Assembly (NCBI GenBank): GCA_963921825.1
Contig: OY997590.1
Location: 42,549,039-42,613,038 of the forward strand
Origin: Erodium maritimum
Lineage: Eukaryota; Streptophyta; Magnoliopsida; Geraniales; Geraniaceae
Reading direction: 5' to 3'
DNA: 64,000 nt
Shown: in pieces, positions 1-64,000 of the stretch
Layout: each line of letters starts with the position of its first letter
Numbering within the stretch: the first letter of the stretch is position 1
Notes under the pieces: generated by a model
Seen by the model: only the letters and a program-made list of their open reading frames with translations
Told to the model about the DNA's origin: nothing
Database searches by the model: none
Made by a program: the position numbers and the translations under genes

Positions 1-34
1 TGGAAATGGAGTTTTCAATGTTCTATGCAATGAT

Positions 35-631
35 ATGTTTTATACCAGTACTGACATGGTTGGAGGATTGTACATATTAGATATGGGTAACAATGCCTCA
101 AGTTCTATATATTCCGTTAATACCAAGAGGTCTAAATCCAACGATTTAAACCTAACTCTATTATGGTACTGTCATTTGGGTCGCATAAACAAGAAGCGCC
201 TATCAGCACTTCAGAAGTGCAGGCTTTTAGGTTCATTCGAATTCCATTCGATCGATAGGTGCAAGGTTTGTTTGATGGGCAAAATGACTAAAGTGCCCTT
301 TATCGATCGCGATGAAAGGGCGGGTGAATTATTGGGGCTGATACACTCGAATGTGTGTAGACCAATAAGTTCACTTGCCAGGAGGGGTTTTAACTACTTT
401 ATCACATTTACTGATGATTACAGTAAATATGGTTATGTCTCTTCGGTGAGACATAAGTCTGAAGCTTTTGATAAATTCAAAGAGTTTAAGACTATAGTAG
501 AAAACCAGCTCGACAAAGGTATTAAGGCACTTCGATTGGATCGAGGTGGAAAATACTTGACCACAGAGTTATTAGATCATCTAAAAGAGAATGGGATCCT
601 TTTGGATTGGACTCCTCCTAGGTCACTGTAG
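35..631 (+). pseudogene. Copia GAG-pre-integrase and integrase core, broken
   Basis: The open frame holds a GAG-pre-integrase block (WYCHLGRINKKRL, with a CKVCLMGKM zinc-finger end) followed by an integrase core (FTDDYSKYGYV, LRLDRGGKY). Copia integrase normally has an Asp in the 'HTD/HSD' position; here it reads LIHSNVC, so the first catalytic Asp is Asn. The reading ends in a stop at 631, and the downstream VAKRRNRTL has Lys where the catalytic Glu is expected. The enzyme is therefore almost certainly dead. It joins the RT remnants downstream as one polyprotein remnant. Confidence 0.88.
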
Positions 632-1167
632 TTGAAAGGTGTAGCCAAACGGAGAAATCGGACATTGTTAGACAATGGTCTGTTCCATGATTAGTTGGAC
701 TGATCTCCCAATCTCTTTTAGGGGTTCTGCTCTAGAGACGACCGCATTCATAGTGAATCGGGCTTCGACGAATGGTGTGGAAGGGACACCATTTTAAAAA
801 TGGTACGGGATGATGCCCGCTTTGTCCTTCCTAAAGATTTGTGGTTGCGAGGCTTATGTAAAACATTTGATTTCGACTAAGCTCGAACCAAGATCTGAGA
901 TATGCACCTTCGTGTGGTATCCCAAAGCAACAAGGGCATACTATTTCTACAATCCCAGTGAGAACATGGTGTTCGTCGCTTGGGGTGGGGTCTTTATGGA
1001 AAAGAAGTTTTGTTTCCAAAGACGTCATTGGGAGGACTGTGCATCTCGAAGAAATTCAGGATGGTACAGATCTGTCTAAACCAATTGGCAACCCAGTAGA
1101 AAGGAGCCAGAGATTGTCGTAGAGTAAGAACCAATTCCTGTTACAATTCTGGAAGGTCCAAGGCGAT

Positions 1168-2155
1168 TTGAAAGGATCAATCTTCCACCTCCAAGATATG
1201 GTATCCGGAGGTGACAATGAAGTCATGGTGGATCACGATGATCCAGCCACCTTTCAGGAAGTCGTGGATGGGCCCAACTCCGAGTTATGGCTGGGAGCCA
1301 TGAGGGAGGAAATGCAATCCATGTCAGACAACCGAGTCTGGGAACCGGTTGATCCCATCAATGGTGTGAGGACCATAGGATGCAAATGGATCTTCAAGGT
1401 GAAGATGGACATGGACGGCAACCCTCTGACCTACAAAGCTCAACTGGTGGCGAAAGGTTATAGGCAGATCCAATGGATTGACTATGAGGAAACCTTCTCC
1501 TTAGTGGCTATGGTCAAAATCGATCCAAATTCTTCTTGACATAACTGCGTATCATAATTACGAGATATGGCAAGTGGATGTCAAAACCGCTTTCCTAAAT
1601 GGAAATTTGACTGAGTACGTTTGTATGTCTCGGCCCAAAGGTTTTGACGATCCGAAGAATAAAGGAAAGATTTATAAGTTGTTGAAATCCATTTATGGAT
1701 TGAAACGAACTTCTCGGAGTTGGATCCTTCGTTTAGATGAAGCTGTAATTGGATTTGGCTTAATCAAGAACGAGGATGAATCTTGCGTTTATAAGAAGGC
1801 TAGTGGGAGCAATATTACCTTTCTGGTTCTCATTGAAAACGACATCCCAACCTTGCACGAGACTAAAGCTTGGTTGAGGAAGTGTTTTTCAATAAAGGAC
1901 TTAGGCGATGCTTCTCATATCTTAAGGATTAAGATATGTAGAGATCGCACCAAGAGGGTCTTGGATTTAAGTCAGGGAACCTATGTGAACAAGGCATTGA
2001 GTAGGTTCTTAATGCTCGATTCAAAGAAAGGACTCTTACCCACTAGTCATGGCATTCATCTCAGCAAGACTCAGTGTCCTAAGACACCTGATGAGCTGAA
2101 AAGGATGATGAGAATCCTATGCGCCTGGGGACAGGATCGATCATATATGCCATGA
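1168..2155 (+). pseudogene. Copia reverse transcriptase, broken
   Basis: Two open stretches, 1168-1539 and 1574-2155, together cover a Copia reverse transcriptase (RVT_2). The first has the typical entry 'W.LGAMREEMQSM' and 'GCKWIFKVK...AQLVAKGYRQ'. The second starts at 'WQVDVKTAFLNGNL' and continues to 'SIYGLKRTSRSW'. They are joined through a frame change near 1540. The catalytic YVDD motif is not preserved: the corresponding place reads LIENDIPT. This is a remnant with no complete frame. Flanking it are the broken integrase upstream and RNase H downstream. Confidence 0.88.
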
Positions 2156-2289
2156 CATGTATGAGACCAGACGTCTCGTAAGCCTTATGTTGTACCAGTA
2201 GACATCATTCTAACCCGGGGGAAAGATGATGCTGAACTAGTCGTCGAAGTATGAATAGACGCTAGTTTTCCAAGACAAATCCAGATGAC

Positions 2290-2665
2290 TTTAGAAGTCA
2301 ATCAGGATATGTGTTTACGCTGAATGGCAGAGCTTTAGCTGGGAAAGCGTATAGCAAGATACCCTTGCCGAATCTACGACAGAGGCCAAGTACATGGATG
2401 CTGCAGAGGCAGCTAAGGAGGCTATGTGGATTTGGAAATTCATGGCAGGGCTGGGTGTAATTAAAAACCCATCCAGTCCGGTGAATCCATTTTGCGACAA
2501 CACAAGGGCCATTGCGCAAGCTAAAAGCCTAGATCGCATAACAAATCCAAACATGTACTGCGGCGTATCCACCTCATCAGATAAATACTGAACTGAGGTG
2601 AAGTGAAGATAACCGATATTGCAATAGATGATAACATAGCCAACCCTTTGACTAAGGCAGTGTCA
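2290..2665 (+). pseudogene. Copia RNase H region, broken
   Basis: The reading around 2394-2591 (AAKEAMWIWKFMAGLGV, CDNTRAIAQAK) matches the RNase H tail of Copia pol, where an 'EAIW..KFI..LG' helix and 'CDNSGAIAQAKEP' are usual. The next block (about 2630-2720) reads IANPLTKA and VKSMG, the usual Copia C-terminus. The expected His-rich strand after 'TNPNM' is damaged and the frame is interrupted by a stop at 2591. It lies directly before the polypurine tract and 3' LTR. Confidence 0.8.
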
Positions 2666-2742
2666 CTGCCTGAACATGTTAGACATGTAAAGTCGATGGG
2701 GACATATTGGAGTTTAGATTGGAACTAGGGCAAGTGGAAGAT

Positions 2743-4430
2743 TGTTAGTCTTAGTCCCCGTAGTTCAATCCTAAATGTCCAAATGTATATATCATCGTTA
2801 GCAATAAAATTAAAGCGGCTTTATATTACTTATGTGTTGGAGTAATATATCGATGTGTGCTCTGATCTATGCCCACCATGCGAATAGAACCATAGATCGA
2901 GATAGATCACACTCGATGGGTCCCTAGTCAACAAAGCTTCACTAGAAGCGACTAGTATGAAAGATGGCTCTTTATGGCTTACGTTCTGTTAGTCATTGGA
3001 ATGGGATTCCGGAGTCTGATCATAGATATCATGTGGGACATGATATTGGACGACCCGCCCTGAATATGTGCCATAGATTAAGTCATGAACATATTCAGTG
3101 TTGTAGCTTGTCATGTATCCTTAGACCAAGGAGTCTTTGTGATCGCTATGTAGTCAACAACAGAGTTTGACCTGAGCCTAACGTTGTCCGTAACAGGGCT
3201 TCCATAACGGCCAGGATTAGCTTGGGGACGGGCTACATGAGTGACACGAAAGACGGCTAAGGGATTTATCCATCATACTAAGCTATGGGAAAGATATCGG
3301 TTCTCGGCCGCTTGATCGAGAGTGACTGGAAGAATAGCATGGCCATGCACATGATACTGGGTATCATATCTTCAGTCATCTCACATATCAAGGAACGGTG
3401 ATTGAGAATAATAAGGATGACGGCTCTATGCCTTATCTCAATCAGGATATCGGAGATAAAAGGATAATGACAGGGACGACGGAAAGGTTAGAATCGACAG
3501 GGTCGATTCGTTATGTAGTGTAAGGCAATACTAAAGTCTCGTTAGTTGCCACTTAAATAGGATCAAGTAAAATGGGATTTTACGTTGATCTATTGACATG
3601 CATAAACCTAAGGGTCACACCGGAGGATGAAACTCATTGACACATTTATGGAGAATGGCCAAAAGGGAGTTGTCTCGGGACATGACCAAAACTGGGTTTT
3701 GGGTCATGTGCCCGTAAGTGAATAGGACTTCACAGATCGAGACAAGGCTTGGAGTCTTGGGATTGATCGCGTCGGATAATGTTGGACATTTCCGGTATGG
3801 AAGGCATGGAGGCGATGAGCGAATCACGGGACCTCGTTGGAAATGGCCACGGGCCATGTTCCAAGAGGCCCATGAAAGGCCCATGCAACCAAGGCCCATG
3901 GAACTAATTAATCAAGTCTTGATTAATTAGTACTAAGTAAGCAAGACAAGGATTAAGGTGTTGGTGATTCACCACCTAACCCAATCTTGTCTTGCCATAC
4001 TTTGTCCTATTTACACCTTACTTGACACCATACTTGTCCCATGCCTTTAGTTGGACAAGTATGGGTTTTGTTATGTTTAAGTCATCTTTTTTCAACATAA
4101 CAAACACAAGACAAGAATAGGAAACACATTTTCTCTCCCTCTTCCATGGCCATTTCGGGTTTGGCTAGTTTCCACCTCCATGTTTGTGTTCTTGAGTCCT
4201 CAAAGAGAAGAACTACGTGGCTTTGATTCCCATGTGGATACGTAGGCGTCTTGGAGACTCAAGCCAATCATTCGTTAACCGGTGTTCTTGTTTTGGTAAG
4301 AACTAGTGCTGAATTTTTCTCTTGTTAATCCATTCTTTGTTAGTTGTTTCATGGTTTTAATTGTCTCTTGGTTTTCATTGATTTTCCGCTGCGAGTTGGT
4401 TCATCTCCAACCCTACCTCGAGACCCAACA
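2743..4430 (+). repeat. Copia 3' LTR
   Basis: It begins TGTTAG right after a purine-rich tract (CAAGTGGAAGAT) and ends CCAACA, giving the short inverted TGTT..AACA ends of an LTR. The length is about 1.69 kb. It holds no gene; the ORFs inside are spurious. The next bases (AAGTC...) continue the interrupted Gypsy LTR. Confidence 0.85.
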
Positions 4431-6101
4431 AAGTCCCCGTAACATGCTTTTCTAATAAACGCTACAAACTCGTATCATGCTTTTCTAATATTTAAATAAA
4501 TCTATTCAACCCACGACACCCCCGTGTCACATGCAATTCTACTGTTAACTTTCCCCAGTCAGGGCCGAGATCCGGCTACTTTTCTCTACCTCGTATATAA
4601 TCCCAAAAGCGCTCCAACAACACCCGAAGTACACCCAGTCACTCGCCGAGCTTCCCTTTGCCTCGGTCCGTAGCACGATCTAAAAGAACACAAATTCAAA
4701 GTACTTTTAAACTAGTACGAATAAACCGAAAATTAACATACTTAACGCCCAAACGTAACCCCGACAATGCCGATCACTCCCAAACTTCCCAATTACTCGA
4801 TATTATTGATAAAGGACCCGTAAAGGCCAGATTCGCCCGACATGGCGAATCTGCCCGGGTTTTGGTTAATTGCCTTCTGGGGCTCCAAAAGTTCCCGTTT
4901 TCGTTTCTACGGTCTTAGAATATTTCAAGGAACCCAACGCACTTGACGGAATTGAATTCCGACTTCTAAGTCAATTAATTAACGTTTAAAGTTTCCAAAA
5001 CCCGTTAATTGCAACTTCTCCAATTTAATTCCAAATTTCGATTCGATTAAGGATAAATGGTCCGGGGAACGTTTTAAACCACCCGAACGATAAAACTCGA
5101 GCACCCGAGCATGTGGGCCCCACCCACACTACTTGGCCGAGACCCTAGGGTTTAAGGGGAGGCTTGGCCACCATGTGGTGGCTGCTGCCAGCTCCGGCCA
5201 GCCACCTCATGGCCGACCGGCCACCACCCACGGTGGCCGGAGCTCCTCCCGAGCCTCCGGTCACCGGAAAACGTGAAATTAAACCCCCAAACACCTCTAA
5301 AACGTCTCCAACACCTCCCCACACTCTACACAACCCTAAGCCTTAGTTTATACTCAAACCCTAGCTTCTAAGAAAATAACCAAAACGAGAATCGGTTCGG
5401 GTATTACCGTAGAGGAGAACGAGGGGAACGTGATTGCTCTTTGCTTTGACTCGATCCAAGGGCTCGATCACAAACCCTAGCTCAACCTCCCTTCTTCTCT
5501 CTTCTTCTCCTTCTCCTTCTCTCTCTAAAACCTCTCTTCTTCTTTCTATTTTAAAACAACTAGCACAAAAACCCAATTAAAACTCTTTTTTTTCTTTTAA
5601 AACCCAAGTCTCGGCCAGCCCTTCTCCTCCATTCATTTCCCCCCCAAAACTAACACCACCACATTTAGGACATGTGTCAAGGTGGGTCACACACCTTTTG
5701 GAAAATATGTACTTAATATTTTCCAATCAGATTCGCGAAAATCGGACGTTTCGGGCCCCGAACGGGCACTTTTTCCCAAAAATTACGAAACTTGGCGAGC
5801 CACAAGGAAACGGCTCAACTAAGACCGTTGCGATGACGGTTAAGCTTTTCGGATCCAAAACGGTCCTCGAATGGACCAAAACGTCGCTCGCTTGACTTTT
5901 CCAGCGAAAAGTCAACATTTCTCAAATTGATCAGAAAGTTGCCCTGAGTCCCCCGTAACTCACTTTGGTCAATAACGGGGCCAACTTAAGTCCGGTATGA
6001 CACTCGGGGTCATTTTAGGTTCATTAAGTGTCCGTCTTAAAATTTTAAATTTTCCTGTTTTTCGCAGGTTTGACTGGCGTTGACCGGGAGTGGTTATTAC
6101 A
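4431..6101 (-). repeat. Tekay-like Gypsy 3' LTR, 3' portion cut by Copia
   Basis: Read on the minus strand the LTR starts TGTAATAACC at 6101, next to a purine tract (AAGGGGGG, about 6106-6113). It is homologous along its length to 53310-55012, part of a complete solo LTR of the same family. The remaining part of this LTR would lie left of the Copia element, outside the window. No gene lies inside it. Confidence 0.85.
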
Positions 6102-6204
6102 ATCTACCCCCCTTAAATGAATTTCGTCCGCGAAATTTGAATAACGCTCATAAAAGGTACAAAAGAACACGTACCCTGATAGGTCTCGCGGTAGGTGGAG
6201 GATC

Positions 6205-7605
6205 CTAGGGTCCGGGGTCGGCAATTGCGTACATTCTTCCCTCCGACTCCCGCTGCCCCTGACCCGGCGCACTGACTGCTGGGTACCCATAGCTCTGCTG
6301 CTGTCTCAGAGCTGGCACGCTCGTCAATGGCAGCGAAAACCTCGATTTCTGACTCAGTCGAGGGCGACCCCTGGGTGACTGTACCGTCCGTGACTGCTGC
6401 GGCCGCTGCGCCGATGTCGCTCCCAACGGCTCACGACACCATTCCATTGTGTGTCCCACACGGCCGCACCGGAGACAGCTGGTCCCATCAGCTCCCGACT
6501 CCGAGCCCTGGCCTGCCCGGCACCCCCGCCGCAAGTGGCCTGGCTCCTTGCAGAGATGGCATGTCGGCACCCTCTGTGTCGCGACTGGCCCCATGGACGC
6601 CACCGACCCATGCTGTCTCGTTCCACCCTGGTGAGTCGGTGGTCGGAAGAATCCAGAGGTCCTCTGCCTCCTTGGGCCTCGTGACTCTGACGGCCCTACA
6701 AAGTCGGTCGGCCGCTGTCGAACCTCGCGGGTTCTGGCCGCATCCTGGATCCCCTGCTCCACCGTCGCTGCGGTGTCCACGAGATCTGTGTACTTCCGCA
6801 GTCTCAAGGCAAGAACCTGGTTCCGAATCCCCTGCCTCAGTCCTCCCTGGAACCGCAGGCAACGGTTCTGCTCGGTCATCACCATCTCCGGCGCGAATCT
6901 GGCCAAAGCTGTGAACCTGGCCTCGTACTCTGCTACCGTCATCCCCTCCTGTTCCAAGTCTAGGAACTGCCGATGTCGCTCCAACCGAGCCGACTCGGGA
7001 AAGTACTGTTCCATAAAAACTGTCTGGAAGATGTTGTAGTCATAACCGACCATGTCCTTCACACGCCCCCACCAGTGGTAGGCGATGTCTCTCAGCTGGT
7101 GGGCCGCGAAGGACACCCTGCGACGACCCTCCTCGACACCCGATGTATTCAGGTCGCGCGTGACCTGCTCTAGCCACCTCTCGGCTAGGTCGGGGTTCGG
7201 CTCCCCGACAAATGTAGGTATCCCGAGCTTCAGGAAGTCTAGTAGTGCTCTGGATGTGTGATCCTCTGTCTGACCGGGCCTCACTGGGACCGCGGCTGCC
7301 TCTGGAGCCGGTGAGGCCGACTCTCGGTTGGCGATGACCGCCACCAAACTCTGGACTGTCCTGGTCAGCTCATCCAGGGCAGTCATAACGGGTGGGTCTG
7401 CGATCGGCGGGACGCTGGGCGTGCCCGTAGAAGGTCCCGCATCGCTCCTCCTATCCTCACCGACAGGAGTACCCTACGCCTCGGCGTACTCGGCGGGCTC
7501 AACGGTGGGCACCCATCCTGGTGTCCCCGCTGACCGTCCCCGCCTGCCTCGCGCGGGCGCTCGTCCCCGTGCCACTGCTGCTCTTCCTCGTCTGCCACGA
7601 GCCAT
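6205..7605 (-). pseudogene. Gypsy (Tekay/Del-like chromovirus) gag
   Basis: The open frame 7386-6205 encodes about 393 residues of Gag: the retrotransposon gag domain (about residues 65-175, with HWWGRVK and QYFPESAR) and two CCHC zinc knuckles (CHLCKEPGHLRRGC and CLRCGRVGHTMEWC). In the same frame upstream, an arginine-rich start lies at 7605 (MARGRRGR), separated by one in-frame TAG near 7473. The natural start is therefore probably 7605 and the gene carries a nonsense mutation. Immediately downstream come only about 100 bases, the polypurine tract and the 3' LTR. Protease, RT, RNase H and integrase have been deleted. Confidence 0.85.
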
Positions 7606-7944
7606 CAGCAGGTATCCTCTGCACGGATACACGCAAACGTTCAGTTTGCGAACTCAAAAAAAAAGACAACAGCTCGAATGCAATAACGTTCACCCGGTCT
7701 ACGTCTACCCCAACGTACTTGTTACTAAACGCTACACCGTTCACGCTAATCATACTTTAATCATAACATCACGTACGCGGAACCTCAAACTTAACCACAC
7801 AAACGTACACCAAGCCCTTATTCGGTCCCTTATGCACTTACTCATAACTTTCCGCAACCAAGCTAGTGTTCGCTACTCGTCCCTTGCGGGAAAAGTAGTA
7901 AAGGGGATGAGCGTTATGCTCACCTCCACGGACACCCGCTCGAT
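7606..7944 (-). other. Gypsy 5' untranslated remnant
   Basis: The stretch upstream of the minus-strand gag start has no recognisable gene. A 5' LTR and primer-binding site were expected here but are not present. The element appears truncated where a plus-strand gag fragment of another family begins (about 7945). Confidence 0.4.
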
Positions 7945-8536
7945 TATGGCACGGTTAGATCACCACTTGGGAGGACATGAGGTTCATCACGAGGAAGAAA
8001 TATGTTCCAACCTATTATTACAGAAGCCTACAACGAAAATTCAGAAAGCTCTCTCAAGGAAGCAAATCTGTGGAGGAATGTTTTGATGAGTTTGAGACAC
8101 TTCGAAACAGATTAGAATCTGAAGATTCAGAGGAGTCTCTAATGGCGCAATTCCTAGATGGTCTTCATGAAAAAATTGCTAGAAATGTAGAGAGAAACCT
8201 ACCATGACTTGGAACAATTGATGTACCTTGCTACTCAAGCTGAACAACATAGTAAGAGGAAGACAGATTCTACTAATCGCAACAAGAATTCTTGGGCATC
8301 ACAACCACCAAAAAAATCTAGACAAAGGAAAGTCCGATGAAATGTACCTGAGATTCAATGGGAAGCTACCGGAGTCATCAAAAGGAACCAAACCAGAGCA
8401 AGGTAAGGATTCAATTCACAGCACTCGTGACATTACTTGTTTTAAATGTCAGGGAAAAGGACACTATGCACGAGAATGTCCAAACCAGCGAGTGATGATC
8501 CTCAAAGGTAATGGGGAATACGAGTTTCAAGATTAG
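7945..8536 (+). pseudogene. Gypsy gag fragment (second family)
   Basis: The frame 7977-8207 reads RKKYVPTYYYRSLQRKFRKL, LSQGSKSVEE and QFLDGLHEKIA, the central part of a chromovirus-type Gag. After a frame change, 8228-8536 ends with a CCHC knuckle (CFKCQGKGHYARECPN) followed by RVMILKGNGEYE. The order and spacing fit CRM/Galadriel-like or related Gypsy Gag proteins. The fragment is broken by stops and lacks its N-terminus. A truncated LTR of the same family follows at 8580. Confidence 0.8.
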
Positions 8537-8579
8537 GAAGAAGAGAGAGTAGACTCCGAACAAAATATTAAGGGTCACC

Positions 8580-8747
8580 TGCTGCAGGACTATTTAATAA
8601 AGTCTCTTATCAGCATGTATTATGCAAGTTTTATGAAATAAAAATTTGAGTTTTCTTCTGGAAAGAACCTTAAAGCATTTCAATCTTCATATGTGTGAAT
8701 CCTTGAAGTTTGAGTGTTTCAAATTATCACAAACTTTCCATAATCAA
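8580..8747 (+). repeat. Truncated Gypsy LTR (family of 9942-10329)
   Basis: The segment beginning TGCTGCAGGACTATTT is the inverted counterpart of 10329 downward. Shared landmarks are a run around 'AAGCATTTCAATCTTCAT' and 'CTTGAAGTTTGAGTGTTTC'. It stops near 8747, where another LTR-like sequence begins. Confidence 0.7.
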
Positions 8748-9310
8748 TGTAAAGACCGGAATTTTTGTTTCGTTAATTTATTGTTGGGAACGTCGTTGAG
8801 GTGGGGAGCGAGTCGAATTTTGGATCGATTTAAAAGAAAAAAAAGAAGAAAAAAAAGAGGAATGGGGTTGGGCTGGGTCAGGCTAGACCCACGCCTTGGG
8901 CTGGAGCAGACCGAGCCCACACTTCAGCGCGCAGGCCCAACCAGCCCAAACCCACGCGTGACAAAACCCTAACGCTTCGCACCTTCAGCCTCATTCTCGC
9001 GCACGACACCCGAGGCTTCTCTCTCTCGCGTCTCTTCCTCTTCTCAGATCTACTCCCTTCGTATTCTCCTTCGCGAACCACCATCGGAGCTCTGACCTCC
9101 TCCTCTCTCTACTTCTTCTTCTCCTTCAGCTACTCCCACCCACGACCACACCACACCAGAACCCAGAGCCCCACTCCTTCTCCCTTCTTCTTCCTCGCTG
9201 ATTTGAAACCCTCGCCGCCGCCCTTCCTCGTTCAGCTTCGCCGTACCTGATTCGAGCAAAATCAGCGACGGTGAGCGCGTTTCCTCACCGGATTCGTCTT
9301 CCCCGTCGTT
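8748..9310 (+). repeat. Gypsy-like LTR 5' fragment
   Basis: It begins TGTAAAGACCGGAATTTTTG, which looks like the start of a Gypsy LTR. It continues into C/T-rich leader-like sequence full of TCTCTC and CTTC. No coding potential is credible here. The family is not identified. Confidence 0.45.
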
Positions 9311-9939
9311 CCTTTCCTTTGTTTTGAGTAATTGTAATATTCGAAGATGTACTCCATACGTCTCTCCAATCAAGGGAAGCTTTTGGATTGACTTTTCCTG
9401 TGAAAATTGGGGCATTAAGCTTGACATCTCATTTTCCATTCCTAGCATCTTCTTCTCGGCCTCGATCATAGTTGTATTGTCTCCTTGGCCTTGGATTTTG
9501 ATAAAAATATGGTTGGCCATCATCGTCAGAGTCTTGTTCATCATCATTTTGATTCACTCTTGGAGCATTCACATTTCGAATGGGATTTCTACGTGCCGGT
9601 GGTGGTTGTTCAATTCTTGTCATTCGATTTCCAAGGTCTTGGAGCTGAGTTTGAGTGGCAGTAAGAGTCTAAACTACGTTTGCTTCACCTTGATCTTCCA
9701 TCGTCCTAGATTTTGATGTTTCTCACACACAAAAAAAACAAATCAAGTGCAAAGGATGTCGAAAAGGTATTGAACTTCAAATGATAAGACAACAAACTAA
9801 GAAAACAAATCTGAACAAATTTATTTTCTGCTCAAAGTTTCTTCTTTTCCTTTTTTTTAAACTAAAACAGCAGCAAATAAATAAAAACGAAATTAAAGGA
9901 TAGATAAAACCTGATTTGGAGTGTTTAACTCTGATACCA
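9311..9939 (-). pseudogene. Gypsy primer-binding site and gag N-terminus
   Basis: On the minus strand, TGGTATCAGAG (9939-9929) is a primer-binding site for initiator tRNA-Met. The gag N-terminus follows, reading RMTRIEQPPPARRNP and NDDEQDSDDDGQPYFYQ in the 9623-9429 frame. The sequence is interrupted by stops. It is the left part of a minus-strand element whose LTR is 9942-10329. Confidence 0.72.
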
Positions 9940-9941
9940 AA

Positions 9942-10329
9942 TGGTACAAGAACGTGGTGGTATGATTAGAGAAAGCCTTGTTGATAAAATATATAAGATA
10001 GTGGAGGTATGATGGAGAACCTTAGATGGGCCTACAACACTCTCTAAGGAACCAATGATGAAGATGGAATCGAAGATGGAGATTGCTTCAAATGGTCGTA
10101 CATCACTCTTTGAAGAATATAAGTAATTAGGGAGATAGATGGTGGGTTTAATGACGCCACACAGAATTTGAAAAGTCGGTGATAAGTCGAAACACTCAAA
10201 CTTCAAGGATTCACACACATGAAGATTGAAATGCTTTAAGGTTCTTTCCAGAAGAAAACTCGAATTTTTATTTCATAAAATTTGCATAATACATGCTACG
10301 AAGGGACTTTATTAAATAGTCCAACAGCA
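9942..10329 (-). repeat. Gypsy 5' LTR, 388 bp
   Basis: In minus orientation it starts TGCTGTTGGACTATTT and ends TTGTACCA, two bases before the primer-binding site. It matches the truncated plus-strand copy at 8580-8747. The frames inside are spurious. Confidence 0.75.
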
Positions 10330-10730
10330 GGTCTAGGGTTTAAAATTGATTACATTTGACTCTAATTAATAACTAAAGACTCTTGGTAAACCAAAGGATG
10401 GAAAATAGTAAAACAACAAAAGTAAATAATTAATAATTTGATTTCAAATGCATACCTTGGATATTTAATGTTCTTGAATGGTTTGAGGGGCTAAATCTCC
10501 TTTAGAAATGATGAACAAAGTAGCTTCATTAATTCATTAAAGAAGAGTCAAAAACAGATTTGTTGAAGTCTTGAATTGTTCTTGAATGTCTTCTTGATTT
10601 GTCTTGGTGATCACGTCTTCTTGGAGTTCCCCATGCTCTATGTGTGTAATTAAGCTCTCCACTTGTTTGTTGAATTATTCTCGTAAAGCTCTAGTTCTTG
10701 ACATTGTCCTTGGTGTTAGTCGCATGCTTG
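10330..10730. other. No gene seen
   Basis: AT-rich sequence without a convincing frame or repeat pair. It may be the 3' continuation of the LINE-like sequence on the minus strand, but nothing in it shows this. Confidence 0.3.
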
Positions 10731-10734
10731 GAAT

Positions 10735-12560
10735 GTTGTTGATAGCTTCTTCCTCGGGTTAGGATAAGCTAGTCTCGATGTCCTCATCAGGATCCCTCCC
10801 AAGTTGAGTCCCTGTAACCATGGTATCCACTCATCCATCCTGACGAGGTTGTTTACCAACCCTCGCCTGATCATCACGGGGTTCTCCAACTGACATCTTC
10901 TTCATTCCAGCACTTCCTATTAGGAGTGCTCCATTCCTACTACTCGAGGGTTGGCCCACCTCCAAGTTTTTCCAGTCTGGATCAGCAACCCAATCCACTA
11001 TACCATTAGGTACAGTGTTCCGGGTTACTATTGGGCCACTTTCTCGAAGTAAGGGCTCTTTAGGTGTAGTGTTCTAGATCAAAGGCCCGAAACCAGGTGG
11101 AGGATTCTAGGGTGTCTTGGTCGGCCAGTTCGTCGCATACTGTTTGTTCTTCTATTCTCGGTAAAATTCCAATAGCGATGTGTCAAAACGAGGGACGCTT
11201 GGCATCTCTCGATCACATGCCTAAGGCCCATGGCCAATCCGCCCATATTTTCCACGGAATGTTGGCAATTTGGTGTTGTTGAGGGGGCACCGGATCGGGT
11301 CTTGGAATTCCTTGAAGTATAGTAGGAGACTACGGTGTAGGGGGCGATCCACAGAGTACCAGAATCGGACTTTGACCGCCCCTCCCCATCATTGCCCCCA
11401 TTGATCACACGATACCTCAACAGAAACTCCTAGGGCGGGTTCAATCGTCTCCCTAGTCGTCCTCGTCCTTACCAGTGGTGGGAGGCCGTGGGAATGGACC
11501 CACTGTTGTAGGCGATTTAGGTCAGGAAGATCTCGAACCATCGGATCGATATCCCCAAGGAACAGTGGGTGGTCGTTGAAGCACCAGTGTTCGTTGCCCC
11601 GGAACCAAGAGCAAGCCTCCTCGGCTACAAAGTAGAACCTGAATATCCCTAGTCTGATGTCCTTAATAACCAAACCTGTTGTTGATCGTCCTCATGCATT
11701 GGTGATGATCCTCAACAGGGTTTCCTTCCAGGGGGACGCGGAGCCATAAGCTTCCCGACCATTCTAAATTGTTTGTGGGCCAAAACACTCAGATCTACGA
11801 ATGCGTAGGGGACCAGCACCTCCATGTCCTCTTCCTCCTCAATCGAGCAAGTGGAGAGGCTCTCCTAGAGACTAGCCATCTGTGAGATAGGCAAACTAGA
11901 CTAGACAGAGATAGTCGGTGCAAGGATTAATTCCGGTGGCGGCGGAGGAACCCCCCCCCCCCCCCCCCCTGATGTAGTATGTAATTCGGTATAGCCGGGA
12001 GAGAGGGTATTATCGGAATATGATCGGCGTTCGGTAGTGGGAGCGGGATGCAAAGCGAGACTCCTTCTTTCCCAACGCAAGTGTCCTTGGCTGAACTGGA
12101 TCGCTTCCAAGGGAGGTCCGAAATTCAGATGCCTCGGTGACTTAGGGCCATCACTGTGGGAAAAGGAGAGGAGCGGCGGTGGATTTTTTGTCACCGACGT
12201 AGTTAGGGCTTTAGATGGTCAGTCCCTTCTTGGTGTCAAGTGTGGGGGCTCCGGATCCCCGAAGAGAACGCCACGATAGTCGTGTATGGCTGCAGAGTTG
12301 TGGTTGGTGCTGGAGTCGATGGATTCAGCTTCCTCTTTAGACGACACTTTAATGGGCTAACAACGCCCATGGAAGGGCATGGTGGTGGGGCAGCCAAGCA
12401 TGTAACCATTGGTTGTGCAGGCGGCGAAGAGATATGAGCGGTAGACAGAGGCCCGGCGGTGGCATGCCGAGGTGACGGCATAGCTAAGCTATGGGATAGG
12501 GTTTTCTCGGGAGAGGCACACGGCTGGAGTAAAAGAATATTATAGATATGGGAGCACATC
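10735..12560 (-). pseudogene. LINE ORF1-like (DUF4283) remnant
   Basis: On the minus strand the block about 11830-11680 reads VLAHKQFRMVGKLMAPRP. Then 11673-11389 reads LGIFRFYFVAEEA, WCFNDHPLFLGDIDPM and LQQWVHSHGLPP. This is the usual layout of a DUF4283 domain, found in plant LINE ORF1 and related Gag-like proteins. A damaged CCHC-like knuckle (KYGRIGHGP) follows near 11250. Frameshifts and stops occur throughout, and a run of 19 C interrupts 11951-11969. The 5' end is likely near 12560. No RT was found. Confidence 0.6.
11951..11969 (+). repeat. Poly-C run, 19 bases
   Basis: Nineteen consecutive C inside the decayed LINE-like sequence. The exact length is likely to be unreliable in sequencing. 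Confidence 0.9.
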
Positions 12561-13876
12561 ACGATCTAGCGTGGAGAATTAATTAATTAACCTTATTCCA
12601 AATTTTATAGTTTATTGTATATTCTTGTTTGAATAAATTATTTATTTACTTTCTACTATTAGTAAAATGAATTTATATGTAAGGAGTTCACTGGGGATGC
12701 TCCTCAACACCGCCCCATGCTTTCTTCAGAAGTTAACACCTTCTTATATATGGAACTTATATGTATTGACATATATTATCATTATTTATACCAACAAAAC
12801 ATTATATAAATATCACTCTTTTCAAAATTTGAAAAGAGAGGGTAAATGATTTAGCTACAGAATCTTTGTCAGCCAACATACACACAATTAAATATCAGAT
12901 ACAAGCCCGAGTATTGGCACAAAAACACACCATCAATACAAATCCAACAAGGGAGAATAATGGTCTGAAAACCTAGTATGACAATCATATAAGCACAAAA
13001 CAAAACGGACAAAAAATGAGTCTAGAACCCGAATTTAGCAAGCATGAAGCACAAAGAAAAAGAGTTCTACTACCCAGATTTTTCAACCATGAAACTCAAT
13101 TAAGCTAGTCGTGCTCCACTGAGGACACCCATAACCTTACCCGAACTTGAGAATAATATTGTATCTCATCGGCACCCGAACTTAGAGAATTGAAAGGCAC
13201 CGACACGCCGACGACCGACATCGTTGATCGACAAAGATAATCCGGTGAATAATCACTGAAACTCAAAACCCAAAGAAGTATGACTCCTCGATTTTCAGGC
13301 CTAAAAACCCAATAGAACTAGTGAAAAGCCAAAACCTAAAAGAATGAACTCGGATCTGAAGAGCCGGACTCCCTCTGGAGGCACCCCATCTGAGCCCATC
13401 CATGCTCCAAGCATCACAATGCAAATCTAGACAAAAATTTGGACCCTAGCAGCAGACTAGATGAAGAACCGGAGGATGAGGTCGGCAAGCAAGCTTCATA
13501 CGTGGACACGGTCAGGCAGACTAGAGAGAAGGAAGAATGGGCGAAAGGAGAGGAAGAGGGAGGTAAGAGTCACCACCGACAACGTCCATGACCGGAGACC
13601 ATAGCGGCAACAACGGAAAATCAAAGGAGAAGAGGGTTTGTTGTAACGGCAAGGGTTTAGTTGCTTTCTTGCACTCTAATTACAAAAATGAATCTGTACT
13701 GACATATGTATTAAAGCATACAAGTTTTTAAATTCCTATCAGAAAAATGTGAGACTGCCATACACAATTATTCTCTGTTTCATGCGGCTTTTCCCAAGCA
13801 CGTCATCAACGACATTTTCTGTTTTAACTAGTTCGAAGGAAACAAGAAAGGTGTAACCAGTATTTTTACTGAGTAC
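12561..13876. other. Intergenic, no gene seen
   Basis: AT-rich at first (12561-12860), then more mixed sequence with no credible frame on either strand. It lies downstream of the 3' end of the ASCC2-like gene, so the 3' UTR and polyadenylation site are probably at its right edge. Confidence 0.4.
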
Positions 13877-16800
13877 CTAAAAACCGGTCAAGCCACTGAA
13901 ATGTTTCTTCGTAGCCTGATCCTTCCTATTGTGGTTTCTGCCCCCTCCTCTCCTTCCTCGGCTACCTCTTGGACTTCCCATGCTCCCTCTCCCTTCCATC
14001 TCAGAACCGTTGGCTGCCTCGGCTTGATCCTCATTGGATCTTCCCCGACCCCTGCCACTCCCCCTTGGATTCCCTCTCCCTTCCATCCCGGACCCATCAG
14101 CTTGCCTGCTAGTCAGCTCCTCATGTGATTTACCTCGGCCCCATCCTCTACCTTCCATCCCGGACCCATCAGATTGCCTGCTAGTCTGCTCCTCATTTGA
14201 TTTACCTCGGCCCCATCCTCTACCTTTAGCATTCCCTCTCCCTGCTGTCTCGGGAACATCAGACTTGTTGTTTTGCTCAACATACTTTTCCAACTTGGCA
14301 ACTGCCCCCACAGGAAGGTTCCCACCACGTCCAAGGCCATGTATCATTTCACTGTGTGTTTGATTCATCAACGCAGCTTCATTGGCATCTGCAACTGCTA
14401 CAGAACCTGCAACTTTGTAACTGTAGTTCTTACCATCCCTCACATAATATTGGGGTGTCTTCTTCGATCCCCATTTTGAGTTTGAAGCACTTTGAGCCGA
14501 ATTTTCTGTTCCAGCCCCCCAAGATTTCGATAATGAGATCATCTCATTTTCTTCCAATACTGATTCCCCCACACTTAAACCAAGATCATCAAAAGAGTCA
14601 TCATATTCATCATCATACTCGTATTGTGAAGCTATAGCTGCAGTCCTGACCAAGTCTTTTTCATCTCTGGTGTCAAGGATGGCAGCAGAACTGGGCAAGT
14701 CGGCGCTGGGCTTCCTAACATACCTCCCAAGGGAAGGTGAAGCTGGTGTTACTGAGGGGCCCTCGTTCTGTGGTTTCCCAACCATTGCCATCTTATTAGC
14801 TGCAGGTGGTTGAGAAGATTCAACTAATATGCCCTTCCCCTTATCATTCATATTCCTGCTCACAGTTGAAGTGGACTTAGGTGCTGGCATTATCTCCATA
14901 CTAGTATCCAAGGCCTTGATATCTTCGTGGAGAGTTCCCTCTAAAATCCTTTGGATTATCTCTTCAGGGTTCCTGTTATAAGCTTCAAGGCAGGCAGCTA
15001 AGAAACCTTTACCATAATCAGGGAATATGTCTTTTATTTGACTAATTTTGGATTCTATTATAGCAACATCCTCATTTAATTGCACATTTACAGGAGCCGG
15101 CACAGTAGGAAGCTCCCTAACTTTGGCGTTTTGAGACGTCATTATTCCAGATAGATACTGAAACTGTTCATCCTCCATATATATCCATCCTGCACATAAG
15201 AACGCTAAATTAAACGACTTGAAAGAATCCACTGTTCCAGTTTTTATTTGAAAAGGACCATGCTTATGTCAAACACACAAGAGAGGCAATCTTACATATA
15301 CTACATAATGTTTATACATCAATTGTATCCACACTGGAGACACCTTGAGATGAGTAGCAAAAATACTTGCTGGCTATCACTAGTATTGAACAGATGAAAC
15401 AGAAGCATACATCACATGGTAAATGTTTAAACTGAGTAATATTAGTAACTACTATCTCATAAGGAGTACTACTGCAGAATAAGTACAAAAGTTCAAGAAA
15501 CATAGCACTTAAATCAAGATAATTTTTTGGATAGATGCTCACATAATGAGAATGGAAGAAGCCAACAAAGACCTTCAATAGTGTGCTACTTTTACCCAGA
15601 TATGCAATATATATATACACACACATATATATACGGTTCTGAATGAGTAAAACAGCTGAGGCACATCTCAATAGTTTACTCTCAACAATCAAAGCCAGAT
15701 TCATCTACCAAATGAATCATGCAAGAAAAGAAAGACGCTTAATCTGTAGTAAGCACAAGATGACAGTAATACAACTCAACACACCAGGAGTCACATTCGG
15801 ATAAGAAGGCACATGTTTGCATGTGCATATGAAAGCATATTGTGAAGACCATCACATTTTCATTTAGATAATACTAATTACATAATAGCTAATTACTCCA
15901 ACGAAATATATTTCTATATCTTTATACACGGCACAATTTGCTAATGCATTGCTGAAACTCATAAGAAAAACAATAGTTATATCTTGATAAACAAATGTTG
16001 TTCAGTTCCGAACTATGAACCTTGGGCTACAAATGAAAAGGGTACTGAGCCAAAAGCCCATTTGTTATAGTAGCATGGTCTTTCAACCATAAAATTGAAT
16101 CTCCAGCCAGTACAACTTAACAGGGTAATCGTAAAGTTTTCATTAAAAGTAAGAGAAAGTTATGATGAGCATACCCGCACTTTGTAAACTCTCAAGTTGG
16201 CTCAAGAGGTTGAAACTTTTTTCAACATTTTGAAGAAATGTTAGTCTGTTCTGAGTCTCTAGCGGATGTACTGAAACACCGTTCATCTCCCTAAAAGTCT
16301 GAACCAATATGTCCGCTCTTACAAAAGGATCCTCTACTTTTGCTGGAAACATCTTTGTTGCATCTGGAATGGGTAGGCTATCTTCAAAAACTTCATCACT
16401 TAGATAGCAGGAATCCAATAATTTCCAGCCAAACTTGACAAGTCTCATTGATAACATCTTTAAACTAACAGCTATTTTAGATATTTTTTCATCTTCTTTT
16501 CCAGTAAAGATGGTCCGAAATCCTCGTTGTAATGATGAAAGTAATGAATCATGCAACCTAACTAGGGTGATGATCAATTCTTCATTCCCGTAACTGCATC
16601 ATTACATTTATAGATACACAAATATAAACATCAAATACATTGCATGTGGACAAATAAAATGATATCAGGATTAAGGATCAAATTAATCACTGAACTTCCA
16701 ATATCATGCACCATAAAATCTCAAACATAGAATAAAAAGTTTGCACCCTTTAAATAAAAGTGGAAAAGGGGTACCTCATTTCAACAGGGCATGAAAAGTA

Positions 16801-19800
16801 GACAGATGATGGTCTATATGCAGTAACTAAAGCATCCATGGACACAATTGCATCATTTATGAAGTCCATCACCTGAAGAGAGAACAATGTTTTTGATGAG
16901 TATGATAAGAAAAGATATCTACTGGCTCCTGGTATGCCAAAGATAACAAAAAACAATAATCGTAGCCTGACTTACACTACAGACCAACTTAGATTTTACA
17001 CCACAAACTAAAAGCAAGAGAATGTCATATAAAACAACTGGCATTGCCTTCTTTGTTCTCAGATAGTGTCAGTAATGAAGCAACACGCGCTAACCTCTTT
17101 GGAGTCATTTCGCAAGAAGCCACATAAGGTGCAATCATCTTGAACATTAGTCACAAAAATGTATTAACGGTCTGAACATTGTAGGGAATAACTATTTCCA
17201 TCCTTGTTGTCAAATGAATTGTAGTTATAGTGACTGGAAACCCTTCAAGGCTGAAAGTTCAGGTCTAGTTGGAAAGGACAAGTCTAGAAAGGGAATACAA
17301 AGCATTTTTTTCTGAACATAGCCATTTGTTGGATGTGCGTTTCACTTTTGTTTTTTTTTTCTTTGCTCTGTAACCCTAAAGAGCTTGGGCACTGGGCCTT
17401 CTATTTGAGCATACAGTTTTGATATAGCACAATTTTACCTATTGTGTGGGTAAAACTTCAGTGCCCTTTTTGACAATTAATTTTAATAATTTATTTCTAA
17501 TTTTTATTAGTTAACCTCTGGGAAGCAAAATCAAACCCAAACACAGATTAATTTGAAATCCAACCACACATAAACACAGAACATGAACTTGATTCTACAA
17601 TCCCAAAATACCAACCTAACAAACCCATAACTTTTCACGATACAAACTCAAACAACACAGAACATCGACTAAATTCTACAATTCAAAAATTCTTCTCTGC
17701 ACTTATAGTTCCCATCTGAATCGACGCCTTCTGTTATCATTTTGAGCTACTCATTCTCAGTTATAGTATTTTCCAGATTCAATTTTGTCTGATTTGAACC
17801 ATCTAGTGCATTCGGTCTCAAACTTCCTCTTGTATAAGTTCTACGTCATTTCCTGAATCATTTGTCATATTTAGTTGACGCCAATGAGTTTGAGTTTGGA
17901 AGAGAAGAAACAAAAGAGGGTGATACGCATCAAGGAATCGGCGAGACAGTCACGAGAAGACCATCCCAGAGACATTCAAGGAGCAAGATGTGTTAGCCCG
18001 AGGGGCCGCGACCAGGAACTCCACAACAATTTCCTCGGAGCCAAGAAGACACAGTTGGCTGATTATTTTGAGTTCATGTCCTATCTCATCGTCGAGGATA
18101 ACGGCCGTGGAACGACTGACACAGATGGAGGTGCAAACCTGGACGATTTTCGCTGGACCAGACGCGGATTTGCACCATCTCCAAGTGCCACAACTTGATT
18201 CTCTTCTCCAAGCCGAAAGCAAAGCACTATTGAAACTTCCTCAGCTCCTCCACTTTCCTCTCCATCTCCACACTAAAATACTTATCTTGGGCACATAATT
18301 ATTCCCGTTATTGTATGTCAATATCCCCATTGTACCTCTGGACCATACCCACAACCTCATCTCTTAAAAGCCTTAAGCTTTGTAGGAACTTGACCTTGTG
18401 GACAAGGTTGTTCTCGACGTTGGTGACGAATAAATCTGGGTGTTCGTAGGCGAGGACTCGGAGGACCGGGAGGCCAAGGTGCTGGAGGTAGAAAAGGGGA
18501 GGCTTGAGCTGGTACAAGATGTTGTCGTCGACCAAAATTTGAAATGAAGGAGATGAATATGAAGAGTCAATCTTAGATTTAGATTTCTAATTAGGTTTCT
18601 TTAAAAAAAATTAATATTTTTTATTATTTTTTATAATTAATTTTTTGTTCTTTTATCATCGAATGAGAGTATGATTGGATGAGTGCAAAATTATCATTTC
18701 ATTCTCCACTTCACTGCACATAGTCTCACATGACTAACATAATGGAATATTCTGTTATTTTTTAATCCTAAATCAAAAAAGATTCGTAGACCAAACAAAA
18801 GGGTACCAAATTGGTCATATCCAAACATGTTAGACCATAACGATCTTGCACATGGAGAAAAATAAATTTCAAATTTTGACTTCATAGGTTGTATTGTAGT
18901 TGTCGAAGAACTAAGATTTTTTTTCAGCACTCCCCCTCACGTGTAGGACTGGACATCTACACATGTAGCATAACAGGAATGGACGTCTGCATATGGGGCA
19001 TAGAAGGAATGTACGGGGTTTAGACGTTAATACAGGGTAGGGTGACAAATGCGACGATACCCCATAACGGCTTTTTAAAGACTAAGACGATCTGGAGCCA
19101 TTGACTCACACGATTAAGGTTTGAGCAATTACATCATGTGGGAGCAAAACATCTTAACGCAAGTGCATATCGAGTATGAGAAACAACTTCAAGCAATTAC
19201 GTCGCACAACAACGATGCGGAACAACTCCGAGCACCTACGTCGCATAACGACAGTGCGAAATATCTACAAATAAACACGACGATGGTGCAAACCATGCTA
19301 ATTTTACAGACGCCTAATATATATATATATATATGTCATTATTTTAAAGAAAATCACCAAAACCCTAAAATCAGAAGAACTGAGATGCAAAGAAATTGAT
19401 CGGGCTGAATTTTCAGCTCGTGAACAAGAATGACGAACTGTACCTCGTGAACAGTACTCATGATGAATAGCGATGATCAGGTGAACAAACGATTAACAGT
19501 AGAAATTCCAAACAATAAGCCTTGCCCACCCGCTAAATCATATATTAACGAGTGGGCAAAGTAATAACTCACTACACTCTACCCAGGATCGAATAGACTC
19601 TGAAACCATGTAAAATTCCAATATAGTATTGATGATACTTCATATTCTTGTCTTTCAATACAATAAAAGCATCCCTTCATATAGAGATTAACTCTACTAA
19701 ATAAGAAATACAAATATGGGATAATTGTCTAAAACTACCCTAAAGTTTCGTCCACAAATGAGTTGATGCACAAAGCTTTGTCCGCGCTTTTGTGGGTGCA

Positions 19801-21149
19801 TTGAAGTTTTGCCCACGCTTTTGTGGGTGCATTGAAGTTTTGTCCACGCTTTTGTGGGTACATTGAAGTTTTGTCCACGCTTTTATTCAATCCGGGAAGC
19901 ACTGCCCAGAGGCCCCAAACCATCATTCTGAACATCCCTATTACGTCAAAACAAAAAAAGTCGTGGACAAAACTTCAGGGTAGCCACACAGCGTGGACGA
20001 AACTTTGTGCATCAACTCGTTTGTGGACGAAACTTTAGGGTAGTTTTGGACATTATCCCTACAAATATTAAGCAACATAGGAAACCAAACTAAGCTAGTT
20101 ATACTTATAATTGGAAATAAACCCAAACTTTAACACTCCCTCTCACATTTAAGTCGGATAACGAGTCTTGCACGTGGAGAAGAATAAATTTCAGATTTCG
20201 ACTTCATGAGCTGTAGTTGCCGAAGAATTAAGGTTTTTTTTCCAACATTCTCATTATCGTGTAGGACTGGACATCTACACATGTAGCATAGCAAGAATGG
20301 ACGTCTACATATGGGCCATAATAGGAATGTACGAGGCTTTGGCATTAATATAGTGTGGGGCGAGAAATGGAACGATACCACATAACGACGATACCCCATA
20401 ACGACTTTTTAAAGATTAAGATGATCTGGAGCCATTGACTCATACCATGAGTTTACGGACGCTCGATTAAGCTTAGAGCAATTACATCACGTGGGAGCAA
20501 AACATCTTAATGCAAGTGCATATCGACAAAGGGAAACAACTTTGAGCAACTACGCCGAATAACAACAATGTGAAACATCTACGAGTAAGCACGACGATGG
20601 CACAAACTATGCTGATTTTACGGACGCCCAAATATATGACTTTTTAAGCAAAACCACCAAAACCCTAAAATCAGAAGAATTGAGATGCAAAGAAATTGCT
20701 CGGGCTGAATTTCCAGCTCGTGAACGAGAACGACGAATTGTACCCGTACAGTGACGGTTGGGTGACAATACTGAAGATTAACAATGGAAATTCCAAACAA
20801 TAACGCCTTTCCCACCCGTTAAATCATATATTAACAAGTGGGCAAAGCAATAATTCACTGAAAATTACCAAGGATCGAATAGGCTTTAATACCAAGTAAA
20901 ATCTGAAATATTATTGATGATACTTCATATTCTTATCTTTCGACGCAATGAGAGCATCTTTTTATATAGGGATTAACTCTATTAAGTACGAAATACTAAT
21001 ACTAAACAATATAGAAAACCAAACTAAACTACGAATAGGAAATACTTATAATCATGGTTCTGAATAACGGTCGCGGTGAGATAACGGCGAGGTCACCTTG
21101 AAGGTTATTTCAATTTAATGGGGAGACCTCGGCAAATCACGTTTTGTAT

Positions 21150-21184
<35 letters not shown>

Positions 21185-24100
21185 GATATATATATATATT
21201 TATATATGATATACATATATAATAAAAATATAACAATAATAACAGTTAAATATAAATTATATTATTTTCGAATTACTAATACACATATGTATCTATTAAT
21301 ATATTTTCAGATTTTTATTTTAAATTATTAATAATTAAAACATATAAAAAATAATATAATAATAAAATTACATTAACTCTAGTCTTTGCCCAATCAAATT
21401 AACCTAAATGACCAACAACTAATTTATATCAAGTCCAATTTGACTCAGCCCAACAATTGATAAAACTCAACCCATTAACTAAAGTAAAGTAACCTTAAAC
21501 CTAAGAACCCTAACATAGCCCACTCTAGTCGCATTTTTATCGTATTGACCAAGTGTGTTGACCGCGATTTCAACCGATACCACATCGCGGTAACGGCCGG
21601 CCTATTTTACCGTGATCTCACCGCGATCTCGGGGTGATCTCGGGTTATTTAGAACCTTGCTTATAATTAGAAATAAACCCAAACTAACACCCCTCACGGA
21701 CTGTCGGATAACGAGTTTTGCACATGGAAAAGAATAAATTTCAAATTTCGACTTCATGTTGTTGCGTCGCCACTGTTTTGTAGTTGCCAAAGAACTAAGA
21801 TATTTTTTAGGTTACAAATCAAACTGATTAATGAACTAGGGTTACTAAAGAAGGTTGTGTTTCAAGGTTGTAACTAAGAATTATACTTGGATGGATAGAA
21901 AATTTAAACTATCAAAAAAATAGTGTTATAGCCACTAGCATCAAAATAATGGCTGAAGGTTATATTGCCCCCAAGAATTTCAAATTAAGCTCCAAAGAAG
22001 CTCGGTAGTTTCGTTCCATGAGAGAGGGAAAATGCTAAAAAGTAGTATTAAAACAGCTATTGGATACACCCTAGGCCAATAACAATAAAATATGAACTCA
22101 CTTCTAAGTAATCTGAATGAAGTCGGCTAGATTGAAGGTCACCATGGCTACCACGGACAAATGAGACCTGTTCACATTAGAAAAAAAACATGGGTTTGAA
22201 TAAAAGTATAAGCAAACTTATAGCAGATGTGCACTTCCAAAATATATTTGCAATATTTAGGAGTAGTATTAAGGAATTTACCCTCAATTAAAATACATTT
22301 TTAGATTTATTTCGGGGAATGGGGTTCCCCTATCTGTTTGGGGCAGGAAAAATACTGTGGTGTAGGATGGACAGGGGACAGGGTCGGGTTGGGCACACAA
22401 AACCCACTTGCATTCATAGTATAAATAAAATTTAAGAAACATACCTCCAAAGATGAGCTGCACCTTTCATTCATCGTATGAACAATGTTCAGGAAATGAT
22501 ATAGAACTGCAGTCAAATTATCATGCATCTTAGGCTGAGCATTCATGGCATTCCCAACCTGAAAGATAAAACAAAACAGGAGAAAAATATATACACATGT
22601 AACAGAAGAATGCAAGTCCAGTACCTCATTCAGGCACATCAGGTCTCTATACTATGAGAACAGAAAGACGCATTCCTAATTTTTATTTTCTTATTCATTC
22701 ATTCTATGACAAAGTTACATACACTGCAAATTTGCATTAGACTCACTTTGGCCTGTCCAAGTTAACTCTCTTGAATCAGGACCATCAAATTCTCTGTACA
22801 TCTATATATGGTCTAAAAGTTAGAGATAAGAGAAAGAAGGACAGCATGCCAAGAGTCGTCAACTTGACCTTTAATCATTTAGCTTAATATTTCAGTTTGT
22901 CAACTTAAACATTAATTGGTAATGCTCATTACAGACTGAAAGATCAGACAGAAGATTACTGGAGCAAGGAATTACCTCATAGACTGGTATTTAACACCTG
23001 GGTAGCACAGAGGCGGATATGGACAAGGGAGGTATGAACTTATGATTCAATACTCTTAATATTAAAAAAAAAAACATGTACGGATGCTGGATCAAACATG
23101 AGTCAGATCTATTTCAACTGATTCTAGACAGCATCATGCTTTTTAATTCGTTTTATCAAACTACGGCTAAAATCAATGTTTTAGTCAATTTGCAGCCTAA
23201 TCTAGGAAAATACATTACACTAGAGACCAACTTTAGCCTAAATTGGACTTTGTGTCTAAATCACCAAATTTGATTTAATTCATGGTTCACAATTCACATA
23301 TTAGCCAACCTACCATTTAAATTGAAATTAAACAACCATGGTTAAAAGCTATACACTACTTTAGACATTAGTCACATTAAAAGAAGACTAGAAAAAACAT
23401 CATGACCCATGCTTACCAACAATCTGGTCAACTCTTCATTCTCATGACCGTATATGGCACATATGTCCAACAACTTAGGCAAGTCAAGCAACTTCTTTTC
23501 CTGCAAAAGGACTACACGTACAACTTATGAACATCAGTGTTTCGGATCATAATATGTATATATAGATATAGATATATGTATGAACCCAAAAGGTCGACAT
23601 CCATACTATCACTCCCATCCTTGAATATAAATTAAGTTCAATAATGAAAATCCAATTGCTAGTACTGTAACATAAGGATAGCACAGCAAAATGGCTTCGG
23701 AAGTTGAGATGGGACTACATTTTTTAGACATCATGCTATTTCATAATGGAACATTTGAGTGGTTACTTCATTTTGGAAGGGAGTATTATTTGTTGATGAA
23801 ACAACACTAAGAGACACCCAGAAAATTTATAGCCAAAAGGACTGAGTTTTCCATAGCCGGTCAGCCTCATTATGAGGATTACCTCAAATTTGCAGCCTTG
23901 CATCAATTCATAACCTATTCATTTTCTTCTTACTTTGTTGCAGACAGCAAAATCAAATTTGGGTTTAAAGTTGAACGGCAGACCAATACTCGATGCTATA
24001 TGCGAACAAACATATTTGTCAACCATGGACGAGGCATCACTCACCTCCATGGTCTTTGGCACTGAGGCTATCTGAAGTACGGGCACCAGGGTCTTTGTTG

Positions 24101-25234
24101 GAAGATCTGCAACCCATTGATGATAAACAACAGTAACTAATGCAATACAACATCAACAAATCATAAACGAACCACATCTTTAAAAAAAATACTTACATGC
24201 GATACAATACCATAAAAACACGACAGCTCAGTTCAGCCTCTCCAACAATGATCCCTGCTACAATTCCTTTTGCTCCATGATATGGAAAGTCATACCACCT
24301 CCTTCTAAACTGCAAGAAGCTATCAAGAAATTCGTGCAATGAAGTGTCACTAGCCACTGCCAACAATGTGAAAAAGAACAAGATCAGGAGAAATAATATT
24401 TATGGTATGGCCATCTCAAATCAACCATTGGAAAGAAACAGTGCATATATAGTTTCCCTAGAGTGGAAGTCTTCAAACAAATTGCCACCTTTAGGGTGGC
24501 ACGACAAATTCTAAGTTACTTCACATTGTTCCAACAAAAATTATCATTAGAACCAAGCTGTATGCACCCTCCATTCCAAAATAAGAGTCCTACTAGTTTT
24601 CTAAAATGTATGTTGTAAATTAAGATTTCACTTTCTTGTTGAGGAAATGAATTATTAACTATAGTTGTATGGGACAAAAGACAACTTATTTTGGAAGTGG
24701 AGTAATAATCTAATAGGTACTTAAGCCCAGTATGCTTCTCAGTGCAATAATCCAACTCCAAGCAGTCATCCCACAAATCCAACAACAAAAAAAATCACAA
24801 TTCTGCAAATATACATGAGCAGAGAACATTGTAAATTATATAAACATAAAATCAGCAATAAGCAGACCTTGTCTCCAGAACTCTCTGGGATTGAGCTTGA
24901 GCAGCCGAGAGAGTTCTCTGTTAAGAAGATCCACCACCCTCTGAGACTCCACAGGGTCCAAGCCACCTTCATCGGCACCCAACCCAGACGCCACCGCCTC
25001 GTCCTGAGGCAAGTAATATACAAACTTTGCGGCCCGAGCTCTGTCCCCGTTGGCCCCCATCTGCACTTTACTGGTCGACGGAACTACATCGGAAGACAAA
25101 TGACGGAGAGAGGCGGAGAGTGTGGAAGTAGTAGGGTTTGGGTGGTCTTTAGGGGTCCAATTTTGGACAAATTTCTTCTGGGTTTTGGGGAAGCCCTTGT
25201 TCCCGTCTAGCCTGCTGTTGTTGCTTGCGGACAT
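13877..25234 (-). CDS. ASCC2: ASCC2-like CUE-domain protein
   Basis: I assembled nine coding exons by eye: 25234-24868, 24356-24197, 24106-24045, 23511-23417, 22558-22445, 22167-22102, 16872-16775, 16593-16175 and 15189-13877. All have GT..AG borders and matching phases, giving about 897 residues. The N-terminal half follows human ASCC2 block by block (FWRQ..., VFMVLYRISSNKDP, LLDLPKLLDICAIYG). A CUE domain (about residues 505-555, ISQIKDIFPDYGKGFLAACL) is followed by the YDDEYDD stretch and an RGG/GRG-rich tail with a 24-residue tandem duplication. ASCC2 binds K63-linked ubiquitin and works with the ASCC3 helicase in alkylation repair and ribosome-collision rescue in animals; the plant role is inferred. 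The start (MSASNN) is the first Met of exon 1. Intron 6 (5.2 kb) is full of transposons. The gene appears intact. Confidence 0.9.
14090..14233 (-). repeat. 72-bp in-frame tandem duplication in ASCC2 tail
   Basis: Two 72-base units start GGACCCATCAG on the plus strand (14090 and 14162), encoding a repeated 24-residue GRGWGRGKS-type unit. Its length is a multiple of three, so the frame is preserved. Confidence 0.8.
15190..16174 (-). other. ASCC2 intron 8
   Basis: Intron between exons 16593-16175 and 15189-13877, with donor GTATGC and acceptor TGCAG. AT-rich, with a short TA run near 15608. No gene or clear repeat was seen. Confidence 0.7.
17330..17495. repeat. Fragment of the GTTAATTGTCC MITE family
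   Basis: The phrase GTGGGTAAAACTTCAGTGCC followed by TTTTTGACAATTAATTTT matches the right arm of the family seen complete at 19718-20059 and 43928-44320. The left arm and target duplication are not visible. Confidence 0.5.
18170..18538 (-). pseudogene. mTERF-domain gene fragment
   Basis: The minus frame 18535-18308 reads LYQLKPPLFYLQHLGLPVLR, HPDLFVTNVENNLV and KVKFLQSLRLLRDEVVGMVQ, the repeated helical motifs of plant mitochondrial/plastid transcription termination factors. A second piece (about 18270-18170) reads EMERKVEELRKFQ, a stop, then CFAFGLEKRIKLWHLE, the typical mTERF C-terminal segment. The middle of the protein (roughly a hundred residues) is missing and an in-frame stop is present. 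This is a dead fragment inside an ASCC2 intron, on the same strand as the host gene. mTERF proteins act in organellar gene expression. Confidence 0.65.
18830..18929 (-). repeat. Truncated LTR copy 1 of a non-autonomous LTR array
   Basis: The minus strand begins TGCTGAAAAAAAATC at 18929 after the purine tract GAGGGGGAG. It matches the start of the LTR at 19609-20247. It breaks off near 18830. Confidence 0.65.
18930..19608 (-). mobile_element. Internal region 1 of a small non-autonomous LTR element
   Basis: It runs from a primer-binding-like TGGTTTCAGAGTC (19608 downward) to a polypurine tract (CACGTGAGGGGGAG) next to LTR copy 1. It has no long frame, so it is a non-coding TRIM/LARD-like element. 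It is homologous to 20248-20894. Confidence 0.65.
19609..20247 (-). repeat. LTR copy 2, interrupted by a MITE
   Basis: On the plus strand it begins TGTAAAATTCC and ends CCAACA. It matches copy 3 (20895-21811) and copy 1. Removal of the MITE at 19718-20059 plus one 9-bp duplication leaves an LTR of about 290 bp. Confidence 0.68.
19718..20059. mobile_element. MULE-type MITE, 342 bp, TSD TACAAATAT
   Basis: The ends are GGGATAATTGTC and GACATTATCCC, with long inverted arms (AAAACTACCCTAAAGTTTCG and its complement). Exact 9-bp direct repeats TACAAATAT flank it at 19709-19717 and 20060-20068. The left arm contains about three copies of a 31-bp unit (GCTTTTGTGGGTGCATTGAA...). Confidence 0.85.
20248..20894 (-). 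mobile_element. Internal region 2 of the non-autonomous LTR element
   Basis: A second copy of the internal region at 18930-19608, sharing GTAGGACTGGACATCTACAC and many later blocks. The primer-site end reads TTTAATACCA on the plus strand. No coding frame. Confidence 0.62.
20895..21811 (-). repeat. LTR copy 3, interrupted by a hAT element
   Basis: It carries the same TTGATGATACTTCATATTCT block as copy 2 and ends near TATTTTTTAGG. A hAT-type element occupies 21053-21659. Confidence 0.62.
21053..21659. mobile_element. hAT non-autonomous element, 607 bp, TSD CTTATAAT
   Basis: Terminal inverted repeats are CATGGTTCTGAATAAC at the left and the complement of CAAGGTTCTAAATAAC at the right. The 8-bp direct repeat CTTATAAT is exact at 21045-21052 and 21660-21667. 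The eight-base duplication and CA..TG ends are typical of hAT. There is no transposase frame. The AT-rich core includes a TA microsatellite (about 21147-21200). Confidence 0.88.
22168..24867 (-). other. ASCC2 introns 1-5 region
   Basis: Introns between the small exons 22558-22445, 23511-23417, 24106-24045, 24356-24197 and exon 1 (25234-24868). I see no gene or clear transposon ends inside these introns. Confidence 0.6.
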
Positions 25235-25993
25235 GACTATCTATCGGATAAGAGAAATGGAGAGAGAGCCCTATAAGCTATAAGCTATAAGCTAGGTGAA
25301 GAAGAGACTGACAATCCGATCGAAAACCACAATAGAATAGATCAGCTTGTACCCTTCCTTCCCATATTCAACAACCTACATAATATATCACCTTCAGCCT
25401 TCAGCTATATATAATTTAGTCAAATATACTGTATGTCTAGAGGAGAAATTATATTATCTATTTCGAAAGAACCAAATTATATTATTTTACCTCACGTCAA
25501 ATAAAAACTTCAAAAAGAAGCAATTAAGATTTAATATATCATGTAATTTATTGTTACGTCATCAACTATTAGAATTAAGTCCTCAAATAACTGTAAGCTG
25601 TCCACATGTTGTCAGGATAACAAAATCGTGTCCATTTGTGTTTCGTACCGAAAGAATACGGGAGCAGTTCACATTTGAACAAATACACTTCAGATAGAAG
25701 GGGTCTATTGGTTTCTGCTGCATTTTGAAACAATTACTAATCAGCTAATTCAAGTGACAAGCAAAATCCAATAATACTCTTTCTTCACTATCTTCTGTTT
25801 TTCACATACTACAGACAAACGGCCCTTTTCGGGAGCCAAAATTTCTATACAACCTTTAGTTGACTAGAGACTCTTGAGCATATATCCACAGTTCCTATGA
25901 TCACCAATAAGTTCTTCTGCTAGTCGTGAATGAAATGCTCATCTAAATAAGTTGCGAATGAGTCAAATCAGAACTTCTGCCCTAAAGCTTCCT
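25235..25993. other. Intergenic gap between the two host genes
   Basis: About 760 bases separate the ASCC2-like start codon from the stop of the SPOC gene. They must hold the ASCC2 promoter and 5' UTR as well as the 3' end of the SPOC transcript. No specific elements could be assigned. Confidence 0.6.
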
Positions 25994-28900
25994 CTATACC
26001 CATTCCAAGTTTGTTTCTTTAGGCAAAACCAAACCAATGAGGCAATGAGATGAAGTAGGAGAAATAGAGAGCATTGAGCATAGCTCATCCGAGTATGGGA
26101 GGATAAACAGAAGCCTGGACCACATTGATTTTACAGCTGGTATCTTAATCACTCCTGCACATTCCCTCTGTTTCAAGTATGATATGAAATCCTGAAACTG
26201 AAAACAAAGAATTTCAGCTCAAATAGTACAGCACAAAAGATTAGCATAGAAAAGTATAATGCATCTTCTAAATCATATGATTTTGCCAAGTATATAGCAT
26301 TGGAATAGAAAAGGGACTCAACACAAGTATACAAACAACTTACTCCTTTATGATCACTTGCAGAAGAGGGAATCAGCTGGCAGACCTCCCTCTGCATACC
26401 ATGGAAAAAAGGGCAATACTTTAACCAACTTTGTTCAGCCAATGTTATTGCACTAACAAAATTCATTTTTTTTCACTCTTGCTTACAATTCATTTGAACA
26501 AATTTGCATTGAACAGAGAGAGACAGAGAAGAGGAACAATCAAGATCTTACTTTATGTGGTGGTGTATTAGTAAATGTTGACTTCACATGCTGAAAATCT
26601 GTGCGCTTCGTCATATCTAATTTAAGAGGCCATCTGCAACACATAAATATTCTCAGATACTATTTGCTTGCTTTTTAATGAAAAACCTGAATATCATAAA
26701 TAAATTGCTTACTCTGTAGGTTCAGCAACTGCATTTGAATATTTGCATAAATTAGAATCCATCCTAAGAGCATAGATTGTGCAGTAATGAGACCCACTTT
26801 TACATAAAGTGCCCTGCCAATGATACTGTCCAGAACCAACAACATCAGATGATTCTGTGGCGGGCGGAGGTGGGGGCGGAGAATTTGGAGGAGGTGGAGG
26901 AGGTGGCGGTTGTGACTGAGGCAAAGGAGGAGGAGATGGAGACGGAAGAGACACTAAAGGTGGTGGTGCAACAGGCAATGGGTGCATTTGGTCATAATGC
27001 TTCATTGGAGTTCCCTGTATCTGAGCAAGTGGAGTCACAGAAGCTGGAATAAAAGGAGCTGGAACAGCATTACCATGAGCATTACTAGGCACTAAACCTG
27101 GTGAGATTGGGTTCAAAGGTAAATGATGGTTTAAACCTCGAGGATCCCATGAACTGTTTGGAGGAGGATAAACAGGACGCATAAATGGAGATTGCTGGAC
27201 ATGTGGAGGAATAGGCCCCTGTGTGGCTACAGGCATGCAAGCAACACTCCCAGGTGTAGAATGTGGCTCCATTTCAGGTTTCTTATATCTCCACATTTGT
27301 TCAGTAACATGACCACCTAAATATCATTCAGTCATTATCCAACTTCCAGATCAGTAAGGAACAAAAGTAAGCATAAGTGCTATAATTTTCCTAGAACAAA
27401 AAAGAAAAAAACTTTACCTCCTTGCAAACAATCCACTACTTCATTATTGTTGTCATAACTATCAGCTTTTCTTGGCCCGACTTCAGGTATATCCGTATGA
27501 CCAGAAGAAACCCAGTTTGGCTGGAATGAAACTCCACCTTGCACCCGAGCTCCATGACTATCCGTTTTTGTTCTGGGGGATACAAGGTCCATAGAGCGGC
27601 TCTCAGGTTTATGTGAGGAAGGTGTACCTTGTTGACTGTTCCGCGAAGAGGATAAGTTAATACGGGAAAGTAGATTGTGCCAACTTCGTAACAAAATGAA
27701 TAGAACAGATATAATCTTAAACAAAGTACCAAACACTGTTCAATCAAGGTAGAATTCAAAACTTAACTGATAAATTTAAGTATTCAAGATAAACCTGGCC
27801 ATCCTAACAGGAAGAGGCATTGCCTCAAACAATTTCAGTTTGAAACAATAGACAAAAATAAACTTGGAGGAAAACTAAGATCTTACACAAAGACATAAAA
27901 GCAGCACAATAGAAACAAACTAGGGCGAAATATGGGCCGATTAATCGCCGACCGGGCGATTATTCGGTCAGGTCAGCCAGGCGTTGGGTTGGATTCGCAA
28001 TAAAAAAAAACAGCTTCTAATCTTTTACAAACTAAGTAAGACCATAAAATTATGCTGGTAGTGCGCACTTTGTTCAAGTGTTACATCCTGAGTTTGATTT
28101 ACGCTATAAATCTTTTCTGTATAGTATTTTCAAAATGTAAAAACTGCACAGACCTGTGTTAATTGATTTGATAGAGTCATACTAATTGATCTTGTTTTAA
28201 GAATTGGGTGATACTTTTAATTTAGTAGAATATTTATGTTTTTTATATATTTAATGCTTAATATTATTAATACTTTTTATACAATATAATATAAAATTTG
28301 ATAATGTATATTTAATAAAAATTAAAAAATAATAAAATCACAATCCAATCAATCCCCGCCTAGCGCCTAGGATCCATTCTTGCCTGACTAGCGCCCCACG
28401 TTTTTTACAACCTTGGATACATGGCAGGAGCCTTGTTATTATAATAGAAAACAATGGTTTGGTTCAATTTTGAGAATATAAACTCTTGTGTAAATTACAT
28501 TTGCCTACCTTAACCTATACACATTTATCGAATGCATACCCTAACATAAAAAAGTATCGAAAACCTACCCTAACTTACCGACTTACTACGTCATCCATTT
28601 ACTGTTCACTTTCGCTAAATTCCGAAATTTCCACTAGTGTTACAGCCATAAAACCAACTCCAACCCTAAATCTACCCTTGTTTATTTTTTTAAATATAAA
28701 TAGATTTATATTTATAAAACATAAATAACGAAAATTTAGAAAAATCAAAATTTTATTGTATATCAGATTTTTATAAAAACATTTATTAAAAACACAAAAA
28801 CATATTTTTAATAATATATTATATTTTTTTTATTAAAAAACACATTTTTTTTACAAATCTGATTTTTTTTATATTTTATTAAAAATATAATTTGGTTTTA

Positions 28901-30566
28901 AAATGTATAACTAAAATTTTTAAAAAAATCAGAAAAATATATTTTATATCATATTTTCATTTTGAATTAAGTTGTTAAAAAATATTTATCAAACAAAAAT
29001 GTTTGTTCTCTTATATTTCAGATCTAAATCTGACCTATCAGCTTCCTCCTTCCAAAATCTCTACAGATCTACCGATTTCTCCAAATCCACCCTTATCTCT
29101 TCATCTTCCTTTAAGGGCTTCAGTTTAATCATGAATCAAAAACTTTCCATGTGCATCAAAATCAAAAGAAGATGCCAAGTTCGTCCCGTTCCGATTGATC
29201 GATGTTCATGATCTCCAAACCCTTTCAGATCTTCAAACCCTCACGGATCTCAGATCTAACTCTGTCTTGGTCTTCTTACTCGGCCTAGTTGATCGAAACG
29301 TGTACTGGTTGAGCCTACGCCGGAAGAACAACAACAAATCTTGTAGGTGGTCGAGAGCCAGCAAGGAGAGTGAGTACGAGCGGCGGCGACTTATTCCCGT
29401 TCTCGCCGATTAAGAAAGGCTTACTCTCTTGTGCTCTGGACACGAGTTCTGGACCGAATGTCGGGCAGTTCGGTAGGGCATTTAACCAAATTTTATCGGG
29501 AAGAAGCGACGGTGTCGACGTAGAACTTTTTCGAGCAAAAAGAGGTCGTGGTGGCTAGTGTTTGGGTGGTTCGGGATGGTGATGGAAGTGGGTTGGGTAA
29601 TTAAACTGAGTACAAGTGGGAGATCAAGTCAGTCCCGCGAAAGAGGAGAACGAAGCTTGGGGATATAGTTGGGTGAACGAGAATGAGGGAACTCCGACTA
29701 TATAGTTTGAGGGCATAAGGGGGTGTGATTAATTGGGGATGGTTATTGCAGTTTGGATAATTATAGTTGGTGGAAGTAGTTGTGGGGCTTGTATGAAGTT
29801 GAAGTTGGGAGTCAATAGCAACTATGGTTCTGCAATTTTGGTTTTTTTATTGTTGTATTTGTATCTATATAAGTCTTCATCTCGAAGTTGTGGGAACCAG
29901 ATATATCCGAATCCTTGATGGGCACTCTTCCTTAACACCAGATCTGTGTAGAAACTAAACGAAACGAAAATTTCAGATTTTAGATCTGGGTAGAAACTGG
30001 AGAAGGAAGAACCATAATATTAAAATCTGATATTTTATTAATAACCTTATATATTTTTTAAAATTAAAATCTGAAATAAAGTTAATGAAAACTAATTAAA
30101 ATTTATGTGTATAATTAAAAGGGTAAACTACAAATGCATACCCTGAAGTTGGCACGTTTAACCGATGATTACCCTGAAGTTCAAAAACTACTGATGCATA
30201 CCCTGAAGTTACAACTTGTAACTAGAAACCGCTTCCGTCAGTAAAATGACGAAAATACCCTCAACTACACTTCAATAATTATTTTAAAAAAAATCACTTT
30301 TGTAATATATATATATATATATATATATATACTTACTTATTAAATGACTTCATTTTTATTTAAAAAATCACTTCAGTTTTATTTTAAAAAAATCACTGAG
30401 GGTATTTTCGTCATTTTAGCTGACGGAAGGGGTTTCTAGTTACAAGTTGTAACTTCAGGGTATGCATCAGTAGTTTTTGAACTTCAGGGTAATCATCGAT
30501 TAAACGTGCCAACTTCAGGGTATGCATTTGTAGTTTACCCTAATTAAAATAGGGTAAAAAACCAAA

Positions 30567-30604
<38 letters not shown>

Positions 30605-33600
30605 TTAAAACCTGATTTTGAAATTAAAATCTCTGAAAAAATATAATATAAATCATATTATAGTAGAAAAACATATTTTAAAGATTAAAATATGATACAA
30701 AAATATTTGATTTTCTGAAACAGAATTTATGATTATCAAAAAATAGGGTAGGAAGGTGTAATTTGGATAATAATTTAGGGTAATTTCGACATTTCAGAAC
30801 AAATGAACAGTAAATGGATGGAAAAATGGATGTTGTTACAAATTGGTAAGTTAGGGTACGTATTCGTTACTTTTTTTAGGTTAGGGTATGCATCAGATAA
30901 ACATGTATAGGTTAAGGTAGCCTAAAGTAATCAACCCTAAACTCTTAACTCAAGGCCTTGTAATTCTTGTTGCCTAAATTTATATTTTCTTAAAATCTTA
31001 AGTAATGAATGAAATATGGACCCTTCTAAAAATAAGAATAAAGTCTGAGTGGTACCCGAATAGTTTTTCACAAATGCATAGTCAAAAAGGTCTCAGCTCA
31101 GTTGTGAGAAGAACTGAGAAGATCCAGCAAAGCAAAAGAAGACAGAACACAAACCTGAACTCTATCTGAAAGAAAATTCCAGGAGAGTTACGAACAGTCT
31201 TCATAATTGTAACTGCAGCATCAACACTGCTGCACTCAACAAACCAATCACAAATACTTGCTCCGGACAATCGAACAACAGCTCCAACATTGCAAAGTGC
31301 AAGGTTGCAAATGGTCATTAACTCGTCATCTGAAAGGAGTGGGGTGTTGATGTTTGGAAGCCTAATCCGGAGAGTGCTAGTAGGGACTCTATCTTCTTCC
31401 CCCTTGGATCCAGATATTTGATTGTCAAAATAACTTGAGCTTTGACTAATATTATATTTCCTTCGTAGTGATGAAATTAGGGCAGACAAATGAGACATCC
31501 TAGTCCTGCAGCTATCAGCAGGGCTCTCTGGCACTGCCTGAGCCTGAGGTGATCCAACAATGATATTAGGGACGCTTCCAGGGTTATTATTTCGGACATC
31601 GTTATGAATAGGGACAGATGCGACCCTTGAAACATCCATATGAGACATTGAGCTATTACCGGGTTCTGCATTCAATGGTAGCAGATGATTACTTCTTCCC
31701 TTGCGATGCTGTCTCAAATATGTCATCACTACAGCAGCCTCCTCTGGAGTTTCAAATTCCATTAGTAATGCACCTTCACTGTTAAGATCAGTAACCATGT
31801 AAGGTCCCTTGTAACACACCTTCCTTGATTCATGAAGAATTTCATCCTTGGCCCATTGGTTTGGAACATTTCCAATGTAAACATGAGAACTGGACCCAAC
31901 TGCAATACCGTTAATAGAACCCCTGGTCCCTAACCCAATATCTAAGAACTTAATGCACCATGGAAAATGTCTGCAGATGTATTCCCGAGCTTTTATGGCA
32001 TCAAAAATGTATCTGTATTCAATCAAAGCGAACCCTTTCACTGGAAAGAAAAAGAACTGTTCTATAGGCCCAAAATTCTCAAACTGAAACCGAATATGAG
32101 CTTCAGAAGTATCAGGGCCCAAACAACCTAACCAGAGCAACTTAGAAGCCGAAAATATATCCATGGTGGCAGGATCCCCGTCACAGTACCAAACTACTTG
32201 GTTGGATATAGAAGAAAATGGCATAGGCATATGATGCTTCGGAGAAGCCAAATCATTACTCAAACTCCCAGTTAGAAATCTCGAGGAAGATTTCTCGTAA
32301 ACAGATTGGTTGGTACCTTCGAAAGGCGTTCTTGTTCCAGGAGAAAGGCTTTGGTAGCTCATTATGTCCCTGGACATAGAAGTTCTGCCATGTGACAACT
32401 CAGTGTGCTCCACAGTCTCTAAGTCCATGGATTTTGATCCCCCACTTTCATGATTTGTTGCTGTTCTCGAGTAGAGATCAGTTTCAAGAGAAGCTGATGC
32501 ATTTCGAGATTTCAGATGCAGACCTGAACACTTGTCAGCAAAATTATCATCAGTGGAACAATCACGAACTTTTACATTAACATCTTTTACAGATATCTCA
32601 TTTGACTTTTCATGTTGACAAAAGATCCCTGGAACCGAACACTGTTGACTTAAATACGGATCAGAATCATCTTCATCACCAGCTACATGACTATCTTCCA
32701 CCTCAATCAGCTCTGCAAGAGATTCATAGACTCCTCGCAGAGAAGATGAAATTTCTGAGACATCTTTAAGGGAGAGCAAGTTCTTCATTTTCTTATACTT
32801 TAACAACATCCATTTTCTCAATGATGGATCTTTGTCAAGAACCTGCATAAAAAGTATCCCAGCAAATGACATTATTGATGAGGAACCATAAAAAAGAGGG
32901 TTAATTTCATCCTAAAAATAGTTAGTGACACCTCACTACCCTAACTATGAGTTAGGGAGCAGTTTAGAACCCATAGGCACAACTACAATTAAAAAATAAT
33001 TGTAAGTCCTAGGTTGAAGAATTAAAAAATAATAGTGTAGTTGTGCAATGTGTATGGTCTTCAACCTAAGACTTGCAAATATTATTAATAGTGTAGTTGT
33101 GCCTCTGGGTACTAAACTGTTCCTTAACTCATAGTTAGGGTAGTGAGGTGCCACTAACTATTTTTAGGGTAGTGAGATGAAACTTAAGAATTTTTAGGAG
33201 TGCAGAATGAATGGTCTGGGCAGTTTTAGAAAAAATGTAACAGGGATGCTCAGAATGAATGGTCTGGGCAGTTTTTCGTGGATTCAATAGGTTTGTGGGC
33301 AAATCATAATGCGTTCTATAGTTGTGTGGGTAATATTTTAGTAGTTCTCGACAATTAACCTGTTACAATTTTCTAAAAAAAGTCGGTGGACAAAACTTCA
33401 GTGCACCCACAAAGCATGGACAAAAGTTTATGCATGTTTTCGTTGGTGGACAAAACTTCAGTGCACTTTTTGACAATTAACCCTAAATATTGTCAGTACA
33501 ATACTCAAAACTCTAGCAGAATTTTGACATATGTTGTATCATAAACAAGCAAGCTGCTAAAAAAAGATTGAACCATTCAAGACATTCACACGTCCAACTT

Positions 33601-36600
33601 TGTCTTTCTGCCAGCACAACATTATGTTAATCAGCCTCACAAGAAGTGCCACTCAATTCAGGACACTTCAACACTCCACCTCAAGCACCAGAGATTCTAT
33701 CAATTTGGGACACTTCAACATTCTCTCATGTGCAGGATTTTAAACACAATGAGTCATGCACGTGGACAAAGAATTAATAGGGAGGAAAGACAGGCCATGG
33801 GCCCAATATAAGCCAGCTCTGATAACATGTTAAGCATTACTCCAACCTAACTTAAGGCAATTAGGTAGCGGGCTCAATATATTAAGTGGTCATTAACTTC
33901 GAATTTGTTCAATGTGAGGAACGTCAACATAAAACACATTCTTTAGATCGTAGACTATTTGTGCAAGTTGCCTCTCTATTTAATACAAAAAGAAATTATA
34001 CCGGAGATAGGAAAGAGCAAAATAAAGAAGTTCAAGACTGTTTAAGGAGACATACAAACATCAAAACAAAGGGGAAAATGACTAACAATTTATATGGAGA
34101 AAGGACTCTAAGTCCCCTAGCATCACCAAATATAGACAACTATAAAAGTGTGCACCTGCAACAAAATGCAACCTTCAAGGTCAATTTCCAATACATATAA
34201 ACTCTTTTCTTTGTACACAGGTGAAAGCTTGTTGGATATTTGTTATGGGCCATGTGGGCCGGTTCAAAGGCCTAGTATACACTAGGAAGTCGCGCGCGCG
34301 AAGCAAAGGAGAAAAGGGAATCGCACGCATCCCTTCTGCAGAGCCGGCTGCCTAGGCAACTCTTCTATTTCCTGTTTTAGTTGGTTTCTTAATTTCAATT
34401 GTAATAGGATTTGGGAACTTTGGGTAGTTTGGAATAATTGTTGAATTCGGAATTTGGGTTGTTTTAGGAAAGCTCTCTGGTTATAAATACCAGGGAGGAT
34501 TCATGAATAAAGCATTGAGAATTAAATTGACTATCTTTAGTTCTCTACCAAGGTCTTTGAGTTCCCTTACACACGAGCTCATAAACTCTACACAATTGGG
34601 AGGAAGAAGAACAAGGATTCGTTCCAACGAACCCTTGATTTGAAGTCCTACCAAGGTCGCATAACGAGATCCATTAGCGAGGCACATAACAAATTGGTAT
34701 CAGAGCCACACGTTATGGACCAAGAGCAATCGTTTCAGCAGCAAGTTCTGGCGTTCATGGCCGAATATAAAGCTGATAAGCTGCAAATTGAAGCTGATCG
34801 ACTGAAGAGTGAAGCTGATCGGAGAGAGGTGCAGAATTTGGTTGTCCAGTACCGCGCCCTATCCCTTCCCCAGTAGGAGCAGCCGCCGGAGGGAAGCTCG
34901 GCCTCAGGCAACCGGCAGCGCACACCCCCGCCGGAGGGAAGCTCGGCCGCTGTCAACCGGCAGCGCACACCCCCGCCGGTCCCAGCACCGGTCGCCACCG
35001 GCCCTGGTGGGGACGGAACTATCGTCCCTCGCGTTACTCGCCTCGAGTTTCCTCGTTTTGATGGCCGATCCGACCCGACAGCATGGTTGAACAGGTGTGA
35101 AGCGTTTTTTCTCCACCAACGTACTCCGGCAGACGAAAAAGTTTTATTGGCAGCTTTCCATTTGGAGGATGCGGCACAACAATGGTATACGAAAACCCAA
35201 AGAGATGTTCAAAACTTGAATTGGCCTTCCTTCAAACTTTATTGCGATTCCCGCTTCGGGTCTATTCTAGCAAGCAATCGATTGGGGGAGCTCGCCAAAT
35301 TACGACAGGAGGGTTCGGTAGACGAGTATGCCATTCAATTCGAATGCCTGGCAGCGCAGATCCCAGATTTGACTGTTAGCCAGGAAATCTCCTTGTTTCT
35401 CAGTGGCCTGCAGGTGAAATTATCCATTGACGTCGATATCCAACAACCACCAGATTTGACAACGGCTATTGGACTGGCTAAACTATATGAGAGGAGGAAT
35501 CAGGAAGACGTTCCGATACCACGTAGGCAGCGCCCGCCACATCCGTCGCCGAGGCCGTTTGCTAAGAGAATCTTGAAAGAAGAAAAACAGGACCGGATTG
35601 CCAAGGGTCTCTGCTTCAATTGCGAGGAGCCATATGCCTTTGGGCACAAGTGTAAAAATCTTTTCTGGTTGGAGCTGATTGAGGACGAGGAAGACCCGCC
35701 AGACCCAGAGGAGGTCCCTCCGTCTATATCACTACACGCCATGACTGGGACAGTCGCACCACAGACTATGCGGGTCCGGGGAACCCTACAAGGTGCGGCT
35801 TTGTTGGTCTTAATTGACTCAGGCTCCACTCACAGTTTCGTTGATGAGGGGAACGCTCGCAGGGTGGGGTTACCGGTCCAGTCAAGGTCCGGATTACGTG
35901 TCTTGGTCGCCAATGGAGAAAGCGTTTCTAGTCCGGGGGTATGTCGTCTGGCCCCACTCAAGGTTGGTTCCGAGACATTCCCATTTGATTTGTTTGTTTT
36001 TCCTTTGTGTGGGTTCACGACAGTGTTGGGAGTGAATTGGCTACGCACCCTGGGGGATATCCGATGGAATTTTGATCAAATGACTATGCGATTCTCTCTT
36101 TCTCACCGCCCCATAGTCCTGCGGGGTCTGCACCCCAAAGACAAGGGACCCGTATTTGCTGCCCTGTCAGGGAGTCGTTCACAGGAGCATCTTTGCACGT
36201 CCCTACTGGGGGAATTCTCGGATGTCTTTGCCGAACCTAAAGGCCTGCCGCCTTCCCGATCAGCGGATCACCGTATCCATCTATTGCCGAATACGGCACC
36301 AGTGGTGGTTCGGCCTTACAGGTACCCACAACGTCAGAAAGATGAAATCGAAGCACAGTGTAGGGACATGCTGGCGCAGGGGATCATTCGCCCCAGCAAA
36401 TCTCCTTTCTCCTCTCCAGTATTATTGGTTCCGAAGGCAGACAAGACTTGGCGCATGTGCGTAGATTATAGGGCCTTGAATGAGCAGACGGTCAAGGACA
36501 AGTTTCCCATTCCAGTGATCGATGAATTGTTGGATGAGCTGCATGGGGCGTGTTGTTTCTCCAAATTGGATCTCCGTTCCGGGTATCATCAGGTCAAAAT

Positions 36601-39600
36601 GCACCCAGAGGACATTCAGAAGACGGCATTTCGCACCCATCATGGACACTTCGAGTTTCTGGTAATGCCATTTGGCCTGACTAATGCACCGTCCACGTTT
36701 CAGGCATTAATGAATGACATCTTTGCGCCATACCTGAGGCGCTTTGTGTTGGTATTTTTTGACGATATCTTGATCTATAGCGCCTCTTATACTGAGCACC
36801 TCCACCACTTGCGGGTAATTCTATCCTTACTACGTTCTCATTCCCTTTATCTGAAGCGTAGCAAGTGTTTGTTTGCTCAGACACAGGTGGCATATTTGGG
36901 GTTTATTATTTCGGGACAAGGAGTTCAAGCTGACCCTGACAAAATCTCGGCCATGACTGACTGGCCCTGTCCCGCAACACCTCGGGCCCTCCGTGGCTTC
37001 TTGGGGCTCACCGGTTACTACCGGAAATTTTTCAAAGACTACGGGATTCTAGCAGCTCCGATGACTCGTTTGTTAAAGAAAAATTCTTTCAGCTGGGACC
37101 CGGAGGCGCAGGCCTCCTTCGAGGCTCTGAAAGTTGCAATGACAACAACATCGGTGCTTGCTCTTCCAGATTTTGAAAAGGAATTCACCGTGGACTGTGA
37201 TGCGTGTGATTCTGGCATTGGCGCGGTACTCCACCAATCTAACCGACCTATTGCTTTTTTTAGCAGGACATTTGCAGCTAGGTATACGAAGTTAGCGGCA
37301 TACGAAAAGGAGTTGATTGGGCTGGCTCAAGCTATCCGTCATTGGCGCCCCTACTTATGGGGTCGACAGTTTCTAATTCGGACGGACCATTATAGCCTCA
37401 GGTACTTGCTCGATCAAAGGGTAGCAACATCTCCGCAGCAGCGTTGGTTGTCCAAACTAATGGGCTTCGATTTTCGAGTTGAATATCGTTCAGGTCGCGA
37501 GAATGTGGTGGCAGACGCTCTTTCTAGGCGTGACGAAGAGGTCGGCCTCTTATTGGCTCTCTCCGCCCCTTTATTGCACTTGTGGGATGAGCTGGTCACC
37601 GAGAGCAAGTCCTCGCCGGTCATCCAAGAGAAGGTGGCTACGATTCGGTCCGGAGCCCTCTCGAATTTATGGGAGGAACGTGACGGGGTCGTGCTCTTTA
37701 AACAGAGGGCTTGGTTACCAGGGGACTCGACCTTGATCCCCTCTATTTTGGTTGTCGTCCACAACACAGCTCACGAAGGGTACCAGAAGACATTGGTCCG
37801 AGTTGCGGCTGATTTCTATTGGCGAGGTATGAAAAGCCAAATTCAGGCATTCGTGCGTGCCTGTGATGTTTGCCAGCGTAACAAATCGGACTACTTACGT
37901 CCGGCGGGCCTCCTCCAGCCATTACCCGTTCCTTCTCAGGTTTGGGCTGATATTAGTATGGATTTTATTGACGCATTGCCCTGTTCTGGCGGGAAATCGG
38001 TTCTTTTTGTGGTGGTGGACAGGCTGTCTAAATATAGCCACTTCATGGCTCTTTCGCACCCATACACTGCAACATCGGTGGCCAGGATTTTCTTTGATAC
38101 GGTGGTCAGGTTGCACAGTATTCCTGAGACCATTGTGAGCGACAGGGATAAGGCATTTACAAGTGCTTTTTGGCGGGAATTATTCCGCTTGAGCGGGTCC
38201 TCACTACACATGAGTTCAGCATATCATCCTCAGAGCGATGGGCAGACAGAGGCGGTGAACAAAACTTTGCAAATGTACCTCCGCTGCTTTGTGGCCGAGA
38301 ATCCGAAGCACTGGACTCGCTGGGTGGCGCGGGCGGAATACTGCTATAACACCAGTTTTCATTCCACTATCCGCTCCACGCCATTTGAGGTGGTTTATGG
38401 CCGGAAGCCACCTCGGTTGTTGGATTATACCCCGGGCGCAGCCAAGGTGGAGGCCGTGGATCGGGAGCTGCAGGAGAGGGACGAGAAATTGCAGGCCCTT
38501 CGGCTCCAGCTCTTACGGGCTCAACAGGCTATGAAGGATCGCTACGATAAGGGCCATCGGGATGTTTCATTCGAAGTGGGGGCATTAGTTCTCCTGAAGT
38601 TGCAGCCTTACCGACAGAAGACAGTGGCACCTCGCAGCGGGAGGAAGCTGAGCCCGCGGTTTTATGGCCCATTCCGGGTGATTGAACGTATTGGCTCTGT
38701 GGCATACAAGCTGGAACTTCCAGCCGAGTCGCGCATTCATCCAGTTTTTCATGTATCGTGTTCACGATTGTTTATAGGGGATGCTACGGCGGTACCACTT
38801 CTGCCACCACCAGAGGCTCTTATCGCCCCGCCGGTCCCACTTGCAGTATTGGATGTCCGCACTAAGGAAGGGCAGCCCGAAGTTTTGATCCATTGGTCGA
38901 CCAAATCACCTGCAGAGGCTTCGTGGGAGCTTGCACGCGAGATGATGGAGTCATTTCCTTCCTTTGCACTTGAGGTCAAGCGCTATTTGGATGGGGGAGT
39001 GATGTTATGGGCCATGTGGGCCGGTTCAAAGGCCTAGTATACACTAGGAAGTCGCGCGTGCGAAGCAAAGGAGAAAAGGGAATCGCGCGCATCCCTTCTG
39101 CAGAGCCGGCTGCCTAGGCAACTCTTCTATTTCCTGTTTTAGTTGGTTTCTTAATTTCAATTGTAATAGGATTTGGAAACTTTGGGTAGTTTGGAATAAT
39201 TGTTGAATTAGGAATTTGGGTTGTTTTAGGAAAGCTCTCTGGTTATAAATACCAGGGAGGATTCATGAATAAAGCATTGAGAATTAAATTGACTATCTTT
39301 AGTTCTCTACCAAGGTCTTTGAGTTCCCTTACACACGAGCTCATAAACTCTACACAATTGGGAGGAAGAAGAACAAGGATTCGTTCCAACGAACCCTTGA
39401 TTTGAAGTCCTACCAAGGTCGCATAACGAGATCCATTAGCGAGGCACATAACAATATTGTCTTAGCCTTAGGATATACAAACAGCCAACGTCCAAGAAAA
39501 TGATATGACCCAGCATAAATGAAATGTGGTATTATAAGGAATTCTAGTACATGGTAATCTAGCACACAAGGCAGGGGAAATTAGTCTGACGTGAATGAAG

Positions 39601-42600
39601 ACTTTGGCATGCCATATCAGTTTGAATCAAGACACATCATGTAAAAACAACATATAAGGCAAGCTTGATGTTCATTCACTACACTGCTGTTATAGGATAC
39701 TATGGAATATAACCCATAGACAAAAATAAAAATAAATGCCCACAGTACAACATTGAGTTTGTATAAAAAAATAAGTCTTGAAGTATTACCAGTCCCAACA
39801 AGCAGCTCTTCAACATAGTAGATGAATCTCCAGAAACATGATTCCCATTTGTTAAAATCCCCTCACTGCTAACCTGCTTGTCTTTGTTGTTTGCTTTGGT
39901 TGAACCTGTGGATGATTTAGGTCCGTCACTTGTTTTATTCAAAATACAAGCCGCATTATCTGCATCAAGCCTGCTTGTCACCTGACTTAGAAAATACTGT
40001 CCTCTGTCATCACCCTCTGTTGCTGTGGAATTTAATAGCCCAAAACAGGCTGCAAGCATATTTTTAGGACAACAAAAGAAAATCCAGAGCATGCATAATG
40101 CAGAGAATTTGGATAACTTATTTGCTGAAGATTCATCTGCATCCGAGAACTTTTGCTTTAGATCCGAAAAGATTCCAACAGAATCATTCATCTTTAATAT
40201 TTCCTTACCAATAATCTGAAAGATATCCTTTCCTTGAAAAGTGGATTCAAAAAATATGAGGACACTCTGAAAAACTGCAGAACATGTGCCTTGAAGGATA
40301 GATGATGCTAGTGCTTTTGAGGAAGCAGCACAACATATATCAACCAGACCAAAAACACAGGATTTAGCCGTTTCATATGCAACGCCATCAGCGTCCTCAT
40401 CTTGATTTACCATTGCCAAACTCTGTTTATGCATATGAACTATAACTCTTGCTGCAGATTCAAGAGCAGTAGGGCAATATGATACATAACGGGGAATGAA
40501 ATCAGACACAATACGTTGTACACTCGTACAGCCTGCAAAGGATCAATACATATACATGATATCAGATCGCTGGAAGCCCTTCTGAATAATTATAAAGTCT
40601 ACAGTACAAGATTAATTCACAATAGTATTAATCACATTCTCTCATGCAATAGTTTGCTTAGAATTTATCTTTTCCTAGCAGATTCGTACTGTGATATAGA
40701 ATGTACTACAGGCCGGATAAAGTTTAGAAATGATCTATGTTGCACTACAAGGGTGAGAGATACAGAACATCCAACAACACAGGATGACAGAACAATTTTT
40801 TTAGAAACTAAGATGGGACTAGTTGTGGATACATTGTACAGAATAATACACACACACATTTATATATATGTATAAGGGGACTTTCGGGTACAAACAACGA
40901 ACTAAATTTGGGCCATTGATTTAGTAGATCCGACAGCCCACGAAATTCAGGGGTGGGGGATGATTATAAAATTAAGGGTTAATTCCTTTTTGTACCCCTT
41001 TTCTATTGGTAACGTACCTTTAGTACCCTTATGTTTGGTAACGTTCAAAAACAACCCCTACGTTTTGGTAACTTGCAACTGTGAGGAAAAATGGACGGAA
41101 GGACCTGAATTGTACATTACGCCCTTTTGTATAAAAAAATAATATCTGAAATTTGAAGTTGAATGACTCAAGAACCCTTCTGAAACTAATTTGAAATAAT
41201 CAATACTTTTACTTTTTGAATTACAATTCTACCCTTATGATATAACCCTTATGACAAACCATATCTTAATGTCTTAATTAATTATAACTAAATCTGAAGT
41301 ATTCAAAATTACTTTTCAAATAAATATATTAATTCCTTAATTATAGTTAATTATTAGTTATTTAAAAAAACATTTATTCTCTTTATTAATTTTTTAAATC
41401 AAACAAAAGTTTTATTGAAATTTGCTCATCGTCCGTAATCGTTCCACTAATAATTAAACAAAAACAATCCATATACAACTTTCTGAATAAGAACAAATCA
41501 AACTAACTAAAAAAAATCTCTTACAAAACTGAAACTAGAACAAATGACCCGAACAAAACAAAATTTCTAAATAAATAAATCCAAATATAAATTTGAAACA
41601 AATCAATACATCTACTTTTTGGGATTCTGGAACTCTAATTTCTAGAATCAAAAGAGCTTACTTGATCCCTAGACTTTGCAGATCTTGATCAAGCTTTGAT
41701 GAAGCAAACGTCGTAAGCTCTTAATGGACAAAAATGTTAGATCCTAGAAATCAAGATGAACCTGCACATGCTCAGTAAAATCGATCCAGATCCCAACCCA
41801 TCTCCTTGATCGATCCCCAACCTTAGAAACCCAAACCTACCAGAAATCAAGCACTAGGAGGGAGGAACACGAACCGAATATCTCTGAACTTTCAGAGCAC
41901 CAAGACCTCGTTGTCTCCAGCGGCGATTAAAGCTCTAACGGTGGAGATGCAAGGCGCGGTGGAAAGGAGAGAAAACAGATTCCCCACCAACAGTTCCTTC
42001 ATCAATTTTCACAGCGGCCACATGCTTTTCACGGCGACAACGCTCGAGGAAGGACATGGTCGCCAAAGCTTGAGGAGGGTTGAGAAGGAGACAAACCAAC
42101 GTGGTCCAGAGAAGCCATTGTAACCACATGTGGCCATCAGATCTTCTTCATCATGCATGCTTCAACTCTCGATGAGGTAGGAGGAGGTAAGTGGGGGTGG
42201 GAAAAGTGATGACTGAGATGAAAAGAGTAAAGTGAGAGGCTTGTGAATGTATTATTAGGGTAAGGGTAGAATAGATTGAGGGGTAGAATAGGAATTTAAT
42301 AGGTGTAAAGGGAGAGGTTTTAGATAACAAGGGTAAAATAGTAAATTTACTGTTCACGAAAGGGTCACGCGCAATCGCATGACGGACGGAATGGAATATT
42401 CCGTCCGTTTTTCCTCACAGTTGCAAGTTACCAACGTAGGGGTTGTTTTTGAACGTTACCAAACATAAGGGTACTAAAGGTACGTTACCAATAGAAAAGG
42501 GGTACAAAAAGGAATTAACCCTAAACTTAATTACAAAGGTATGCATTAATGATGATGTCATTAAAAAATTTGTTCTAAAATCTGGGCCTTCTATTTCTAC

Positions 42601-45600
42601 GATCCAAGGACCCAGATTGGTTTGTAGTTTGTATGAAAGATACAGGATTGTACTTGATTGTTATCCTATATATATATATATATCATATTGATGCATATAG
42701 CTGATATAAAATTCATCTAACACATTATATACAGAAATAACATCATCATTAAAATCAAAAACAGGGAATATACAGAGATAGTAGATCATACAATGAATAC
42801 AAGAGTTTCAACTTGAAAATCGTAAAATCAATTTGTTTCCTAAAGAAATCATCCCTTTTACTCTTTTAAAAAGAAGAATATGAAAGCATAAAGATAGATG
42901 AACTTTTCTAGTGAGAATTAAAATCATTATGTTTTGTAGAGAAAGACCCCTTCCCTTATTAATTGTGTAATATATATATATATAAGAACCAACATCCAAA
43001 ACAGATAACTATGCTATTAAATCTGTCAAGTGAGCCAGGTCAACCTCACAGGGTCCAGAAATTGTTGTTCATTCCTGGTACATAACATGTCAGTGAGCCC
43101 AAGATGAAGATGTTACGTGCATTAATAATACCCTAATAATATGTGCTGTCTAAAGAAGCCAAAGGGAGAGAATATAGGATGATAAATAACATTTAAGGTC
43201 GGAATCAGCACAATAATGGATAGCTTCGTTAGCAGAATGGTAATGAGAACAGACATGGAAAGTGGACTAAGTATAACGAATAAGTTATGTTAGTTTTCTC
43301 GGATCGTGGTAAGCTAGCCCTTTTTGGTTATTGTCCGGGATGTGACACCTTTTGGTAGACACATATACAAGTATAGTCCAATCAGCATGGCATTGATTGA
43401 TTACCAAAAAGTAAAATTAAACCTCCAAAACTATTATGATAGAAATCCCAGATCAGTATAAGTATCAGTATATCAATACCCAGATAAGTTTTCAGCGGGC
43501 AGTAATATAATACACAAACTGTGTGCTAAATTGGATGTCCTATTGCATAGTTGGGTTAAATATAAAAACTTACTTTTAAGTACTGGTCACGAACACTACA
43601 CTATCCAACGTTTCAAAATGACAAATGCACTACCTTAAGTATTGGTCACGCGAATTTGTTAGTAAAAATGGACGGAATATTCACTCTTAAGTATTGGTCA
43701 CGAACACTACATTATCCAACGTTTCAAAATGACAAATGCACTACCTTAAGTATTGGTCACGCGAATTTGTTAGTAAAATGGACGGAATATTCCATTCCGT
43801 TAGTCATATGAACTCAATTGTCATATAATGGATGGTAAAATGATGTTTTCCCTTAATTATTTGACCTCTATACATTTTACAAGGAACATTACCATTGTAC
43901 CCTCGTTATTGTTCTTTATAAAATGTAGGGTTAATCGTCCAAAACTACATTAAAGTTTTGTCCACAAACGGATGCATGCATAAATTTTGTCCACGCTTTG
44001 TGGGTGCACTAAAGTTTGTTCCACCGCGTTTTTTAGAAAAACGTAACAGGGATGTTCAGAAAGAATGGTTTGGGCAGTTCTTCGCAGAATCAATAGATTT
44101 GTGGAAAATACATAATGCATTTTTAAGTTGTGTGGGCAATTCATAATGCATTATATAGTTGTGTGGGCAATTCATTATGCATTCTGTAGTTGTGTGGGCA
44201 ATACATTTTTCTAAAAAAGTCGGTGGACAATACTTCAGTTCACCCACAAAGCGTGGTCAGAACTTTATGCATGGATCCGTTTGGGGACAAAACTTTAGTG
44301 TAGTTTTGGACAATTAACCGTAAAATGTATAGAGGTCAAATACTTAAGGGAAAAAATGTCATTTTACCATCCACTATATGAAACTTGAGGTTGTATGACT
44401 AAGGGAATGGAATATTCCATCTATTTTTAAAAACAAAATCGCGTGGTCAATACTTAAGGTAGTGCATTTGTCATTTTGAAACGTTGGGTAGTGCACTGTT
44501 CGTGACCAATACTTAAGAGTAAGTTTCGATATTTAACCCTTTATAGCTTCAGTTTGCGAACAGTTAGGAATGTATTGTCTACTTAGAACATATACTATGG
44601 TTTCAGCATGTGTAGTTGTTTGGAGACATTGTTTGAGTTTCTCTCGCCTCCAAACAACTACCTCCTACAACTACCTCTACAATGGATGGGCTCAAGAGTA
44701 GTCGTTTTGGTGTACTAACAAGAGTAAATAACATTCACTCTCCTCAAAAAACTCCTTGCACCGACTAGTGTTGTAGTTGTAGGATTTAGCAATCACCAAC
44801 ACTCTCTCTCCTCAAATCTTATTATTTTATTATTTCTCTCTCCTCAAAAATTCCTAAGCCTCTTCTTTAAGCCTACTATACAACGACAATTGGAAGTGTT
44901 CTTAGAAGGCTGCAATTGATGAGGGTGAGAGAAATTTAAAACAGAAGGAATACAAGCAGATTTCCTAATTAATTTATCCTATCATGATACTTCTTTCTCC
45001 TGTCATTTCAAGGATCAGACACAACAAGAGGAAGTAGAACCGACAGAAAGGAGGCAATTAAAAAGGAAAAGGGGAACAATTACATGCAAGTCCGAAGCTC
45101 AACAGAAGGTTTTACTAGGTTTCTATCCGAAGCTTCATTTTATCAGCCCTAATATACTCTTTTGCCTTCTGTCTTGGTTGCAATTATCTTCCTGTTTTTT
45201 AGTATAATCTTAGCCAAGTAGCAGCAAAAGCACCTGCTAATGCATATTTTTAAAGTGGGCGGCCAAAGGCACAGCCAAAGCCAAGAAAGGAGTGAGGCAT
45301 ATAATAAAATGGTCAGAACAGCACTAATCAACAGACTCCTCTATAACAATCATTCTTCCAACCTACTAGACAGTCTATCCGACATTTTCTCTCAAACAAA
45401 CAAACAAAAAAACACTTTCACTTTTAAAATTCTACAAGAAGCATAAATTCTAGCAATCTCCATCTCCAATAAGGATCACATGCATAGCTAACAGTTTCGA
45501 TCACCCCACAAAAATAATCACTTAACCTAAAAAATCATGTGCTATTTCAACAAGCAGAAAAGTAAAATCCTGACCTCTGGAAGCAGTGATGAGAGAGAGG

Positions 45601-45869
45601 TAGGCCTGTTCGAGCTCCGCAATGTTGCGTTGATCCTTCTGAGAAATGCAAGACTTAATTCGCTTGTAGGCCTCGTACACGCTTCGAATCTGTTCCATGT
45701 TCCTCCGCTTGGCAGCAATTTCTTCCTGGGACAGTAACGGTGGAGATGCCGGTGGCGTTGATGGTGGGGGTACGAAATTCTGGTCAGCTAGGGTTTGCAG
45801 CGGAGGAGACGGGTGCTGCGACGCCTCGAAGAGCTTGCGCTTCTTCAGAGGCTGTTCCGCCGAGGCCAT
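25994..45869 (-). CDS. RRM/SPOC-domain nucleic-acid-binding protein
   Basis: Eight coding exons fit with consistent phases: 45869-45575, 40532-39790, 32842-31155, 27683-27418, 27316-26713, 26633-26552, 26391-26344 and 26197-25994, giving about 1309 residues. The N-terminus reads [15 protein letters not shown], then a helical region ([34 protein letters not shown]). An RRM-like fold sits near residues 580-640 ([29 protein letters not shown]). A proline-rich segment (about 1000-1160) precedes a C-terminal SPOC domain (WQGTLCKSG to the end). The layout recalls Arabidopsis At1g27750, and generally FPA/Spen-type RNA-processing proteins; the function here is inferred. The Met at 45869 is chosen over an upstream Met because it fits the conserved MASxEQP start. 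Introns of 3.5-7 kb hold nested transposons, yet no exon is damaged. Confidence 0.87.
27920..28425. repeat. Candidate hAT-like repeat
   Basis: The ends carry GCGAAATATGGGCCGATTAA on the left and CTAGCGCCCCACGTTTTTTA followed by CAACCTTGG on the right. The GC-rich ends around an AT-rich core, and a CCAAGGTTGTA-type terminus, recall plant hAT MITEs. No target duplication could be fixed. Confidence 0.35.
28488..30937. mobile_element. MULE-type element, 2450 bp, TSD TAAACTCTT
   Basis: Long inverted arms (about 150 bases; CTACCTTAACCTATACA at the left, its counterpart TGTATAGGTTAAGGTAG at the right) end in GTGTAAATTAC and GTAATCAACCC. Exact 9-bp repeats TAAACTCTT flank it (28479-28487 and 30938-30946). 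The central part (about 29000-29930) has higher GC and may be captured genomic sequence, but I do not recognise it. A second element is nested at 30121-30540. Confidence 0.85.
30121..30540. mobile_element. Nested palindromic MITE, 420 bp, TSD TAATTAAAA
   Basis: It begins GGGTAAACTACAAATGCATA and ends in the complement, with about 145-base inverted arms around an AT-rich core containing a TA run. Exact 9-bp repeats TAATTAAAA lie at 30112-30120 and 30541-30549, typical of Mutator-like elements. Confidence 0.88.
32900..33190. mobile_element. Palindromic MITE, about 290 bp
   Basis: Inverted arms share ATCCTAAAAATAGTTAGTG and CTCACTACCCTAACTATGAG. The arms resemble those of the larger element at 62783-63765 (both contain CTCACTACCCTAA). 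Exact ends and duplication were not resolved. It lies in SPOC-gene intron 2. Confidence 0.65.
33195..33482. repeat. Truncated GTTAATTGTCC-family MITE
   Basis: The right arm is complete (AAGTCGGTGGACAAAACTTC ... GACAATTAACCCT) and parallels 44215-44320. The left arm is missing. An internal duplication of GAATGGTCTGGGCAGTTTT occurs at its left end. Confidence 0.6.
34241..34691 (+). repeat. 5' LTR of the Reina-like element
   Basis: Starts TGTTATGGGCC, ends CACATAACA. A TATA-like TTATAAATACC lies near 34480. Confidence 0.93.
34715..39037 (+). CDS. Gag-Pol polyprotein of Reina-like Gypsy element (one nonsense stop)
   Basis: One frame runs from the ATG at 34715 to 39037 and is broken only by a TAG at 34874 (codon 54); the open part is 35087-39037. 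In order it encodes Gag ([10 protein letters not shown]), a zinc knuckle ([14 protein letters not shown]), protease ([12 protein letters not shown]), reverse transcriptase ([13 protein letters not shown], active site FFDD), RNase H ([13 protein letters not shown]), and integrase (CDVCQRNK zinc site; [15 protein letters not shown] and QTEAVNK catalytic residues). A short chromodomain ([17 protein letters not shown]) ends it. Single-frame gag-pol, a chromodomain and short LTRs fit the Reina clade of chromoviruses. The stop is probably a CAG-to-TAG change. The last residues run into the 3' LTR. Confidence 0.92.
39003..39453 (+). repeat. 3' LTR of the Reina-like element
   Basis: Same length as the 5' LTR, with about four substitutions, for example a T in GTCGCGCGTGCG and an A in GTTGAATTAGG. 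Confidence 0.93.
40868..42660. repeat. Older palindromic element around the MULE-type insertion
   Basis: Outside the 40976-42521 element, the left flank (TTTCGGGTACAAACAACGAA) and the right flank (GGTTTGTAGTTTGTATGAAA) are diverged inverted copies, both containing a GGGCC block. This suggests an earlier palindromic element that was itself a target. Ends are approximate. Confidence 0.45.
40976..42521. mobile_element. MULE-type element, 1546 bp, TSD TAAA(A/C)TTAA
   Basis: The ends are GGGTTAATTCC and GGAATTAACCC, with about 140-base inverted arms (CTTTTTGTACCCCTTTTCTA and complement). The flanking 9-mers TAAAATTAA (40967-40975) and TAAACTTAA (42522-42530) differ by one base. The core shows no transposase; 41700-42130 has moderate GC and may be captured sequence. 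Confidence 0.82.
43552..44540. mobile_element. Large palindromic element with a duplicated left arm
   Basis: The left arm (AAGTATTGGTCACGAACACT, ACGTTTCAAAATGACAAATG) is repeated in tandem with a period of about 109 bases, then continues to a central region. The right arm (about 44325-44540) is the single inverted copy ending ATATTTAACCC. A smaller MITE is nested in the centre. The flanking duplication is unclear. Confidence 0.68.
43928..44320. mobile_element. MULE-type MITE, 393 bp, TSD TAAAATGTA
   Basis: Same family as 19718-20059 (GGGTTAATCGTCCAAAACTA start; TTTTGGACAATTAACC end). Exact 9-bp repeats TAAAATGTA lie at 43919-43927 and 44321-44329. It is nested inside the palindromic element 43552-44540. 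Confidence 0.88.
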
Positions 45870-46030
45870 GGCTGTGAGGAGGTGGAGAGAGAAAAGAGAG
45901 GTACGAGCACGAGCGAGCACTCCTTTTTGATCCCTCGAATCAGTGCTTCGAGTTTGAGCTGAAAGCTCTGCTTGGGTTTGGGTACGAGTTCGTTGGGGCC
46001 AAACTGGACCGAACTGGTCTGCTAATTCAG
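45870..46030 (-). promoter_or_regulatory. Short upstream region of the SPOC gene
   Basis: Only about 160 bases lie between the SPOC start codon and the end of the neighbouring MULE-like element. They must contain the 5' UTR and probably part of the core promoter. No motif was assigned. Confidence 0.4.
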
Positions 46031-46181
46031 GGCCTTATTAGTTAAATGGCCTTTTTCTAGGAAAGTATAATTAAAATAGTCTCACCATTTAGTGTTCTTA
46101 CCATTTAATGCTCTCACCTACCTAATCTCCTCCTTATTAATGACTCTTTCCAACTACCAACATTACTCTCAGGGATGATCC

Positions 46182-46450
46182 ATGTCAGCACCCAACTCTA
46201 TACTCATTGTTGTTCCACGTCAGCTTTCGTTTGTCATGTTGGCACCAAATCCAGCTGAATTGGGGGAAATCGAGTTTTACCTCATTCTCGTTCGCTTCTC
46301 CTTCATCCTCGTTTTTCTTCTTCAATTGCTGTTGTCCCGTGCATTGTTTGTCCTCCTACCCGTTGTTTCTTCTTCAATTTGTCGTGCGAGCTGCTCAATT
46401 GATTGTTCCATTGTCATTGAAGGCTGCCCAGAAAAACTCTAACTCGAGGT
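46182..46450 (+). other. Possible 5' non-coding exon of the GRF gene
   Basis: A pyrimidine-rich leader-like stretch ends CTCGAG followed by GTAAGTAATT, a strong donor site. With the GRF coding exon beginning at 48563, a long 5' UTR intron (about 46451-48500) is plausible. The short frames here are not credible as proteins. Confidence 0.35.
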
Positions 46451-46854
46451 AAGTAATTGGAAAGACCTAATTTGTAGATTTTGAGCAATATGTATGTTTA
46501 AACGTAGTTAATGTTATCATAGAATGGTTTTGAAACATATTTCAAGCTAGTATTGATTCATTCGGACCTCCATTTCGTGATTCTGTGGTTCGAGTTCGTA
46601 CCATGCCGATGATAATAGTTCAGATCGACACGTTCTGGTATGAGCTGTTACCAGGTCGGTTTGGCGTTCTGGTTTCATGTAAACTAAAACGGGTGTCCAT
46701 CCGGTCTTTTACTGTATCAGAATGTAGTATCAATCTGTTATTAACTCATGTATATTTATGCCTTTACCCCTTTTGGCTTTTGTTTGAAAATAGTTTTACA
46801 AGTCCTTTATGTACAAAGGCCTTTTTGTTTGAAATTGTTTTAAAATAGATTTGT

Positions 46855-48235
46855 AAATATTTGTAGATGTCTGTGGAAGTATTTGTAAATATTTATCGGA
46901 CTGTGGAAGTTCAAGAACACTTTGTGATTGTTAAGTTTGCATGTTATGATATTTTTTTTATATTCTATTCCATTTGTTGCTTATATTTGTTTTCAATAGT
47001 TATTTTTGGGGGAAATGCTGAATTTGTTGTCTGGTGTTCCAAATACTGAAGACATTAACCAGACTGGAGTCCAAATCGGAATAATATTTATAGACAGGCA
47101 GTCCAAATATTTGTAAATATTTATCGGACTGTGGAAGTTTAGGAACACTTTGTGATTGTTAAGTTTGCATGTTATGATATTTTTTATATTCTATTCCATT
47201 TGTTGCTTAGATTTGTTTTCAATAGTTATTTTTCGGGGAAATGCTGAATTTGCTGTCTGGTGTTCCAGATACTGAAGACATTAACCAGACTGGCAGTCCA
47301 AATCGGAATAATATTTATAGACAGGCAGTCCAAATTGGAATTCAGTTTCTAGACTGGAATGTAGAACGCTAATAACAATTTCAGACTTTCATGAGAACCT
47401 GGGCAGTAACTCCTAGAACACACATAGAAACTGCAAAATAAAGTGAAAATCTATAAAAGTTCTTCTAGATCTAGAAAATATTTTCTAGAGTAGCAGATTG
47501 TAGACACGATGAGAACAGAATTGTTGCTTCCCAGAAACACGAGTACAAGGTACAGAACTCTAGAAATTGTGTTCATTCATATGTTGCATACAATATTTGT
47601 TTTTTTACCAATCCTATTAAAGTTTGGATATCCTTCCAAAATATTTAAAAGAGCAAAACAAACACATTAAAATGGTTTCTAAAAAATAAATTAAAATCTA
47701 AAATACGACTTCCATCCTCCAAAAAAAATATAAAATTAGACTTCAAGAAAAATTATCGGACTGTGGAAGTTCAGGAACACATTGTGATTGTTAAGTTTGC
47801 ATGTTATGGTATTTTTTATATTCTATTCCATTTGTTGCTTAGATTTGTTTTCAATAGTTATTTTTCGGTGAAATGCTGAATTTGCTGTCTGGTGTTCCAG
47901 ATTCTGAAGACATTAACCAGACTGACAGTCCAAATCGGAATAATATTTATAGACAGGCAGTCCAAATTGGAATTTTGTTTCTAGACTAGAATGTAGAACG
48001 CTAATAACAATTTCAGACTTTCATGAGAACTTGGGCAGTATCTCCTAGAACACACATAGAAACTGCAAAATAAAGTGAAAATCTATAAAAGTTCTTCTAG
48101 ACCTAGAAAATATTTTCTAGAGTAGCAGATTGTAGACACAATGAGAACAGAATTGTTGCTTTCCAAAAACACGAGTACAAGGTACAGAACACTAGAAATT
48201 GTGTTCTTTCATATGTTGCATACAATATTTGTTTT
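46855..48235 (+). repeat. Three direct repeats near the left end of the MULE-like element
   Basis: A block containing TTATCGGACTGTGGAAGTT, TGATTGTTAAGTTTGCATGT and GACATTAACCAGACTGG occurs at about 46890-47105, 47120-47340 and 47755-47965. Copies 2 and 3 share a further 260 bases (to about 47610 and 48235), with TCATGAGAAC and CTAGAAAATATTTTCTAGA. Shorter echoes (CCAGACTGGCAGTTC) appear near 49375 and 49445. Confidence 0.82.
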
Positions 48236-48562
48236 TTTACCAATATTTTTTTTACCAATATTTTTTTTTACAATATATTTTTTTACCAATCCTATTAAAA
48301 GCAACAAAACAAATGAATTAAAATGGTTTGTAAAAAAACTATTAAAATGGTTCACTTAGGACTAATAAAATGGGTGACTTGACTTAGGACCATTAAAATT
48401 TAAAATGAATAATAAAGCAAACACACGTTAGTTTTACACCCAGCCGTTAGTTAGTTTTTGACATAATCTGTTACTTTGTTAACGATAATATATTTCGACC
48501 CACACGTTTGCAAACAGATTTTATTTGAACATTAAGGCGCAAACGCAAAAAGTGTGTTCTTC

Positions 48563-49313
48563 ATGAAGAAATCGACCGCGAACGCGAAGAAGAAGGGTTT
48601 TTACCACTGTGGAGTTGAAACTCCTGTACGAACCTCAACCACGAAGATGAATCCAGGAAGAAGGTTCGTTGGGTGTGGTAATTTCATGGTAAGTCAGTCA
48701 AAAACCAATAATTTATTTTAGGTTTTTTTTTAATTTGGAAATTCCTGCTGAAATTAGGGTTATTTGATTTGGGAAATCCTGCTGAAATTATAGTTTGTTA
48801 TTGATTTGGTAAGTCCTGCTAAGATTAGGGTATCCTAATTTAGGAATTGCTGCTGAAATTAAGGTTTCCTTTTGATTGATGTGGGCATTGAAATTTATGC
48901 TGAAATTAGGTCTTGTTTTGTTTTTTTGCTAGAATGAAGGACCCAAAGGGAAATGCGTTTTTTTTCGCTGGATTGATGGACCCAAGTTCGAATCTGGGAT
49001 AAAGTCAGCTGGGAAGTCAAAGCAATTCAACAAAATATTAGAAGATAGAGGGCCAATTTACCCAAATGGCCTTTTAGAAGATAGAGTTGCAATGATGGAA
49101 GATGGAGAGTTGCAATTGCTTGAGAAAATGAAAGTTTGTGAAGATACAATTGCAAGGATGGAAGCTGAGCTTTCTATTGTGTTTGAACAACAAAAAAGGA
49201 TTCTGAAGCTACAATTGGATTTGGATGCTCAAAGAGACAAAGGCAAAACAGTGATCATGTTAGTTGTTGTAGGATTTGTTATCAATTTTTGGATAAGTAG
49301 GTTAGTAGTATGA
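48563..49313 (+). CDS. GRF-type zinc-finger protein with C-terminal membrane segment
   Basis: Two exons, 48563-48688 and 48933-49313, with a GT (GTAAGT)..AG (TTGCTAG) intron in phase 0, encode about 168 residues. The GRF zinc finger spans the splice site: FYHCGVETPVRTST, NPGRRFVGCGNF, then GKCVFFRWIDGP. A coiled-coil stretch follows (LLEKMKVCEDTIARMEAEL, EQQKRILKLQLDLDAQ). The C-terminal VIMLVVVGFVINFWI is a likely membrane anchor. GRF fingers bind single-stranded nucleic acid in other proteins; many short plant GRF-plus-membrane proteins have no known role. The gene seems intact. A 36-base in-frame insertion in exon 2 carries the element's terminal motif. Confidence 0.85.
49038..49086 (+). 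repeat. Terminal motif of the MULE-like element inside the GRF exon
   Basis: Bases 49051-49073 are identical, over 23 bases, to the complement of 58771-58793, the right terminus of the element (starting GGCCAATTTACCCAAATGG). They are flanked by two copies of TTAGAAGATAGAG (49038-49050, 49074-49086). Motif plus one repeat is 36 bases, so the frame is kept. Confidence 0.85.
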
Positions 49314-49547
49314 ATGTATGAATGTATTTGGATAAGTAGCTACAACTGTATGTTGTTGTTTGTGGGTTGCTTGTAACCAGACTGGCAGTTCAGATTGGAA
49401 AATGTTTTCCGGACTGGATTATAATTCTGATACTGAAAAGAACCAGATTGGCAGTTCAAATTGGCATACCTTTTTCCAGATAATTACATGTACTAAAAAC
49501 TGAACTGTAAATCATACATAACAATAAGGCATAAACTAGAATTGGTA

Positions 49548-49549
<2 letters not shown>

Positions 49550-49605
<56 letters not shown>
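49550..49605. repeat. TA microsatellite
   Basis: About 28 uninterrupted TA units downstream of the GRF gene. Confidence 0.95.
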
Positions 49606-49609
<4 letters not shown>

Positions 49610-49807
49610 GACATACAAAATAGTTAACCAAATCCTAGATATCAAAAACAACCATTAATTAAAAGTCAAACTTCCACATTGAAACACAACAAAAGCAACA
49701 AACATGGAACATATGTTGCTTTCCAAAAGGAGGTCATGGCCCTACAAACAAGAATTGGCATATATAAAACATAAACTAACTAACTAACTTCTTATAGAAG
49801 AAGTTAG

Positions 49808-50368
49808 TTAGTCCCAGGAAGGCCAGTTGGAGCCGACACTTTCACCAGGGTCGGCGGCCGGGTTTGCAGGAACAAACAGGGCGTCATAAGGATCATCTTC
49901 TTCTTCTTCCGGCGGGGCTGGGGCTGTTGCTGCTGCTGCTGGGGCTGGGGCTGTTGATGCTAGGGCTGGGGCCTTCTCCTCCTTCTCCTTCTTCTTTTCC
50001 TCCTTGTCCTTGTCCTTCTCGTCCTCGTCGTCATCGTCCTCCTCCTCTTCCTCCTCCTCATCCTCGGAGTCCTCATCCTCCTCCGCCCATGGGTCGTCGT
50101 CCGACTCGGACGACTCCTTTTCGACGACCTGTGGGTCGTCGTCAGGGTCTCCCTCCTCCTCCGCCCCGGAGAAGGGCTCGTCAGAGGGGGCGTCGTCGTT
50201 AGACTCTTCCTGCTTCCTTTTACGACTGTCGTCGTCGTCTTCGTCACTGCTGCTTATGTTTGTGGCATCAGACGGGGGTGAGAGTGGGGGGTACAGGCTT
50301 GGTTTGGACTCGTCAAATAACCACGCCTCGGGGGAGTTCGGTGGTGGGGGTGGTGGTGAAGAGTCCAT
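49808..50368 (-). CDS. Highly acidic protein, function unknown
   Basis: From the Met at 50368 the frame encodes about 186 residues. A proline-rich start ([20 protein letters not shown]) is followed by a long Asp/Glu stretch with Ser and a Lys-rich patch (DEKDKDKEEKKKEK), an Ala-Pro linker, and the end DDPYDALFVPAN ... SNWPSWD. I chose this Met because further upstream the same frame is only the translated TTC microsatellite (poly-Leu). The composition suggests a nuclear or chromatin-associated protein, but no family is recognised. It lies in the MULE-like element on the same strand as the DUF1985-Ulp1 gene. The stop falls in a hairpin (ACTAACTTCTtatAGAAGAAGTTAGT). Low complexity means the frame could be conserved by chance. 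Confidence 0.55.
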   Translation of the reverse strand: MDSSPPPPPPNSPEAWLFDESKPSLYPPLSPPSDATNISSSDEDDDDSRKRKQEESNDDAPSDEPFSGAEEEGDPDDDPQVVEKESSESDDDPWAEEDEDSEDEEEEEEEDDDDEDEKDKDKEEKKKEKEEKAPALASTAPAPAAAATAPAPPEEEEDDPYDALFVPANPAADPGESVGSNWPSWD

Positions 50369-50403
50369 GGATGGAAGATGGGGTTGCAGTTGCAAAGGAA
50401 GAG

Positions 50404-50513
50404 GAAGAAGAAGAAGAAGAAGAAGAAGAAGAAGAAGAAGAAGAAGAAGAAGAAGAAGAAGAAGAAGAAGAAGAAGAAGAAGAAGAAGAAGAAGAAGAAG
50501 AAGAAGAAGAGAA
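50404..50513. repeat. GAA microsatellite, about 36 units
   Basis: A long GAA run upstream of the acidic-protein start. On the opposite strands it gives spurious poly-Leu, poly-Phe, poly-Glu and poly-Lys frames. Confidence 0.95.
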
Positions 50514-50799
50514 CACTCAAACAAAGACCTTTTAGGAAGCAGAATGGATTTTCAGTGTGGGTTGCATGGGTTCTAGATTGGTTTCTTATATAGACTTGGA
50601 AAAGCAGTACATGATTACAAAAATTTATTTTGACATGACAAGTAGGGTTAAAGATGTTATTACAAGTGATAATTACACCCATAAACGAAAAGACTCTTCG
50701 GTTCATGTATAGGCATGGCCCTATAACTGTAATTAATTTGACAAGACACAACTGTTCACTATCCAATTAAAACCGATTTTCACATAGATTCATCAATTT

Positions 50800-50960
50800 G
50801 AAATATATATTCTAGACTTGAAAACCATTCTAGAAATATATTTTCTAGAATTCACATCCATACTTGAAATATATTTTCTATACTTCAAAACCATTCTAGA
50901 AATATATTTTCTAGATTGACAGTCAAAGACTAGAAATATGTTCCCAGAATGGAACAGAAT
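50800..50960. repeat. Short repeats of TCTAGAAATATATTTTCTAG
   Basis: The palindromic motif TCTAGAAATATATTTTCTAG occurs at least twice with variants, similar to CTAGAAAATATTTTCTAGA near 47475 and 48105. These may be subterminal binding sites of the element; that is inference. Confidence 0.55.
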
Positions 50961-52391
50961 TAGTCTCCGACCGTAAATCTGTCCTCATATGTTCAGTTTC
51001 CAAATAAACCCAACGTACAAAATAGTATAATACATGTAACATATAACAATTAACAGTACAATCCATTCAACATAAGGCTAACATTATAATAATACATGAA
51101 ATCAGTTTAGATGTAAAACCAATCTTGGTCACCAAAATAATAAAATGCACATCAAAGTGTACAATTCAAATTATAATCCACCTTAAATATTCAAATTATC
51201 AGTCATTGAAACCAGTAAAGTTTTATTCTCGATGATCATATGAAAACTCAGTCATTTTTGTAATCCAATAACTTCTCGAATTGTGTTTCTATGTCCACAC
51301 ACATCTTCAAGCGGTAAACAGAGACATGCTTTGGTTGCATATAAATAGGGATCGGAAATTATTGGAGCTACAGCTCGCAATACTTCAGCGCATAAACACC
51401 TGAGTCTCCTCTGCACAATAAAAGCAAATTAGTGACTACTAAGTAAGGGTAAGAGTTATAGAACAAAAAAAATGTTATAAGATGCAAAGTTGTAAAAGAT
51501 TACATGCCTCTGCTCCGCTTGAGGCAAATCCGACCGCCTTTCACACATCCACATTGTGCCCGAATGGAGTAACTCCCCGTGAAAATTCTGGGCAGCAATG
51601 AGAATTTGTGGGAACATCACCAAAAAAGGTTCCATCACTCCAGAAATGGAATTATCCGGGACAATGCTTCTATCGCAGTCATAAATTATGAGCTTGCAGA
51701 GGGTTACGTCCGCCTCCACCATAACCCAATTGTCACGCCCCAATTTCAGTAAACTGAACTCGGGACGCGAACGTTTTAAGAAGATACGAAACTTGGCACC
51801 TTTTTTCATTAAATCACTTTAAAAGTACCATTTGTTCAACAAAATAATAATTACAGTTCAAAACACGTCCCAACAAGTGGACAAAAGTACACGGTATCCG
51901 TCACTAGACTCAAAAGACTGAAAGCCGGACTCCGCTCCTAGCTCCACAAGCTTCGAGAGCTCACCTAGTCCGTCCCACAAACAGTACCTGCAGGAAAAGC
52001 AGCTAGGGGTGAGCGTTCGCTCACCACCACGGATAACATACTGACTACGGCATAGTTAGCAGACAATGCCGGTAACACCAAAACTAAACCCAACACCGGG
52101 AATACCATCCCCAAACTCAAGCAACTTAACTGACACACAACCCGTTACCTTCCTTGACCAACTCAACACTTTGACACGTAAAGTAGACCCGACACAACGA
52201 TCACGGCCTCTCCCAAGGACTCGAAAGAAACTACGCAACACCAAACAAAATCACAAAGGATCGCACACCAAACAAGATCACAAAGGATCGCAAACCAGCT
52301 GCTCAGTAACCTCCCTCACCAGACTCAACCTCAAACTCGTAAAGTAAAACCGACACCACCAACAATGACCTTCCCCAAAGACACGAACCCA

Positions 52392-52616
52392 GATCAGGCT
52401 AGCCGAAGAATGCTCAGAACCTGCCGAGCCTCGTACACGGATCAGGCCAGCCGAAGAATGCTCGTAACCTGCCGGGACCCGGTCACGGATCAGGCTAGCC
52501 GAAGAATGCTCATAACCTATCGGGATCCGGACACGGAACATGCTAGCCGAAGAATGCTCAGAACCTGTCGAGGCTCGAGTTTGGTCAGGCCAGCCGAAGA
52601 ATGCTCGTAACCTGCC
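52392..52616. repeat. 48-bp tandem repeats in the solo LTR
   Basis: About 4.7 units of 48 bases, each with CAGCCGAAGAATGCTC or a close variant followed by AACCTGCC. The 48-base length makes all three frames open, which explains the repetitive ORFs. Confidence 0.88.
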
Positions 52617-52779
52617 AAAATCCACACCACTCCCCGACACACAGTCGGTTCGGGCAAACACAAACACAAGAAAGTTCAACAAACAGGCACTCAAGGCCAC
52701 TCAAGACACCTCAACAGTCAAGACTCAGGTTCAACAACCCCACGGGCCATCATGGCCTCCTAAAACACAACCACTTAAC

Positions 52780-53240
52780 TCACGGGCTCAACAACCCCAA
52801 GACACCAATAATAACACACGGGCTCTCATGGCCACCCAAACTCAACGGCAAACATAAGGGCTCTCATGGCCACCCAAACTCAACAGCACATAACACGGCT
52901 CTCAAGGCCACCCAACTCAACAACAAAACACGCTTGCAACTTACCGAGACTCTAACTCGTAAGCCAGCTAAAACACCAACAGTAAAGTACGGGCTCTCAT
53001 GGCCACCCAAACACGAATAATAACACGGGCTCTCAAGGCCACTCAAGACTCAACAATAATAAAACGGGCTCTCAAGGCCACCCAAACACCAAAAGATCAA
53101 ACAACCTCCAGCTTAACCAAGCCTCCAACAGTCCTAACATCAACAGTTTCTCAATCAACCTCCGGGCATGGTCATATGCCTCCAGTACTCCTAATATCGA
53201 TAAGTTCACAATCAACCTCCGGGCATGGTCATATGCCTCC
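52780..53240. repeat. Irregular GGGCTCTCATGGCCACCC repeats and a 58-bp duplication
   Basis: GGGCTCTCATGGCCACCCAA and GGGCTCTCAAGGCCAC variants occur about eight times between 52780 and 53090. A 58-bp unit (AATCAACCTCCGGGCATGGT) is repeated at about 53153 and 53210. Confidence 0.8.
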
Positions 53241-55974
53241 AGTAAAACAATTAGCGCTAAGTTCTCTACTCCTACGACACTACTAAGTGTCACATGCCTT
53301 TCCAATAATTACTAAGTTCCCGTAACATGCTTTTCTGATAAACGCTACAATCCCGTATCATGCTTTTCTAATAATTACCAAGTTCCCGTAGCATGCTTTT
53401 CTAATATTTAAATAAACCTATTCAACCCACGACACCCCGGTGTCACATGCAATTCTACTGTTAACTTTCCCCAGTCAGGGCCGAGATCCGGCTACTTTTC
53501 CCTACCTCGTGCGTGTTCTCCCAAAAGCCAACCACGAGATCCGGTGATGATCTCAATCACTCACCCAGCTTTCCCTTGCCTCGGTCCGTGGCACGATCTA
53601 AAAGAACACAATTTAAAGGCACTTAACAACTTGCAGCAATAAACTGAAAATCATTAAACTCGATGCCCAAACTTAACCCCGACAATGTCGATCACTCCCA
53701 AACTTCCCAATTACTCGACATTGTCGATAAAGGACCCGTAAAAGCCCGATTCGCCCGACATGGCGAATCTGCCCGGGTTTCGTTAATTGCATTTCGGAGC
53801 TCCGAAAGCCCCCGTTTTCGTTTCTACGATCTTAGAATAATTCAAGGGTTCCAATGCAATCGACGGAATCAATTTTCGATGCCCGAGCGTTCTAACTCCG
53901 CGTTTAAGTTTCTAACCACAATTTCCGAATTCTCACAACTTACAAACCCTAATTCCCTGTCTCTCAATACACAACCGTAACCCACAAAAAAAACCAAACT
54001 TTTGTTACCAATTAATAAAACCCAAGGAATAACTTTGCTATATCTATCTTATTTTGCTGCTAAAAGAACCACCAAAAACCCCCAAAATTAATACTCCTCC
54101 TGCTGACTTCTATGTAGTTCCAGAAAAAAAAAGATCTCATTTCCCTTTTAAAGTTGTCCAGCCACTTCCCAAGAAATTACCACACACGATAGGCTTCTCC
54201 AAGGTATAATTAATGTTTCATAGTGCAACAATCAAGAAGTACTCAGTAAACTAAAAAAATCAGCCTTAGCTCTTAAAAAAGATAAAGGATTAACTAATGG
54301 TCCTTAAGGATCTACCCATGAAGATGAACTCACCTCTTGATGCTATGACGTAAGTGGACCCAATTGCTCCTTGCTGATCACGTAGCACTCAAGAGCATAA
54401 TCAAAGAACAAAGCTTTGTTCTTTTCTCCTGTCCAAGATGAAACTGCCGCCGCTCAAGCTAAATAAATGGAGCAAGAGCTTTTATGCTCAATGTTGCAGC
54501 CTTCTCCAAAACTCAGATCCCCTTTGTTGTCTTGCTTTTATTTTGTTCAACAATACCTAACACCACCAATTAATTGACATGTGGCAAGGTGGGTCCCACA
54601 CCTTTTGGAAGAATATCTAGAAGATATTTTCCAATCAGGTTCGCGAAAATTCGGACGTTTCGGGTCCCGAACGGGCACTTTTTCCAAGAAATTATAAAAC
54701 TTGACGGGCTACAAGGAAACGACTCAACTAAGACCGCTGCGACGACGGCTAAGCTTTTTGGATCCAAAACGGTCCTCGAATGGACCAAAACGTCGCACGG
54801 TTGACTTTTCCAACGAAAAGTCAACATTTCCCAAATTGATCAGAAAGTTGCCCTGAGTCCCCCGGAACTCACTTTGGTCGATAACGGGGTCAACTTAAGT
54901 CCGGTATGACCCTCGGGGTCCAATTCCGGTTCAATTCAGTGTCTGCTCAAAATTTTTAAATTTTCCTGTTTTTCGCAGGTTTGACTGGCGTTGACCGGGA
55001 GTGGTTATTACACCAATGATGTGCCATTTCGTCCACCAGCAAAGGAAAAAATAATTTTTCACAACCTGCCCATTCCTTACCACCAAAGATCGGAAGATTG
55101 CCCCTAACGTATTCCATTAAGCGATCTACTACTTGGGGGTTCTCACTTTTACTCCATGCCATGTGCCCTTCCTTGACGACATCTGCAAATTCTGCGTCCA
55201 ACACCACAACATTCTGTGCATAGTGCTTCTTGAAACGCCCCTGCCGCTTTCTAATTCCAAACATGCAATCATTCATTTGCTGCATACATGAAAGTGAATT
55301 ATATTAAATTTAAATTAAATTGAAAACAATGCAAATAATTAAGGTTCCACCTTACCCTTGCATTCAACTTGTTGTTTGACCGGCTGAGATTTTTGTAGTA
55401 AGACGAGGTGACCTGTCCGTAAGGTGTTTTTGGGATTTCCTCTAAGGGTATGTTCTTCCTCTTCAGTTTTGCAATCACATCCTTATAAACCTGGGTTGTG
55501 GATTGATCAGGCATAAGAAGATGGTTCAACTTCTCTAAGTTCCCTTTAAGTCTCCTCTTCTTATCCTTTGTTGCTTCGTTGTCCCGCTCGTGTATAACAG
55601 GAGCTGAGACTTTCGTCGAGCTTGATTCTTCTGTATTCCGCTTGCTTCTGGCAGGATTCTTTGTGGCAGCCCTCTTTGTGGCCCTTGTGGCAGGCTTCTT
55701 TGTGTTAGACTTCACCTTGTTTGCTAAACGCTTACTTCTAGTCGTTATAGCTGGAATTTCCTTGGCCTTTTCAACAGCAACCGGCTCATGGACCTCTTGG
55801 TTCACCTCAACTACTTCCTTCTCAACGGACCGTTCCTTTTCATTCACATATTCCCCTTCATTGACTTCCTCACCAACACTTACTTGTTTGTTCACTTCTT
55901 CATTAACTTCTTCAGTCACATTTCCTTGTTTGTTCACTTCAACTACAATGGGCACACCTTCTTGTCCAGCTGCC

Positions 55975-55975
<1 letters not shown>

Positions 55976-56005
<30 letters not shown>

Positions 56006-56080
56006 CTTCTTCTTCTTCTTCTTCTTCTTCTTCTTCTTCTTCTTCTTCTTCTTCTTCTTCTTCTTCTTCTTCTTCTTCTT
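55976..56080. repeat. TTC microsatellite, about 35 units, coding for poly-Glu
   Basis: In the minus frame of the DUF1985-Ulp1 pseudogene this gives about 35 Glu in a row. Confidence 0.95.
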
Positions 56081-58803
56081 TGTTCACTTCCTCTTCAACG
56101 GCTAATCCAATTTTTAAAACATCAACATCCTCTCCACCAGTGGGAAATCCCACTTCTTGTTGGTTCACATCCATTTCCTCCTCGGGCACTTCTTCTTCTT
56201 GGTTCACTTCAACTCCAATGGCCACACCTTCTTGGTTCAACTCCTTCGCACCAACATCTGCCGTCACATTATCGAACATGTACATGTCATCTTCTTGGTT
56301 CTTCTGGTTGTCATGCCTAGGAAATGATGCTTTAGAACCTGCTCGGAAGTGGTTTGATGGACTGTCTTCATTTTGCCGGGCTGACAGAGCTTCCATGATC
56401 GCCTCAAATTGTGTCTTCTGCACTTCCAACACACTTTTCACATCAGCCTGCACTGACGGGACCTGGTTCTTTAGAAACTCAATTTGCTCCATGACAGCCT
56501 TGTAAACTCCATCATCGGACTGTGGGTGTGACGTATGAACCTGAACCTCCTCTGGTGCTGTTGGTGGAGTTGGCGGTGCCACATGGGCGGTCTCATCTTG
56601 TGGAAATGAAACAACATAGCATTGCTCCATCTTTTCCACCATGTTGTCCAACAACGGATCGGGTGTTCTTCTTTTTGGTTCACGAATTCTTCCATCCAAG
56701 GCTGCTTCTTTTTTTCCTCAGTGGGGACCAACAGACTTACTATTTCCTGAGCACAAAAAGAATAAAATTTAATACGTGCAAATTTTATATGAAAACGCAT
56801 ATATTATATGAAAATTAAATTCATAACCTCCGGTGAGCTTTGTAAGAGTGCTTCCCTAACAGCACTATAAGACGGATTTCTACTCCACGTTATCTTCCAT
56901 TTTAAAATTCTAGGCAAGTCTACGCCGAAGTTTTCACGAATTCTTGCGAACTTCGTTGCTAATGATGGTATGCATTCAAATGCAAGTACCTACGACAAAA
57001 GATACAAATCATAAGAGACATCATGTACACTACGATATTAAAAAAATATTTGTGTAAAGGAATAGTTACTTACTATGAGAGGAAGAAAAAAGCCGGCATA
57101 TGTCATATTACTCTCATTTCTTGGGTTCTTCTGAGCCACCAACATTTTATTTCTCAACTTCTTTGCTTTTATCTGTTTTAGTAGATAACTGAAGGACAGA
57201 TTACCCCAAGGGTATATGTAGAACATCTTCAAGTTATCCACTAAAGCCAAATAGTTTCGATCCAGCTTATGGAAGCGTCTGTCCAATGGCATCAATACTC
57301 CCCCGATGATTAACAGCAAGAAAACCCTAATAATATCCCAATTAGGCTTTGTAGAAGGCCTAACCTCCATTTGTTCGCCAACCAACTAGGTCAATTTCTT
57401 CTCTAAGGTCAACATACTAGCATCTAGTGTCGGGAAGTGTTTCGAGGAAAAAACTTTGGACTTCAATTGTTTTTTTAAAAGTTTATCATCGGCAAAAGCT
57501 CCACAATTCAGCTCCGATATTAAACAGTATTCCTTTAAAGAAAATCTGACCGGTCTTCCTTGGACCAAGAACCAGATTTCGGACGACCGGTCCAAGTCAA
57601 TTTCTCGAACTAACAGCGTCCAAGGAATTTGACAAGAATTGTCACCACTCGGTTGGATGTCCATCAAATGACCAAATGGAGCTTTTTTAAGGGTACGATG
57701 TGGATTTCATCATCACTTAACCTCTCAAGCTCTCCTTTGATGAACTTAAAAGTTCCCCCTACATGACTCTTCACTGATATCTTGCAATCGAAATGTTCAT
57801 TCTCGGCCAAAATAGGTTTAAACTTTGGCAGCTCAATTTGGACTAATCGTGCATTTTCTAGGTTTGCACTAGAACTTTCACCCTCATCATAACTTGGAAT
57901 TTCTCCGTCGAAGGAAGTTGACCTAGAACTTTCATTTTCTTCAGCATGTGAGTTTTGCCTACTCTCTAGGGATGATAAACTTGCCTGGTAGGGTGCAAAC
58001 AAGTAATTACAATAACAGAAAACAATTCATTTCAAATTGAACTGCAAAGCTATAAAAACACTTCATTTCAAATTGTACTTTAATTCCCAGATTGCCAACC
58101 AGAACCGCCATAAATTTAATGACCTAACAATCCATTCTAGAATATCAACTCCCAGATTGCGAGCCAGAACAACCCTTGATTTGACGCCCTAGAAATCCCC
58201 TAAACCGTATCTAAGCATAATGAATAAAACCCCCTAAATGTCTACATTCAAACAGGAATTCAACGTAGCTACACAACAATTAAACACAATTTCACCCAAG
58301 TTTCAGCCTATCTAAGCACAAGCAGGGAATGGAAACCAGATGGGTTAGGGCTTACTTACCATCTCAGCTCGGACAATACTTGTAGCTCGTGGAGAATGGC
58401 CGGAAATTGGAATTCGATCCTTCGAGCTTGCTGGAGAAGAACAGAGACGATTCCTTGCTGGAGATCAGTTGGGTCGAATGTTTCTGGGTTTTGGGGGGGT
58501 TTTGGTTTGAGTCGAAGAAGAAGAAGAAAATAGAATTGAAGGAGGGAAAAACACAGCTAACATAAGTTGTTTTAATTTGAAGTTGAAGCTGACTAGGATA
58601 ATTTGAAGAGCTGACAAGGATTATTTGAAGATGACAAGGCAATTTTGTTGAAGTGCAAAAAGGGCACAACAGTAATCTCATGCATTTTACTAATAAAAAG
58701 AAAATCAAAAATAAAAGAAATAAGTTAAGCTAAATTACGGGGTCTGCCACCGTAAGACTTTCCTAGAAAAAAGGCCATTTGGGTAAATTGGCCGTTAATC
58801 CAG

Positions 58804-59543
58804 TGGTATGTCATTTAGATTTACGCATGTACCTGTGCACTACTTTTTTTTGATCAGCGAGGTTTTATAAATCCATAGTTTCCAAAGATAGGAAAAAGGG
58901 AAGTTGCAAAACTACAGTCGAGATACAGAATCAGCTCAAATGAAAGAGCATGAAACCAAAGAAAACAAAATACAAAGGGAGCGCAGCTACCAAGAAACTA
59001 CACATGGATACAAAGAGCCCTAAACAAAATACCAAAATACCAACCGTGAAACAAACGAGACAGCAACACCAAAAAAACAACGAGAAAGAGACTACTTGAA
59101 AACACTGAGAATCAGCAAGGCCACCAGGCACCAGGAGGAAGAAAACCGAGCATCGAACGCCTCAAGAATTAGGGTCGCCTTGATCAGACTTTCCACCCAT
59201 ATCCTCAACGAAAGCATGCCAGTTTTACTTAACCTCCCTTAGAGAATTCAGGTGATCTCTCAATAGATCGTCTTTTCCTTTAGTATTGAACCCCATTTCC
59301 TTAACGGTTTTAATAGCCAAAGCAAAAGCATCAAAACAGTCATCCGAAGCAGAATGAAGACCAACCTGAGAGAGCTGAGGTTTTTTCAATATCTTCCCTC
59401 CTTTTTTCTTCTTTTTTGGGAATCTAGGAAGGTTAGAAATTGTTTTTTTTCAGAATCCGCTACTTGACTTCCATTCCCCGATACAGGCTCCTCAAAAACT
59501 TGCTCGAAAGGAACATTATTTTCTTACCCGTGCACTACTGTAT
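58804..59543. other. No gene identified
   Basis: A stretch between the MULE-like element and the Harbinger-like modules. The minus strand has LINE-tail-like character (hydrophobic frame 59131-58931), but no motif supports an assignment. Confidence 0.3.
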
Positions 59544-59582
59544 GAGCATATACAATGGAAATGTCCTTAAAGTATGTACAAC

Positions 59583-59835
59583 AGAAAGGCTCTTAATGAG
59601 TCCCAAGTTTTGAGTCTCTAGACAAAATCGTAGGACTTGGAACGGAGTTGGGACTCAGAATATGAGGTGTTTTGCAATGAGAGGCTCACAGTGAGGCTCA
59701 CAGTTTTAGTGGTTGATGAGTTGTTAATTAACTGATATTTTGTTGTTTTATTTAATTCTTTTATCAGAAACCGTTTATATTATATAAAATATAAACAAAT
59801 GTGAAAATAATAATTAATGACAATAAAAAGAATAA
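59583..59835. repeat. AT-rich module, copy 1
   Basis: Contains TTAATGAGTCCCAAG, TTTGCAATGAGAGGCTCACA and GATATTTTGTTGTTTTATTT. It is a diverged direct copy of 60873-61105. Near its start an imperfect hairpin pairs AGTCCCAAG with CTTGG...GGGACT pieces. Confidence 0.78.
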
Positions 59836-59922
59836 AAAATAAATTTAACACGAATAAAAATGAACTTGAACTTTTATTCATCCCCTTTTAATACAACCCC
59901 CCAAAAAATACATACTCAAGAA

Positions 59923-60511
59923 TCATTGTGGTGGGTCGACATCCGGTAGTTGTTGTTGTCGTCGAAGATCTATGAGGTGTAGGTCTTCCTCGATGGTCCA
60001 TAACCTCGGATCTTGTGCTGCTCGGGGTCGTCGTTGGGAAGGTCCGGCAGAGGATGACTTTGACCTACGGGTGACGCCTACGTCGGGTAGTGGGTGGTCG
60101 GGGTAGTTGTAGAATTTTGGTGGAAGCTGGAATTGTGGTGGCATCTGGTACCCTTGTGGCGGCATTTGGAATTGTGGCGGCATCTGGTACCCTTGTGCGT
60201 TGAATTGTTGTGGACGGAATTGACCTTGGAAATATGAAATTACAAAATTTTTATTACAAAAGTATTCTAAATAAATTGGTTTAATGAATTGAACAACAAC
60301 AATCACTTACGAAAATGAATTTAAAAAATACAATAAATAAAAAATTAGTTTGCAATTACTTGAGCTCGAACTCGGTTGCATGTATGCCGTGAAAGCGGAG
60401 TTATCACGAGGGTCGGTTAGAATTTATTCAAAATTACGTGCTAGTTCGGTGGGGTGAATCCAACTTCGTCACCAGCTGATTGTGCACGGGACCCTACGTC
60501 GCCCGACATTT
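59923..60511 (-). pseudogene. Harbinger ORF1-like (Myb/SANT) fragment
   Basis: On the minus strand a short start (60511, MSGDVGSRAQSAGDEVGF) ends in a stop. The frame near 60230-59923 reads GQFRPQQFNAQGYQMPPQF with Gln/Pro/Met repeats, then RRPRAAQDPRLWTIEEDLHL and a stop. The Q/P-rich start followed by 'WT.EED..L' resembles the N-terminus of the Myb-like ORF1 protein of PIF/Harbinger transposons; most of the SANT domain is missing. It lies between modules with GAGCAT-type ends. A truncated, non-functional copy is the likeliest reading. Confidence 0.5.
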
Positions 60512-60689
60512 TTCACGAGAATATTGGAAATGAGAGAGTAAAATTGGAGAATGGGTGAGTGATGAGAGAAAAAAATGAGGTTGGGGTTGGGGTATTTTAT
60601 AGGGTTTAAATTGTAGTAGAATTAAATAAAAAAGTAGCCGTTTTCGACCGTTTGAAAACGGTCGGAATTTTTTTTCTGACGTAGGGACA

Positions 60690-60879
60690 CATGGCGCCAC
60701 GCCATTGGACGGGAGCAGGGCAAGGGACGAGGGGCGAGGGACGCGGCCCGGCCCGCGTTTCCAGGACGAGGGGCAAGGGCTGCGGGCCGCGTAAAAGCCG
60801 TCCCACAATGGGACGGCCCGCGTCCCGCGGCCCGTAAAAACGCGGGTCGAGCCTCAGGGCCGGCCAGTTGTTTATGCTC
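60690..60879. repeat. GC-rich terminal module, copy 1
   Basis: GC-rich sequence with GCGTAAAAGCCGTCCCACAA, a small hairpin (CCGTCCCACAATGGGACGG) and the end GGCCAGTTGTTTATGCTC. The complement of that end (GAGCATAAACAACTGG) partly matches GAGCATATACAATGG at 59544. This may be the inverted terminus of a Harbinger-like element. Confidence 0.6.
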
Positions 60880-61105
60880 TTAGTGAGTCTCAAGTCCTGA
60901 GTCTCGTATGCTGACTGGACAAAATAGTGGGACTTGGGACTCGAAATAGTGTGTGTTTTGCAATGGAGAGGCTCGCTGTTTTTAGTGGATGCTGAGTGGT
61001 TAATTAATTGATATTTTGTTGTTTTATTTCATTCTTTATCAGAAACAATTTGAATTGTATAAAATATAAATAAATGTGAAAAAAATAATTAATGACAATA
61101 AAAAA
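60873..61105. repeat. AT-rich module, copy 2
   Basis: Direct copy of 59583-59835 with TTAGTGAGTCTCAAG, TTTGCAATGGAGAGGCTCGC and the same downstream AT-rich block ending AATTAATGACAATAAAAA. Confidence 0.78.
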
Positions 61106-61107
61106 AA

Positions 61108-61595
61108 ACAGTCTCACATTGGCCAAAAACACAAAAGTTTGGCCTCTCATTGAATTTGGTAGAAAGGGTCGCAAGCTACGTGTCTATTGGACAAAGGTAT
61201 TTGTCTTAAAATTTCGCTTTGGACATTTTTGTTAATGTTCCTTTCAGTTTCTTATAATTATTAAGTTCATTCTTCCGAAGCTTCTTGTATTTTTTTAATC
61301 TGTTGGTTGCAGCAAGACTGGCATTAGAAGGCCTGGTGCTCAAGAAAGTCTTTTGGTGGCAGCAGGCCTTCCAAGACTTTGTTTGTTATTAATTTTGATC
61401 ATCATACTAGAACGAGGGACTTGGAGAGGCACTTTGTGCCGTATGGGAAGATAGTAAGTGTGAGGATCAGAAGGAACTTTGCATTTGTTCAGTATGGAGT
61501 GCAAGATGATGCCACGAGAGCACTGGAAGCTACAAACATGAGTATTGGTTTAAAAACAACAGTCCCACATCGGCCAAAAACACAAAAGTTTTTTT
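61108..61595 (+). pseudogene. Captured fragment of an RS31-type SR splicing-factor gene
   Basis: The first piece (about 61150-61195) reads FGRKGRKLRVYWTK and is followed by a GT donor. An intron-like stretch ends TTGGTTGCAG (about 61312). The second piece reads GIRRPGA, and after a frame change [20 protein letters not shown] and [20 protein letters not shown]. These are the end of the first RRM and most of the second RRM of plant RS-type SR proteins (RS31/RS40). Because the intron is kept, this came from genomic DNA, not from mRNA. Near-identical 30-base sequences (TCACATTGGCCAAAAACACA / CCACATCGGCCAAAAACACA) flank it. Confidence 0.7.
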
Positions 61596-61744
61596 TTCCT
61601 CTTATAAATTTGAAAGCAAACTGGAACACTCACCAAAATAAGCCAAGAACTAAACATGTTTTGGGTTGTTAGCGTCTTTGAGTTTTTTGGGCTCAGACCA
61701 ATGACTGTTTTGGATATTATAGTAAATTTTAGATTTTAAAAAAT

Positions 61745-62005
61745 AAATCTTCGCATCGCCACGTGGCAGCACGGGAGAGGCTGCTGGCTGGAAGTGGGAC
61801 GCGGGACGTGGGCTTCATCTCGACTCGCGGTTGCGGGACGCGGGCTGCGGCCCAACCCGCATTTTCACGGGACGCGGGTTGCGGCCCGGCCCGCATTTTT
61901 GCGGGACGCGGGCTGCGTAAAAGCCGTCCCACAATGGGACGACCCGTGTCCCGCGGCCCGCAAAAACGTGAGCCGAGCCTCAGGGCCGGCCCGTTGTTCT
62001 TGCTC
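61745..62005. repeat. GC-rich terminal module, copy 2
   Basis: Homologous to 60690-60879, with the same GCGTAAAAGCCGTCCCACAA hairpin block and the end GGCCCGTTGTTCTTGCTC. It has extra GGGACGCGGGCTGCGGCCC-type internal repeats. Confidence 0.72.
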
Positions 62006-62773
62006 TAACATTATCGCCGGACTCTTGGCTTTTAAATTTAATCTTAGAAAAATCGTGTTTAATTATATTTAGGGATAATTTTACTTTAGTATTTTTTTTT
62101 ACTGAAATATGCAATATTATTGATTCAACTGATTACATTATTGTGCGTCGAGGAACAGGTTTCCCGACCACGAATAAAAGGTCAGAATAAATGAACAATG
62201 GTTTTCTGATCCTTTTAGTACCAAAACCGACGCAAGCGGTATTGTGATGCCTTATGGGCCGCGACAGAAGACGGAGAGGGGGAATGGGATACCGGAGATC
62301 CTGAGGGACCTCGACGGTAATGGTGAAGAGGGGAGGCATCACGTCGTACATGGACCCCTCCCAAAGTCAGTCCCTGATGCACGGCGTAGCAATCATTCCT
62401 CCTGGCGGGGTTGTTTCCCCGCCCTGAACTGATCCTCCCGAGGGACCCAGTTGTTGAATGTTTCAGAGTGCTCTGGTTGACCCCGGCGCCAGCGACTCCT
62501 GAAATTCCATCCTTATGTGCTCCCAATCTCTCACGAGATCTCTCATCCAGATGAGCCTAGCACGGTAGTGGATCCTTCAGCACTTGGAAAAGCAGGTGGC
62601 CGAGGTAGAGTCCCACTGGCCGAACTCCGATGCCCCAGCCGAGGTGACATGAGTGACCGAGGGGGCATGAGGGGCCGAGGACCCTTATTCACTTTAGTAT
62701 CTTAATTATATTTTATCTATAGTGGCCTAAACCTTTTTTTTTTCTCATTTCAGTATTTTCAAAGAAATTATTA
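62006..62773. other. No gene identified
   Basis: A GC-richer block (62230-62690) between AT-rich flanks that both contain ACTTTAGTAT (about 62081 and 62690). It could be an inserted sequence, but I recognise neither a gene nor termini. Confidence 0.35.
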
Positions 62774-62782
62774 ATTTTATTT

Positions 62783-63765
62783 GGGTAAACTTCACCTCAC
62801 TACCCTAAAAATACTTGTGTTTCATCTCACTACCATAACCAAACTTTGTTGCACCTCACTACCCTAACCAAACTTTTAGTTGCACTTTCATACCCGCCGT
62901 CAACTTGACATCTATATTTGGAAGGAAAATGGTTAAAAGTCCAAAATACCCCTCACTAACACTCAAATTTTCAAAAGCATGCCATTGGTTTTCAAAAATT
63001 CTTTTTATTTATTTATTTATTTTATATAAATCAGTTTTCTATTTTTTAAAAAACCAGTTTATTCTTAAAAAAATCAGATTTTATTTTTTAAAATTAGTTT
63101 TTATTTTTAAAATTACTATTTTATTTAAAAAAAATCAGATTTTATTCTTAAAATTTTAGTTTTTATTTTAAAAAATCAGATAAATCAATTTTTTTAAAAT
63201 AGATTTTATTTTTAAAAATCATATTTTATTTTCAAAAAATCAGTTTTTTTTAAAACATAGTTTTCAAATACGCCCCCTTCTTTTCTTTGGAAAAAAACTG
63301 TTTTTCTAAAGTGAATTTTTGAAAATATAATATGATTTTTTAAAATTTTGATTTTAAAAATAAATAAAATCTGATTTTTAAAAATAAAAAATATTTAAAA
63401 AAAGAAATTTAATTTTAAAAATAAAATAAAATATTATTTTTTTAAATAAAAACTAAAATTTTAAAAATAAAATCTAATTTTTTTTAAGAATGAAATTATT
63501 TTTAAAAATAAAAAACTTATTTATATAAAATAAATAAATAGAAATAATTTTTGAAAACCAATGACATGCTTTTCAAATTTTGAGTGGTGTATTTTGGACT
63601 TTTTAATGATTTGGATGAAAAAATGGATGGAAAATAGGCAGAAACTAACGGTAGGTACTAAACTGAAACTAAAAGTTTTGTTAGGATAATGAGGTTCAAC
63701 AAAGTTTTGTTAGGGTAGTGAGATGAAACCCAAGTATTTTTAGGGTAGTGAGGTGAAGTTTACCC
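62783..63765. mobile_element. MULE-type palindromic element, 983 bp, TSD ATTTTATTT
   Basis: It starts GGGTAAACTTCACCTCACTA and ends in the complement, with inverted arms of roughly 200 bases and an AT-rich core of TTTTTAAAA-type repeats. Exact 9-bp repeats ATTTTATTT flank it (62774-62782, 63766-63774). The arms resemble the MITE at 32900-33190. Confidence 0.9.
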
Positions 63766-63774
63766 ATTTTATTT

Positions 63775-64000
63775 TAATACTCATCGTTAATTTTTCATTT
63801 ATTTTTTGACAGAAAATCGTCATATAACATGACACATGACTCAATTTAAAAAAATACCAAATTACCCCTCAATTTTTAAACCTTATCTCTTCTCTCTTTT
63901 TCCTCACTCATCCTCATCTCTTACTTAATTATCTCTTCTCTAACGTCTTATCTTTTCATCAACAAACTATCATCAACGTAGTTGTCGATCACGAAGGCGG
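63775..64000. other. Window edge, no gene seen
   Basis: AT-rich, then C/T-rich sequence that could be the leader of a gene beyond the window; nothing supports a call. Confidence 0.3.

What the first reader, a model, noticed from the sequence alone, without database searches (positions are those of the whole stretch)
46031..58794. Multi-gene MULE-like element carrying GRF zinc-finger, acidic and DUF1985-Ulp1 genes without a visible transposase
Imperfect inverted ends (AAATGGCC / CTAGGAAAGT) and 7-of-9 matching flanking 9-mers enclose three genes and large subterminal repeats. Ulp1-like cargo in Mutator-like elements (KAONASHI) is known. A combined GRF finger plus acidic protein plus DUF1985-Ulp1 module is not one I know as a described unit. 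If several copies exist, the GRF and acidic proteins may be co-mobilised partners and not chance cargo.
Basis: partly seen in the sequence, partly recalled or inferred. Interest (0 to 1): 0.75.

Follow-up and report, generated by a model that had tools for sequence, protein, structure and literature searches.

The report
Decayed VANDAL/KAONASHI-like plant transposon
This is most likely an old, broken plant jumping gene of a known kind that carried its own presumed anti-silencing gene plus two small companion genes; whether those companions belong to a regular team could not be tested here.

Summary
The ends are real: above chance, the right end matches only two other places in 64 kb, the left end and an unexpected 25-base copy inside the GRF gene. 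The flanking 9-mers match 7 of 9, which is weak (5.2% by chance over 49 offsets). The GRF gene (168 aa, two exons) and an acidic ORF (186 aa) are open. The third gene is DUF1985-Ulp1, the architecture of VANC/KAONASHI-type genes, and is dead here: two apparent frameshifts, an in-frame stop, Ser at the catalytic Cys, two later stops, and a 3,282-bp solo LTR with a CCAAT duplication. No transposase domain was found in six frames. Tandem repeats lie near the left end. A TCTAGAA-type motif is enriched in non-coding DNA and absent from exons, as VANC targets would be, but the statistics are only suggestive. Best reading: a decayed, non-autonomous VANDAL/KAONASHI-like MULE. Whether the three genes form a recurring unit could not be tested: the host-genome search did not complete (16 attempts), and the protein searches found no GRF or acidic relative.

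The parts
46022..46030 (.). left flanking 9-mer CTAATTCAG (candidate target-site duplication)
   Evidence: 7/9 match to 58795-58803; weak on its own
46031..46066 (+). left terminal inverted end GGCC-TTATTAGTT-AAATGGCCTTTTTCTAGGAAAGT
46856..48348 (.). left subterminal tandem direct repeats (units 85-96% alike) that hold TCTAGAA-type and CCAGAYTG motifs
48563..48688 (+). GRF gene exon 1 (start codon, most of the finger)
   Evidence: donor ATG|GTAAGT
48933..49313 (+). GRF gene exon 2 (rest of finger, coiled-coil-like stretch, C-terminal hydrophobic segment, stop)
   Evidence: Pfam PF06839 E=1.2e-4, 22.6 bits, below its cut-off of 25.9; open frame
49038..49086 (+). in-frame insertion in the GRF CDS: TTAGAAGATAGAG on both sides of 23 bp of terminal sequence (25-bp exact match to the right end at 49051-49075)
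49808..50368 (-). acidic ORF, 186 aa, no intron needed, open
   Evidence: no Pfam family above cut-off
50571..50930 (.). block between the acidic and Ulp1 genes with repeated TCTAGAA-type motifs
51250..51730 (-). 3' part of the DUF1985-Ulp1 gene: second half of the C48 domain; Ser at the catalytic Cys, followed by two stops in the homologous frame
51731..55012 (.). solo LTR, 3,282 bp, TGT...ACA, inserted in the Ulp1 catalytic exon; 5-bp duplication CCAAT at 51726-51730 and 55013-55017; not part of the original element
55013..57990 (-). 5' part of the DUF1985-Ulp1 gene: DUF1985, acidic linker, first half of C48; two apparent frameshifts (about 57664-57706 and near 56717) and an in-frame TAG at 57386-57388
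   Evidence: DUF1985 E=7.7e-22 with the stop read as X; frames; stop
58360..58362 (-). possible start codon of the DUF1985-Ulp1 gene, directly before a GTAAGT donor (inferred)
58757..58794 (-). right terminal inverted end (read inward: CGGCCAATTTACCCAAATGGCCTTTTTTCTAGGAAAGT)
58795..58803 (.). right flanking 9-mer TTAATCCAG (candidate target-site duplication)

Best explanation
46031-58794 is one decayed, non-autonomous Mutator-like element of VANDAL/KAONASHI type. It was probably inserted by a transposase supplied by another copy, about 160 bp upstream of the start codon of a neighbouring open frame. Its largest gene encoded a DUF1985 protein with a C-terminal Ulp1 domain. By analogy with VANC, that protein would have bound repeated short motifs in the element's non-coding DNA and removed silencing marks, so that this and sister copies could be expressed and moved. 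The GRF and acidic proteins would be accessory products (the GRF protein possibly nucleic-acid binding and membrane-tethered). In this copy the DUF1985-Ulp1 gene was later destroyed by point lesions and by an LTR insertion. Shown: ends, gene content, domain matches, lesions, repeats. Inferred: trans-mobilisation, motif binding, anti-silencing, roles of the GRF and acidic proteins.
For: Terminal repeats above chance. DUF1985 E=7.7e-22; C48 E=8e-12 over positions 10-215 of 217 when the pieces are read together with X at the joins. The 3 proteins found at E<=0.001 (all Perilla frutescens) carry DUF1985, 2 of 3 also C48, with acidic linkers. Degenerate ends, DUF1985 genes and tandem repeats in non-coding DNA are published marks of VANDALs (PMC10398659 passages; PMC5735166 sections 8-9; PMC6446971 passages). 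VANC genes with Ulp1 are called KIU in a review (PMC13317346 passages). TCTAGAA, both strands counted: 11 in 3,637 bp of collapsed non-coding DNA (8 without overlaps), 0 in 4,199 bp of exons, 1 in the solo LTR, 6 in 51,161 bp elsewhere. All 7 CCAGAYTG sites in the element lie on one strand. The left end lies 162 bp upstream of a neighbouring ORF's ATG. End sequence sits inside the GRF gene beside 13-bp repeats, as after an earlier insertion by the same family.
Against: The 9-mers match only 7/9, which is weak. There is no transposase, so clade membership cannot be tested. Only one copy was seen. The motif was chosen after looking: some 7-mer is as frequent in 24 of 200 (order 2) and 34 of 200 (order 3) Markov resamples, and 15 of 400 block-matched control scans reach the same score. 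Of 12 block comparisons only 1 exceeded all 200 shuffles, by one point. The known VANC21 motif YAGTATTAY does not occur in the element. End sequence recurs inside the element away from an end (49051). The A-run frameshifts could be assembly errors.
Confidence: 0.62

Rival explanations
1. A Pack-MULE-like element: the GRF and acidic genes, and perhaps the Ulp1 gene, are chance captures of host or other transposon genes with no function for the element.
For: MULEs often capture genes, and Ulp1 sequences occur in distantly related MULE families and in CACTA families (PMC2528002 section 10). No transposase. The GRF and acidic proteins had no relatives in the protein searches.
Against: DUF1985 is the domain of the VANC anti-silencing genes of VANDALs, and DUF1985 with C48 recurs in Perilla proteins. 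The GRF ORF stayed open although a 36-bp insertion landed in it in frame (1 in 3 by chance).
Confidence: 0.23
2. No single element: neighbouring remains of two or more transposons, with ends that pair by accident.
For: Weak 9-mer match. A third copy of the end sequence at 49051 could suggest nested pieces.
Against: Across the window the right end finds only the left end and the 49051 copy above chance. The 49051 copy carries its own 13-bp repeat on both sides and lacks the inner CTAGGAAAGT part, so it looks like an insertion footprint, not an end.
Confidence: 0.12
3. A narrower form of the best explanation: a standard three-gene VANDAL/KAONASHI element that lost its transposase gene, in which GRF is simply the already known but poorly described second gene (the VANB position). 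Its odds lie inside those of the best explanation.
For: KIU is described as one of three coding genes in its element (PMC13317346 passages). VANDAL21 has VANA, VANB and VANC (PMC10398659 passages).
Against: None of the passages read ascribes a GRF domain to VANB. The original papers were not held under the DOIs I recalled.
Confidence: 0.2

Closest known systems
VANDAL elements of Arabidopsis (VANA/VANB/VANC)
   Same: DUF1985 gene, short degenerate ends, tandem repeats and a recurring short motif in non-coding DNA, repetitive variable region in the DUF1985 protein
   Different: no transposase; Ulp1 domain attached; GRF and acidic genes; the VANC21 motif YAGTATTAY is absent; binding untested
KAONASHI (KI) MULEs with KIU genes
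   Same: Ulp1 protease domain in a MULE-like element with poor TIRs
   Different: transposase absent, so the reverse orientation relative to mudrA cannot be checked; Ulp1 dead in this copy
Pack-MULEs
   Same: no transposase, several genes between MULE-type ends
   Different: the main gene is of a transposon-borne type, not an obvious host gene fragment

Membership tests
VANDAL/KAONASHI-type MULE | DUF1985 (VANC-type) gene | tested here: met
   PF09331 E=7.7e-22, 78.2 bits, cut-off 35.1; Perilla relatives with DUF1985
VANDAL/KAONASHI-type MULE | Ulp1 domain fused to DUF1985 (KIU) | tested here: met
   PF02902 E=8e-12 with both halves read together, X at the joins; first half alone only E=0.045 and second half alone no match; gene broken in this copy
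VANDAL/KAONASHI-type MULE | absent or short degenerate TIRs | tested here: met
   best local alignment of the 160-bp ends is one 23/24-base block; GGCC at each tip
VANDAL/KAONASHI-type MULE | 9-bp target-site duplication | tested here: inconclusive
   7 of 9; 5.2% by chance over 49 offsets
VANDAL/KAONASHI-type MULE | MURA/VANA transposase of the VANDAL clade | tested here: not met
   no transposase domain at E<=0.1 in six frames of 46000-58801. The same scans found DUF1985 but missed GRF (split by an intron) and C48 (split by the LTR), so short or split transposase remains could be missed too. Hence filed only as VANDAL-like and non-autonomous
VANDAL/KAONASHI-type MULE | motif arrays in non-coding DNA bound by the element's own DUF1985 protein | tested here: inconclusive
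   motif enrichment suggestive only; YAGTATTAY absent, though it is described as particular to VANDAL21; binding not testable with these tools
Pack-MULE | captured host gene fragments between MULE ends | not testable with these tools
   no host genome search was answered

The most novel reading that the evidence does not exclude
GRF, acidic and DUF1985-Ulp1 genes form a co-inherited three-part anti-silencing module. The DUF1985-Ulp1 protein finds the element's own motif arrays, the acidic protein handles histones there, and the GRF protein tethers the complex. The module spreads as a transposase-less element mobilised by relatives.
Probability: 0.1. Interest if true: 0.65.

Novelty: new member of a known kind. 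Interest (0 to 1): 0.35.

Why it matters
If copies with the same three genes exist, this would widen the known set of element-encoded anti-silencing genes beyond VANC and give a test case for what the Ulp1 domain and its neighbours add. If not, it is one more decayed MULE, useful mainly for its layered history: an end footprint in one of its genes and a solo LTR in another.

Tried and rejected
Tried without result: the host genome search with the left end (14 attempts) or with DUF1985 (2 attempts) in the genome search (none answered). Protein search with the GRF protein (22 candidates, none at E<=0.001) and with residues 1-60 of the acidic protein (4 candidates, none at E<=10). In one search only the 7,998 candidates sharing most words were scored. 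A paper search for At4g04775, a GRF-family name recalled from memory, listed 2 papers, not read. Structure prediction of the DUF1985 part with 4 sequences gave mean pLDDT 40.8, too low for a fold search, so none was run.

Considered and rejected: an element running from 49051 to 58793. The 25-bp match is exact, but the flanks do not match, the inner CTAGGAAAGT is missing, and a 13-bp repeat on both sides of the short piece marks it as an insertion. Weak Pfam matches over low-complexity stretches (PI3K_1B_p101, TFIIF_alpha, RNA_pol_Rpc4, EOS1 and others) are below their cut-offs. A weak match of part of the DUF1985 region to Plant mobile domain (E=0.11) was not pursued. The 9-mer match alone is not proof of a target duplication. 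The first LTR coordinates used in scripts (start 51728) were three bases too early; one search gives 51731-55012.
Full report
What is there. The window is plant DNA (inferred from intron-bearing genes, Gypsy-type elements and plant-only domains). The proposed element spans 46031-58794. Its two tips share an inverted block, AAATGGCCTTTTT(T)CTAGGAAAGT, and both carry GGCC at the tip; the nine bases between GGCC and AAATGGCC differ at most positions. The shared block scores 41; 6 of 4,920 random pairs of 160-bp stretches score as high. A scan of the right end over the whole window finds, apart from itself, only the left end (41) and one internal site at 49051 (50) above the best of 40 shuffles (29). 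The flanking 9-mers CTAATTCAG and TTAATCCAG match at 7 positions. Random point pairs with 49 offsets allowed reach 7/9 in 5.2% of cases, and at a single fixed offset in 0.2%. The duplication is therefore plausible but not proven.

Genes. The GRF gene (+, exons 48563-48688 and 48933-49313) has a GT donor and AG acceptor and translates to 168 aa without an internal stop. It matches the GRF finger at E=1.2e-4, 22.6 bits against a cut-off of 25.9. The match starts at profile position 5, at the Cys of YHCG. In the finger as I recall it (CxCG) an earlier Cys would stand where this protein has Tyr, so the finger may be degenerate. The C-terminal hydrophobic stretch looks like a membrane anchor (inference). 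The acidic gene (-, 49808-50368) is a 186-aa open frame with no family above cut-off. The DUF1985-Ulp1 gene (-, about 58362 to 51250) matches DUF1985 at E=7.7e-22 with its in-frame stop read as X. Its first C48 piece alone matches at E=0.045 and the next piece alone not at all. With the pieces in one string and X at the joins, C48 matches over positions 10-215 of 217, E=8e-12. The 3 relatives found at E<=0.001 are all from Perilla frutescens, 25-26% identical over 25-47% of the query; all carry DUF1985 and 2 of 3 also C48. Only the 7,998 candidates sharing most words were scored in that search.

Decay. Several lesions hit the third gene: apparent frameshifts in runs of A (about 57664-57706 and near 56717), where assembly error is possible; a TAG at 57386-57388; and two stops after the catalytic motif in the homologous frame of the last exon. 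The catalytic Cys position reads Ser, in line with the Cys of two Perilla relatives and with the Ser of SENP1 chain 2g4d (weak match, E=0.2; that this chain is a Cys-to-Ser mutant is recalled). Another frame of the last exon is open to a stop, so the exact gene model is uncertain. A 3,282-bp solo LTR, 51731-55012, with CCAAT on both sides sits in the catalytic exon. Stretches related to it lie at 4436-4952 and 5650-6101 in the window at 84-90% identity. So the Ulp1 protein cannot be a working protease in this copy. No transposase domain was found at E<=0.1 in any of the six frames. Those scans did find DUF1985 but missed the GRF finger, split by an intron, and C48, split by the LTR; short or split transposase remains could be missed likewise.

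An end inside a gene. Twenty-five bases identical to the right end lie in the GRF coding sequence at 49051-49075. Twenty-three of them stand between two copies of TTAGAAGATAGAG, which makes a 36-bp, frame-keeping insertion. The simplest reading is a remnant of an earlier insertion by the same transposon family, with target duplication, later cut down to one tip; a templated repair patch is an alternative.

Non-coding repeats. The left subterminal part holds tandem units 85-96% alike. After keeping one copy of each tandem unit, TCTAGAA counted on both strands occurs 11 times (8 without overlaps) in 3,637 bp of element non-coding DNA, 0 times in 4,199 bp of exons, once in the solo LTR and 6 times in 51,161 bp elsewhere (exon borders approximate; microsatellites and parts of introns left out of the non-coding set). 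CCAGAYTG occurs 7 times in the element, all on the + strand, and 3 times elsewhere; three of the seven are copies within the tandem repeats. Results against: the motif was picked after inspection; some 7-mer is as frequent in 24 and 34 of 200 Markov resamples (orders 2 and 3); 15 of 400 overlapping block-matched control scans score as high, 10 of the 12 shown with A/T-only words; only one of twelve block comparisons beats all 200 shuffles, 66 against 65; and the motif of VANC21, YAGTATTAY, does not occur in the element. The pattern is suggestive, no more.

How it most likely works. Published work shows that VANC21, the DUF1985 protein of a VANDAL element, binds short motifs arrayed in the non-coding DNA of its own family and causes loss of DNA methylation there. 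The targets form tandem repeats that change fast, and VANC variable regions carry repeated peptide motifs (PMC5735166, passages and sections 8-9; PMC10398659, outline, abstract and passages). Degenerate TIRs are typical of these elements (PMC10398659; PMC6446971 passages). A review states that VANC genes with Ulp1 are the KAONASHI KIU genes (PMC13317346 passages). Ulp1 sequences occur in several MULE families and in CACTA elements (PMC2528002, passages and section 10). The element here shows much of the same set of features, so I read it as a decayed, transposase-less VANDAL/KAONASHI-like MULE. Roles for the GRF and acidic proteins are inference.

Novelty. Full-text searches for GRF-finger terms together with Ulp1, Mutator or VANDAL terms gave lists in which no paper, by title and start of abstract, describes such a unit: one search listed all 13 papers found, one search listed 20 of 90, one search listed 20 of 99, one search listed 12 of 548. 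The few that hold a GRF-finger term were not read. The library lacks most subscription papers; the original KAONASHI and Hiun reports were not held under the DOIs I recalled.

Noticed in passing
49038-49086: 25 bases of the right end inside the GRF coding sequence, beside 13-bp direct repeats, 36 bp in frame
   Followed up: yes
51731-55012: solo LTR with CCAAT duplication in the Ulp1 exon; related stretches at 4436-4952 and 5650-6101
   Followed up: partly
34241-39459: Gypsy-type element with LTRs 98.9% alike (34241-34696, 39003-39459) around a 1,386-aa open frame, so probably a recent insertion
   Followed up: no
62769-63779; 30120-30541; 32911-33168: long imperfect palindromes (75-83% alike), with ends such as GGGTAAACTTCACCTCACTACCC, foldback or MITE-like
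   Followed up: partly
50405-50509 and 55976-56080: GAA/TTC tracts: a 105-bp perfect inverted match between the stretch upstream of the acidic ORF's ATG and the poly-Glu part of the Ulp1 gene
   Followed up: no
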